Source: a virus. Taken from it: DNA of 36,680 bases. The position numbers were made by a program, and so were the translations under genes. The stretch lies in IMG/VR virus record IMGVR_UViG_3300010354_016967, positions 1-36,680 of that record. One strand, written 5' to 3'. The notes beneath the pieces were generated by a model. The model had not been told where the DNA came from, made no database searches, and saw only the letters and a program-made list of their open reading frames with translations. Within the stretch, counting starts at the first letter, position 1. Each line of letters starts with the position of its first letter. Shown piece after piece: positions 1 through 36,680 of the stretch.

Positions 1-1
1 C

Positions 2-643
2 ACAGGAGAAGGTGGTCTAGGTAAAACGTATTCTGTTATCAAAGCGTTGAAGGCTGCTGGTCTTTCTGATGTAACCGAGCTTGCTGTCGATGAAGTAGTG
101 CCTTCTCGTAAGTGTTTCCGTGTTGTCAAGGGATTCTCTACTGCTAAAGGCCTCTATAAGATCCTATTTGAGAACAAGAACTCGATCATTGTCTTTGATG
201 ATTGTGACTCTGTTCTGAAGGATCCTGATGCTCTTAACCTGCTCAAAGGTGCTCTTGATTCGTATGACAAGCGGATCATTACATGGAACACTTCACTCAC
301 TGACGATGGTCTTCCTCGCGTTTTTGAGTTCAAAGGCGGTGTTGTCTTTGTGTCAAACATGCAAGCAGACAAAATCTCCCAGGCTATCCGCAGCCGCTCC
401 ATGAACGTTGACCTTAGCATGACTACCGATCAAAAGATCGAACGAATGGAAACAATCATGGCTACCGACGAGTTTATGCCTGGCGTTTCCTACAATGTAA
501 AAAATGATGCACTAAACGTCATCCGCGAGAACAAAACTATCGCTCGCGAAATCTCACTCCGCACCCTCATTAACGTCGCTAAGATTCGCAATACTAACTC
601 TCCTAACTGGAAAGCTCTCGCTAAATACATGCTCGTTAATTGA
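2..643 (+). CDS. AAA-family ATPase, 5'-truncated by the window edge
   Basis: The frame is open from base 2, so the start codon lies outside the window; 213 residues are visible. The visible part begins inside a Walker A loop (GEGGLGKT), followed by a Walker B strand (IIVFDDCD) and a probable arginine finger region (IRSRS). The spacing fits a P-loop ATPase of the AAA class, with a helical C-terminal part. The substrate is unknown. It is the only + strand gene here and runs tail to tail into the next gene with 14 bases between them. A TTG at 47 could be read as a start, but it lies after the Walker A motif, so it is not real. The family is fairly sure, the role is not. Confidence 0.8.
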   Translation, partial: TGEGGLGKTYSVIKALKAAGLSDVTELAVDEVVPSRKCFRVVKGFSTAKGLYKILFENKNSIIVFDDCDSVLKDPDALNLLKGALDSYDKRIITWNTSLTDDGLPRVFEFKGGVVFVSNMQADKISQAIRSRSMNVDLSMTTDQKIERMETIMATDEFMPGVSYNVKNDALNVIRENKTIAREISLRTLINVAKIRNTNSPNWKALAKYMLVN

Positions 644-657
644 GGTAAACGAGTTTA

Positions 658-1215
658 CTACTGATAACAATTAACAACCAGGTGAATCCTATCATCCCTT
701 GATGCGTTAACAGCTGTGTGCTTGGACGCTACATCATACAGGTAAACACATCCTTCTTTGTGCATCTTACCAACAATATCATTATTAATAAAGAAACAAG
801 CTTCATTAGTAATAATAGGAACATGCACCCTCACGGTACTGTCATCCTTATGGTACGTGAGACAACTCTTCGGTTTCATCCTCATTAACCGAGCTCTCCC
901 TATCTTGTTCCTCCCATGCTTCCACATGAAATGCTCAATACTTTTAATACACTCAATTAAATAAAGGTCTTTGAACGCATCCACATACGTGTCCCAACTA
1001 CTATCCTTGTCAAATACATTACCATCTTTAAATAAACTCCCAGACCCATACGTAATTCCCAACATATCATCCATGTTGGTATGCTTCCTCAAATTAATTT
1101 GATCCCTCTGATATACAGAATATAACTGCGTTACTTCTGCCTTCAACTTGGCTGCATCAAATATAATGTCCGTCTCCTGGACATAACGCGCGGATATTGG
1201 GATTACATTATTCAT
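658..1215 (-). CDS. AspH-type 2OG-Fe(II) dioxygenase (aspartyl/asparaginyl hydroxylase-like)
   Basis: This 185-residue protein resembles the catalytic domain of the aspartyl/asparaginyl beta-hydroxylase family, which uses 2-oxoglutarate and Fe(II). The expected facial triad is H122-x-D124 (YHKDDSTVRVHVPI) and H166 (SKHTAVNASRDDR). H131, N170 and R176 sit where the family places conserved residues, with R176 the likely 2-oxoglutarate contact. Only the core is present, as in bacterial and phage members. Its start overlaps the preceding gene's stop as ATGA, suggesting translational coupling. It could act on a protein side chain, but nothing in the sequence fixes the substrate. Confidence 0.68.
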   Translation of the reverse strand: MNNVIPISARYVQETDIIFDAAKLKAEVTQLYSVYQRDQINLRKHTNMDDMLGITYGSGSLFKDGNVFDKDSSWDTYVDAFKDLYLIECIKSIEHFMWKHGRNKIGRARLMRMKPKSCLTYHKDDSTVRVHVPIITNEACFFINNDIVGKMHKEGCVYLYDVASKHTAVNASRDDRIHLVVNCYQ

Positions 1216-1727
1216 TTAATTGGCCAGTGCTTGTTGTATCGTTCGAAGTAAAACATTAATTCCTCTTTCTCATCATCATAGTACTCTCCGACATAATCAC
1301 TCTTCTCTCTGCTATTAATATTTTCCATTAATGCCACGAGAGTAATGTCGTCTCTACTATATCCCAATTCATATAATACTTCCAACATCCATTTCCAATT
1401 GCCACCCCTAATAATTCCTGCCTCTACCAGGACAAGCTTCTTTGGCAATCTAATATACCACTCAAGATCATACTTCATCTTATTGATATAATACTCAGAA
1501 TCCTCATCCGGATACGTTACATCAATAGGAATTATTGGAATCATATCGCCTCCCTGAGACCATGCATGCGCTAAATGCATCGCCACAGTTGCTGAATAAT
1601 CTGGCGAAGCCATAATTATTGCGCAAGTATCCGGAGTTATTCCCGTAGTATCAACTATTGTGAGCAGCTTATTAATTAATTCTGCTTCTTTTTCTCTTGT
1701 AATAAACCTTAATGGTCGTCTGCTCAT
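1212..1727 (-). CDS. Hypothetical protein with phosphoribosyltransferase-like layout
   Basis: I do not recognise this 171-residue protein with confidence. Around residues 97-118 a hydrophobic strand (KKLVLVEAGIIRGGNWK) is followed by a glycine-rich turn and a helix, and another strand follows (ITLVALMEN). This recalls the PRPP loop region of type I phosphoribosyltransferases, but the acidic pair typical of that loop is missing. The C-terminus is rich in aromatic and acidic residues. The start has a good ribosome site (GGAGAG). It is coupled to the downstream oxygenase by a 4-base overlap. A degenerate or remote PRTase-like fold is only a guess. Confidence 0.55.
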   Translation of the reverse strand: MSRRPLRFITREKEAELINKLLTIVDTTGITPDTCAIIMASPDYSATVAMHLAHAWSQGGDMIPIIPIDVTYPDEDSEYYINKMKYDLEWYIRLPKKLVLVEAGIIRGGNWKWMLEVLYELGYSRDDITLVALMENINSREKSDYVGEYYDDEKEELMFYFERYNKHWPIK

Positions 1728-1748
1728 GCTCTCTCCTAGAATATATTG

Positions 1749-1778
1749 GTGTAGGAACTAATTAATTAATTCCCACAC
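1749..1778 (-). repeat. Imperfect inverted repeat between yhhQ and the next gene
   Basis: Two 15-base arms (1749-1763 and 1764-1778) pair at 13 of 15 positions around TAATTAATTA, with mismatches at 1753/1774 and 1758/1769. It lies just after the transporter stop and before the ribosome site of the next gene. There is no T-run after it, so it is not a classic terminator. It could be an RNA-processing or stability hairpin, or a protein-binding palindrome. Confidence 0.5.
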
Positions 1779-1793
1779 GCACTACACTCTACA

Positions 1794-2456
1794 TTATTTT
1801 AAATGCTTAGCATCCTCATTCGTAGGCGCCAACGATACCAATGGCGTCAACGCAAGAATAACTGCTAACTTGAACAACGTAGACCCTGATACAACCCTTG
1901 CAATTGCTGCATTAATGTCCATTGCATTACCACCAAGGATTAATGGCATCAGACTAAATGCAATAATTACAAAGAAGAATGCATCAACGGGCAAGCTCAC
2001 TAGATTGGAAATAAATGTCCTACCCCACGATGTCCAATCCCTATCCCACAACTTCTGATATACCCACGTATTCACCCACTGAGAAATCATCGTTGCAATC
2101 TCAGACCCAATCACAATCCCTAAACTCATACGGAATACTGCATCAAAATTAACACTAGGCCTGAACGATGGAGCAGGAATAAATGTCATCAGATACATGA
2201 ACGCTGCAATAACTAGATTAGCTAACACACCAATTAAAATAATTCTGGTGACAAACGCAGCTCCTGCTAGCTTGTGCAACATATCACGAACAACAAATAC
2301 TACAGCAAATAACAACGCTCCTGCTGGAGTAACAACAAACCCAAAATCGAGAAACTTCGCAGCAGCAAAGTCTGCTACAGTCATAGCTAAAATTAAAATA
2401 GACGACAATGCAGCAATCCATAACTGATTACGGCTGTCTAATACATTTGTACTCAT
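1794..2456 (-). CDS. yhhQ: Queuosine precursor (preQ0/preQ1) transporter, YhhQ/VUT family
   Basis: This 220-residue integral membrane protein has about six hydrophobic segments (roughly residues 13-30, 38-57, 68-92, 103-125, 150-175 and 193-212). The order of conserved patches matches the YhhQ (vitamin uptake-like) family: a DFAAAKFLDFGF patch near residue 28, GALLFAVVFVVRDMLHK near 46, and SEIATMISQWVNTWVYQKL followed by RTFISNLVSLPVDAFFF. In bacteria this family imports 7-deazaguanine precursors for queuosine. In phages it can feed 7-deazaguanine DNA modification. A QueC-like gene lies about 16 kb away in the same window. The family call is strong; use for DNA modification is inferred. Confidence 0.85.
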   Translation of the reverse strand: MSTNVLDSRNQLWIAALSSILILAMTVADFAAAKFLDFGFVVTPAGALLFAVVFVVRDMLHKLAGAAFVTRIILIGVLANLVIAAFMYLMTFIPAPSFRPSVNFDAVFRMSLGIVIGSEIATMISQWVNTWVYQKLWDRDWTSWGRTFISNLVSLPVDAFFFVIIAFSLMPLILGGNAMDINAAIARVVSGSTLFKLAVILALTPLVSLAPTNEDAKHLK

Positions 2457-2464
2457 CTACCCTC

Positions 2465-2695
2465 CTATTGTGGATAATTGTTTTGATCAAATAATTGGTT
2501 TACTTCATTTCCTGGAATATCAATTAATTCGGCATCCCTCCTTAAAATAATATTTTTGTACCCACCATTATCTCTACTCCAATAGATAGGTCCTTTGTAA
2601 TCTACATCTTCACCGAGGAATGGCACGATAGCTCCAATCCTCTCCCTATACCACATAAGAGGATCAGAGCAGCTCGTGATCTTCAACGCCTTCAT
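2465..2695 (-). CDS. Conserved small phage protein
   Basis: This 76-residue protein starts KALKITSCSDPLMWYRERIG and continues with alternating polar and hydrophobic strands, consistent with a small beta-barrel. I have a sense of similar small proteins in other large phages, but know of no function. Its start overlaps the preceding gene's stop by four bases. No signal peptide or membrane segment is visible. Confidence 0.6.
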   Translation of the reverse strand: MKALKITSCSDPLMWYRERIGAIVPFLGEDVDYKGPIYWSRDNGGYKNIILRRDAELIDIPGNEVNQLFDQNNYPQ

Positions 2696-3063
2696 TCGAT
2701 ATCCTCATACATCTTCTTTTCCATCTCGTGCAATAGCTTCCCAGCCTCATGATAATCATAATCGTAGATAGCCTTCTCAATTTGACGGAAATGAGGACGG
2801 AACTCTCCAAAGATGGCCTCAATCACCTGCCTCTTTGTCCTTTCCACACTATGATGAATAGAATCTTCATTAGAGATGAACGCATCAGCACCAATCCTTA
2901 CCTCAATACGATAACGCTTAGCAACGAATCCAGTCTCTGTGTAAGTATCACCAGCAACTGCCTTGGCATTGAATACACCCTCAAATAATGGATTCTTCTT
3001 GGACTGAACATACTTACGTTCACCAAGGTCAAGATACTTGATCGCCTTTACCACTTCACTCAT
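2692..3063 (-). CDS. Hypothetical protein
   Basis: 123 residues. The N-terminal half looks beta-rich (YRIEVRIGADAFISNED). The C-terminal half, from about residue 70, is predicted helical and charged (HFRQIEKAIYDYDYHEAGKL). I recognise no catalytic motif. It overlaps both neighbours by four bases, so it belongs to a run of coupled small genes from 3875 down to 2465, a layout typical of phage early accessory genes. Confidence 0.6.
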   Translation of the reverse strand: MSEVVKAIKYLDLGERKYVQSKKNPLFEGVFNAKAVAGDTYTETGFVAKRYRIEVRIGADAFISNEDSIHHSVERTKRQVIEAIFGEFRPHFRQIEKAIYDYDYHEAGKLLHEMEKKMYEDIE

Positions 3064-3275
3064 AATTTATTTCCCCATTGATCTGTCTCTGTAGCCCAAT
3101 GCACAACACACCAGTCATCAATACAGTTCTGCTCATTAATTAATTCATGCTTATTTGCTTCCGCCATCTTATGAATCCAATAAGCATAGTATGACTTCAG
3201 GATCTGCTCCTCACTCCATGTTTCCTGGACATGCTGTCCATGCTCACCAGGAAAGCATATTGTCCAATACTTCAT
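3060..3275 (-). CDS. Conserved small phage protein, tryptophan-rich
   Basis: 71 residues with six tryptophans. It begins KYWTICFPGEHGQHVQETWS and ends with a WCVVHWATETDQWG patch. The compact tryptophan-rich make-up suggests a soluble small domain. I believe relatives occur in other marine phages, but no function is known to me. It is coupled to its neighbours by a 4-base overlap downstream and a 1-base overlap upstream. Confidence 0.6.
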   Translation of the reverse strand: MKYWTICFPGEHGQHVQETWSEEQILKSYYAYWIHKMAEANKHELINEQNCIDDWCVVHWATETDQWGNKL

Positions 3276-3508
3276 TAGATGACCTTGCCTAGCACATAAT
3301 AGATTAAATCATCTAATGCTGCATCATAATCCTGGCCTAGACGTCGCAATTGCCAGATCTTTTCTAGCTTTTGACGCGCAGCATCACTTTCAACAAACTG
3401 AGTATTGTAGTCGTGACCACGCCGTTCAAGCTCATCAACCAATACATCTGTGTCAACCTCACGAAGAACTTCTTCGATGTCAACATCTACATCTGTGGTA
3501 ACGTACAT
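3275..3508 (-). CDS. Hypothetical acidic helical protein
   Basis: 77 residues, strongly acidic at the N-terminus (DVDVDIEEVLREVDTDVL) and then mostly helical. No motif is recognised. The start codon follows a GAGGGATGAT ribosome site closely, and the stop overlaps the next gene's start by one base. Confidence 0.58.
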   Translation of the reverse strand: MYVTTDVDVDIEEVLREVDTDVLVDELERRGHDYNTQFVESDAARQKLEKIWQLRRLGQDYDAALDDLIYYVLGKVI

Positions 3509-3509
3509 A

Positions 3510-3875
3510 TCATCCCTCTACTACAAATCGCTTCCAACCATCAGGAGTATGCATCCACAAATGATTGTCCTTACCAACAGTAAGCGTGACCTTATTGACA
3601 TTCTCATTCAGCGATGGCTGAAAGGTAATTGTATTGTATGGATTAGTCTGAGGAGGTGGAGGATCGTTGTCTCTCATAATCTGAAGAGTATGACTTGTCC
3701 CTCCAACAGGAGCTAGATGAGAAATGTCCTTCTTTGGTGCAGGGAGCGGTGCAGAAGGACTAACAGGTTCATTGATTACTTTATTAGCAACATACCCTGC
3801 AGCAACACCACCAGCGATCACACCACCAAGACCAAACCCTCTTAGAAACCTACGACGTCCATTCACTTTTTCCAT
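3510..3875 (-). CDS. Small exported protein with twin-arginine-like signal
   Basis: 121 residues. The N-terminus carries RRRFLRG (residues 7-13), followed by a glycine/alanine-rich hydrophobic stretch (residues 14-31). This matches a twin-arginine (Tat) signal or signal anchor. A proline-rich linker follows (SAPLPAPKK), then a small beta-rich domain ending WMHTPDGWKRF. Tat signals send folded proteins across the inner membrane, so the product probably acts in or on the envelope. Its start is fixed by a GGAG six bases upstream and overlaps the AbrB-like gene by 13 bases. No enzyme motif is visible. Confidence 0.62.
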   Translation of the reverse strand: MEKVNGRRRFLRGFGLGGVIAGGVAAGYVANKVINEPVSPSAPLPAPKKDISHLAPVGGTSHTLQIMRDNDPPPPQTNPYNTITFQPSLNENVNKVTLTVGKDNHLWMHTPDGWKRFVVEG

Positions 3876-4060
3876 AGTTTACTCCATAGTTGTTTATACC
3901 ACACGGGCTTCTTCCTCAAGGTTATCTGTCCCGTTACATCATCAATATCCCAAAGTAACACATCCCCTTCCTTCCAACCTAGCTGATCCAACAGGTCTTC
4001 AGGAATAGGTAGAATTAAATCGTCTCCATCTTGCTCAATATATGCAGTCCATTTATTCAT
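3863..4060 (-). CDS. AbrB/SpoVT-like DNA-binding domain protein
   Basis: 65 residues from the ATG at 4060, which overlaps the upstream stop as ATGA; an in-frame GTG at 4072 is less likely. The core DDLILPIPEDLLDQLGWKEGD matches the swapped-hairpin AbrB domain found in transition-state regulators and in MazE-type antitoxins. The tail is basic (KKPVWYKQLWSKLWKK). No toxin gene lies next to it; its neighbours are a DUF2061 membrane protein and a Tat-like exported protein. It may regulate transcription, but no operator can be assigned. Confidence 0.75.
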   Translation of the reverse strand: MNKWTAYIEQDGDDLILPIPEDLLDQLGWKEGDVLLWDIDDVTGQITLRKKPVWYKQLWSKLWKK

Positions 4061-4260
4061 TTTAAACCCCACTTAACTCTTAGCCACAAACGCTCATGCA
4101 CATAATAATCGATACTCAACAGAATATGCAACGCTGTCGCGAACCCAGTAGCCTGTCCAAGGTTACCGGTAAACAGATATGTCCACAATATGGTAAACAG
4201 CCAAGCTGTTATCCTATATGAGACCATTCGTACAAGAGTACGAGTTCTCGTCTCTATCAT
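4057..4260 (-). CDS. DUF2061 small membrane protein
   Basis: 67 residues with two hydrophobic segments (about residues 15-32 and 36-50). The ending DYYVHERLWLRVKWG is typical of the DUF2061 family (YYxHERxW). That family is widespread in bacteria and phages and uncharacterised, apart from its inner-membrane prediction. Its start overlaps the AAA ATPase stop as ATGA, so it is translationally coupled to that gene. Confidence 0.78.
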   Translation of the reverse strand: MIETRTRTLVRMVSYRITAWLFTILWTYLFTGNLGQATGFATALHILLSIDYYVHERLWLRVKWGLK

Positions 4261-5402
4261 ACAAATCCCATCTTGCGTGTAGGCTTCCTCATTGATTGAC
4301 TCTGCTTGTTGAAAATCTCAGCAAGAGAATAATGCCCACTCTCCTTCTTATCATACTCAACATGCAACCGCTTGGCCAGTGCATCTGCTTGCTTGGTATC
4401 CAGCATGTTAAAGTAAACAATATCAAAGCAACGTCCAGGACGCAGTAGAGCAGGGTCAACATCTTGGATGGATGGTAGGTTAGTAGAGAAGATCAGCTTT
4501 TTGTTCTTTGTAGTAACAAGACCATCACCAACGTTCAAGAACTTATGCATCACATCATTCCCATCGCGACGTGCACCAAGGAATGTATCAGCATCCTCAA
4601 TCACAAACACATTCGTATCGCCCTCAATAAACTGAGCGAACACAAAGTCCTTAGCAAGGATAGAGGGATCATATGTCACAACAGCACTCTGCTTTGTATG
4701 TTGCAGTAAGCCACGAATAAACGTAGTCTTACCTGTTCCAGGTGGACCAATCAGTAACAGGATAGATGCATCACTACGGGTGTAACGATCATAGTACTCA
4801 CCAAGAGTCTCACCTTCAAGCCACGGATACATTTCTTCGTATGGTAGACGATCATTACGGAGAGGAACTTCAATCGAAGCACCGTCGCTGTTGTAGATCC
4901 ATTCAATCACATTGTCTACAACTTCAAACCGTTGCTTAATCTTTTTAGACCACTGATCAACAAACACAGGATCACCATGCATGTTAAGCTCAACAGTAGA
5001 AGCATGGATCTCATAACTCATGTACGATAGGTACTCATCATCTATGATAAGACCACGACGATCAGTAAACTTATGTACTCGGCAACGTTCAACCTCATCA
5101 ACAATCTCCATCCAACTAGGTCTAGTCGCAAGAACAACTAGCTTTTCATGTTCTGATGGAAGCTTAAGCTCGTTACGTTCTGATTGAATGTTACAAGTAA
5201 CATAATCATATACATCTGATGCGCCAATAAAAATATCATTACTCATAAAATTCCTGTTTATGTCTGTAGAGTGATACGTCCACCCCTTAGTCAATCTTTC
5301 ACGATGTACAACTTTACCCCTTCTCCGGGCTACTCGAGACTTTCTTACAGCTCGAGCTGAGTGACGCATTTCACTCAACAACCTATAGAGTTCTAAATCC
5401 AT
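4257..5402 (-). CDS. Bcs1-like AAA ATPase
   Basis: 381 residues. The N-terminal 200 residues are a separate, partly beta domain with a very basic start (about residues 18-32). The C-terminal part is a classic AAA module: Walker A GPPGTGKT (219-226), Walker B VFVIEDAD (265-272), sensor 1 FSTNLP around N308, and arginine residues in LLRPGR (319-324). The arrangement, with a substrate-specific N-domain before one AAA module, is that of the Bcs1 family, whose members translocate or remodel folded proteins. There is no membrane segment, unlike mitochondrial Bcs1. Downstream genes are membrane or exported proteins, which may hint at its partner. Confidence 0.8.
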   Translation of the reverse strand: MDLELYRLLSEMRHSARAVRKSRVARRRGKVVHRERLTKGWTYHSTDINRNFMSNDIFIGASDVYDYVTCNIQSERNELKLPSEHEKLVVLATRPSWMEIVDEVERCRVHKFTDRRGLIIDDEYLSYMSYEIHASTVELNMHGDPVFVDQWSKKIKQRFEVVDNVIEWIYNSDGASIEVPLRNDRLPYEEMYPWLEGETLGEYYDRYTRSDASILLLIGPPGTGKTTFIRGLLQHTKQSAVVTYDPSILAKDFVFAQFIEGDTNVFVIEDADTFLGARRDGNDVMHKFLNVGDGLVTTKNKKLIFSTNLPSIQDVDPALLRPGRCFDIVYFNMLDTKQADALAKRLHVEYDKKESGHYSLAEIFNKQSQSMRKPTRKMGFV

Positions 5403-5614
5403 CAGAAGGGTGCTTCCTCATATTCAATTGGCACAGGAGTAAGCTGCTTACGAGTCTTAAAATCCCAGTGCGGGAAAGGCCAACCTTCCTCTACATGACG
5501 AACCCACACAATATGTTCATTGTAGCTGTCAATGAAGACTTTATGGCCATTGTCTGTCATAGCTTCTTGACCGCAGTAAAGATGTTCTTTCTTACCGAAC
5601 TTTTTCTTCAACAT
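5402..5614 (-). CDS. Hypothetical protein
   Basis: 70 residues, basic at the start (KKKFGKKEH) and acidic at the end (YEEAPF), with a central beta-like stretch (HKVFIDSYNEHIVWVRHVEE). It looks like a small SH3-like barrel, but I do not recognise it. It overlaps the carbamoyltransferase gene by 23 bases upstream and the AAA gene by one base downstream. Confidence 0.55.
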   Translation of the reverse strand: MLKKKFGKKEHLYCGQEAMTDNGHKVFIDSYNEHIVWVRHVEEGWPFPHWDFKTRKQLTPVPIEYEEAPF

Positions 5615-6539
5615 ACATTACTCCATTGTGTAATTTTACATGCTTATGTGTGTGCTGCAGTATAGCTCCGTACGCACTTCCAGCGTCACCGGGGTGACTG
5701 GGAACATACAACTGAGAGTCTTTGAATTTACTAGTAATCTTGTCACACAATAGCGTATTATATGCAACTCCACCTGAGAAGACAATGTTTGTTTCTGGTC
5801 TATCTTTAATATATTTTGATATTAATTGTATGATATATGATTCAACAACGTTTTGGACTGTTGACGCAATCCATTTCTGTGCTGTTGGATCTGTCACAAT
5901 TTCTTTGGGATATCTGTGTAGATTCTTATTACATTTAAAGTAAACACTATAATCGCTCGAGTGACTCATTTCAATTGTGTCCAACACTTCATCATAATCA
6001 TAGAAGCGAGATTGCTTACTGAGCATCATTAGCTTGTTTTCATCTTTATTAGGTTGCAGTCCTATGAGTGCTGTGTGGTAACTATAGAACAGACCGAGCG
6101 AGTGAGGATATTTGAGTGTGTATATTGGTTTTGTATTGAGCTTTCCTGTGTATGCTCGATACACAGCAAGGGATTCAAGTTCGCCTATTGCATCAGCCAC
6201 AATAACTAACGCGTCTTGGAAAGGTGAGGTGTAGAAAGCAGCGGCTGCATGAGATAAATGATGATTACCTACAATTGGTTTTACAGGAAAAAACATCTTT
6301 CGTGGTATCAACCTTGACCAGTCTCCAATTTTAATTTTTCGCCAAGCATCCCTCCACTTATTCTCATGAACATAGATTCTATCCGGCATACCATATGTGT
6401 CACGAAGCGTAGCTAGGTCACCACTTGTGATGTCTTTGGAATAAAAACGCTTTGCATGCACAACGCCGTATCTACGATCATCGTTAAGTATAACGGCGGC
6501 AGCATCATGATGTCCATAACTAAGTCCCCAACAAATCAT
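5592..6539 (-). CDS. Carbamoyltransferase (NodU/TobZ family), N-terminal domain only
   Basis: 315 residues matching the N-terminal Kae1-like (ASKHA fold) domain of NodU/CmcH/TobZ carbamoyltransferases: an HHDAAA patch at 10-15, NHHLSHAAAAF with H93, H94 and H97, D116 in VIVADAIGE, and FSGGVAYN near residue 255 in the nucleotide-binding C-lobe. In TobZ this domain transfers carbamoyl from carbamoyl-adenylate to a sugar hydroxyl, while a second C-terminal domain makes the adenylate. Full-length members are about 550 residues; the second domain is absent here and is not encoded next door. A GAGG ribosome site precedes the start. The acceptor could be a nucleotide, a glycan or a small molecule. 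Confidence 0.78.
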   Translation of the reverse strand: MICWGLSYGHHDAAAVILNDDRRYGVVHAKRFYSKDITSGDLATLRDTYGMPDRIYVHENKWRDAWRKIKIGDWSRLIPRKMFFPVKPIVGNHHLSHAAAAFYTSPFQDALVIVADAIGELESLAVYRAYTGKLNTKPIYTLKYPHSLGLFYSYHTALIGLQPNKDENKLMMLSKQSRFYDYDEVLDTIEMSHSSDYSVYFKCNKNLHRYPKEIVTDPTAQKWIASTVQNVVESYIIQLISKYIKDRPETNIVFSGGVAYNTLLCDKITSKFKDSQLYVPSHPGDAGSAYGAILQHTHKHVKLHNGVMYVEEKVR

Positions 6540-6547
6540 AATAACCT

Positions 6548-7285
6548 CTATACGTTGGTAAATTCAGGATGTTTTTGTATTAATTTTTGAGCCCACATTG
6601 CGTGGCCGGCCGAGCTGGGATGGGTATCAAATCTAGGGTTAATAGTATACACGAGAGGGTTTTTCATTGTAGCTTCTTGGAATGTTGATTCTTGACTCCA
6701 TACATTGAAAACTTCTTCATACTCCTCCATTAATGCTTCCTGAATAAGACTACTATTTTTCACCTCTGTGTTTAACATTTTAATGGACGGAAAGCGAGCC
6801 TTTATATGGATAATATTACCCTTGTGAATAATTTTAACGTTATGCGCTTTGCAAAAGCTGTGCAGATAGTTAAATGCATGTATCAGTTTATAATAGCCAT
6901 AAGAAGGATCCCACAAATGTTTAGACATAAATTCAGAGCGATTTCTGTCTTCTTGATTCATATCCCCATGAACATGATGAGTCAAATTCATGAAGCCAGA
7001 CATGATACGTCCTATATGTCTATTGAAATACTCAAATCGCTCTGTAGAAGTCCAACCAACAATAACAAGTATTTCTTCTGGTTTATATGATTTAGACTCA
7101 AGAGCTTTAATTATACCCGAGACCGTTGCTGCTGCAATAAATTCATTAGACATCCCTGCACCAGAGACGTCTATGAGTTCAGCGCGCATATGATCAGCAA
7201 GAATTTTTGCATACCGGTGATTTCTATTACGTAGATTGAAACCATAAGCAAAAGAACACCCGCCTGACACTAAACATCTATACAT
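6548..7285 (-). CDS. SGNH/GDSL-like hydrolase
   Basis: 245 residues. Block I appears at the N-terminus as VSGGCSFAYGF (serine 11 in a G-C-S context instead of G-D-S). The C-terminal block is DTHPSSAGHAMWAQ, with the D-x-x-H pair of the SGNH family. Between them lies a VIVGWTSTERFEYF patch, typical of phage members. SGNH enzymes are esterases or acyl-hydrolases acting on sugars and lipids. It is directly upstream of the carbamoyltransferase (8-base gap), so the two may act on the same modified group. The family call is good, the substrate unknown. Confidence 0.7.
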   Translation of the reverse strand: MYRCLVSGGCSFAYGFNLRNRNHRYAKILADHMRAELIDVSGAGMSNEFIAAATVSGIIKALESKSYKPEEILVIVGWTSTERFEYFNRHIGRIMSGFMNLTHHVHGDMNQEDRNRSEFMSKHLWDPSYGYYKLIHAFNYLHSFCKAHNVKIIHKGNIIHIKARFPSIKMLNTEVKNSSLIQEALMEEYEEVFNVWSQESTFQEATMKNPLVYTINPRFDTHPSSAGHAMWAQKLIQKHPEFTNV

Positions 7286-7362
7286 AATTTAATAAATGAA
7301 TTTTGTTTGCTTCTTCATCTTACGACGAAGCCACCATGTTTGTATTTTGTATATAAGAAGTC

Positions 7363-7542
7363 TCATTTCCAGGTAATTGGTGCGGAGAATGATGTAAATT
7401 CGTTTTGTACGATATATCTATATGCTTCTTCTTCTGCTGCTCGAAGACCAGTAGCCTCAAGAACTATCTTCTCACCATTTGATAAGATAGCAACATAGTG
7501 CTTCAAACCATAATCATATTCAACCGTACTTAGCTCTGGCAT
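7363..7542 (-). CDS. Hypothetical small protein
   Basis: 59 residues from the ATG at 7542, chosen because a GGAGGG ribosome site sits seven to eight bases upstream; an in-frame TTG at 7560 has none. Sequence pattern: a beta hairpin (HYVAILSNGEKIVLEATG) followed by a helix (AAEEEAYRYIVQ). No family recognised. The 77-base gap below it (7286-7362) holds only short, unconvincing stem-loops and no clear promoter. Confidence 0.55.
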   Translation of the reverse strand: MPELSTVEYDYGLKHYVAILSNGEKIVLEATGLRAAEEEAYRYIVQNEFTSFSAPITWK

Positions 7543-7684
7543 GGTCTGCCCTCCATACAATCAGTTTTGTTTCTCTATCCACACTAAAAACTTCACCGCC
7601 GTGTATAACTTTATACACTTCGGCGCACTCACGAATATAAAAGTAGAAACGTTGACCACTGGCCGTTATTAATACGTATTTCAT
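7520..7684 (-). CDS. Hypothetical small protein
   Basis: 54 residues from the ATG at 7684, which has AGGAG six bases upstream. The longer reading to 7723 would run through a rho-independent terminator and is rejected. The protein is beta-rich (KYVLITASGQRFYFYI, EVFSVDRETKLIVW) with no motif I recognise. It lies just after the terminator of the preceding unit, so its transcription needs read-through or an unseen promoter. Confidence 0.55.
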   Translation of the reverse strand: MKYVLITASGQRFYFYIRECAEVYKVIHGGEVFSVDRETKLIVWRADHARAKYG

Positions 7685-7697
7685 AAGTGCTCCTAGG

Positions 7698-7721
7698 AAA
7701 AAAGAGAGGCCCGAAGGCCTC
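7698..7721 (-). terminator. Rho-independent terminator after the 74-residue small gene
   Basis: On the - strand a GAGGCC stem (7721-7716), a TTCG loop (7715-7712) and GGCCTC (7711-7706) are followed by TC and six T residues (7703-7698). This is a textbook intrinsic terminator, 20 bases after the stop of the small gene at 7742. Confidence 0.9.
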
Positions 7722-7741
7722 AATATGTAGGCTGCTACATT

Positions 7742-7966
7742 TTAACGCTTGAATACACGAGTAACATAATAATAGGCATTTGCATAGGTAATTTCAAGCT
7801 CTTTTGCAATCAAACGTGCAATTTCTCCATTACCTTTATCGGTATTAGCTTCAAACAGCATAAGCGCTGCAGACTTTTTACCGTTTTTGGTAGAAGAGAT
7901 TTTTGTAGGATTAGTTTTAGTAACAGAGCTTACAGCAACAACTGGGTTTTCAACAGTTTGCAACAT
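7742..7966 (-). CDS. Small basic DNA-binding-like protein, own transcription unit
   Basis: 74 residues. The first 30 are a low-complexity, lysine/threonine-rich tail; the rest (KSAALMLFEANTDKGNGEIA onward) looks like a compact helix-turn-helix ending NAYYYVTRVFKR. A helix-turn-helix role is inferred from helix spacing and charge, not from a firm family match. It has its own promoter (8016-8044), a leader shared with the gene at 14366-14623, a ribosome site AAAGGA, and its own terminator (7698-7721). It is therefore a monocistronic unit, probably well expressed and perhaps autoregulated. Confidence 0.65.
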   Translation of the reverse strand: MLQTVENPVVAVSSVTKTNPTKISSTKNGKKSAALMLFEANTDKGNGEIARLIAKELEITYANAYYYVTRVFKR

Positions 7967-7973
7967 AATAAAG

Positions 7974-7992
7974 TCCTTTCAAAGTTAAACAA
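7974..7992 (-). promoter_or_regulatory. Shared 19-base leader with CTTTGAAAG palindrome (copy B)
   Basis: The - strand reads TTGTTTAACTTTGAAAGGA. It matches the leader at 14630-14648 at 17 of 19 positions and contains the 9-base palindrome CTTTGAAAG, overlapping the ribosome binding site AAAGGA. A small stem (CTGAA-TCG-TTCAG, 7996-8008) lies just upstream in the same untranslated region. It could be an operator or a translational control site. Confidence 0.5.
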
Positions 7993-8015
7993 ATACTGAA
8001 CGATTCAGCTTGAAC

Positions 8016-8044
8016 ATTTTACTAAAACTTCATTAAACGGTCAA
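8016..8044 (-). promoter_or_regulatory. Candidate sigma70-type promoter for the 74-residue small gene
   Basis: On the - strand, -35 TTGACC (8044-8039), a 17-base spacer and -10 TAAAAT (8021-8016). The predicted start is near 8009, giving an untranslated leader of about 43 bases. It overlaps the last codons of the exonuclease gene that ends at 8033. Confidence 0.65.
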
Positions 8045-8701
8045 CAACCGGTCGTGATAATTACTAAAAAAGTTCTTAACATCTCTAATGTATTTGGATG
8101 TATGATCAATAAACACTTGCAGACCATCATTATCTGTTGCTATCATAATACAAATTTGTGGGCACCACACACCTTCCCTCTCATGCAACATAATAGCATA
8201 CGCTGCACACTGGTAGAAGTAATTGAGAATCCATTCTTTTTCTTTCAGTTTGCGTGATGTCTTAAAGTCTGCAACAGTACGTATCCCATGTATACGAGCA
8301 ATCAGATCACACGTACCAGCAGTCTTTAACTCATCGGAATACATTTGAAGCTCACTAGCATACACAACATCACACCAACTATCCAAATACGTTTTGATAG
8401 ACTTAAAGGTCTCAATATTGACAGGCATTGCACCTTTTGCCCAGTCTGGATCGTTGGCAACGTACTTTTCACAAAGTAAGTGGACGGCAGTACCACGACG
8501 AGATGCTTGTGTGGTTATCTTCTGCGCTTCCTCATGACCAATACTGTTACGCCATTGTTGAATAGCGTCTTTGTTCATTGAAGAAAGAACTGTAGTAACG
8601 GAGGGGTACTTGTTACCATCAGGAGTCAGATAGTGTCTCTTACCGTCCACCATGACACGTTCAAGTTTATGATCTTTGAACGTGTTTTCAATTTTAAACA
8701 T
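8033..8701 (-). CDS. PD-(D/E)XK exonuclease (RecB/Cas4-like phage type)
   Basis: 222 residues. The nuclease core is visible as GTAVHLLCEKYV (conserved histidine), GTCDLIARI (metal-binding D) and VADFKTSRK (D-x-K), then a YQCAAYAIML helix with the conserved Q and Y. This order (H, D, D-x-K, Q-xxx-Y) is that of RecB-family PD-(D/E)XK nucleases such as phage exonucleases and Cas4. There is no iron-sulphur cysteine cluster, so it is not a Cas4. It sits directly after phoH (ATG adjoining its stop). A role in degrading host DNA or in processing recombination ends is likely. Confidence 0.8.
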   Translation of the reverse strand: MFKIENTFKDHKLERVMVDGKRHYLTPDGNKYPSVTTVLSSMNKDAIQQWRNSIGHEEAQKITTQASRRGTAVHLLCEKYVANDPDWAKGAMPVNIETFKSIKTYLDSWCDVVYASELQMYSDELKTAGTCDLIARIHGIRTVADFKTSRKLKEKEWILNYFYQCAAYAIMLHEREGVWCPQICIMIATDNDGLQVFIDHTSKYIRDVKNFFSNYHDRLLTV

Positions 8702-9430
8702 TTAATCCTCTACGGCCATAATAAGTGCTTTAACAAAGTCTGAACGGACGATGTCGCTATGCATGAAGGTTGTTACATCGAACCACGAAGGCATCTTCTG
8801 TGCTACGCCCATAAACCAGTCATAACAACTTTTTTCACGTCTACCATCTAAATCTGTTTGCTTTGTGTCACCGCAAATGATTAGACGAGTGTTTGTACCT
8901 GTCCTTGTTAGTACACTATACAATTCATGTGCTGTCATAGACTGAAACTCATCAACAATGACTACAGCATTCTCTAGTGTAATACCACGAACATATGACG
9001 TGGTAATAAACTCGACCATATTCTTCTTTGTGAGAATATCCCATGCTGTACCATTCTCACACAAATCATTGAAGATTTGTTTGTATGGAATAGTATACAC
9101 TTCTGACTTCTCTTGAAGTGTTCCAGGCAAGTGACCCATGTCCCTTGTCGGAACCGCACTACGCACTACAACAATCTTTTCTACTTGCTTGCCAAGTAAT
9201 TCGTTGAGAGCGAGGTAGGATGCTAAAAAGCTTTTTCCTGTTCCTGCTGATCCCACTGCAACTACATTAGCACCTCGAGCAAACGCTTCTATCATATTCT
9301 GCTGGGCCCATGTCATGGGTGTAATATGACGTACCTTTAAAAACTCTTTGCTATTAGGCATCCGGCGTCTGCGTTCCTTTTTGTTAGGAAGGAATCCTGT
9401 ATCATTGGCATATGCAAGTTTAACGTTCAA
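8702..9430 (-). CDS. phoH: PhoH-like P-loop ATPase
   Basis: 242 residues starting at a TTG (9430); AAGGAG lies exactly eight bases upstream and no ATG occurs before residue 24, so the rare start is well supported. Walker A GSAGTGKS is at 60-67, and Walker B VVIVDEFQ and the GDTKQTDLDGR motif follow, all characteristic of the PhoH ATPase/helicase-like family. PhoH genes are very common in marine phages; the family is linked to phosphate regulons and RNA metabolism, but the phage role is unsettled. It is followed immediately by the exonuclease gene. Confidence 0.9.
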   Translation of the reverse strand: MNVKLAYANDTGFLPNKKERRRRMPNSKEFLKVRHITPMTWAQQNMIEAFARGANVVAVGSAGTGKSFLASYLALNELLGKQVEKIVVVRSAVPTRDMGHLPGTLQEKSEVYTIPYKQIFNDLCENGTAWDILTKKNMVEFITTSYVRGITLENAVVIVDEFQSMTAHELYSVLTRTGTNTRLIICGDTKQTDLDGRREKSCYDWFMGVAQKMPSWFDVTTFMHSDIVRSDFVKALIMAVED

Positions 9431-9445
9431 TTGTAATTCTCCTTA

Positions 9446-9685
9446 TTAGAACGTGTTGATTGTGCTACGCGTAAAACGCTTGTCGTGCTTACTCCTTATT
9501 TCTTTTAAAACGTCACGGAACCCTGCATCTGGTTTCTTTTCAGTACCGGAATAATTAAACGCAGGGGCTGAGATGACCTGTTCTATGTCAGGATTCTCCG
9601 CTAAGTATTGTTCTTTAGCAGAAATTGACATAAACTTATCAAAATGTTCGTCGGTCTTCTTATTACGGAAGGCGTACGTTGGCAT
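9446..9685 (-). CDS. FmdB-like small phage protein without zinc cysteines
   Basis: 79 residues. The start MPTYAFRNKKTDEHFDKFMS resembles the FmdB regulatory-protein N-terminus (MPTYxYxCxxCGxxF), but the cysteines that bind zinc in that family are gone. The middle is acidic and the C-terminus basic. Relatives occur in T4-like marine phages as far as I recall. TAATG overlap with the upstream gene suggests coupling. Confidence 0.62.
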   Translation of the reverse strand: MPTYAFRNKKTDEHFDKFMSISAKEQYLAENPDIEQVISAPAFNYSGTEKKPDAGFRDVLKEIRSKHDKRFTRSTINTF

Positions 9686-10062
9686 TACTTTTTCTTTTTA
9701 GGCTGAGCGCTCATAACAACGGCTTTAGGAGCACGTGGTTTACGAGTTTTCTTTTCTTTTACAATCTCTACTGCAGGCGCAGGTTTCGCTGTTGGGAATG
9801 GCCAGTGTGTGCTGTTAGCAGCAGGTGCAGCTGGTTCACTCTGATAGCGCACAACAGGGGTCACTGTTTCCTTGACGCTAGTAACAACCGGTGGAACAAA
9901 CATTGGTGTTACAGGCGGTGGTTCTGCCTGTAGCCCTGTTTCTGTTACAGGTGGTGGTTCCGGTAGCTTAGCCTTTTCTGTGGCTGCTCGTACAGGACCA
10001 TCAAGAGGATGTGGTCCTTCTGTGTTTTTTGGTTTGAATAGGTTCTTTAAAAAATTAAACAT
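9685..10062 (-). CDS. Proline/alanine-rich low-complexity protein
   Basis: 125 residues. A short basic amphipathic start (FNFLKNLFKPK) leads into a long proline-, valine- and alanine-rich segment with repeated EPPPVT, then a strongly basic tail (KEKKTRKPRAPK, QPKKKK). It is probably disordered, with possible membrane contact at the N-terminus and nucleic-acid contact at the C-terminus. The ribosome site GAGGAGAACCC is strong. No family assigned. Confidence 0.58.
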   Translation of the reverse strand: MFNFLKNLFKPKNTEGPHPLDGPVRAATEKAKLPEPPPVTETGLQAEPPPVTPMFVPPVVTSVKETVTPVVRYQSEPAAPAANSTHWPFPTAKPAPAVEIVKEKKTRKPRAPKAVVMSAQPKKKK

Positions 10063-10071
10063 GGGTTCTCC

Positions 10072-10257
10072 TCAATAGTCATCAATGGTTGCTAGTTTTT
10101 GATAATCCTTTGAACGTAGAGCTCTATCTAAGTTCTTCATTATTTTTTTGTCTTGTAGGTTCTTCTGAGCCTTGAACTGATGTCTTGTTTTATCTTCGCG
10201 ATCAAATGTTTTAGAAAGATCTGAATATTTACGCTGTTTGGACACTTTGAGTTTCAC
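10072..10257 (-). CDS. Small basic helical protein
   Basis: 61 residues if it starts at the GTG at 10257, which overlaps the upstream stop as GTGA; the start is uncertain because AAGGAG lies too close to that codon. Almost entirely charged and predicted helical (SKTFDREDKTRHQFKAQKN), ending ATIDDY. No motif recognised. Confidence 0.5.
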   Translation of the reverse strand: MKLKVSKQRKYSDLSKTFDREDKTRHQFKAQKNLQDKKIMKNLDRALRSKDYQKLATIDDY

Positions 10258-10676
10258 TCCTTTTCTTTAACGAGTCCTGGGAAAGCTTGGTTTACCACTT
10301 TTGTGGTAATACCTTTATATGGAATCTTTTTATCTTTGATGCTACAGACCAGTTTGGCATCTTCAGGAAACAGTCCTTCAATAAACTGAATGAAAAGAGT
10401 TTCCCGTTTGAGTGGATGCATATCCGGATATCCACCACCTTTAATGAAGTTGCTTAGTTTCCGGAAATCTCTGTATAGATTTCCTTCTTGGTCTAAATGT
10501 TCCGTTGGCTTGAAGGGAGGAGTTCCACGTGGTAGAATAAACTCTACACGAGGATCAAGAGCATACTGAAGAACAACACGTAATGCAAGTGTATCGTTCT
10601 GTGCTAGGTACTGTGCTCTTTGGTTTGCTGGAAGTTCGGAACAGGTTTTAAGGATTTGAGATATAGCTAGTCGCAT
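10254..10676 (-). CDS. Conserved T4-like phage protein (DUF6433-like)
   Basis: 140 residues. It opens with a helix (QILKTCSELPANQRAQYLAQ), then NDTLALRVVLQYALDPRVEF and LPRGTPPFKP, and ends with a helical part containing KRETLFIQFIEGLFPEDAKL. This pattern matches a protein family conserved in T4-like marine phages, which I recall as DUF6433; the accession should be confirmed. No function is known. It starts at the stop of the RNase H gene (TAATG), so both are probably translated together. Confidence 0.65.
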   Translation of the reverse strand: MRLAISQILKTCSELPANQRAQYLAQNDTLALRVVLQYALDPRVEFILPRGTPPFKPTEHLDQEGNLYRDFRKLSNFIKGGGYPDMHPLKRETLFIQFIEGLFPEDAKLVCSIKDKKIPYKGITTKVVNQAFPGLVKEKE

Positions 10677-11530
10677 TAAAAATCACCAATTGACTCCATG
10701 AGGAGTTTCATCTTATGTTGGATAAAATAATTAAACATCTTATCACGAGGTTTATTGGCTTGCGCTTCGTACTCCGCAAGAATTTCTTGTTTTAACTTTT
10801 CAGGGATAAATGTCAAGTCTATCAATGTCATGTTACGTGACCAATTACGTTGAATCTCACTTGGCAAATCTTCCCATTCTGTACTTAGGATTTCTTCTAT
10901 CTTTGCTTCTCTGAGGGGCTTTTGTCTGATACCTTCAACCAAACAGTTGTCAACAGATAACACATTTGGAATACCATCACCTCTATCGCCACTCAAAACG
11001 AGGTGTTTAATAAACTTTTCTGGATCATTACAGTCAATGTCCTTTTTACGAATAGGATCATATTGTGTAACGTTCCCCCACTGCTGCAATTGAACAAAAT
11101 CTTTGTCTCCACTAAGGATTAGGATCTTGTCTTCATTATTTAGTTCTGAACCAAATTTCATGACGAGCGTGCCAATGACATCATCTGCTTCAGCACCCTC
11201 GACTTGAATAACACGGTAAGGAAAGTTTTCTTTGAGTTCGGCTTTTACTTGATTGAGAGTGTCAAAGAGAGCAGGCCAATCAATGTTGGATTTTTCCCTG
11301 TATGCTTTGCGATTTGCTTTGTAGAAGGGAAAATAATCACGACGCCAATACTTTTTGTCGTCGCATGCAATAATAAGTTCGCCATAGTCACTACCAAATT
11401 TTATCTTTAAAGATCTGATTGTGTTAATAACCATATGACGAACTAAGTCGGGTTGTATAGCATCGGTGTGCTGGCCAACCTGCATCATGATATTAGATAT
11501 CATTACTTGGGATAAATCAAGGAGAATCAT
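10676..11530 (-). CDS. rnh: T4 RNase H-type 5'-3' exonuclease (FEN/PIN fold)
   Basis: 284 residues, close to T4 RnH (305). Acidic metal ligands are seen in GAEADDVIG and LSGDKDFVQL, and the helix-hairpin region in HLVLSGDRGDGIPNVL. The N-terminus (ILLDLSQVMISNIMMQVG) is typical of T4 RnH relatives. In T4 this enzyme removes RNA primers and nearby DNA from lagging-strand fragments. It has its own promoter (11561-11589). No good ribosome site is visible; a short hairpin (11542-11559) lies in its leader. Confidence 0.88.
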   Translation of the reverse strand: MILLDLSQVMISNIMMQVGQHTDAIQPDLVRHMVINTIRSLKIKFGSDYGELIIACDDKKYWRRDYFPFYKANRKAYREKSNIDWPALFDTLNQVKAELKENFPYRVIQVEGAEADDVIGTLVMKFGSELNNEDKILILSGDKDFVQLQQWGNVTQYDPIRKKDIDCNDPEKFIKHLVLSGDRGDGIPNVLSVDNCLVEGIRQKPLREAKIEEILSTEWEDLPSEIQRNWSRNMTLIDLTFIPEKLKQEILAEYEAQANKPRDKMFNYFIQHKMKLLMESIGDF

Positions 11531-11541
11531 AATAGTAGGTT

Positions 11542-11559
11542 AAAGAGTTTTGACTCTTT
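11542..11559 (-). promoter_or_regulatory. Leader hairpin upstream of RNase H
   Basis: On the - strand AAAGAGT pairs with ACTCTTT around a CAAA loop. It lies between the promoter at 11561-11589 and the start codon at 11530. The predicted transcription start (about 11554) falls inside the first arm, so only longer transcripts would form the full stem. No T-run follows, so it is not a terminator. Confidence 0.5.
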
Positions 11560-11560
11560 G

Positions 11561-11589
11561 ATTGTAACCGTTTCCTTTCTCAAAGTCAA
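11561..11589 (-). promoter_or_regulatory. Candidate sigma70-type promoter for RNase H operon
   Basis: On the - strand, -35 TTGACT (11589-11584), a 17-base spacer and -10 TACAAT (11566-11561), one mismatch from consensus in each box. The -35 overlaps the stop of the glycosyltransferase gene. It would drive RNase H and the genes down to phoH and the exonuclease. Confidence 0.72.
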
Positions 11590-12581
11590 CCAACGCGATA
11601 ATGAAACACTTCCCCACTACTTAGCTTTCGACTTTCAGCATCAGGATATTTTTGTTTTAGGTTTTGAAGAAGATCAATCCAAACAGCAGTAATACGTTGC
11701 CACGAGTAACGTAGGTTAGCATAGCTGCTTTGAATTCCTGTGAGCTTGTCTACTACATCATCATTACGATGTTTAATCACGTTTTCCAACTGAGCATGCA
11801 GCATCTGCGCATGATCATTAGGATTGTCCTGCCATTGATACATCATGGTTGTTCCACCAGCTGTCTCATAGAGAGCAGCAAAGTTGGGATGCACACAAAC
11901 ACATTTTGCACTCATTGCTTCCATCAGACTCAAACAAGACGTCTCCGCCCAGATAGAAGGATATGCAAACACATGAGCTTCAGCAACTGCTTTCCGTACT
12001 TCATCATTTGAAACTGTGCCACGGTAGTTGATTTGTGGGTGCTGTTTACACGTCTCAAACAATTCCTCATATTGCTTGTCACGTTGCTCCCATCCATAAA
12101 TTTTAAAGCTGGAATACACATCAAGCTCGAGGAAGTCATACTTCTCTGCTAGCTTGGTAAACACCGGTACAAGAATCTCTAAACCACGATGAGGTGTAGT
12201 GTGGTAGATAATTTTAAATTTATCCTTTGGTTTATTAATGATATCATCTGAGATCGGTTCAATAGCATTTTCAATCACGATAAACTTGCTATATGGAATC
12301 CGATAGAACGCAGCAAACTGTTGCATCTGCCAGTTAGATACACAAACAAGTTGATGGAACTTTTCATGTCCACCGTTTTTCAGATGATCACATTCGGGGT
12401 CTCCAGGTAGATCATGAAGCCATAGTACACGAATCTTGCTATCATTCAGTTCTCTTACACGTGAAGGAATAATTTGAAAGTCTTCAACAAGAGCAGGATC
12501 AAGTCTCTTCTCCAGCCCTTCACGCATTAGTTCTGTACCACCTTTTGAGTTCTTAGAAATCTCATTTACATCAAAGCCCAT
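11586..12581 (-). CDS. GT4-like glycosyltransferase
   Basis: 331 residues from the ATG at 12581, nine bases after AAGGA; a TTG at 12590 is in frame but touches the ribosome site. The C-terminal domain has the GT-B nucleotide-sugar signature of family 4: a conserved glutamate pair in AETSCLSLMEAMSAKCVCV (E-x7-E), preceded by AEAHVFAYPSIW. The N-terminal GGTELM and LWLHDLPGD patches fit the acceptor domain. Family 4 enzymes are retaining transferases using nucleotide sugars. It overlaps the epimerase gene by 11 bases, so the two likely supply one pathway, such as glycosylation of virion protein or DNA. Confidence 0.82.
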   Translation of the reverse strand: MGFDVNEISKNSKGGTELMREGLEKRLDPALVEDFQIIPSRVRELNDSKIRVLWLHDLPGDPECDHLKNGGHEKFHQLVCVSNWQMQQFAAFYRIPYSKFIVIENAIEPISDDIINKPKDKFKIIYHTTPHRGLEILVPVFTKLAEKYDFLELDVYSSFKIYGWEQRDKQYEELFETCKQHPQINYRGTVSNDEVRKAVAEAHVFAYPSIWAETSCLSLMEAMSAKCVCVHPNFAALYETAGGTTMMYQWQDNPNDHAQMLHAQLENVIKHRNDDVVDKLTGIQSSYANLRYSWQRITAVWIDLLQNLKQKYPDAESRKLSSGEVFHYRVG

Positions 12582-13503
12582 GTGTACCAATCCTTTTAAA
12601 GTGTTCCCACGTTGAAGTTATAGTTTGTTCTAAATTATATTTGTAATTGAATCCCTGTTTGATAAACAAATCAGGATTTGCTGTTAGATGATGCAAGTCA
12701 CCCGGACGACGTTCGCCTATTTTAAAGTGTACTTTAGTACCGGTGTACATATTAAAGTTATCGATCATTTCATATACTGAGAGTCCGTGCTTTGTGCCGA
12801 GGTTGTACGTGCCATAGACTTTGTTTTGTGCGGCAAACAGTTGCGCACGGCAGATATCACGTACATCAACATAGTCCCTAATGCATGTACCATCACGAGT
12901 GGTATAATCATTACCATAAACAGTAACGGGATTACCAGTAAGCGCAGCCCAACATATCCGAGAAAGAAGATGTGTGTCAAATAAATCCTCACCTTTGTCA
13001 TTATGAGCTCCTGCAACGTTAAAAAATCTGAAGTTGGTTACCTTTATGCCATAATGCGTACTCATATTGAGAACTTCTTCACACCGTAATTTACTTCTTC
13101 CATACACAGTTAAAGGATCTGTTCTATCCTTTTCGGTAAGTGGTTGTTCAAACACACTATTAGCATAAACAGCAGCAGTACTCGCAAAGATGATGTGTCC
13201 TTGCCATCCTAACTGAATCAGTTTATGAAGGAAGTTTGTTGTGCGCGAAGTGTTGTTCCACATATACAAAAGTGGGTCTTCGGAATCTGGTCCTACAAGG
13301 CTTGTAGCTGCTAGATGGTAGATTGTGTCTGTGCGATGAAGGTCTATCACATGAATAAAATCAGAGTCATCAAATGATCCCCAATATCCTGGCGTCTTCA
13401 AATCTACGTCACACCGAAGGACATTGGATCCTTGATCTTCGAGCATGTCACAAAGAACGGATCCAATGTATCCAGCTGAACCAGTAACCGCTACATTATT
13501 CAT
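12571..13503 (-). CDS. NAD-dependent sugar epimerase (UDP-glucose 4-epimerase-like)
   Basis: 310 residues from the ATG at 13503 (MNNVAVTG); ten extra in-frame codons lie inside the upstream gene. The extended-SDR Rossmann motif G-x-x-G-x-x-G is GSAGYIG, the catalytic Y-x-x-x-K is YGRSK with an upstream STAAVY serine/threonine, and the C-terminal RRPGDLHHLTANP is typical of GalE-like enzymes. It probably interconverts UDP-hexoses. It lies between the cytidylyltransferase and glycosyltransferase genes with overlaps on both sides. The exact sugar is not certain. Confidence 0.85.
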   Translation of the reverse strand: MNNVAVTGSAGYIGSVLCDMLEDQGSNVLRCDVDLKTPGYWGSFDDSDFIHVIDLHRTDTIYHLAATSLVGPDSEDPLLYMWNNTSRTTNFLHKLIQLGWQGHIIFASTAAVYANSVFEQPLTEKDRTDPLTVYGRSKLRCEEVLNMSTHYGIKVTNFRFFNVAGAHNDKGEDLFDTHLLSRICWAALTGNPVTVYGNDYTTRDGTCIRDYVDVRDICRAQLFAAQNKVYGTYNLGTKHGLSVYEMIDNFNMYTGTKVHFKIGERRPGDLHHLTANPDLFIKQGFNYKYNLEQTITSTWEHFKRIGTHGL

Positions 13504-13993
13504 TTTCTTGTGGTGGACGTGCTGATGGTACAAATGCTTGCTTTTCCCATTGTTCGTACTGTCCTTTCGCTACCCGTCCACGCAGCTCGGTACTACTAAA
13601 TCGATGTGTACGACTATTGAAATGGAACAACATTCCAAGATCCTCACACTCCTTTCTACCAGTGAATGCTTTATCTCTATACTCTTCACCGAGGATACGT
13701 ATATCAATTGGTAGGATCTGCAGGAGGTCAATTAGATCTTGTTCTGTACTGTAGATCAGCACCTCATCTACATGCTTGACAGCCTTCAGTTGAACATATC
13801 GTTCAACGATGGACTGAATCGGCTTGTTCTTAGTGTCAGGTCGATCGATAGTGGGATCTGTTTGTAGGCCACAAATTAGATAGTCACAAACAGCCTTAGC
13901 TTCTTCAAGCATTAGGATATGACCTGCATGTAACAGGTCGAAGGTTGAGCAGGTAAAGCCAACCTTGATAAATTCATTATTACGTTTAATCAT
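13496..13993 (-). CDS. Cytidylyltransferase (glycerol-3-phosphate/TagD-like)
   Basis: 165 residues. GFTCSTFDLLHAGHILML has the HxGH nucleotide-binding motif (HAGH), and RTHRFSSTELR near the C-terminus corresponds to the RTxGISTT motif of the family. The length and layout match glycerol-3-phosphate cytidylyltransferase-like enzymes that activate polyols or sugar phosphates with CTP. It is followed by the epimerase and glycosyltransferase genes, which fits a small nucleotide-sugar cassette. The substrate could also be another phosphorylated alcohol. Confidence 0.82.
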   Translation of the reverse strand: MIKRNNEFIKVGFTCSTFDLLHAGHILMLEEAKAVCDYLICGLQTDPTIDRPDTKNKPIQSIVERYVQLKAVKHVDEVLIYSTEQDLIDLLQILPIDIRILGEEYRDKAFTGRKECEDLGMLFHFNSRTHRFSSTELRGRVAKGQYEQWEKQAFVPSARPPQENE

Positions 13994-14304
13994 TTTGCAA
14001 TATCAATGTCAATTTGAGTTATAGAATCATAGCGAAACGATCGCCATGCACTCTTATCTATATCCCATACAGCACACACTTCTACATTTTCTTGCTTCAC
14101 ACGTTCAGTCGTCTTCTCATGAGGAACAACAACTCCTTCTTGCAAAGTGCAGTTCATCTCACGAAGAGATCCATCTTTCTTTTGAAAGATAACCTTAACA
14201 GGACCCATCCTCAACATTGAAGACATCCATTTACGCATCGCAGTGCGTTCTGTTTCATTAGCTTTTGAATAGTAAGTAGGGTTCATTGCTGTTTCCTCAT
14301 TCAT
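13990..14304 (-). CDS. WYL_2/DUF2693-like Sm-fold small protein
   Basis: 104 residues from the ATG at 14304, six bases after GGAG. The core KVIFQKKDGSLREMNCTLQ and EVCAVWDIDKSAWRSFRYDS matches the small SH3/Sm-like beta-barrel described as WYL_2 (formerly DUF2693). Its function is unknown; related folds bind nucleic acids or small ligands. It starts 17 bases after a strong terminator, so it depends on read-through or another promoter. It overlaps the cytidylyltransferase by four bases. Confidence 0.72.
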   Translation of the reverse strand: MNEETAMNPTYYSKANETERTAMRKWMSSMLRMGPVKVIFQKKDGSLREMNCTLQEGVVVPHEKTTERVKQENVEVCAVWDIDKSAWRSFRYDSITQIDIDIAK

Positions 14305-14320
14305 CATTAACTCCAAATAT

Positions 14321-14344
14321 AAAAAAAGGGACCGAAGTCCCTTT
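14321..14344 (-). terminator. Rho-independent terminator after the 85-residue small gene
   Basis: On the - strand GGGAC (14341-14337), a TTCG loop and GTCCC (14332-14328) are followed by seven T residues (14327-14321); flanking AAA/TTT can lengthen the stem. It has the same TTCG loop as the terminator at 7698-7721. Confidence 0.9.
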
Positions 14345-14365
14345 ATTTTACCTCAGTTAGAGGAT

Positions 14366-14623
14366 TTAGGCAAGGCCCAAAGCCATTGCACGATAACCAG
14401 CTGCAATCACACGACGTGAAGGAGTACCGGTTTTGAACCGCGTAACACGGTTTCCACGGCTGTCTTTACCAACGTTAGCATATACAGGAAATCCATCTTC
14501 AAGACGGAGTTGGCTAATAACTTTGGTAGGCGAAGCAATCTTAAACTGAGCACGAATCTGCTTAGAAGTAAGACGAGCACCAGTTTCGAAAGCCAAACGC
14601 AGTTTTTCTTTTTGAGTCATCAT
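14366..14623 (-). CDS. Small winged-helix-like DNA-binding protein, own transcription unit
   Basis: 85 residues from the ATG at 14623 (an adjacent in-frame ATG at 14620 is also possible), seven bases after AAAGGA; an upstream TTG is rejected. The pattern LTSKQIRAQFKIASPTKVIS followed by a beta wing (FPVYANVGKD...RVTRFKTG) reads as a helix-turn-helix with wing, and the tail RRVIAAGYRAMALGL is helical. I recall many relatives in marine phages. It has its own promoter (14679-14707), a leader shared with the gene at 7742-7966, and its own terminator. DNA binding and autoregulation are inferred. Confidence 0.72.
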   Translation of the reverse strand: MMTQKEKLRLAFETGARLTSKQIRAQFKIASPTKVISQLRLEDGFPVYANVGKDSRGNRVTRFKTGTPSRRVIAAGYRAMALGLA

Positions 14624-14629
14624 ATAATT

Positions 14630-14648
14630 TCCTTTCAAAGGTTAACAA
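14630..14648 (-). promoter_or_regulatory. Shared 19-base leader with CCTTTGAAAGG palindrome (copy A)
   Basis: The - strand reads TTGTTAACCTTTGAAAGGA, 17 of 19 identical to the copy at 7974-7992. The palindrome CCTTTGAAAGG overlaps the ribosome binding site. Upstream in the same leader GTTGTTA occurs twice in tandem (about 14656-14670). It may be an operator or a translational control site. Confidence 0.5.
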
Positions 14649-14678
14649 AAAAACAACTAACAACTAACAACAGAGACA

Positions 14679-14707
14679 AGTATAAAACATTACAAAACAG
14701 AAGTCAA
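14679..14707 (-). promoter_or_regulatory. Strong candidate sigma70-type promoter for the 85-residue small gene
   Basis: On the - strand, -35 TTGACT (14707-14702), an exact 17-base spacer, and -10 TATACT (14684-14679), one mismatch from consensus in each box. The predicted start is near 14672, giving a leader of about 50 bases. It lies in the gap just after the gene at 14710-14907. Confidence 0.8.
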
Positions 14708-14709
14708 CA

Positions 14710-14907
14710 CTAGTTTGAACTTTTCTTTATGGTATATGCATCCTTTGCAAGTTTTAATACACGAGCAGTCCGAGCGGCCTTGACCACAAAAAACTTTTTA
14801 CCTTCAATCTCATCCTCATTAATAATATCACATTCAACAACTTCATTGTTGAATCTATTAACAAGAACAACGTTAATTTTTGGAACAAATTTATTTTTTA
14901 AATTCAT
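14710..14907 (-). CDS. Hypothetical small basic protein
   Basis: 65 residues with a beta-rich core (INVVLVNRFNNEVVECDI, KKFFVVKAARTARVL) and a basic tail. It may be a small barrel. It is the last gene of the long operon that begins at primase and ends just before the promoter at 14679-14707. No family recognised. Confidence 0.55.
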   Translation of the reverse strand: MNLKNKFVPKINVVLVNRFNNEVVECDIINEDEIEGKKFFVVKAARTARVLKLAKDAYTIKKSSN

Positions 14908-14928
14908 GTTTACACCTCGTCATGAGGT

Positions 14929-16470
14929 TTACATTGTACTTTGTTTTACATATTTCTGCAACAGATCAAAATACTGTGAATTGTGTTTTTGAATAGTAAT
15001 TGTCTTGTCTGTATATAAATTGAGCCATCCTATTTTTCTTGCTTCTTTAGGTGTTAGCTTCAATATGCTCAAATAATGAAGAGATGACCATGGCTCCCCT
15101 GCATTAAGGTTAATAAGCTTCATTTTTCGTACAACCGCTCGCCTAATCTCACTAGCACGGATGCTTGACATCTCTCCCCTTTCCCAATAATCAGCTGTCT
15201 TGTCGGGAAAGAACGTGTATCCGTATTTTTCAGCCTCTCGTTCAAAGACGCTGGTAGATTGGCCGGCTGGTATACGCTTAGGATCATTGAGATTCAACGC
15301 ACTCCAGTTGGTATGAATATAAGGGCGTCGTTTGTACCAATCGAGTGTCTTTTCTAGGTGATCAACAAACTCTCCAGGTAAACCAATAATGTTGCAGCAA
15401 TTCACTGTAATGTTTGCTTCGCATATATCGTGGTAAAAGTGATCTAAAAACTCTTTACCATGCTTAAAACTAAAAGCTTTTCCTACAGCTCTCGAAGCTT
15501 CAGGATGAAAAGATTCTATGCCAAAAGAACATCCCACAAGTCCAGCTTTATAAAGTCGACGTGCTGTATCTTGATATCTATGTGCCAAGTCTAAACGGAG
15601 ATATCCCATGAAATTTATTCGGAACGGTAGAGATTCTACCATTTCACAAAACTGATTTACCCTCTCATCATTATCATTGAAAGTATCATCCGTCAACCAA
15701 TAGTGAGTTGTTTTGTATTTTTCAAAATTATTAATTATCTCTTCTCTTACACAGGATAACGGTCTTTCAAATGTACCTACTTTTTTGCCAAGATTTTCAA
15801 ACTGACAAAATTTGCATTTGAAAATACAACCTCTTGATGTTTCTATAGGAACAGGCTCGCTGGGCACTACACAATCAGATTCATGCCATTTAAAATCACA
15901 TCCTGTTATCTGCCAATCATATGGTTTTTTCTGAAGACCACTTCTTTTTACACGATCAAGTAGTTGGGGGAGTTTGTTTTCTGCGTCGCCTTGTATGGTA
16001 TAATCAGGAGAAAGAATTTCAGTGAAAGCTATGGCCTGTGACCCTCCAACAACTACCTTATTATTGTATTTGCTTCGAAAGTGCTTCAATGTATTGATTA
16101 TTTTATAAATCACACCTTCAGGTGAAAGTCTTTTTATAAAAGCTTCGGATGAGTAGTCGCCCTTTGGATAAATTAATAAAGAAGTTCCTACTCCAATAAT
16201 CGTCTTTTCATCAATAAAGTGTTCACAAATTTCAATAATTTTTTCTAAAGGCAACAGTTGTATTTTTGAAATAACTTGTACTTTGTAACCGTGTTGTCGG
16301 GCGGCCCAGGCAGCTTTGTATGGCCCTAGTACTCTCATTCCAAGAAACGTATGAAACTCATACATCGAGTGATTTATTGCCCGTACGTCTTTTCCAATAC
16401 GTTCGCTGTTACTAATAAAGTCCACACTGGAATCTCCGGTTATAATTAATAAATCAACGGCTTTACTCAT
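14929..16470 (-). CDS. Radical SAM protein with N-terminal Rossmann (B12-binding-like) domain, copy 2
   Basis: 513 residues. Residues 1-190 resemble the Rossmann domain that binds cobalamin in class B radical SAM enzymes, but the D-x-H-x-x-G motif is not seen, so cobalamin binding is doubtful. The cluster-binding C-x3-C-x2-C is at C215, C219 and C222 (RGCIFKCKFCQFE). A radical SAM barrel follows, with GIES at its usual place (CSFGIESFHP) and NIIGLPGE. Such enzymes use S-adenosylmethionine to start radical chemistry on peptides, nucleic acids, lipids or sugars. It is a clear paralogue of the next upstream gene and overlaps it by 8 bases, so they probably act together. Confidence 0.85.
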   Translation of the reverse strand: MSKAVDLLIITGDSSVDFISNSERIGKDVRAINHSMYEFHTFLGMRVLGPYKAAWAARQHGYKVQVISKIQLLPLEKIIEICEHFIDEKTIIGVGTSLLIYPKGDYSSEAFIKRLSPEGVIYKIINTLKHFRSKYNNKVVVGGSQAIAFTEILSPDYTIQGDAENKLPQLLDRVKRSGLQKKPYDWQITGCDFKWHESDCVVPSEPVPIETSRGCIFKCKFCQFENLGKKVGTFERPLSCVREEIINNFEKYKTTHYWLTDDTFNDNDERVNQFCEMVESLPFRINFMGYLRLDLAHRYQDTARRLYKAGLVGCSFGIESFHPEASRAVGKAFSFKHGKEFLDHFYHDICEANITVNCCNIIGLPGEFVDHLEKTLDWYKRRPYIHTNWSALNLNDPKRIPAGQSTSVFEREAEKYGYTFFPDKTADYWERGEMSSIRASEIRRAVVRKMKLINLNAGEPWSSLHYLSILKLTPKEARKIGWLNLYTDKTITIQKHNSQYFDLLQKYVKQSTM

Positions 16471-17968
16471 TATGCATCAACTTATTGAAATAATTTAACA
16501 TGAATTGTGTTCTGAGGGAGGGTAAATCTTTGTGGTTGTACACCACGTTTCTTGTGTTGTTCAATATGTAGTTTTGATCAAAGCCCATAGACAACAATTC
16601 CATTGTACCCCATGCTGTGACACGACAGTTTTTATCAAAATAATTATTTAACGGTGCAACCGTATCAGCTACTTGCTGCTCAGTCATTCCATCGAGTATC
16701 CACATTTGTCGACCATCCTGTTTAATGAACTTGTAGCCATACTCTTCTGCATGAATATCAAAGTAACTGATACCTTCTCTTTCTTCTTCGTTCCAAATTC
16801 CTTGGTAGTTGGTTCTATATTTCTCTATTCCAAGCGTAGCATAGTAAGCACTCAGTTTGTTTTGCACTGCCCATTCGCCGGTTCGTTGCCAGTCATCAGG
16901 TGTTTCGTATGGTAATCCTGCTATCAAGGAGATAAAAACATTGATCTTATCACCCCAAATATTTTTTGTTAATTCCGGAACATAATCTCTAGCATGTTTA
17001 CCTGACCACGCCTTGCCTATCAAATTAGAAGCTTTTGGCGTCAAAGCTTCTATACCAAAATGTGTAGCGAGCAGTCCGGAATCTTGAAGTAGTTTCGCTG
17101 TGTGTGGGAAACGATGAATAAGATCAACACGCAAATATGTCACATATTGTATTTTAAACGGCAGGGTGGAAACCATCTCTGCCCATTGCTCAACTTTCTC
17201 CGGTGTATCATTGAACGTATCATCTGTCAGCATGTAGTTGGTTGTACCAAAGTGATCGTAATTATATAACATCTCATCACGTATCAAACTAATGTCTCGT
17301 GTATATGTTCCTTTTTTCTTCCCTAACATTGTAAATCGACAAAACTTACATTCAAAAATACATCCCCGTGCACATTCAAGCGGAAGTGACTCTCCTTGAA
17401 GGATATGAGACGATGGGTGCCACCTATGTTGACAAGACAATATATCCCACTGAGAAACGACCTTTCTCGACAACCCGTGATTTTTAATTTTGTCAATGAT
17501 AGGAACAATTTTATTTTCTGCAAAGCTTACAACAACATGATCAAACTTATATCCATACTTTTCTATCAATTGAGACCAGATGTGAGCAGAGGGACCACCA
17601 ATAATTGTTTTGTTTGTTGGAGTGAGTGGCAACTCACGCATGAATTGAGCGATAGAACGACACCCCCGACCATTAGCAAAGGTTGAACTGATACCTATTA
17701 CAGTCTTTGGACCAACATACTTGGTAATAATATCTTTCAACTGCTGCTTACTTAGAAAATGAACAAAAGAAACGACTTGACAGGTATATCCTGCTTCTCG
17801 GATCCGTTGTGATATTTTTGACGGTCCAATAAACCTTGAAGGGAAGGATGTGCGATCCCCATTGAAAGATATACCCCCATGTTTCTCATTCAACTGAACG
17901 TTTGTCGTTGTTTGAGTAATATAGGACCACGCTGCTTCAAAAATAAGAACATCTACGGGTTCATTCAT
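16463..17968 (-). CDS. Radical SAM protein with N-terminal Rossmann (B12-binding-like) domain, copy 1
   Basis: 501 residues, the same architecture as its downstream neighbour: an N-terminal Rossmann-like domain with IGGPSAHIW near 123-131 but no D-x-H-x-x-G, then C203, C207 and C210 (RGCIFECKFCRFT), then the barrel with FGIEALTP and SLIAGLPYE. Shared stretches such as LGKKxGTxxR, LTDDTFND and LPFxI show the two arose by duplication. Divergence is greatest in the first 60 and last 150 residues, which would fit different substrates or a heterodimer. It is coupled to the GIY-YIG gene by ATGA overlap. The substrate is unknown. Confidence 0.85.
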   Translation of the reverse strand: MNEPVDVLIFEAAWSYITQTTTNVQLNEKHGGISFNGDRTSFPSRFIGPSKISQRIREAGYTCQVVSFVHFLSKQQLKDIITKYVGPKTVIGISSTFANGRGCRSIAQFMRELPLTPTNKTIIGGPSAHIWSQLIEKYGYKFDHVVVSFAENKIVPIIDKIKNHGLSRKVVSQWDILSCQHRWHPSSHILQGESLPLECARGCIFECKFCRFTMLGKKKGTYTRDISLIRDEMLYNYDHFGTTNYMLTDDTFNDTPEKVEQWAEMVSTLPFKIQYVTYLRVDLIHRFPHTAKLLQDSGLLATHFGIEALTPKASNLIGKAWSGKHARDYVPELTKNIWGDKINVFISLIAGLPYETPDDWQRTGEWAVQNKLSAYYATLGIEKYRTNYQGIWNEEEREGISYFDIHAEEYGYKFIKQDGRQMWILDGMTEQQVADTVAPLNNYFDKNCRVTAWGTMELLSMGFDQNYILNNTRNVVYNHKDLPSLRTQFMLNYFNKLMHNE

Positions 17969-18360
17969 AATATATGTTTTCTGTGTACTCTACAGATGAT
18001 CCAATCATTGTAAAACAATTCTGGGTGGAGCAAAACGTTGTTATCAAATTGTGCTTTTGCTTCATAGTACGTGCACTCGCCTTTATTCTTACAAAGGCGA
18101 ATAATCTCGCGGCTAAACGCTTGATCTCCTAGACGTTCAATATCTGCTTGTACAGCTTTTGAGCTTCCGAAATATGTTTTCCAATCAGAAGGAGCCAGAT
18201 AACGTTTCTTCTTACCTTTAAGGGTCTTTGTTTTTTTAAACCAAAACAGCTTTTTACCAATGTAGATTTTATTATCTACAAGGTTGGTTACCTTATATAC
18301 AAAACCATAATCATTTTCGGAAGGCTCAGTAAAGATGGCTCCGTTGTAGAGCCATGTCAT
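17965..18360 (-). CDS. GIY-YIG nuclease
   Basis: 131 residues. YGFVYKVTNLVDNKIYIGKK carries the GIY and YIG elements, TYFGSSKAV follows, then SREIIRLCK with the catalytic arginine region and TYYEAKAQ with the metal-binding glutamate. It is free-standing and covers only the catalytic domain. Such genes in phages may be homing endonucleases of the Seg type or host-DNA nucleases; there is no intron next to it. ATGA overlaps on both sides place it firmly in the operon, which argues for a phage function and against a recent insertion. Confidence 0.82.
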   Translation of the reverse strand: MTWLYNGAIFTEPSENDYGFVYKVTNLVDNKIYIGKKLFWFKKTKTLKGKKKRYLAPSDWKTYFGSSKAVQADIERLGDQAFSREIIRLCKNKGECTYYEAKAQFDNNVLLHPELFYNDWIICRVHRKHIL

Positions 18361-18527
18361 CTGTCGTCAAATAGATCGTCCTCTATTTCTTCATCTAAGT
18401 CTTCCACCTCACTACCGCAAAAAGGACAAAAGGAAACAATTGCTTCTGTTTTGTACGGTGTATGAATCACGAATTCTTCGTCGCAATTGTAACAAATAAT
18501 AGGGCCGTGTTCTTCATCTTCGAGCAT
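18357..18527 (-). CDS. Small zinc-ribbon protein
   Basis: 56 residues, short but convincing: TAGGAG six bases before the ATG at 18527, and a stop that overlaps the next start as ATGA. Two cysteine pairs (ICYNC at residues 12-15 and FCPFCG at 34-37) form a C-x2-C...C-x2-C zinc ribbon. The C-terminal third is strongly acidic (VEDLDEEIEDDLFDD). Possible roles include transcription factor mimicry or binding to a basic partner; no function is known. Confidence 0.72.
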   Translation of the reverse strand: MLEDEEHGPIICYNCDEEFVIHTPYKTEAIVSFCPFCGSEVEDLDEEIEDDLFDDR

Positions 18528-18536
18528 AAGCTACTC

Positions 18537-19241
18537 CTACCAGTTTTTAACCATGTGTTTGTCGCTGTAGTAGCATTCGTTCAGAATCTCTTCCCACTCG
18601 ACCTTGTATGTAGCTTTATCTTTCTCTCCCAGTACTCCAAACCCTCTCACCCTCTCGTGACAACAATAACACTTACCGCAGTGACCGTTCTTAAAATGAT
18701 TAACTGTGCAAGAGTGTGTTTTCCATAATACATCTTCACGTTTCAGCAAATAAAAAATCTCTACTGTGTTTTGCTTCAATAGATCAATAAATGGTAAGTA
18801 CACTTTTTCTGAACGAACAAGCTGTTTGTGTTCTGGAGTAATCACTTTGGTTGGAGCAAACATTAGTTTGTTAGCACCATTAAACCACCCATCAAAATTA
18901 CACAACCCGCTTGCCAAAGTTCTCAATCTTTTGTTTTCGGGAGGGCTCATGTCATGAAAGCGATCGTGAATGACAGTAAAATGATCAGCAGATACACCAA
19001 GGTATCTGCTAAGTTCACGAGCTTTTTCTGCTTCCCATCTTCTGCGATCTATATGAGCAGAAAAGACATACACATTGTCCCTGCCATAGAAACGCTCCAG
19101 GAGGAGATAGAGTGCTGCAGACTCCACTCCTCCTGACATAGACATAGCTACTGTTTTTAACTCACTTGGAAAAGCATAATCTAAGTCAAGCTCTGTCCCG
19201 TCTCGAAAGTTTAAGCAGCCTTTGCCCATACATCTTCCCAT
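18537..19241 (-). CDS. QueC-like PP-loop enzyme (7-cyano-7-deazaguanine synthase family)
   Basis: 234 residues. The PP-loop is SGGVES (36-41), with E where QueC has D. The zinc site C178, C188, C191, C194 (CGKCYCCHER) has the C-x9-C-x2-C-x2-C spacing seen in QueC, followed by R and F as in that family. QueC turns carboxy-deazaguanine into preQ0 using ATP and ammonia. The gene lies between NrdB (31-base overlap) and a zinc ribbon, so it is made with nucleotide-precursor enzymes. The start may be the ATG at 19229, which has GGGAAG upstream. A different amide- or nitrile-forming activity is possible because of the D-to-E change. Confidence 0.75.
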   Translation of the reverse strand: MGRCMGKGCLNFRDGTELDLDYAFPSELKTVAMSMSGGVESAALYLLLERFYGRDNVYVFSAHIDRRRWEAEKARELSRYLGVSADHFTVIHDRFHDMSPPENKRLRTLASGLCNFDGWFNGANKLMFAPTKVITPEHKQLVRSEKVYLPFIDLLKQNTVEIFYLLKREDVLWKTHSCTVNHFKNGHCGKCYCCHERVRGFGVLGEKDKATYKVEWEEILNECYYSDKHMVKNW

Positions 19242-20200
19242 GATCCAGTCATCGCACCTTTTGCATAGTCAGTGGCACGATTTTCAAAAAAGTTAGTATG
19301 TGTAGGAGCGTTAATCATCTCTTCAACCCAAGGCAAAGGATTTTTCTTTACTTTCATAATACCTTTAAGACCAAGACTGATAAGGCGACGATCAGTAATA
19401 TACCGGATATAACGTTTAACGTCATCAGCGTCCAAGTTATCCATACCACCCAAGCTAAATGATAGATCGATAAACCTATCTTCGAGCTCAACCATTTTTC
19501 CAGCAATCGTATAGATCTGGCCTTTAAGCTCATCATTCCAGATATCCCTGTTTTCTTCAACAAATGTTCGGAACAGCTTAATCATCGACTCTGCATGCAT
19601 TGTTTCGTCCACGATGCTCCAGGTCACAATCTGACCCATACCTTTCATTTTGCCATGACGAGGAAAGTTCAGCAACATGATGAAGCTCGAAAAAAGCTGC
19701 ATTCCCTCTGTAAACGCGCTGAATGCCGCAATCTGCTGTGCAATGGTCTGTTGATCCTGGCCTGCAATCGATAAGAAGTAATCGTGCTTCGCTCTCATCT
19801 CTTCGTACTCTAGAAACTCGTTGTACGTTGACTCCGGCATCCCTAAGGACTCGATCAAGTGACTGTAAGCAGCTACATGAAGGGCTTCCCTTGCAGCAAA
19901 ACCACTCAACATCATTCGCACCTCCGGCTGCGGAAAGTACGGTAAGTAGTTCTTGACGTAACCGCCCGCAACGTCCACATCTCCCTGCGTGAAGAATCGG
20001 AAAATGTTGGTTAGGAACTTCTTTTCTGATTCGGTTAATCTGTTTTTCCAATCTTTTACATCCTCAATCATCGGTACTTCTGTATGGAGCCAGTGACTTT
20101 GTTCATGCTTGAGCCATGCATCATATGCCCAAGGATAGTTAAATGGTTTAAATGAGTTTCGTTCATCTGTTAATTTTAATTTTCTTTTTGTTGCGTTCAT
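19211..20200 (-). CDS. nrdB: Ribonucleotide reductase class I, beta subunit
   Basis: 329 residues with all expected metal ligands: D74, E105, H108, then E165, E199 and H202 (VDETMH). A tyrosine at residue 112 (EALHVAAY) fits the radical tyrosine. The protein makes the di-metal/tyrosyl radical cofactor needed by NrdA to reduce ribonucleotides. It lies in one operon with NrdA and a thioredoxin but is separated from nrdA by three genes, an unusual order. C-terminal residues end SWEDVWAKAA, which would be the NrdA-docking tail. Confidence 0.93.
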   Translation of the reverse strand: MNATKRKLKLTDERNSFKPFNYPWAYDAWLKHEQSHWLHTEVPMIEDVKDWKNRLTESEKKFLTNIFRFFTQGDVDVAGGYVKNYLPYFPQPEVRMMLSGFAAREALHVAAYSHLIESLGMPESTYNEFLEYEEMRAKHDYFLSIAGQDQQTIAQQIAAFSAFTEGMQLFSSFIMLLNFPRHGKMKGMGQIVTWSIVDETMHAESMIKLFRTFVEENRDIWNDELKGQIYTIAGKMVELEDRFIDLSFSLGGMDNLDADDVKRYIRYITDRRLISLGLKGIMKVKKNPLPWVEEMINAPTHTNFFENRATDYAKGAMTGSWEDVWAKAA

Positions 20201-20201
20201 A

Positions 20202-20846
20202 TTACTCCACTGAATATCTGAGTGTTAGGCCTAACTTGAGGCCGTTAAATTTACCTGTACAATGTATGTGTTTTGTCTCAAACATCATAACGCTTCCTGG
20301 TACATAAGGAAACGCTTTTCCTGACAATCCAAAATAATATTCATGAGGATGATCTAAATGCTTTTTCCAAAACTCACGATCAATGTTATTGTTCGTATGT
20401 CCCTCTATTTCACTGGTACCTGGTATACCTTGTTCAGGCCTAGTTACGTTGAAACCGTTTCTAAAAAATTCATTAACCTTTTGTACCATTGACCATGTTA
20501 TAGGACTCATATGCCATCGTTGATCAAATACAATAAAATCAACAGGTGGTCCTTCAACAAAAATAGGAATGACAAAATTAATAGATAAGGGCCACTCTAG
20601 CTGGTGATCAACATGAGGATGATATGGTGTTTTATGCTTGTAGAAATTACCGCCAAGAAACTTTTTAATGTTGGGATAATGTTCACGAAGCACAGGTTCC
20701 ACCCACTCTAAGGCTTTTCCTGGATTAGCCTTTTGCATTACAGGAGAACGATAAACTCCTATTGAGTCATAATACTCATGTAATTTTCTGATCAGTTTTT
20801 TATCAAAAACATCAAATTTTTGTTCTGCTTCAATGGGACCAATCAT
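20202..20846 (-). CDS. 2OG-Fe(II) oxygenase-like protein
   Basis: 214 residues. H78-x-D80 (PYHPHVDHQLEWPLS) and a distal histidine (H193 or H195 in ETKHIHCTGKF), followed by R210 as the likely 2-oxoglutarate contact, match the double-stranded beta-helix oxygenase pattern. It may hydroxylate a protein or a nucleotide. It sits inside the ribonucleotide reductase operon, one base from nrdB, so a base or nucleotide substrate is worth considering. It is unrelated in detail to the AspH-type protein at 658-1215. Confidence 0.72.
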   Translation of the reverse strand: MIGPIEAEQKFDVFDKKLIRKLHEYYDSIGVYRSPVMQKANPGKALEWVEPVLREHYPNIKKFLGGNFYKHKTPYHPHVDHQLEWPLSINFVIPIFVEGPPVDFIVFDQRWHMSPITWSMVQKVNEFFRNGFNVTRPEQGIPGTSEIEGHTNNNIDREFWKKHLDHPHEYYFGLSGKAFPYVPGSVMMFETKHIHCTGKFNGLKLGLTLRYSVE

Positions 20847-21275
20847 TTAGCACCAACTTGTTTTTGCCTCGCCGAAATACTCTCTTGCAAAACCGTTTGC
20901 AATGAGTTGCTGACGAAGACTTTTCCCGTCTAAAACAACATCACCCAGGACACGACCACCATATTTGTCCCAGTCCATAAGAACAATCTGTCTCTTTTGA
21001 CTTGAATTGATAAGTTTTTTGGTAAACTCAGTTGCTGCTTCTCCTCGCTGAGCCTCTGAAGGGCACTTAGCTCTGAAGCTTTTCTCGGGAGTGTCCACTC
21101 CATATACTCTGATTGACAGCTCTTTCTTAAGAGGGTCTGGCAACCAATTGGCTTGAAAGCCAACGGTGTCGCCGTCGATGACCCTCGTAAGGACTACATC
21201 GTACGTGACACCGGCCTTTTGTTGTGCAATTGCAACTAGTGGTACAAAAAATAAGAGTGTAAGTAATTTTTTCAT
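20847..21275 (-). CDS. Secreted thermonuclease (SNase family)
   Basis: 142 residues. A signal peptide is clear (KKLLTLLFFVPLVAIAQ, cleavage near residues 17-19). The nuclease domain has every key residue of staphylococcal nuclease: D36 and D61 (calcium), T62, and catalytic R56, E64 and R108 (RVYGVDTPE, YGGRVLGDV). The mature part is about 123 residues, near the family minimum. It cleaves DNA and RNA. A secreted nuclease inside a reductase operon is odd; it may act in the periplasm on host or competing phage DNA and recycle nucleotides. Confidence 0.85.
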   Translation of the reverse strand: MKKLLTLLFFVPLVAIAQQKAGVTYDVVLTRVIDGDTVGFQANWLPDPLKKELSIRVYGVDTPEKSFRAKCPSEAQRGEAATEFTKKLINSSQKRQIVLMDWDKYGGRVLGDVVLDGKSLRQQLIANGFAREYFGEAKTSWC

Positions 21276-21523
21276 TATAGTTCTAGAGCCTCCTCTAATG
21301 CTTGCCTTGATACAGCCCCACTTACTCTTGTAATAATATTATTGTTTTCATCCAACAAGATCATGTGGGGTATTCCCTTTATACCGTAAAACACCGTCGA
21401 CTCCATATTTTCATCGACATTTACCCGTTCAATTACATAAGGGATATCCATTGTTTCCATAATGGTATCCATTTGTTTGCATTTTGTACACCACGGTGCT
21501 TCAAATTTTAATAGTCTTTTCAT
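21275..21523 (-). CDS. Thioredoxin/glutaredoxin-like protein
   Basis: 82 residues with redox motif WCTKC (C12, C15) and the cis-proline motif GIPHMIL near residue 50. The size is between glutaredoxin and thioredoxin. It directly follows nrdA and almost certainly supplies electrons to the reductase, replacing host thioredoxin. It shares its last base with the nuclease start. Confidence 0.85.
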   Translation of the reverse strand: MKRLLKFEAPWCTKCKQMDTIMETMDIPYVIERVNVDENMESTVFYGIKGIPHMILLDENNNIITRVSGAVSRQALEEALEL

Positions 21524-23326
21524 TTAACCCTCGCACGCTAAACACATATCACCACCGGCCACTGCTTTCAAATCAATTTCTTGAATAACTTGTCTTTCTA
21601 TCTTTTTTGAAACCTTGTCTGCTTTAGCTAGTTTCTCGCTACGGCAATAATATAAAGTCTTCAAGCCTAGCTTCCATGCCATAAAGTGCACAGCATGAAT
21701 ATACTTAACGTCACTATCTGGTCTGAAGAACACGTTGAGAGATTGGGCTTGATCAATATACTGCTGTCGATCTGCAGCATGTTCAATAAGCCACCGCTGA
21801 TCAATCTCCATAGACGTCTTAAATACATCCTTTTCCCAATCCGACAACACGTCTAAATGCTGAACAGAACCATCATTAGCAATAATACTTGACCAGATAT
21901 CGTTGTAATCAAGCTGCCCAGTGAAGTCACTGTTGCACTTTTCCTGAATAATCTTGTCAAGGTATTTGTTCTTGTTTAGGTGCGCTCCGGATAGAGTATC
22001 TTGCCGATATGCGTTTGCTCTATAAGGTTCAATGCTGGGGCTAGTGTTTCCCATGATGATAGAAGAAGAAGCATTGGGAGCAATAGCCATAACGTGGGCA
22101 AAGCGGCGCCCAGTACCAGCGCAGTCAGGGGCTTCACCTCGCTCTTTACCCAGTTCCAAATTTGCCGCATCGAGTTTCTCTCTTATAAGTTTAAATATCT
22201 TTGTGTTTGTTGATTTAGCAATCACTCCTTCAAATGGAGTGTTTTTCTTTTGTAGATATGCATGGAAACCGAGGCTACCAACACCAATGCTCCGTTCCAT
22301 GCTAGCACTATATCTTGCGCGTGATATGCTATCAGGAGCATTATCAATGAAATGCTGTAAAACGTTATCAAGCATTTCAGCAATGTCCCGAAGAAAAAGT
22401 TTGTCATCTTTCCAATCATCATAATACTCCAGGTTAACTGAGGACAAGCAACACACAGCTGTTCTATGTTTATCTGTTGGAAGGATGATCTCGCTGCATA
22501 GATTTGATTGTTTAATGCTTAGTCCAAGTTTCTTTTGAAACTCTGGCATCATTCTGTTGCTCGTATCAATGAAGTGGAGATATGGTTCACCCGTATGCAT
22601 ACGCAACTCAAGAATACGCTGCCACAGCTCTCTAGCTGATACCACTTCACGAACTTCTCCATTATGCGGATCCTTCAGTTCCCACGAATCATCCGCACTG
22701 GGATCTAACATACAACGTTCAATGATTTGCATAAACGAATCAGGAATGTTTACTCCATGATGCAAGTTCATGGCTCGCATGTTTGGATCCCCTGTCGGTT
22801 TACGCATATCTAAAAATAAGAGAATATCAGGGTGACTGATATCAAGATATGCAGCGTAACTACCACGGCGAGTCCTACCTTGTCTATATGCAAGCGAGCT
22901 AGCATCATAAGTGCGTAAGTGAGGCATAATGCCAGTAGACTTATCATCAGCAGAGCGGATACCAACACCGATTCCAATTCCACCTCCTAGCATTGAAAGC
23001 CAGTTCACCTCTGAAAGACAGTCCACCAGACCTTCTGCACTATCATGGAGATAAGGTAGAAAACATGAAATAGGCAGGCCACGACTACTACGCCCAAAAG
23101 AGAGGATAGGAGTAGAATATGAAAGCCAATGCTTACTAGAATACTCGTAAAGACGTTGCGCATGATCCGGGTTACTACTAAATTGTTTAGAAACGAAGGC
23201 GAAACGATGCTGCGGACTTGTTTCATCATCCTTCATATAAGACTCGCGAAGTCTTTTGATACCGAGCTCATCAAACAATGAATCGCGCGAAAGATCGATA
23301 TCAATACCAAGGTAGGTATCAGCCAT
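21524..23326 (-). CDS. nrdA: Ribonucleotide reductase class I, alpha subunit
   Basis: 600 residues, shorter than the E. coli protein (761) because the N-terminal ATP-cone is missing, so dATP feedback inhibition is probably lost. Catalytic elements are present: C88 (LPISCFLP), N275-C277-E279 (NLCSEI), the partner cysteine in AVCCLSSVNL near 292, the radical-transfer tyrosine pair in KTLYYCRSEK, and the C-terminal redox pair MCLACEG. A GGAG ribosome site precedes the start. It reduces ribonucleotides to deoxyribonucleotides for phage replication. Confidence 0.95.
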   Translation of the reverse strand: MADTYLGIDIDLSRDSLFDELGIKRLRESYMKDDETSPQHRFAFVSKQFSSNPDHAQRLYEYSSKHWLSYSTPILSFGRSSRGLPISCFLPYLHDSAEGLVDCLSEVNWLSMLGGGIGIGVGIRSADDKSTGIMPHLRTYDASSLAYRQGRTRRGSYAAYLDISHPDILLFLDMRKPTGDPNMRAMNLHHGVNIPDSFMQIIERCMLDPSADDSWELKDPHNGEVREVVSARELWQRILELRMHTGEPYLHFIDTSNRMMPEFQKKLGLSIKQSNLCSEIILPTDKHRTAVCCLSSVNLEYYDDWKDDKLFLRDIAEMLDNVLQHFIDNAPDSISRARYSASMERSIGVGSLGFHAYLQKKNTPFEGVIAKSTNTKIFKLIREKLDAANLELGKERGEAPDCAGTGRRFAHVMAIAPNASSSIIMGNTSPSIEPYRANAYRQDTLSGAHLNKNKYLDKIIQEKCNSDFTGQLDYNDIWSSIIANDGSVQHLDVLSDWEKDVFKTSMEIDQRWLIEHAADRQQYIDQAQSLNVFFRPDSDVKYIHAVHFMAWKLGLKTLYYCRSEKLAKADKVSKKIERQVIQEIDLKAVAGGDMCLACEG

Positions 23327-23343
23327 AAAAACTCCAGTTATTA

Positions 23344-24027
23344 TTATTCAGAAACTAATTGTGACGTGAGAGGAAATATATCCGAAATGACTTGAGCACA
23401 AGCTCTTGCAATCTCCATGTGCTCTTTTTGCGTGCCGTTGGCTGATCGGAGTTGTATATAGTGAATCCACGAACGCAGAGTTCCGTTCATGTATAGGCGT
23501 GATTCCATCAATCCTTCTGGTAAGACAGCACGTGCTTGCTCCTTGGCAATCCCCTTTGCCAAAGCCCATTGATATGCATTTTTTGCTTCAGTAGTCACAC
23601 GAAGCTGCATTTGTTGCCATTGATATTCAAGCTGACGGTGTGTATCGTTACTCAAATCCAAAGGTTCAGAGTTCTGTCGGTTTGTACTATCTTGTAGCCG
23701 CGCTTCTCGTAGCACAAAGTCAAGGTCCTTCGTTGGGTCAGCATATCGCTGACTGAATTCCTGAAAACTAAAACTTCTATGCCGCAACATTTGTCGGGCA
23801 ATGTCTCTTGTGGTCGTGACTTCAAGGCAGATCGAGACCATCTCAAGTGGGGACCAGTGTTTGTGCTTGACGAGGTATTTGACCAGCTTTTCCGCAGTCT
23901 CTGTATTGAGCTGATTGGATGGATTGCTAACCCGTGCACAGTATGCAACAAGCTCTTGAATGTCATAAAGACCCTCATCATACAGTTCACGCGAAGGTTT
24001 CTGATAGCTAATTAGCTTAACCTTCAT
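23344..24027 (-). CDS. thyX: FAD-dependent thymidylate synthase ThyX
   Basis: 227 residues from the ATG at 24027, with AAGGGA upstream; further in-frame codons lie inside the preceding gene. The ThyX signature RHR-x7-S is R82-H83-R84...S92 (RHRSFSFQEFS). It makes dTMP from dUMP using methylenetetrahydrofolate and reduced flavin. The gene is between primase and nrdA, consistent with a nucleotide supply operon. Confidence 0.95.
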   Translation of the reverse strand: MKVKLISYQKPSRELYDEGLYDIQELVAYCARVSNPSNQLNTETAEKLVKYLVKHKHWSPLEMVSICLEVTTTRDIARQMLRHRSFSFQEFSQRYADPTKDLDFVLREARLQDSTNRQNSEPLDLSNDTHRQLEYQWQQMQLRVTTEAKNAYQWALAKGIAKEQARAVLPEGLMESRLYMNGTLRSWIHYIQLRSANGTQKEHMEIARACAQVISDIFPLTSQLVSE

Positions 24028-24241
24028 TTTTAATAATCCCTTCAACCCAGTTTTCACACACATCCTCAGCATATTGCATATTAAAGTGAGTGAGGGACCT
24101 TAGTCCTACAGGCTTGTTGTTCTCAAAAAACTCTACCTCGTAGGTTGGTTCACCTTCGATCATGTAAAGACGAGCTGTACGTTCATTACCTTGCCCGTAA
24201 AATTCACTTAACCACACTTTTCTTCCTACACTTTTTTCCAT
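24017..24241 (-). CDS. Conserved small phage protein
   Basis: 74 residues, beta-rich in the middle (RLYMIEGEPTYEVEFFENN) with a helical end (MQYAEDVCENWVEGI). Relatives seem to occur near primase or thyX in marine phages, but I know of no function. It overlaps primase by 16 bases and thyX by 11. Confidence 0.6.
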   Translation of the reverse strand: MEKSVGRKVWLSEFYGQGNERTARLYMIEGEPTYEVEFFENNKPVGLRSLTHFNMQYAEDVCENWVEGIIKNEG

Positions 24242-25251
24242 TGTGTCAACCTCATTTTTGCTTGTAAATCATGAAACGTATTCTCTTTAATAATCTTTTG
24301 TATATCTTCAGAGGATATACCACCACAGATCATTTCATTTATATCTTTATATTGCATGCTATCGGGCCAAATACAAACATTATATCCCATGTCAATAGAT
24401 TTATCAATAGCTTTTACAATATCTTTGTTTCGAGGCTCATTGTCATATACCATTACAGTATTGGAAGGAACAATACCTATCTTTAAAGCCGTTTTATCAA
24501 GGTAAGCACTACCCATGGCAATACAATTAGGAAGGAACATAGAATCAATCGGCCCTTCCACAACAAAGACTTTCTCTCGTACATCTAACTTCTCCAATCC
24601 ATAAACACGTGGCTTCTCATCGTCAAGTATTATCGTTATGTATCTCGGCTCTACATTGAAGAATGCGCGGCCTTGATAACCAAACAAATTGCCATTCTGA
24701 TCTACAAATGGTATCACTAAACGAGGTTCATCCTTCTTACTTAGATCAAACTTATCTGGTTTAAGCTTATTTGTCCACGTTTTGAACTTAGGTGCATAAA
24801 AAAGCTTTGAATGCATGACGGATGGAATCTTCCTTGCAACCACATATCTTTTAGCAGGGTGATCCACTTCAAGCTGAGATATCTTTTTCAATTCAGAAAG
24901 CGCTGTATACTTAATGAATTTCGGTGTAATAAACTTAGAAATGTCGGGAGCCGGTTCAACTATCCTTTCAGTGTTTCCAACACGTTCTAGGAAGGTTTCA
25001 CGCCGGTACTCATTGTATGCTGCAGGATCCACTTGCTCCAGGAACTTGGAGAAGGGTATTGTGATGCCACAGTTGTGACAGGTGTAGATAAATTTACCAT
25101 CCTTGCCTAAAATGTATCCGCGCGCCTTTGTTTTACTTTTCCGTGAGTCACCGCATATTGGACAACGCATATTCCACACGTTATCATCTTTACGAGCAAA
25201 CATAGAAAGTCTAGGTGCAAGAGCACCAATATACTTCACATCAATCCACAT
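24226..25251 (-). CDS. DnaG-type DNA primase (T4 gp61-like)
   Basis: 341 residues, the size of T4 gp61. N-terminal zinc site C30, C33, C58, C61 (CPICG...CHNCG) binds template. The TOPRIM domain is seen as VFVVEGPIDSMF with E232 and D236, and MVYDNEPRNKD later gives the next acidic residue. It makes RNA primers for lagging-strand synthesis. The start at 25251 is preceded by GAGGAG at nine bases, but that site lies in the 3' arm of a strong hairpin (25257-25294), and a promoter overlaps the hairpin. Confidence 0.92.
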   Translation of the reverse strand: MWIDVKYIGALAPRLSMFARKDDNVWNMRCPICGDSRKSKTKARGYILGKDGKFIYTCHNCGITIPFSKFLEQVDPAAYNEYRRETFLERVGNTERIVEPAPDISKFITPKFIKYTALSELKKISQLEVDHPAKRYVVARKIPSVMHSKLFYAPKFKTWTNKLKPDKFDLSKKDEPRLVIPFVDQNGNLFGYQGRAFFNVEPRYITIILDDEKPRVYGLEKLDVREKVFVVEGPIDSMFLPNCIAMGSAYLDKTALKIGIVPSNTVMVYDNEPRNKDIVKAIDKSIDMGYNVCIWPDSMQYKDINEMICGGISSEDIQKIIKENTFHDLQAKMRLTQWKKV

Positions 25252-25256
25252 AATAA

Positions 25257-25294
25257 TTAACTCCTCAAAGCCCAGTGCGACTTTAAGGAGTTAA
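25257..25294 (-). promoter_or_regulatory. Hairpin that covers the primase ribosome binding site
   Basis: On the - strand TTAACTCCTTAAAG (25294-25281), a 10-base loop, and CTTTGAGGAGTTAA (25270-25257) pair over 14 positions, one a G-U wobble. The 3' arm contains GAGGAG, the primase ribosome site. A transcript started at the local promoter (about 25273) would lack the 5' arm and leave the site free. Confidence 0.75.
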
Positions 25295-25308
25295 AGAGGA
25301 AAAGTCAA
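25280..25308 (-). promoter_or_regulatory. Candidate sigma70-type promoter for the primase-nrd operon
   Basis: On the - strand, -35 TTGACT (25308-25303), a 17-base spacer and -10 TAAAGT (25285-25280, two mismatches). It lies in the 60-base gap between the lysis block and primase and would drive the DNA metabolism operon. Confidence 0.6.
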
Positions 25309-25311
25309 CAG

Positions 25312-25554
25312 TTAAAGTTTCAAGAAATGTGAGGCAAGGTAACCAAGGACGACAGCACCTCCGACGATCATCCAACGCCATTTTTCAATTGCAGTTAGGC
25401 GCTTGTCAATATCATCAATTTTTTCCATCATACTCTTGTGCTGTTCTTTTGAATCAAAGCGGAAATCTTTGATCTCAGAGCTCAAATTCTTTAATTCATT
25501 TTCCAAAACCGCAATCCTCGAGGTAGTATCAAAAAGTTCCATTGCTTGTTCCAT
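25312..25554 (-). CDS. Coiled-coil protein with C-terminal membrane anchor (XhlA-like)
   Basis: 80 residues: a heptad-patterned coiled coil (about residues 12-58) followed by a basic/aromatic edge (KWRWM) and one membrane span (about 61-78). The layout resembles hemolysin XhlA-type phage proteins, which assist holins. It is the last gene of the lysis block, which supports a lysis role, but similarity is architectural only. Confidence 0.6.
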   Translation of the reverse strand: MEQAMELFDTTSRIAVLENELKNLSSEIKDFRFDSKEQHKSMMEKIDDIDKRLTAIEKWRWMIVGGAVVLGYLASHFLKL

Positions 25555-25555
25555 T

Positions 25556-25771
25556 TTACTTTTTAGGTGGAACTTCCGTTCCCTCTAGTTTCTTATGAAC
25601 TTTCATTTCTTTACAATTTTGTTTTGGATTGCCTTTGGCATCCTTAACAACTTTCCCGTCTTTGTCTTTGACATCGACACATACTTTTGTTGTTTCTTTT
25701 TTGTCTTCTGCTGCATAGCTAGGCAGTACAACAGCAAAAGCAACGGCTAGTGAAAGAAAGAAGTGTTTCAT
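25556..25771 (-). CDS. Small secreted basic protein
   Basis: 71 residues with a clear signal peptide (KHFFLSLAVAFAVVLPSYA, cleavage after residue 20). The mature part is lysine-rich with two cysteines (KVCVDVKDKDG...QNCKEM) that could form a disulphide. It lies in the lysis block and probably acts in the periplasm. No family recognised. Confidence 0.6.
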   Translation of the reverse strand: MKHFFLSLAVAFAVVLPSYAAEDKKETTKVCVDVKDKDGKVVKDAKGNPKQNCKEMKVHKKLEGTEVPPKK

Positions 25772-25780
25772 ATTTATCCT

Positions 25781-26254
25781 TTATAGAAGTGGCTGTGCTG
25801 CTGGAGGGGGAGCAGGTTTCCCATTAAAACCAGCCACAACAGGTTGTACGGGCTCTGACGCTGCAACTGGTCCAAATCCGACTGTAGGCTCTATACGCAT
25901 AGGAGCAGAAGACATTATTGGAGGAGGTGAGGACGGAGGAGGGGGTTTGTTTGCTGCTTCGAGCGCTTTTGCTTGCAAGTCTTTGTCACCACCAGCGAGC
26001 ATAATACCTGACAGCGTTCCTGTTAGGAATGTAGCAACAGGAATAATTAATTCAAAAAATTTGTTATCAACAGGACTCATTCCATTCATTGGTTGTGTTA
26101 CAAATATAAGACTGTATAACACAACAAACACAATACCAAAAAGTGTCAGACCAAGGATTATACCAATAAAGAACTTTAGCCGTGCGTTCAATTCACTTTC
26201 AGTGTACTTTGGGCCTTCCCATAAATCTTTAATCATTTGCAACTCCCTGGACAT
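25781..26254 (-). CDS. Two-span membrane protein with proline-rich tail (holin candidate)
   Basis: 157 residues. Two hydrophobic spans (about residues 27-51 and 68-86) are followed by KPPPPSSPPP and a long proline/alanine-rich end. Its place between spanins/endolysin and primase makes it one of the holin candidates here. Holins are diverse and cannot be called by sequence alone. It overlaps the lipoprotein gene by 22 bases. Confidence 0.55.
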   Translation of the reverse strand: MSRELQMIKDLWEGPKYTESELNARLKFFIGIILGLTLFGIVFVVLYSLIFVTQPMNGMSPVDNKFFELIIPVATFLTGTLSGIMLAGGDKDLQAKALEAANKPPPPSSPPPIMSSAPMRIEPTVGFGPVAASEPVQPVVAGFNGKPAPPPAAQPLL

Positions 26255-26469
26255 ATATTGTTTGTTGTAGTATTACCGTTGCCGTTACCGTTTGGTTTGT
26301 ATTTGTCTTTTTCATAATGTCTTAGATCCTCTGGGCACGTGCCATTAGCGCTGCAGTAGGGTTTCTGACAATATTGCTTTTCCCAATTGTTGGGGTCTTG
26401 GCATGGATATCGATACCTCTCTTGACATGCAACAATGAAAGGTAGTATTAAAAGAAGTATATATTTCAT
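26233..26469 (-). CDS. Small cysteine-rich lipoprotein
   Basis: 78 residues. KYILLLILPFIVAC is a lipoprotein signal with lipobox IVAC (lipidated C15). The mature part has six more cysteines and ends with a glycine/asparagine linker (NGNGNGNTTTNN). It is probably anchored in the outer or inner membrane facing the periplasm. It may help lysis or superinfection exclusion; the function is unknown. Confidence 0.62.
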   Translation of the reverse strand: MKYILLLILPFIVACQERYRYPCQDPNNWEKQYCQKPYCSANGTCPEDLRHYEKDKYKPNGNGNGNTTTNNICPGSCK

Positions 26470-26470
26470 A

Positions 26471-26641
26471 TCAGCCTTTGATAATGTAAACTATTGACAC
26501 CAGTATCATGCCTACAATAACAATAGTTTTCCAGCTAATATCATCTATTTTCATCTTGAACCACGGACTTGATACTTCTACTAATTCTTTGTCATCACCA
26601 GGCGTATTAGCCTGCTCTAATTTATTATCTTTAAGCTTCAT
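26471..26641 (-). CDS. Small single-span membrane protein
   Basis: 56 residues, ATG 26641 to TGA 26471. A charged N-terminus (KLKDNKLEQANTPGDDKE) leads to one membrane span near the C-terminus (TIVIVGMILVSIVYIIKG). It fits tightly between the endolysin gene and the lipoprotein gene, with gaps of 3 and 1 bases, which argues it is real. It could be a holin or antiholin partner. Confidence 0.6.
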   Translation of the reverse strand: MKLKDNKLEQANTPGDDKELVEVSSPWFKMKIDDISWKTIVIVGMILVSIVYIIKG

Positions 26642-26644
26642 AGC

Positions 26645-27268
26645 TTAATGTCCATTAAGAACATGAAGAGCATGCTCGTAATGTTTAATCCTATCTTCTA
26701 AGCCGATTGTACCGCCGTTGATACGTTTGGTTAGCGTAACCATATCGCCTTTATCGGCCCATTTATTCAAGTTATTTGATTCCCAAAACCAACAAGCGCT
26801 TTGAGCTGCACCTTCAAACGTCTGAAGATATTCTGAAGCTTCTTCAACAGTGATACCAAGGCTACCAGCGAAGAATGTGTAATTGTCTCTACCTGTAAGT
26901 TGAATCAATCCTCTACCACAGAAACGCCACCCATCACCAGACTCCTCGGGACCGTTACCCATGCGACTTGCATATGCCCGGTTTGCAATCGCTTCTTGTT
27001 TATTTGGACGAGAGGCATAGTCTTTTGCAATCTCTGGTGGGAATAATCGTGGCCATATACGTGTTAGAGTTTCTGCTCTATAATTCAGATTCTCTTTGAG
27101 CGCTGTAAATCCACCCGACTCATGTGAACATTGTGCTATGAAAGCAGCTATTCTCTGTTTAGTGTTGATTTCGTAATCAGGCAGTAGCTGACTGAGCGCG
27201 TTGTGCCAGTAATCAATGTATGGATTTTTTGGCAGTAATTTTTTTAGTTGTTCTTTTGTGAGTTCCAT
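26645..27268 (-). CDS. Endolysin, GH19 chitinase-like
   Basis: 207 residues from the ATG at 27268; an in-frame GTG at 27274 lacks a ribosome site. FIAQCSHESGGFTALKENLNYRAETL contains the catalytic glutamate (HES) of GH19-type endolysins, and GRGLIQLTGRDNYTFF and the INGGTIGLEDR end are typical. It cleaves the peptidoglycan glycan strand. There is no signal peptide, so export needs a holin. It is flanked by the spanin pair and small membrane genes. Confidence 0.92.
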   Translation of the reverse strand: MELTKEQLKKLLPKNPYIDYWHNALSQLLPDYEINTKQRIAAFIAQCSHESGGFTALKENLNYRAETLTRIWPRLFPPEIAKDYASRPNKQEAIANRAYASRMGNGPEESGDGWRFCGRGLIQLTGRDNYTFFAGSLGITVEEASEYLQTFEGAAQSACWFWESNNLNKWADKGDMVTLTKRINGGTIGLEDRIKHYEHALHVLNGH

Positions 27269-27274
27269 ATACAC

Positions 27275-27556
27275 CTACTTTTTATTAAAAACAGCATCGT
27301 GAATTTGTTTTTGTTCACGATACCATTTAACAAGTAACTCATGTTTTGCACCGCATTCATGATATAATGTATAATTCTGAGTAACTACTTTTAACAATTC
27401 AGATATTCTTTCTTCTTTTTCAGGCAAAAGAACTAGATCCGGGCAACGTTCTGTAAGCATCTGTGGTGGCTCCGCTAACGCGTGTCCAACAGGTACAGAT
27501 ACCGTTGCACATCCCACACATAACGCAGCTACTGGAGCAAGAAACAAAAATTTCAC
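27275..27556 (-). CDS. Outer-membrane spanin (o-spanin) lipoprotein
   Basis: 93 residues starting with GTG at 27556 (AAGGAGG six bases upstream; GTGA overlap with the previous stop). KFLFLAPVAALCVGC is a lipoprotein signal with C16 as the likely lipid site, though -3 is C and not the usual L. The mature part is short and helical (ERISELLKVVTQNYTLY). With the next gene upstream it forms a two-component spanin that fuses inner and outer membranes at lysis. Confidence 0.75.
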   Translation of the reverse strand: MKFLFLAPVAALCVGCATVSVPVGHALAEPPQMLTERCPDLVLLPEKEERISELLKVVTQNYTLYHECGAKHELLVKWYREQKQIHDAVFNKK

Positions 27557-27990
27557 TTCGATCCTCCTTTTGCTGCTTCGTTGTGTATTCTTACAACCTC
27601 TTCTGGTACTTTACAAATATCGTTGTATTTAACAATTTCGCGATCTACAACTCTAACAATCTGTTCGCCTTTTTCGCGAATCACTTTTGTACGATCAACG
27701 TACTTGGTTATTGTTTCTACTGTTACTTGACCAGCTTTTGCATTAGCTTCTGCTGCTTCTTTTTCCAGCTGCGCAACACGAGCTTTCCATGCATCTTCAT
27801 TCCATATGGCACCACTCATAAACGTGCCAAACGCCACAAACAGTATTGAAATGATTTGGATTGGTGTACGATATACGTACAGTGCGGGAATTGGAATAAA
27901 CTTTAGCAGGTATGTGACTGCTACGCCAACGACACCTACAAAAAATACAGCATAAAATAACCAATCAGGAAGAAACTTTAGTATCCACAT
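27553..27990 (-). CDS. Inner-membrane spanin (i-spanin)
   Basis: 145 residues. Two hydrophobic spans (about residues 10-31 and 43-63) are followed by a long helical, coiled-coil periplasmic part (ARVAQLEKEAAEANAKAGQ onward). This is the expected partner of the downstream lipoprotein. Classic i-spanins have one span; two are seen in some T4-like phages. It overlaps the o-spanin gene by four bases. Confidence 0.72.
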   Translation of the reverse strand: MWILKFLPDWLFYAVFFVGVVGVAVTYLLKFIPIPALYVYRTPIQIISILFVAFGTFMSGAIWNEDAWKARVAQLEKEAAEANAKAGQVTVETITKYVDRTKVIREKGEQIVRVVDREIVKYNDICKVPEEVVRIHNEAAKGGSK

Positions 27991-28159
27991 TGGGTTGTTT
28001 CCTTCTTAATAGCCTCTTAGTCATAATTTGTTTCCGACCGCCAGGCTCACCATCAGGACCAAAACCAATTCCTGCAACGTTACCTCCTGCGACAGCGTTA
28101 ATTGCAACGCTACCCGTAGAAAAGCTTACATCTTCGCTGAATTGTTTAAAAGTCTTCAT
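27965..28159 (-). CDS. Small head-associated candidate with capsid-targeting-like N-terminus
   Basis: 64 residues. The start MKTFKQFSED resembles the T4 capsid-targeting sequence MKTYQEFIAE, which directs internal proteins into the prohead. A glycine-rich middle (AVAGGNVAGIGFGPDGEPGG) and basic tail (TKRLLRRKQPNVDTK) follow. It overlaps the spanin gene by 26 bases. Packing into the head is inferred from the N-terminus only; the expected protease site after E is not matched (E-D). Confidence 0.55.
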   Translation of the reverse strand: MKTFKQFSEDVSFSTGSVAINAVAGGNVAGIGFGPDGEPGGRKQIMTKRLLRRKQPNVDTKVSS

Positions 28160-28551
28160 ATATTTCTCAATATGTTAACAATGTTTTCATCCATTGGTAT
28201 GCTTGAACTTATTATATCCTTACCATCAATTCCTATATTGTGTACTATATCAGGCATGTATCCCATTAATATAAGAAAAGGTTTGAGGAAATGATAATGT
28301 CCTCGCAACTTTAAGAACAACAACCTCGTTGCTGCTTCAACCCCAAAAATATTATAGAGAACGGTCAAATGGTTGATAATTAACCGTTCTTTTAACTCTC
28401 CTGTTTCTTCATATCTATTGAATAATCTTTTTATATACTTAAATCTATTCAAGTCGTCGTAGAATTCCAGCGTATCATAACAGTGAGGATTGTCATAATG
28501 CTTTGCTGCGTATAATAAAAAATTTGTTTCGTCAAGCTTGTCAGTGTGCAT
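28156..28551 (-). CDS. Conserved phage protein (DUF7207-like)
   Basis: 131 residues, helical, with FLLYAAKHYDNPHCYDTLEF at the start and RLIINHLTVLYNIFGVEAAT in the middle. I recall it as conserved among marine T4-like phages, perhaps DUF7207, to be confirmed. There is no enzymatic motif. It is coupled by ATGA overlap to the downstream gene and lies among virion genes. Confidence 0.62.
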   Translation of the reverse strand: MHTDKLDETNFLLYAAKHYDNPHCYDTLEFYDDLNRFKYIKRLFNRYEETGELKERLIINHLTVLYNIFGVEAATRLLFLKLRGHYHFLKPFLILMGYMPDIVHNIGIDGKDIISSSIPMDENIVNILRNI

Positions 28552-29105
28552 TAATAACTACCTAATGATAACCTCTTCCATGTATTTGTCGTCACACACA
28601 CGTAGATGTAATTTGAGTCATACGCAATCTGACCTTGTACACCATTAGCAGATGAATTAGCCGGGACAGAACTCCACTTAAAGGCTGTATTCTGCATGGT
28701 ATCGTCTGCAAAATGTACTGCTGCAATATGCAATTGATCAAAATAGTGTGTTGCGTTACCAATATCATAATTTCCAGGCGTATGAGGAACAACGTTGGAA
28801 TGGACTGTACCGTGTATGTGAATTAATTGTTCTGCGTTAGATCCAACAACACCGAGATACACATTGCCTGTAAACGATGCATCCTCGACAGCAATCACGT
28901 TAGCCGTAACATTAGATGATGTTAGTGTAGTTATCGTAGCTACATTTGATGTAAACGACGATAACAAGCTATTACGAAAATTGTTCGCTGTGATGCGCTT
29001 TGTGTTTGCTGTACCAGTATTGTTAGCAACGACGACAACGAAGTCTGAGTTCGCTAGCGTCGTTGCTGCAGGCAGCTCACTAATTTTTTTAGCGCGATCA
29101 ACCAT
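28551..29105 (-). CDS. Fibre-like virion protein
   Basis: 184 residues. The N-terminus KKISELPAATTLANSDFVVVV is typical of phage tail-fibre or neck proteins, and the C-terminus has GQIAYDSNYIYVCVTTNTWKRLSL, a small beta domain often at the end of fibre subunits. Asparagine/threonine-rich strands lie between. It is adjacent to another virion protein. The exact virion position cannot be given. Confidence 0.65.
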   Translation of the reverse strand: MVDRAKKISELPAATTLANSDFVVVVANNTGTANTKRITANNFRNSLLSSFTSNVATITTLTSSNVTANVIAVEDASFTGNVYLGVVGSNAEQLIHIHGTVHSNVVPHTPGNYDIGNATHYFDQLHIAAVHFADDTMQNTAFKWSSVPANSSANGVQGQIAYDSNYIYVCVTTNTWKRLSLGSY

Positions 29106-29109
29106 TTAA

Positions 29110-29991
29110 TTAAGCGTTCGAATCAGGTAGTTTAGTATCATCAGAGCCGTCGCCAGAAATCTGACGCGTGGCAACTAGACACTCATACTGAACACGACCA
29201 GCACGGCCACCCTGGCCAACTGTGCGGATGTTCCAGCCAGCTGTAACACGTTTGTTCTTACCACCGGCAAGAGAAGCAATTGCTGTTGCTGTTTCACCAG
29301 TCACGCTATGTCCAGCCTGTGCACCTGTTCCAACAGAAGCAAGATTGATAAACACACCACCGTTATAATCTTCACGATCTGCCGAAAGCTGAATAGCTGA
29401 TGAATTAGCAACAGTTACATAGTATGTTGTATTATTTGCAAGGCCGCCAATCGCAGTATTACCTGCACCAACAAGATACGTTACTTGATCACCGTTAGCT
29501 AACAGTGCAACGTTGGCTGTACCCAGAAGGATAAAACCTTTTACAGTGCTGTTACCGACAACAACACCTGTTGAGTTGCCTGAGAATGTAAGTGCAGCAG
29601 GTGCGGCGATAGTTACTGTAGGATTAGTTGTATAACCAACACCGTTGTTACTAATATTGATAGCTGAAATACGGCCAGTTGCATTAGACGATGCATTAGC
29701 AGCGGCATTTGTTGTACCAGCACCAGAAACAGAAGTGATTGTTACAGCTGCATTAGCATTGTAGCCTGAACCTGCCGAAGTAATAACAATTTCAGCAATG
29801 TTTGTAGCTGTTACCCCGGCTTCTGTTCCATCGACGGCGTACATACCGTGCGTTGCACCAGCAAAATAAGCATTTGCTGTTGTATTTCCATAAAGTGCGT
29901 TAGCATTAGCGCGTGTTGGAGCTTGGCCAAGCTGTGATGGCGCCCAAATCACGCTGTTAGATGCTACGTCTGATAGTCCCCATAATGGCAT
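29110..29991 (-). CDS. Virion structural protein with beta repeats
   Basis: 293 residues. The start PLWGLSDVASNSVIW resembles a virion protein common in T4-like cyanophages and pelagiphages. Two similar units, GSGYNANAAVTITS and GVGYTTNPTVTIAA, point to tandem beta elements. The C-terminus (GRAGRVQYECLVATRQISGD) is basic/polar. It has a late-promoter match (30019-30026) and an AAGGAGAG ribosome site. Confidence 0.7.
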   Translation of the reverse strand: MPLWGLSDVASNSVIWAPSQLGQAPTRANANALYGNTTANAYFAGATHGMYAVDGTEAGVTATNIAEIVITSAGSGYNANAAVTITSVSGAGTTNAAANASSNATGRISAINISNNGVGYTTNPTVTIAAPAALTFSGNSTGVVVGNSTVKGFILLGTANVALLANGDQVTYLVGAGNTAIGGLANNTTYYVTVANSSAIQLSADREDYNGGVFINLASVGTGAQAGHSVTGETATAIASLAGGKNKRVTAGWNIRTVGQGGRAGRVQYECLVATRQISGDGSDDTKLPDSNA

Positions 29992-30018
29992 TTTGTCTCT
30001 CCTTGAGATGTTTTTTAA

Positions 30019-30026
30019 TATTTATG
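30019..30026 (-). promoter_or_regulatory. T4-like late promoter candidate (CATAAATA)
   Basis: The - strand reads CATAAATA (30026-30019), 7 of 8 to the T4 late -10 TATAAATA. It is 28 bases upstream of the virion gene ending at 29110, with a ribosome site between. The predicted start is near 30013. It overlaps the stop of the preceding gene. Confidence 0.55.
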
Positions 30027-30210
30027 ACTCTTTGGATGTCAGCAAGTCTTGACGATACTGAGATGTCTTTATTGTTGTTTTAACGATCGAAACCTGTTCC
30101 CCAGTCCCGCTTGTGTTTGCTTCGGGACCGGGATAAAGAACTTTGCCTTGTTCCATCAAGTGACTATGAGGAGTTTTGGGCGGCTTTTTACTTAAAACAA
30201 ATACTGGCAT
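30022..30210 (-). CDS. Hypothetical small protein
   Basis: 62 residues from the ATG at 30210 (an in-frame GTG is at 30216). Proline- and lysine-rich start (PVFVLSKKPPKTPHSH), a tyrosine/proline patch (LYPGPEANTSG) and a polar C-terminus. No domain or membrane span. It sits among virion genes. Confidence 0.5.
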   Translation of the reverse strand: MPVFVLSKKPPKTPHSHLMEQGKVLYPGPEANTSGTGEQVSIVKTTIKTSQYRQDLLTSKES

Positions 30211-30212
30211 GA

Positions 30213-30428
30213 TCACTCTTTTGGTTTAACGTGCTTAATCTTTGCACCCATTTCCGCAGCATCATCCAACTCAGTATCATTAAGGTGTTCGCCCACCTTG
30301 ATACCATCAGCTAATTTGTGGCCAACAGCATGAACCTTATACTTACCACCTCCTGCATCCGATACATGCAGGGCTTGGGGGTGGAGTTTTTGGTCTGCTT
30401 CAGCAATGAATTGAGAAAAGCTTTTCAT
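30213..30428 (-). CDS. Internal head protein candidate with capsid-targeting sequence
   Basis: 71 residues. The first eleven, MKSFSQFIAEA, match the T4 capsid-targeting sequence MKTYQEFIAEA at 7 positions, including the FIAEA that T4 gp21 protease cuts after E ([LI]-x-E-[AG]). After it comes a small beta/alpha module (GKYKVHAVGHKLADGIKVGE). In T4 such proteins (IPI-IPIII, Alt) are packed in the head and injected with DNA, some to block host defence. Role inferred from the N-terminus and neighbours. Confidence 0.62.
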   Translation of the reverse strand: MKSFSQFIAEADQKLHPQALHVSDAGGGKYKVHAVGHKLADGIKVGEHLNDTELDDAAEMGAKIKHVKPKE

Positions 30429-31157
30429 TTACATACCCTTTTTCTTTTTGTGATTCATGTGACCTTCGGAAACAAGAATCTCAATATCTTCGGTGTTTAC
30501 ACGCTTAATACCTTCAGCGAACATTACATCGTACCATGCAATATTACCATCTGCATCTGGCTCTGCATGTTGACTTGTCAACGTACGACCTTCACCATAC
30601 TGTTCAGATTTTACATGAATAGCACACTGGTGAGTACTATTGCCTGGTGTATCGCGTTCCTCTTTCTTCATCTTCTTATCTGCTTTCTTCATGTCAGCGT
30701 CTTTACCACCGTCATCAAAAGTAGAAGATTTACGAGTGTACACTGTTCCTGTACCTGTTGTCTTTTTATCGAACTTACCAGTGCCTTCTGCAGCACGACG
30801 CTCTTTTGCTGCTTTGAGCATGTCTTCCCAACCTTCTTTACGAACACCACGGCCATGAAGTACGTCACCATGTGTGATCTTATCACGTGGAGGTTTCAGG
30901 GCGGCAAGCTTTTTCTCTTTCTCGTTACGAGGATGAGAACCTTCTGCAGCTTCAGCTTTCATGTTCTTTTTTGCCATACCAGCCGCATCGGAGTGAGCAG
31001 CGGGGTCTGCTTTTGGTTCTGGTTGCTTAGGCATCTTCATAGCTTTAGCAGCCATCTTCTCGTTAAGAGCGTTGAGCTCTGTAACATACTTCTGACGTGA
31101 GCTTTTGTTGATTTCGGTAACAGCAGCAACAAGGCTCTGCGATAAATCTTTAATCAT
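30429..31157 (-). CDS. Basic mosaic protein, probable head or virion component
   Basis: 242 residues from the ATG at 31157, which has AAGGAG upstream; a TTG at 31181 is rejected. It is lysine/alanine-rich and probably disordered through the middle (KKADKKMKKEERDTPG). The C-terminal module CAIHVKSEQYGEGRTLTSQH...GNIAWYDVMFAEG is a small beta domain I recall in several marine T4-like phage proteins. The HMNHKKKKGM end is basic. It may be a scaffold or DNA-condensing protein. Confidence 0.58.
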   Translation of the reverse strand: MIKDLSQSLVAAVTEINKSSRQKYVTELNALNEKMAAKAMKMPKQPEPKADPAAHSDAAGMAKKNMKAEAAEGSHPRNEKEKKLAALKPPRDKITHGDVLHGRGVRKEGWEDMLKAAKERRAAEGTGKFDKKTTGTGTVYTRKSSTFDDGGKDADMKKADKKMKKEERDTPGNSTHQCAIHVKSEQYGEGRTLTSQHAEPDADGNIAWYDVMFAEGIKRVNTEDIEILVSEGHMNHKKKKGM

Positions 31158-31167
31158 TTGTTTCTCC

Positions 31168-31773
31168 TTAGTCGTTATCAATGATTTTTAGTTTGCGTTG
31201 CATTTTCATATTTCTTGAGATACGGAACTTTGTATTATCTATGTCCATATCTTTTGGCTCAGGTGTTTGTGCAAGTGAAGGACGTGAAAATTTTTTAGTT
31301 ATTTCTTCTGGTGAAACCTCCGTCTTCGGATTCAAATCCTCTACTTTATGATATGACTTAATCTTGTCTATATGATCCTGCACAAACGCATGTTCTTTTT
31401 CTAAGTTTGCTTCCTTGGCCATCTTCATTGCTTTTTCAGCAATCTTTTCAGCTTGTTGTATGTCTTCGCCAGTAGCCTTTTCCGAAGCAATCACACTTTT
31501 TTCCATAGCAAATAATTGATCTAGAAACATTGCTGCTTTTTCTGCTTTGTTTCTGTCAACATCTGCAGGCAAACTAGAATAAAGTATTTGAGCTTTTGGG
31601 CACATTTCGAAATGTGTAGTTTTGTAACCACCGATAACGATTTGATCTTTGTAGTGTGTCTCGATCTTTTTCTTTTGTTCATAGATCGAAGCAAGAGCTG
31701 ATCTAAAGCTCTTATAAGATGATTCTGTTTTTGGGCGTGCACGAATCACGCTCGTTAGAGATCTGTAACTCAT
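31168..31773 (-). CDS. Hypothetical helical protein in virion region
   Basis: 201 residues, mostly helical and charged. The first third is basic (SLTSVIRARPKTESSYKSFR), the middle has long helices (EDIQQAEKIAEKAMKMAKEA) and the end is polar with NMKMQRKLKIIDND. Nothing enzymatic is seen. It is coupled to the Dps-like gene by ATGA overlap. Prohead core or assembly roles fit but are unproven. Confidence 0.55.
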   Translation of the reverse strand: MSYRSLTSVIRARPKTESSYKSFRSALASIYEQKKKIETHYKDQIVIGGYKTTHFEMCPKAQILYSSLPADVDRNKAEKAAMFLDQLFAMEKSVIASEKATGEDIQQAEKIAEKAMKMAKEANLEKEHAFVQDHIDKIKSYHKVEDLNPKTEVSPEEITKKFSRPSLAQTPEPKDMDIDNTKFRISRNMKMQRKLKIIDND

Positions 31774-32216
31774 TTTTCTTCTTCTTTGAGAACCGAACGC
31801 AACATATACAGATGGCCCTTGTGTGCAGTTATTCTATCTTGAATAACGTTTGACAATCCAAACTCACTATAACGTTCAGCAAGCCTGTACCCTTCCATCA
31901 GCGACGACAAAACCTTGTTGTTATCACTGTAGAGATTTCTGTACATAACCATTGCTTCAGGAGCAGGGTCTGTATCGATGATAGAAGTTAGTTCAGCTAT
32001 TCTTGCTGGACTCAGAGGTGCGTAAGCATCGAGCGTGCGAATTTGCTCGCCAAGCATATCGACAGCTCCGTTTACTTCTTCATACAGCTTTTGAAAAAAG
32101 GCATGGTGCTGAGGAAAATCATCTCCCTCAACATTCCAATGATACTGCTGTGCTTTCATACCAAAAGCAACAGTATCAGCAAGTACTACTTTAATTTGTT
32201 GAACTAATTCTTCCAT
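31770..32216 (-). CDS. Dps-like ferritin
   Basis: 148 residues. The Dps ferroxidase ligands appear with the right spacing: H26 and H38 (QYHWNVEGDDFPQHHAF), D53 and E57 (VDMLGEQIRTLD). Dps proteins form 12-mers that oxidise iron with peroxide and protect or bind DNA. Length and four-helix layout fit. The position among virion genes suggests it is made late and could protect packaged or replicating DNA. The ribosome site GAGGTAAAT is good. Confidence 0.85.
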   Translation of the reverse strand: MEELVQQIKVVLADTVAFGMKAQQYHWNVEGDDFPQHHAFFQKLYEEVNGAVDMLGEQIRTLDAYAPLSPARIAELTSIIDTDPAPEAMVMYRNLYSDNNKVLSSLMEGYRLAERYSEFGLSNVIQDRITAHKGHLYMLRSVLKEEEK

Positions 32217-32218
32217 AT

Positions 32219-33532
32219 TTACCTCGTTATCTCTTCCCAGTCCATCGATGCAAGAGCACTGACGGTATTGACTGATCCTGACATTGCAATTGTAAGCGGC
32301 TCAGGGGTATTTGTTAGCCCATTTCGCTGTAATTGAAACTTGAATAGCGCTTCTTTGAGAATATCAATAGTCTGTGAAGCTTGATTAGTTATACCAATGT
32401 ATCCTTGCGCAAGTACTTGTCCACCACTTAAGCCTGTAGCAGAGGTGTCATACTGAACGGAGTCATCTGCATTGACTGTTGTCCAGGAAGGAGATGTCAA
32501 AGTCGTTCCTCTGTATACTCTCCATGCAACACTACAAGGATTTGAATTAATTCCTAAAATAGACAAAGCTGTCAAAATAACAATAGCATCCAGATAGCCA
32601 GATCTTAGCTGAATAGAAACGATAGGATAATATGTACCTGCTGTTGTCAATGTTTTTGGCGTCTGAACTGGTGTACCAACAGATCGTTGATCACCACGCA
32701 ACTCATATCCACCCTCACTGATAACAGTAGAACACACCTGCTTCATTGTACTTGAGCTTGCCGTTGTTCCCGTGTTCTTAATCTCATATCGCAACGGCAG
32801 CGAAGCTGTTGTCATGTATGTTGAATCTATCACGTTAGCGTGATGGAACGAGTGACAGTGAATCATTTTACCGTTAATCACAAAGCCACATCTTACTGTT
32901 CCGAGACCAAGCCATTCAACATCAATGAAAAGAATCTGTGCTTTGGTAAGATCTAAAGTAAGTTGTGAAGGACTCGAGGGCACGGCGCCTAGGAGCGTGT
33001 CAATATTCCAGTTTGATTGAGAAACCCGTGTCTCACTAACTGAACCATTTACATAGGATCTCTCAACAAAATTAATTGTTGCCCCATCTTGCTCAAGATA
33101 AATTCCATTCTGCGCACCATAGTATCCTACACGTTGTCTTAAATTAGCCTTCGCTGAATTCATTACAAATGTACTCATTATCTGCAACGACTTACCTGGC
33201 TGATAAGAAAATACTTTTGTTGTTTCACGAATTATCTCTGCATTAGCTGTAGTATCAAGATTGAGAGCAACAAGACCAGCATTAGCATTATGAGCATACG
33301 TTGCAGTAGCTGTATTCGATGTGCTCCAGAGACCGTTGTCTTTGAATCTATGTGAAGAATCAAATAGTGTAAGTGGTGTTGACATCCTTGCACGACCAAA
33401 CGCATCTACAGCCACACCAGAAGGATTAGCTGGTCCAACTAATGAACCATATTGGTCCGCAAGCATGACGACCTCATATAAGGTCTTATTGTCTTGCAGG
33501 TATTGGTGTGTATCTTTTCTAAACTGTGCCAT
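32219..33532 (-). CDS. Virion structural protein
   Basis: 437 residues, mostly predicted beta. The N-terminus AQFRKDTHQYLQDNKTLYEV, then GVAVDAFGRARMSTPLTLFD, which recalls virion proteins of marine phages. Lectin-like strands follow (FINGKMIHCHSFHHANV). No enzyme motif is seen. It may be a tail or capsid decoration protein. It overlaps no neighbour but is one base from the upstream stop. Confidence 0.65.
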   Translation of the reverse strand: MAQFRKDTHQYLQDNKTLYEVVMLADQYGSLVGPANPSGVAVDAFGRARMSTPLTLFDSSHRFKDNGLWSTSNTATATYAHNANAGLVALNLDTTANAEIIRETTKVFSYQPGKSLQIMSTFVMNSAKANLRQRVGYYGAQNGIYLEQDGATINFVERSYVNGSVSETRVSQSNWNIDTLLGAVPSSPSQLTLDLTKAQILFIDVEWLGLGTVRCGFVINGKMIHCHSFHHANVIDSTYMTTASLPLRYEIKNTGTTASSSTMKQVCSTVISEGGYELRGDQRSVGTPVQTPKTLTTAGTYYPIVSIQLRSGYLDAIVILTALSILGINSNPCSVAWRVYRGTTLTSPSWTTVNADDSVQYDTSATGLSGGQVLAQGYIGITNQASQTIDILKEALFKFQLQRNGLTNTPEPLTIAMSGSVNTVSALASMDWEEITR

Positions 33533-33533
33533 A

Positions 33534-34961
33534 TCAGCAATTCCACTTTCTCAGAGCAAGCGCTTTACGAGTAGGCTCACCATTTGGTTTTTTCATTGGA
33601 CCATCAACACCACTCATGCGAGCACAAAAAGATTTGCGTCTCTTCCACGGTTTGCTGTCTTTTTTAAGCTTGGAAGGCTCTGTTGTTACAGCCATCGAAA
33701 GTTTAGAACCTGGGTTCTGTGCACGATAAGATGCGATACCTTTACGGTTCAAACCACCTTCAGGGTTCTTACCTTCTTTACGAGACCATGCAGGTGTTTT
33801 TGCTTCTGCTACATTGTCCTTCTTTTTATTCTGAGCTTCATAGTCAGTTTGCATCTTCTTCAGTCTTTCTGAAGTAGCAGCGTAGTGTTTGGCTCTATCT
33901 TCTAACGACTGACCAGTTTGTTTTTTAAAACGAGCATTAATAGCATCATAACCAAACTTTTTTGCCTCATCAATTTCCACTTCTTCTTTATGAACTGTAG
34001 CGCCTTTGATCTTGTTGGCTACGTTCTGTGCATGTCTTTGTGATCCAAACGTTTTCCATTTCTTTCCGTTGATGTGGACAGCATGTGGTTCTTGTTTTTC
34101 TGGTGCACGATATGAGCTGTAGCGTTTTCTGCTATAACTTGGCTCGTCGGGTTCATCAGGATTGGCACGTCTGAAGCGCTGAGCAGCAGTATCACCATAT
34201 TCTACAAGGTCAACTTCTTCATTCTTGGGAACACAATTAGGTACTTCACGACCAGCTTTAATCTTCTTACCGACCATGTGATACCCCTTCCAGCAAGGAT
34301 CTTCACCCTTCATTTTTTCTTCTTTTTGTTCGCCTGGAGTGTCAGCCTTATACGTTTTCACAAGACTCTTTGTTCCTTCGAAGCGTTTCATTGGGCTTTC
34401 GACACCCTCGAGATAAGAATTGTACTTTTGTGCAAGATGCTTCTTTGCTTCCATCTCATTGTCTGTTGTATGCTTGATACGACCCTTTGCATCAACGACA
34501 TGAAACACTGGTCTGTTGTTGTATGGACTTTTCTCACGTTTAATGTGAGGACGAGCAGCACCACCAGTCCCTTTCAACTGCTTAGTAAACAGACGCTCGT
34601 TGATAGGAAGAAGATCATAGTCTTCTTGCATAGCAGCACCACCAGCAAGGAATGAGTTAACTCTATTCATTGCATGCTGTTCGCGGGTGAGACTGGAATT
34701 GATTGGTAGGGATTTGATGCCGCGAATGAACACTTGTTCAATAACGTCAGCAGGCATATCATGACGTGAAGCTTTTGCGCTGAGAACGAGTTTTGTTTTT
34801 TCTTCAACAGCTACACGGTGGTTCTGAACCGCACGTAGGAAATTCTCTTTGTATGGGACCGGAGTCTGAATTTCTGGTGGGTTTAAAATAATTTGCGATT
34901 TCTTGCCATTTTTACCAACAGCAACTTTTTTATCGTCTTTTTTGTCTTTGTCTGTATCCAT
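33534..34961 (-). CDS. Mosaic basic virion protein with C-terminal FCARM domain
   Basis: 475 residues, a string of short modules joined by charged linkers: LPINERLFTKQLKGTGG (about 118), DPCWKGYHMVGKKIKAG...VPNCVP (221-245), HINGKKWKTFGSQRHAQNVA (296-315), FGYDAINARFKKQTG (336-350), and AWSRKEGKNPEGGLNRKG...FCARMSG...LRKWNC (391-475), which I recall as DUF6321-like. IDEA at 330-333 matches the T4 prohead protease pattern, so cleavage into pieces is possible. It is preceded by a late promoter and a hairpin covering its ribosome site. Confidence 0.65.
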   Translation of the reverse strand: MDTDKDKKDDKKVAVGKNGKKSQIILNPPEIQTPVPYKENFLRAVQNHRVAVEEKTKLVLSAKASRHDMPADVIEQVFIRGIKSLPINSSLTREQHAMNRVNSFLAGGAAMQEDYDLLPINERLFTKQLKGTGGAARPHIKREKSPYNNRPVFHVVDAKGRIKHTTDNEMEAKKHLAQKYNSYLEGVESPMKRFEGTKSLVKTYKADTPGEQKEEKMKGEDPCWKGYHMVGKKIKAGREVPNCVPKNEEVDLVEYGDTAAQRFRRANPDEPDEPSYSRKRYSSYRAPEKQEPHAVHINGKKWKTFGSQRHAQNVANKIKGATVHKEEVEIDEAKKFGYDAINARFKKQTGQSLEDRAKHYAATSERLKKMQTDYEAQNKKKDNVAEAKTPAWSRKEGKNPEGGLNRKGIASYRAQNPGSKLSMAVTTEPSKLKKDSKPWKRRKSFCARMSGVDGPMKKPNGEPTRKALALRKWNC

Positions 34962-34965
34962 ATTT

Positions 34966-34997
34966 CCTCAGAGGTTTACCTTAGCCTAACTCTGAGG
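34966..34997 (-). promoter_or_regulatory. Hairpin covering the ribosome site of the 475-residue virion gene
   Basis: On the - strand CCTCAGAG (34997-34990) pairs perfectly with CTCTGAGG (34973-34966) across a 16-base loop. The 3' arm contains GAGGAAA, the ribosome site four bases before the ATG at 34961. No T-run follows, so it is not a terminator. Confidence 0.65.
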
Positions 34998-34998
34998 G

Positions 34999-35006
34999 TA
35001 TTTATA
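34999..35006 (-). promoter_or_regulatory. T4 late promoter match TATAAATA
   Basis: The - strand reads TATAAATA exactly (35006-34999), the T4 late -10 element. The expected start, six bases on, is near 34993, inside the 5' arm of the hairpin at 34966-34997. Transcripts from here lose the bases that would cover the ribosome site. Confidence 0.7.
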
Positions 35007-35010
35007 AAAA

Positions 35011-36678
35011 TTATTCTCCGCCGCCTGAGCTAGAACTTTTTCCTGGAAAGTCTTTACGTAACTTCATGTCAGCGCCACGAAATTTAATTTTGTGAATTCT
35101 TTGCATACGACCAGTCACAGCGCGAACAAACAGCTCTTGCAGACCCATCCCACGGCGTACATCAGAGTATAAATCGTCTTTATGATGTTTTTCTAACTTA
35201 TCAGGAAGTGCTGCGTGAAATTCTTTTTTCTTACCAGACGATGCAAGTTCACGCATCTTGCTGGCAGACATACCCTCAACACCCTCTGAATCCGGATCGC
35301 GCTCACCTGAAGAATGTACCGTTATAGATTTAAATTTATAAGAGCCGTGTCTACTCTCAACCCCATTGTATTTGTCTAATAAGTCTTGGTACTCTTTTTG
35401 ACGATCAGACCCTGCTACAACATGTAGATGAGTAATACCTCTTTTATGCATCTCAGCAGCGTGGTGGAGGATAGTGGGTTTGTCTTTTGTTGCAGCTTCG
35501 ACATGAGAGTCTTTTGGGAAAATACGCAAAGCGTGTTTAACTTTTTGATCTGACGTTAAAGGATCTTTTTCTATCCTTTTCTTTTTGGCTGCTGGTGTTT
35601 CTTTTTCTGGTGCCGATGCTGCAGATAACACAACCCTATGATCTACAGCATTCTTCTCTTTAGCAACATCCAACACCTTTTGCGCTACTGCAGCATGCCC
35701 AGCAGTTGGGGGATTCATTCTACCAAATGCAAGTACGCCGTGCTTTTCTTCTTGAGCGGGTGCTTTCTCTTTCTCTTTTTCTTTTGCAACTTTGAGAGCT
35801 TCACCACGTTGGAAGTTTGCTTTACTGAACTCAGCTCTATCAACTAACTTTGTTGGTCGACCATCAATGGTGACAACAGCTCCTTCTGGCTTGGTATCTT
35901 CTTCACCAATCTTTGTACCAAACGCACCTTGTGCAGCAGGTGTTATAGCATGAACAAGAGTGTCTTTAGCTTTCTGTAAGTGTGAATGTAGTTCCAAAGC
36001 AGATGTGATATGCTTTTTATCTTGGTCAATCTGCTGTAAAGTAAGATTGTGTGCTTTGAGACGAGTGGCTTTGCCAGCTTCCGTCTTCAGCTTGTCGATA
36101 TCTTTCTTACCACGCTCGTCAACGTACTGTTTGAATCCTTCTGCCGTTGGTTGTGTTTCGTCTTTAATGTTTTTGTTAATAAACATTTTTAAAGTGTCGG
36201 TATGACGCATCGCAGCTTCATATCCACCTTTTGCAAGCTTTTTATGTGTTGCTTCTGCAGCGGCCATATGGTCATCAAAAGCTTGCAAAGTCTTTTTATC
36301 GAAATGAGATCCTGTTGCATCTACCTCTGGTGAAATCATATGCACATCTGGATGTTCTTTGAACGACTTTTGATTTACATCGAAGTGAGCCTTCATAGAC
36401 TCAAAATCTTTGCCTTTATACTGTGTATGAACAACAACGCCCAGCTTTGAAGCTGCTATCTTACGGCCTTCAGGAGACCCTTGCTTTGTCGTGTATGTAA
36501 TCGTGTTCGGAGTAAAATGATACTCATCACCACGCTTTTTTACATCCTTCGACCCTGAATGCATAATGTCGCCTTGGTATATTCCTTTGTCAGGAGCTAC
36601 CTTTGGCAAATGCTTCAATGCATCTTTGAGCTTTTCAACGAGTCCAGGAGCATGTCCGTGGTTACGTTCAATGTCATC
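35011..36678 (-). CDS. Virion-associated protein with nucleotidyltransferase domain, 5'-truncated
   Basis: The frame runs open to the window end, so the true start is outside; 555 residues are visible and a TTG at 36618 is not a real start. The N-terminal part (HLPKVAPDKGIYQGDIMHSG) resembles a phage domain I recall as DUF6267. Around residues 320-500 is a nucleotidyltransferase fold: GVLAFGRMNPPTAGHAAV with TAGH in place of HxGH, LHVVAGSDRQKEY, and GMSASKMRELA matching the ISxTxxR motif. The C-terminus is basic and ends GKSSSSGGGE. Similar proteins occur in marine T4-like phages; NAD- or CTP-type chemistry is possible. Confidence 0.7.
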   Translation of the reverse strand, partial: DDIERNHGHAPGLVEKLKDALKHLPKVAPDKGIYQGDIMHSGSKDVKKRGDEYHFTPNTITYTTKQGSPEGRKIAASKLGVVVHTQYKGKDFESMKAHFDVNQKSFKEHPDVHMISPEVDATGSHFDKKTLQAFDDHMAAAEATHKKLAKGGYEAAMRHTDTLKMFINKNIKDETQPTAEGFKQYVDERGKKDIDKLKTEAGKATRLKAHNLTLQQIDQDKKHITSALELHSHLQKAKDTLVHAITPAAQGAFGTKIGEEDTKPEGAVVTIDGRPTKLVDRAEFSKANFQRGEALKVAKEKEKEKAPAQEEKHGVLAFGRMNPPTAGHAAVAQKVLDVAKEKNAVDHRVVLSAASAPEKETPAAKKKRIEKDPLTSDQKVKHALRIFPKDSHVEAATKDKPTILHHAAEMHKRGITHLHVVAGSDRQKEYQDLLDKYNGVESRHGSYKFKSITVHSSGERDPDSEGVEGMSASKMRELASSGKKKEFHAALPDKLEKHHKDDLYSDVRRGMGLQELFVRAVTGRMQRIHKIKFRGADMKLRKDFPGKSSSSGGGE

Positions 36679-36680
36679 TG

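Follow-up and report, generated by a model that had tools for sequence, protein, structure and literature searches.

The window, by which we mean the whole 36,680-nucleotide stretch of viral DNA that was analyzed (W where it is compared with other genomes), carries on its minus strand a DNA primase gene of the T4 gp61 family, a group of DNA-metabolism genes downstream of it, a long block of late genes upstream of it and, in the primase leader, a hairpin with a predicted promoter embedded in it. The features of this locus are as follows:

34999..35006, minus strand: TATAAATA, late promoter element of the T4 type, heading the late block
25312..34961, minus strand: late block of virion/tail genes, spanins, endolysin and a holin-like gene, all co-directional
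25312-25554, minus strand: holin-like gene, directly ahead of primase
25303..25308, minus strand: -35 hexamer TTGACT, with TTGAC kept at the same position in relatives
25280..25285, minus strand: -10 hexamer TAAAGT, wholly within the 5' arm of the hairpin
25272..25276, minus strand: predicted transcription start, in the hairpin loop or at the first base of the 3' arm, placed from the position of the -10 hexamer
25257..25294, minus strand: hairpin of 16 pairs, identified by folding, shuffles and compensatory changes in relatives
25294-25279, 25278-25273 and 25272-25257, minus strand: 5' arm, loop (6 nt) and 3' arm of the hairpin
25261..25266, minus strand: Shine-Dalgarno sequence GAGGAG of primase, fully paired within the 3' arm
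25251-25249, minus strand: ATG start codon of primase, 9 nt from GAGGAG
24226..25251, minus strand: DNA primase of the T4 gp61 family, 341 aa (PHROG 47, E 4e-74; tblastn to annotated gp61)
19211..24072, minus strand: downstream DNA-metabolism genes, namely
23344-24072, minus strand: thymidylate synthase (td)
21524-23326, minus strand: nrdA
20847-21275, minus strand: nuclease
19211-20200, minus strand: nrdB

An earlier, sequence-only reading of this DNA had placed a late lysis/virion block directly upstream of primase, and such a block was indeed found to be co-directional, with a late promoter element of the T4 type at its head. The TATAAATA element has one match in the window, about 9.7 kb upstream of primase, where about two would be expected by chance; since this single match is not significant, the evidence for the element lies in its conserved place: in six of seven genomes it precedes primase by 9.5-12.9 kb on the same strand. 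A similar leader follows the element in four genomes (W, G006, G003, and G004), and the element is also found upstream of primase in G001 and G005. Its co-directional upstream position in six of seven genomes makes late read-through plausible. The cultured phages phiM12, DLP6, Melnitz-3, S-H34, and Mosig have a similar gene order, with nrd or td genes after primase and co-directional tail or unannotated genes ahead of it. The leader behind the late promoter of the window (34962-35006, minus strand) folds CCTCAGAG...CTCTGAGG over a Shine-Dalgarno sequence and carries the motif AGGCTAAGGTAAACCT; it is nearly identical in G006, and similar GGC..GG.AAACCT leaders were observed in G003 and G004.

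The stem ahead of primase has 16 pairs without interruption, including two G-U pairs; the sequence-only reading had recognized this stem, but its count of 14 pairs with one G-U was too low. Computational folding, which that reading had suggested as a check, gave z = -5.2 for positions 25230-25330, none of 200 shuffles being equally stable, and z = -7.2 was obtained against shuffles in which the -10 hexamer, the Shine-Dalgarno sequence, and the ATG were held fixed. The hairpin alone, at -22.0 kcal/mol, exceeds in stability every other perfect hairpin of the window, the next being at -15.2 kcal/mol. As had been proposed, the stem covers GAGGAG of the primase gene: in the folding computation all Shine-Dalgarno bases are paired in the long RNA, and the predicted accessibility of this site is 0.00 in the long RNA versus 0.58 in the short RNA. 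The short RNA was taken from the predicted start, a fixed truncation at -20 being a poor proxy where the start lies at -17. The stop codon of the holin-like gene lies 17 nt upstream of the hairpin, and thus a terminating ribosome should not melt the stem. Folding of the plus strand gave z = -1.6 and nothing besides the complement of the palindrome, and a search of Rfam returned no match. Two other structured sites were observed on the minus strand of the window: a canonical terminator AAAGGGACTTCGGTCCCTTTTTTT at 14319-14346, just ahead of the ORF at 13990-14316 and overlapped by a TTGCCT-17-TAAAAT match, and a 13-pair A+T-rich hairpin at 1749-1778, which precedes the ORF at 1212-1727 by about 20 nt.

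The promoter TTGACT-17-TAAAGT, already picked out from the letters of the window, is of the sigma-70 type and matches the consensus at 9 of 12 positions. On the sequence of W alone it is weak evidence, since comparable matches are common in shuffles (48 seen in 16.7 kb versus 38 expected); it is conservation across the primase leaders that makes the evidence strong. A promoter score of at least 9 was obtained for 37 of 41 distinct primase leaders, that of W included, versus 100 of 1083 control genes, and the spacer is exactly 17 nt in 39 of the 41. The control ORFs, used for both the promoter and the hairpin comparisons, are mechanical ORFs. Because transcription is predicted to start within the loop or right at its border, the entire 5' arm would be absent from the local transcript. 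The 5' partner lies upstream of the predicted start for every pair in the close relatives and for most pairs in the distant group.

A significant hairpin was found in 29 of the 41 distinct primase leaders versus 2 of 68 leaders from the cyanophage side (Fisher p = 1e-14), the primase leaders being drawn from metagenomic contigs, so that related sequences do not count as independent cases. The cyanophage-side leaders keep the same promoter without the hairpin, its strong version occurring in 51 of 68, for the most part with 14-25 nt between transcription start and start codon, which argues that the hairpin is not a by-product of a promoter near a start codon. The promoter probably predates the hairpin. 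Leaders L131-L210 from the cyanophage side combine a strongly conserved sigma-70 promoter with, in most cases, no recognizable Shine-Dalgarno sequence.

In phages whose primases are 69-80% identical to that of W, the stems are spelled differently and lie at the same place. Stem pairing, on whose preservation in relatives the sequence-only reading had staked its claim, is thus preserved despite different stem sequences. Covariation in this close group was assessed on an arm-anchored alignment of nine leaders with five distinct stems; a whole-leader MAFFT alignment, which misregistered the arms because loop and leader lengths vary, was not used. Five of eight aligned pairs have changed on both sides with 100% pairing, and sliding of the partner arm lowers pairing to 33-63%. 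The two arms of W pair mutually at -23.2 kcal/mol and with any relative's arm at -13.2 kcal/mol at best, in a swap test restricted to the close group, the arms of the distant group being split wrongly.

In the distant group (36-38% identity), the hairpins are short, at 7-11 pairs, and hold the Shine-Dalgarno sequence partly in the loop; part of these hairpins would stay in the primary transcript. Covariation in this group is weak when taken alone, with both partners altered in 2 of 11 pairs, a level reached by 23-207 of 500 shuffles. Several leaders depart from the full arrangement: (i) L035, L030, and L033 have the hairpin and no recognizable Shine-Dalgarno sequence, (ii) L019, L032, and L034 have part of this sequence in an internal loop, and (iii) L011, L012, L027, L040, and L044 possess the promoter and hardly any hairpin, or none at all.

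Ranking of hairpins that cover a Shine-Dalgarno sequence over 521 genes of the seven genomes placed the primases at positions 1, 2, 6, and 8 (P = 8e-7). In a strict scan of about 1 Mb, the primases of W, G002, G004, and G005 were found to have a promoter in a stem directly ahead of the start codon, as did a single non-primase gene; for promoter plus hairpin, strict scanning gave 19 cases observed versus 3 expected. A loose genome-wide scan for promoter plus hairpin was dropped, its counts being barely above those of shuffles in the larger genomes (35 versus 24 in G003, 21 versus 21 in G002).

Related elements were observed at other sites of these genomes. A second element of the same kind is found in G005 (L098:6038-6091), where TTGATT-17-TATAAT lies inside CCCCCTATAATCTTCTTATAGGGGGTTTTATTATG ahead of a 142-aa ORF without a PHROG match. 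Elements resembling that of T4 gene e, with TATAAATA in the loop or the 5' arm of a hairpin covering the Shine-Dalgarno sequence, are found at L091:700-748 in G005 and L112:16150-16192 in G001; the gene at the former site encodes an HNH/endonuclease VII-like protein, to be compared with T4 gene 49. Similar TTGACT-17 promoters are located at about 203275 of G003:C1 (L090:3275) and about 165893 of G004:C1 (L108:5893, minus strand); in both cases a terminator-like hairpin AATAGCATC..TGGTGCTATTTTTTT follows directly, with no ORF start behind it, and the site is a candidate small RNA or promoter-early stem-loop (PeSL).

We consider it likely that the primase element is a start-site-dependent insulator between the late and early transcription units. 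Its proposed working is as follows: (i) the sigma-70-type promoter ahead of primase would start transcription in the hairpin loop, (ii) the local mRNA, with a leader of about 22 nt, would contain only the 3' arm and leave the ribosome site free, (iii) primase and the td/nrd genes would be made early from this mRNA, (iv) late transcripts begun at TATAAATA, some 9.7 kb upstream, would continue through the lysis genes, and (v) the read-through RNA, possessing both arms, would fold and hide GAGGAG, so that the early genes would not be translated off late mRNA. Where a U-tract follows, as it does in nine leaders, the hairpin probably also terminates the late transcript. The sequence-only reading had ascribed insulation of primase and the DNA-metabolism operon to a lid over the ribosome site; the leader comparisons support the insulation, which would not be achieved by a translation block alone, since nine leaders score as intrinsic terminators. 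For W itself, the hairpin most likely blocks translation.

An alternative that we regard as unlikely is that the hairpin is primarily an intrinsic terminator of the late operon overlapping the primase promoter, a PeSL-like composite in which coverage of the Shine-Dalgarno sequence is incidental to a G-rich 3' arm; transcripts started inside the hairpin would lack the 5' arm and escape termination. Nine of the 41 leaders (L017, L038, L029, L039, L010, L036, L047, L072, and L053) have T5-T7 after the stem and a terminator score d > 0, as computed with a simplified re-implementation, and six of these nine belong to primases 69-74% identical to that of W. A comparable hairpin with T5 immediately precedes the primase ATG in cyanophage S-H34. 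W, too, is listed as terminator-like by the terminator scanner; however, its U-tract is broken (UUAAUUAUU) and its score sub-threshold (d = -15.6), and this poor tail makes a translation block the better reading for W. L013/L015, L019, L020, L032, L034, L037, L042, L073, and the L068 group likewise lack a good U-tract (d from -7 to -74), whereas the hairpin still lies over the Shine-Dalgarno sequence and/or the start codon, and in L019 and L020 stem pairing reaches the start codon, an extension that no terminator needs. Several of the strongest hairpins could act as terminators instead.

The remaining alternatives were considered and rejected. The palindrome might act as DNA, either as a repressor operator over the -10 hexamer or as an extruded hairpin promoter, and the inverted repeat does span the -10 hexamer and is centred on the predicted start; however, arm sequences vary between 70-80% identical phages with pairing kept, which is not easily allowed for a sequence-specific operator, the G-U pairs present in nearly all stems fit RNA, and the cyanophage-side promoters at primase lack the repeat, all of which makes a DNA role highly improbable. 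Still less credible is that the stem stabilizes the 3' end of the late mRNA or serves as its RNase processing site and leaves primase unaffected, which would agree with a stable stem at the operon end but leaves the fixed position over the Shine-Dalgarno sequence and the -10 hexamer unexplained and gives no account of the absence of equally strong hairpins elsewhere in the window.

A broader form of the insulator reading, which we put forward tentatively and with slightly less than even confidence, is that a T4-like clade maintains, at one core junction, an insulator that has two modes and contains an early promoter. The hairpin would drift between terminator and ribosome lid, transcripts of its own promoter would always be exempt, and selection would act on insulation and on neither mechanism as such. 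Coexistence of terminator and ribosome-lid versions at one locus is a rare case, and having both there makes it directly testable what selection acts on, the stopping of RNA or of ribosomes. The insulator reading suggests that phages keep early replication genes from being remade off late messages, and that conservation of this insulation is strong enough to show up as compensatory changes. Such protection of early genes would be the mirror image of T4's guard against early lysis.

PeSLs were reportedly described (Arbiol 2010, Comeau 2014) as composite promoter-terminator motifs of T4-like phages, and they are said to mediate gene shuffling and to be dense in variable regions. The primase element resembles them in combining a sigma-70/early promoter with a stem-loop. 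Unlike them, it is essentially single-copy, precedes a core gene, and covers the ribosome site; it is no repeated exchange cassette, and its virion/lysis, primase, and td/nrd neighbors are conserved. A literature search that covered PeSLs through references cited in PMC4503421 found no description of this arrangement at an early gene.

In T4, leader hairpins of e, soc, 49, and I-TevI hide the Shine-Dalgarno sequence of the long read-through mRNA, with about 100-fold reduction in the case of e, and the local promoter lies in the DNA of the 5' arm, so that the local mRNA lacks this arm and is translated (PMC3014915, section 29). The comparison with T4 e made by the sequence-only reading was right in mechanism and left out PeSLs, an equally close relative. 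Like e, the element in W is computed to fold, in the long RNA, into a stable hairpin that sequesters the Shine-Dalgarno sequence. Its 5' arm contains the entire -10 hexamer and transcription is predicted to begin in its loop, so that the local transcript would lack this arm, again as in e. Two differences set it apart: (i) in T4 e a late local promoter (TATAAATA) is paired with an early long RNA, whereas the primase element has a sigma-70-type local promoter, a replication gene, and a long RNA that would be late, and (ii) part of the primase family has a U-tract, which is not described for e in PMC3014915. Since its local promoter is not late, the primase element follows the T4 e principle without belonging to the T4 e class. 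Hairpins of Aeromonas phage Aeh1 mobE and of T4 homing-endonuclease genes also sequester the ribosome site of a phage gene in RNA (PMC3014915, section 29); these are not core replication genes, and that paper mentions no sigma-70 promoter in the arm of their hairpins. The principle is known from T4 e, soc, and 49 and from PeSLs, and what appears to be new is its conserved, primase-specific version with an early promoter.

Follow-up and report, generated by a model that had tools for sequence, protein, structure and literature searches.

The window analysed here is a whole virus record of 36.7 kb, whose proteins point to T4-like phages. The site of interest lies on its minus strand, in the 49 bases between the stop codon of an upstream ORF (35013-35011) and the ATG at 34961. 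Read along this strand, TATAAATA is followed by a single C (34998), CCTCAGAG, TTAGGCTAAGGTAAAC, CTCTGAGG, AAAT and the ATG, and the features of the locus are as follows.

35011-36678, minus: upstream ORF, open at the window end, with DUF6267 and nucleotidyltransferase-like matches; presumed source of read-through RNA
34999-35006, minus: TATAAATA, T4-type late promoter, its sole exact copy in the window
34997-34990, minus: CCTCAGAG, 5' arm of an 8-bp stem
34994-34997, minus: CCTC, lower part of the 5' arm, complementary to GAGG and upstream of the predicted late start (folding)
34993, minus: predicted late transcript start, from geometry (sixth base after TATAAATA) and folding of starts 34998-34986
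34990-34993, minus: AGAG, conserved upper part of the 5' arm (R1 match 34968-34995; GAG in 10 of 10 orthologous leaders)
34989-34974, minus: TTAGGCTAAGGTAAAC, loop
34986-34989, minus: TTAG, conserved 5' internal loop (T7, A9 and G10 invariant in the 70 rows of alignment A1)
34978-34985, minus: inner 2-bp stem GC/GT closing a TAAG tetraloop (A1)
34974-34977, minus: AAAC, conserved 3' internal loop (A19 and C22 invariant in A1)
34966-34973, minus: CTCTGAGG, 3' arm, with GAGG (34969-34966) as ribosome site (sequence and folding)
33534-34961, minus: 475-aa ORF, its N-terminal part common to other element-headed proteins, DUF6321 at its C-terminus
32219-33532, minus: next ORF, 437 aa, phrog_1645 virion structural protein

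The exact T4-type late promoter and the 8-bp stem with the ribosome site in its 3' arm, both proposed in the initial annotation, are present. CCTCAGAG and CTCTGAGG enclose a 16-nt loop, GAGG falls within the 3' arm, and a fold from TATAAATA to the ATG returns the 8-bp stem at about -13.7 kcal/mol. Two details of that annotation are to be corrected: the promoter does not lie inside the hairpin but adjoins it, ending 1 nt before the stem, and the description of the 475-aa product as a virion protein is not borne out, its matches being limited to PHROGs of unknown function and Pfam DUF6321. Among named phages, the homologues of the 437-aa neighbour with the best coverage belong to cyanophages (Kyanoviridae in both records examined) and to HMO-2011.

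Late promoter sequences and late genes

In the window TATAAATA occurs once against 2.3 copies expected, a count within chance, so that the octamer alone proves nothing and the evidence for a promoter resides in its position and conservation. The related sequence NATAAATA has three copies, all on the coding strand, of which those at 34999 and 30019 each precede the start of an ORF, the third one overlapping an ATG. The second of these, reading CATAAATA at 30019-30026, stands 28 nt before a 293-aa ORF (29110-29991, with a weak match to a head closure Hc2 PHROG) and is likely a second late promoter. Late promoters of such form are described for cyanophages in the pertinent section of PMC2984593. 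A larger relative, the 157-kb record G003, carries 12 copies of TATAAATA on the forward strand and none on the reverse (0 and 0 for the reversed control), and each of the 12 has an ORF start 15-90 nt downstream; G016, read in short stretches, is less clear-cut, with such an ORF at 2 of 9 sites. As for the late sigma factor and the clamp, homologues of gp55 (phrog_234) and gp45 (phrog_223) were recovered in G003 and G008 and of gp45 in G014, all of which bear the hairpin element described below; neither was recovered in the 36.7-kb window fragment itself. The late start is placed throughout at the sixth base after TATAAATA, an offset that we assume to carry over from T4.

Shape and conservation of the hairpin

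Many loci around homologues of both neighbouring genes present TATAAATA followed by leaders similar to that of the window. What these leaders have in common is the top of the stem, an outer stem interrupted by UNAG on the 5' side and ARWC on the 3' side, with a 2-bp inner stem and a YANR tetraloop at its apex. In relatives the element is located behind NATAAATA, adjoining or over the ribosome site, and is often in tandem, many relatives carrying two hairpins of which the second covers the ribosome site. Once three coding-region matches had been skipped, 71 distinct 28-mers were gathered, and exclusion of one further coding-region match left the 70 aligned in A1, in which T7, A9, G10, A14, G16, A19 and C22 are invariant. 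Both inner pairs change on either side in this alignment; its rows were picked by a pairing rule, so that its pair counts are not proof of pairing, and sets selected by loop sequence were used instead. A hairpin descriptor gave 17 matches in 1.10 Mb (base-shuffled mean 4), 16 of them immediately 5' of a start codon; 15 of these 16, second tandem copies counted, are in leaders with TATAAATA, and the remaining one (L074) has CTAAATA.

The loop-only scan ignored pairing and left out matches less than 50 nt from the 5' end or less than 40 nt from the 3' end of a locus, and produced 61 distinct matches among the 120 stretches listed, a lower bound. Among these, 45 have NATAAATA within 45 nt, and an ORF starts within 110 nt in 44 of the 45. 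Outer stems of at least 3 bp occur in 41 of the 45 listed matches with NATAAATA (the other four having an extra T) versus 3 of the 16 listed without it, the other 13 of which have outer stems of at most 2 bp. For the outer stem, 37 distinct 28-mers selected by loop show its four pairs formed in 33, 37, 33 and 29 cases, with 1, 3, 3 and 4 standard pair types, respectively. Selection on the loop sequence alone thus still yields pairing in the outer stem, and the hairpin is more than a chance palindrome. Indeed, a chance palindrome or a terminator of the upstream gene is an extremely improbable account of the site: the occurrence of TATAAATA in the window is by itself compatible with chance, but the order of elements is conserved in nine orthologous leaders and pairing is kept in the loop-selected sets. 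In all ten orthologous leaders, the window included, NATAAATA, hairpin and GAGG follow in the same order, one of them reading CATAAATA. An intrinsic terminator was also considered and rejected, since the stem is followed by GAGGAAATATG and no T run.

The position of the hairpin within the predicted mRNA invites a further reading, that of a 5'-terminal stabiliser in which a hairpin at the start of the late mRNA blocks 5'-end-dependent decay. The predicted start at the hairpin foot would suit such a role, as would the spacing of the loop, which begins 9 or 13-14 nt past the promoter in 32 of 45 cases among the matches listed, and locus L140 (1430-1475), where the first hairpin is without the conserved loop and an 8-bp stem (GGGAGCAG/CTGCTCCC) is kept behind TATAAATA. 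However, a stabiliser needs the stem alone, yet the loop bases are invariant, and in the leaders tabulated the last hairpin adjoins or covers the ribosome site, making this a very unlikely explanation.

Model R1, for which the window supplied one of the 70 building rows, finds a single match in the window (33.5 bits, E 1.8e-8). Rfam covariance models at the gathering score found 0 matches in the window and 11 loci, permissive Rfam scans of three stretches gave low unrelated scores only, and a search of open-licence papers found no description of the hairpin element. Comparison of the leaders with named phages by blastn gave chance-level matches only, and the second-hairpin pattern had 0 matches in genome contigs, which, for a single exact pattern, is weak evidence against a bacterial origin. 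An H-type pseudoknot between the two hairpins (AGGCT/AGCCT) was considered and rejected, as L168, L144 and L075 lack the complementarity and each half fits its own hairpin.

Distribution over genomes and the downstream gene family

Over whole records, R1 matches 13 of 29 at E 0.1 or better (G021 being a weak partial match), always at one place and mostly as a pair, and in a second set it matches 8 of 12, at one place each save for two weak extra matches; the scanned records were picked for yielding loci, and these fractions are not frequencies. The single place holds also in records of 157 kb and 163 kb. Of 80 loci surrounding the 437-aa gene, R1 matches 31 at E 0.1 or better, with one match doubtful, and many of these loci are without a detectable element. 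Behind the element, 36 of 37 first ORFs fall into one BLASTP network, the exception being a DUF6267 protein; the network comprises the first ORFs of two locus sets (element-bearing and orthologous leaders) rather than of every locus, and single-linkage clustering of mosaic proteins may join different domains. The part common to element-headed proteins lies near residues 50-120 of the 475-aa protein. A model of this common N-terminal domain (mean pLDDT 71) gave no PDB match reaching E 0.001; against a viral library its matches below E 0.001 are solely DUF5824/DUF6321 and unnamed proteins, and structure comparison with both sets recognised no RNA-binding fold in it. Taken on sequence comparison, then, the hairpin is retained across many phages at one place before one mosaic protein family; such conservation at a single location per genome, by the ribosome site of one family of genes, is also what would be expected of an autogenous phage translational operator.

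Pfam DUF5824 is found in many other element-headed proteins and nucleotidyltransferase domains in several, and the latter raise the question of a small riboswitch, in which the single or tandem hairpin would bind a metabolite such as a nucleotide and control translation. A compact conserved loop, changing stems and tandem copies would all accord with this notion. It is nevertheless quite unlikely, for Pfam finds no nucleotidyltransferase domain in the gene downstream in the window, the scanned elements match no Rfam family, and a 2-bp inner stem would seem small for a ligand pocket.

The element is also carried by cultured phages. Stenotrophomonas phage DLP6 (168-kb record) has one R1 match (54004-54030, E 1.4e-4), eight bases 5' of a homologous nucleotidyltransferase gene, and no NATAAATA in the 6.9-kb stretch read, so that the hairpin is separable from the promoter. 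A variant whose tetraloop is UUCG precedes the homologous gene, behind CTAAATA, in the Sinorhizobium phages phiM12 and phiN3; it was found by eye and R1 does not match it in phiM12, so that it carries no score. In phiM12 this gene occupies 180250-182058 of KF381361, and the 5' loop of the element is longer, as it is in L316 and L323. CTAAATA occurs 26 times in phiM12 versus 9 for the control, 31-35 nt before CDS starts at 6 of 11 sites examined, gp4 and gp48 included, and behaves like a late promoter in both phiM12 (L331) and phiN3 (L338). No R1 match was obtained in C48C1, HTVC008M, Melnitz, S-SRM01, S-RIM12, B23, S-SM1 or T4.

Predicted masking of the ribosome site and comparison with known leaders

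In T4, genes e and 49 are classic examples of promoter placement that lets the start of the transcript determine translation, and to our knowledge there are few examples of start-site-gated leaders beyond close T4 relatives. The initial annotation had proposed that a start near 34993 drops CCTC, the bases that pair with GAGG, and folding agrees: the mean unpaired probability of GAGG rises from 0.00 in read-through RNA to about 0.8-0.9 in RNA begun at 34993. Averaged over positions -14 to -5, the value rises from 0.17 to 0.54 in the window; T4 gene 49, tested alike, goes from 0.03 to 0.56. Of the other T4 controls, e moves from 0.30 to 0.84 with its nearer promoter and to only 0.41 with its farther one, and soc from 0.70 to 0.84. 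The mask geometry recurs, by folding, in L054, and a comparable change is seen in phiM12 and phiN3, where the ribosome site is sequestered by five bases of the read-through RNA (unpaired 0.18 and 0.00) that would be absent from the predicted late RNA (0.52 and 0.40).

These results might be taken to mean that the site is a switch of the e/soc/49 type and nothing else, read-through RNA hiding the ribosome site, the short late RNA exposing it, and the conserved loop being incidental. Apart from the window, L054 and phiM12/phiN3, this reading draws on T4 gene 49, which has the same layout and a similar folding result, and on the ten orthologous leaders with the hairpin enforced: the GG of the site then finds partners among the bases before the start in 10 of 10 (0.66-1.00), a weak pairing, versus means of 0.24-0.54 for spacers grafted from tandem-class leaders. 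When folded freely, however, none of the nine orthologous leaders masks its site strongly, the changes being -0.13 to +0.17, and over 52 leaders the median opening is 0.08, exceeding 0.4 in three (the window, L054 and L200); 5 of 57 leaders had been excluded as without a recognised ribosome site, L094 being plainly a false match, and L248 is counted twice. Nor would a switch alone explain the invariant loop bases, the tandem copies or the DLP6 element without NATAAATA, and as a complete account it is unlikely, though not far-fetched. CCTC in that sequence form is not shared by the nine orthologous leaders, and spacer energy is outstanding in the window alone, where none of 300 random spacers does as well. 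Since the orthologous leaders show no strong opening, the strong mask appears peculiar to the window phage and a few others, perhaps overlying a shared weak pairing tendency. The e/soc/49 logic of the initial annotation thus stands, by folding, for the window, L054 and phiM12/phiN3, but not for the nine orthologous leaders folded freely.

The reading preferred here, which we put at about an even chance, is that the site is a late-promoter leader module for one late gene, combining a conserved hairpin read by a putative trans-acting factor with a start-site-dependent mask. With a gp55-type late promoter, the mRNA would begin at the base of a short, conserved hairpin set against the ribosome site; the hairpin would be bound by a factor acting in trans, most probably a phage protein and possibly the product itself, which would control ribosome access to the late mRNA. 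In the window phage, transcripts reading through from the upstream gene would have their ribosome site buried by an added 4-bp lower stem, which RNA begun at the late promoter, with its predicted start near 34993, would lack, as in T4 e and 49. The assignment of the hairpin as a putative binding site follows from its fixed loop bases, free stems, tandem copies, single place and single gene family. Because the hairpin recurs before related genes with matching changes of paired bases, it is probably, together with the promoter, a real on/off control for one late protein. What is conserved would then be the hairpin kept by the predicted late transcript, and the start-site switch a sound, lineage-specific layer on top of it. 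More tentatively, with confidence slightly short of even, these elements may represent a new phage operator RNA family in many uncultured and at least two cultured T4-superfamily groups, coupling transcription timing to translation, in which the late promoter would decide the outer mask and a phage protein would read the single or tandem hairpin and control one mosaic late protein.

Several known systems offer points of comparison. In the account of T4 given in part in PMC3014915, e and 49 (also soc and I-TevI) have a late promoter inside a structure masking the ribosome site. Like e and 49 as presented there, the window has a late promoter directly before a stem and the ribosome site in the 3' arm, and the predicted start removes part of the 5' arm; the folding of 49 and of the second e promoter shifts in the same direction. 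Unlike them, so far as that section describes their leaders, it has a conserved internal-loop hairpin that is retained by the predicted late RNA, is often in tandem, and occurs without NATAAATA in DLP6. The same source treats T4/RB69 gp43 and T4 gp32 as autogenous translational operators, where, similarly, translation of a single gene is controlled by an RNA element situated at its ribosome site, such control being putative here; unlike those operators as outlined in that source, the present element is coupled to a late promoter, the comparison being one of description and not of sequence. The manA, wcaG and PhotoRC-II motifs of T4-like cyanophages (in the relevant portion of PMC2864571) are likewise structured RNA leaders of T4-like phages known largely from metagenomes, from which the scanned elements differ, on that portion's description, in having no Rfam match and in the genes they precede. 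A glutamine riboswitch proposed in the Methylophilales phage Melnitz (a passage of PMC9004378) is similarly an RNA control element in a phage of the same broad group; the Melnitz record itself has no R1 match despite a homologous gene. The present leaders would thus add to the layout of T4 e/49, in distant phages, a binding-site-like hairpin absent from Rfam in the scans made. Its carriage by cultured phiM12/phiN3 and DLP6 makes the idea testable in a harmless soil bacterium and not just in metagenome contigs, and the search for a factor reading the hairpin becomes concrete.

The initial annotation had also seen in this site and in a hairpin before the primase gene a general control scheme. 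The element occurs at one place per record, which argues against any genome-wide scheme. The primase hairpin, at 25251-25310 on the minus strand of the window before the primase ORF (24226-25251), has 16 bp and pairs the GAGGAG ribosome site; a 111-nt fold gives -30.6 kcal/mol, and there is neither NATAAATA nor an R1 match at this place, so that it is a different device. Plain hairpins directly after TATAAATA were also observed in late leaders at L292 (262), L057 (3742), L059 (1396) and L066 (4956). That of L059 ends in a T run and is terminator-like, and it might be inactivated by late transcription beginning within the hairpin.
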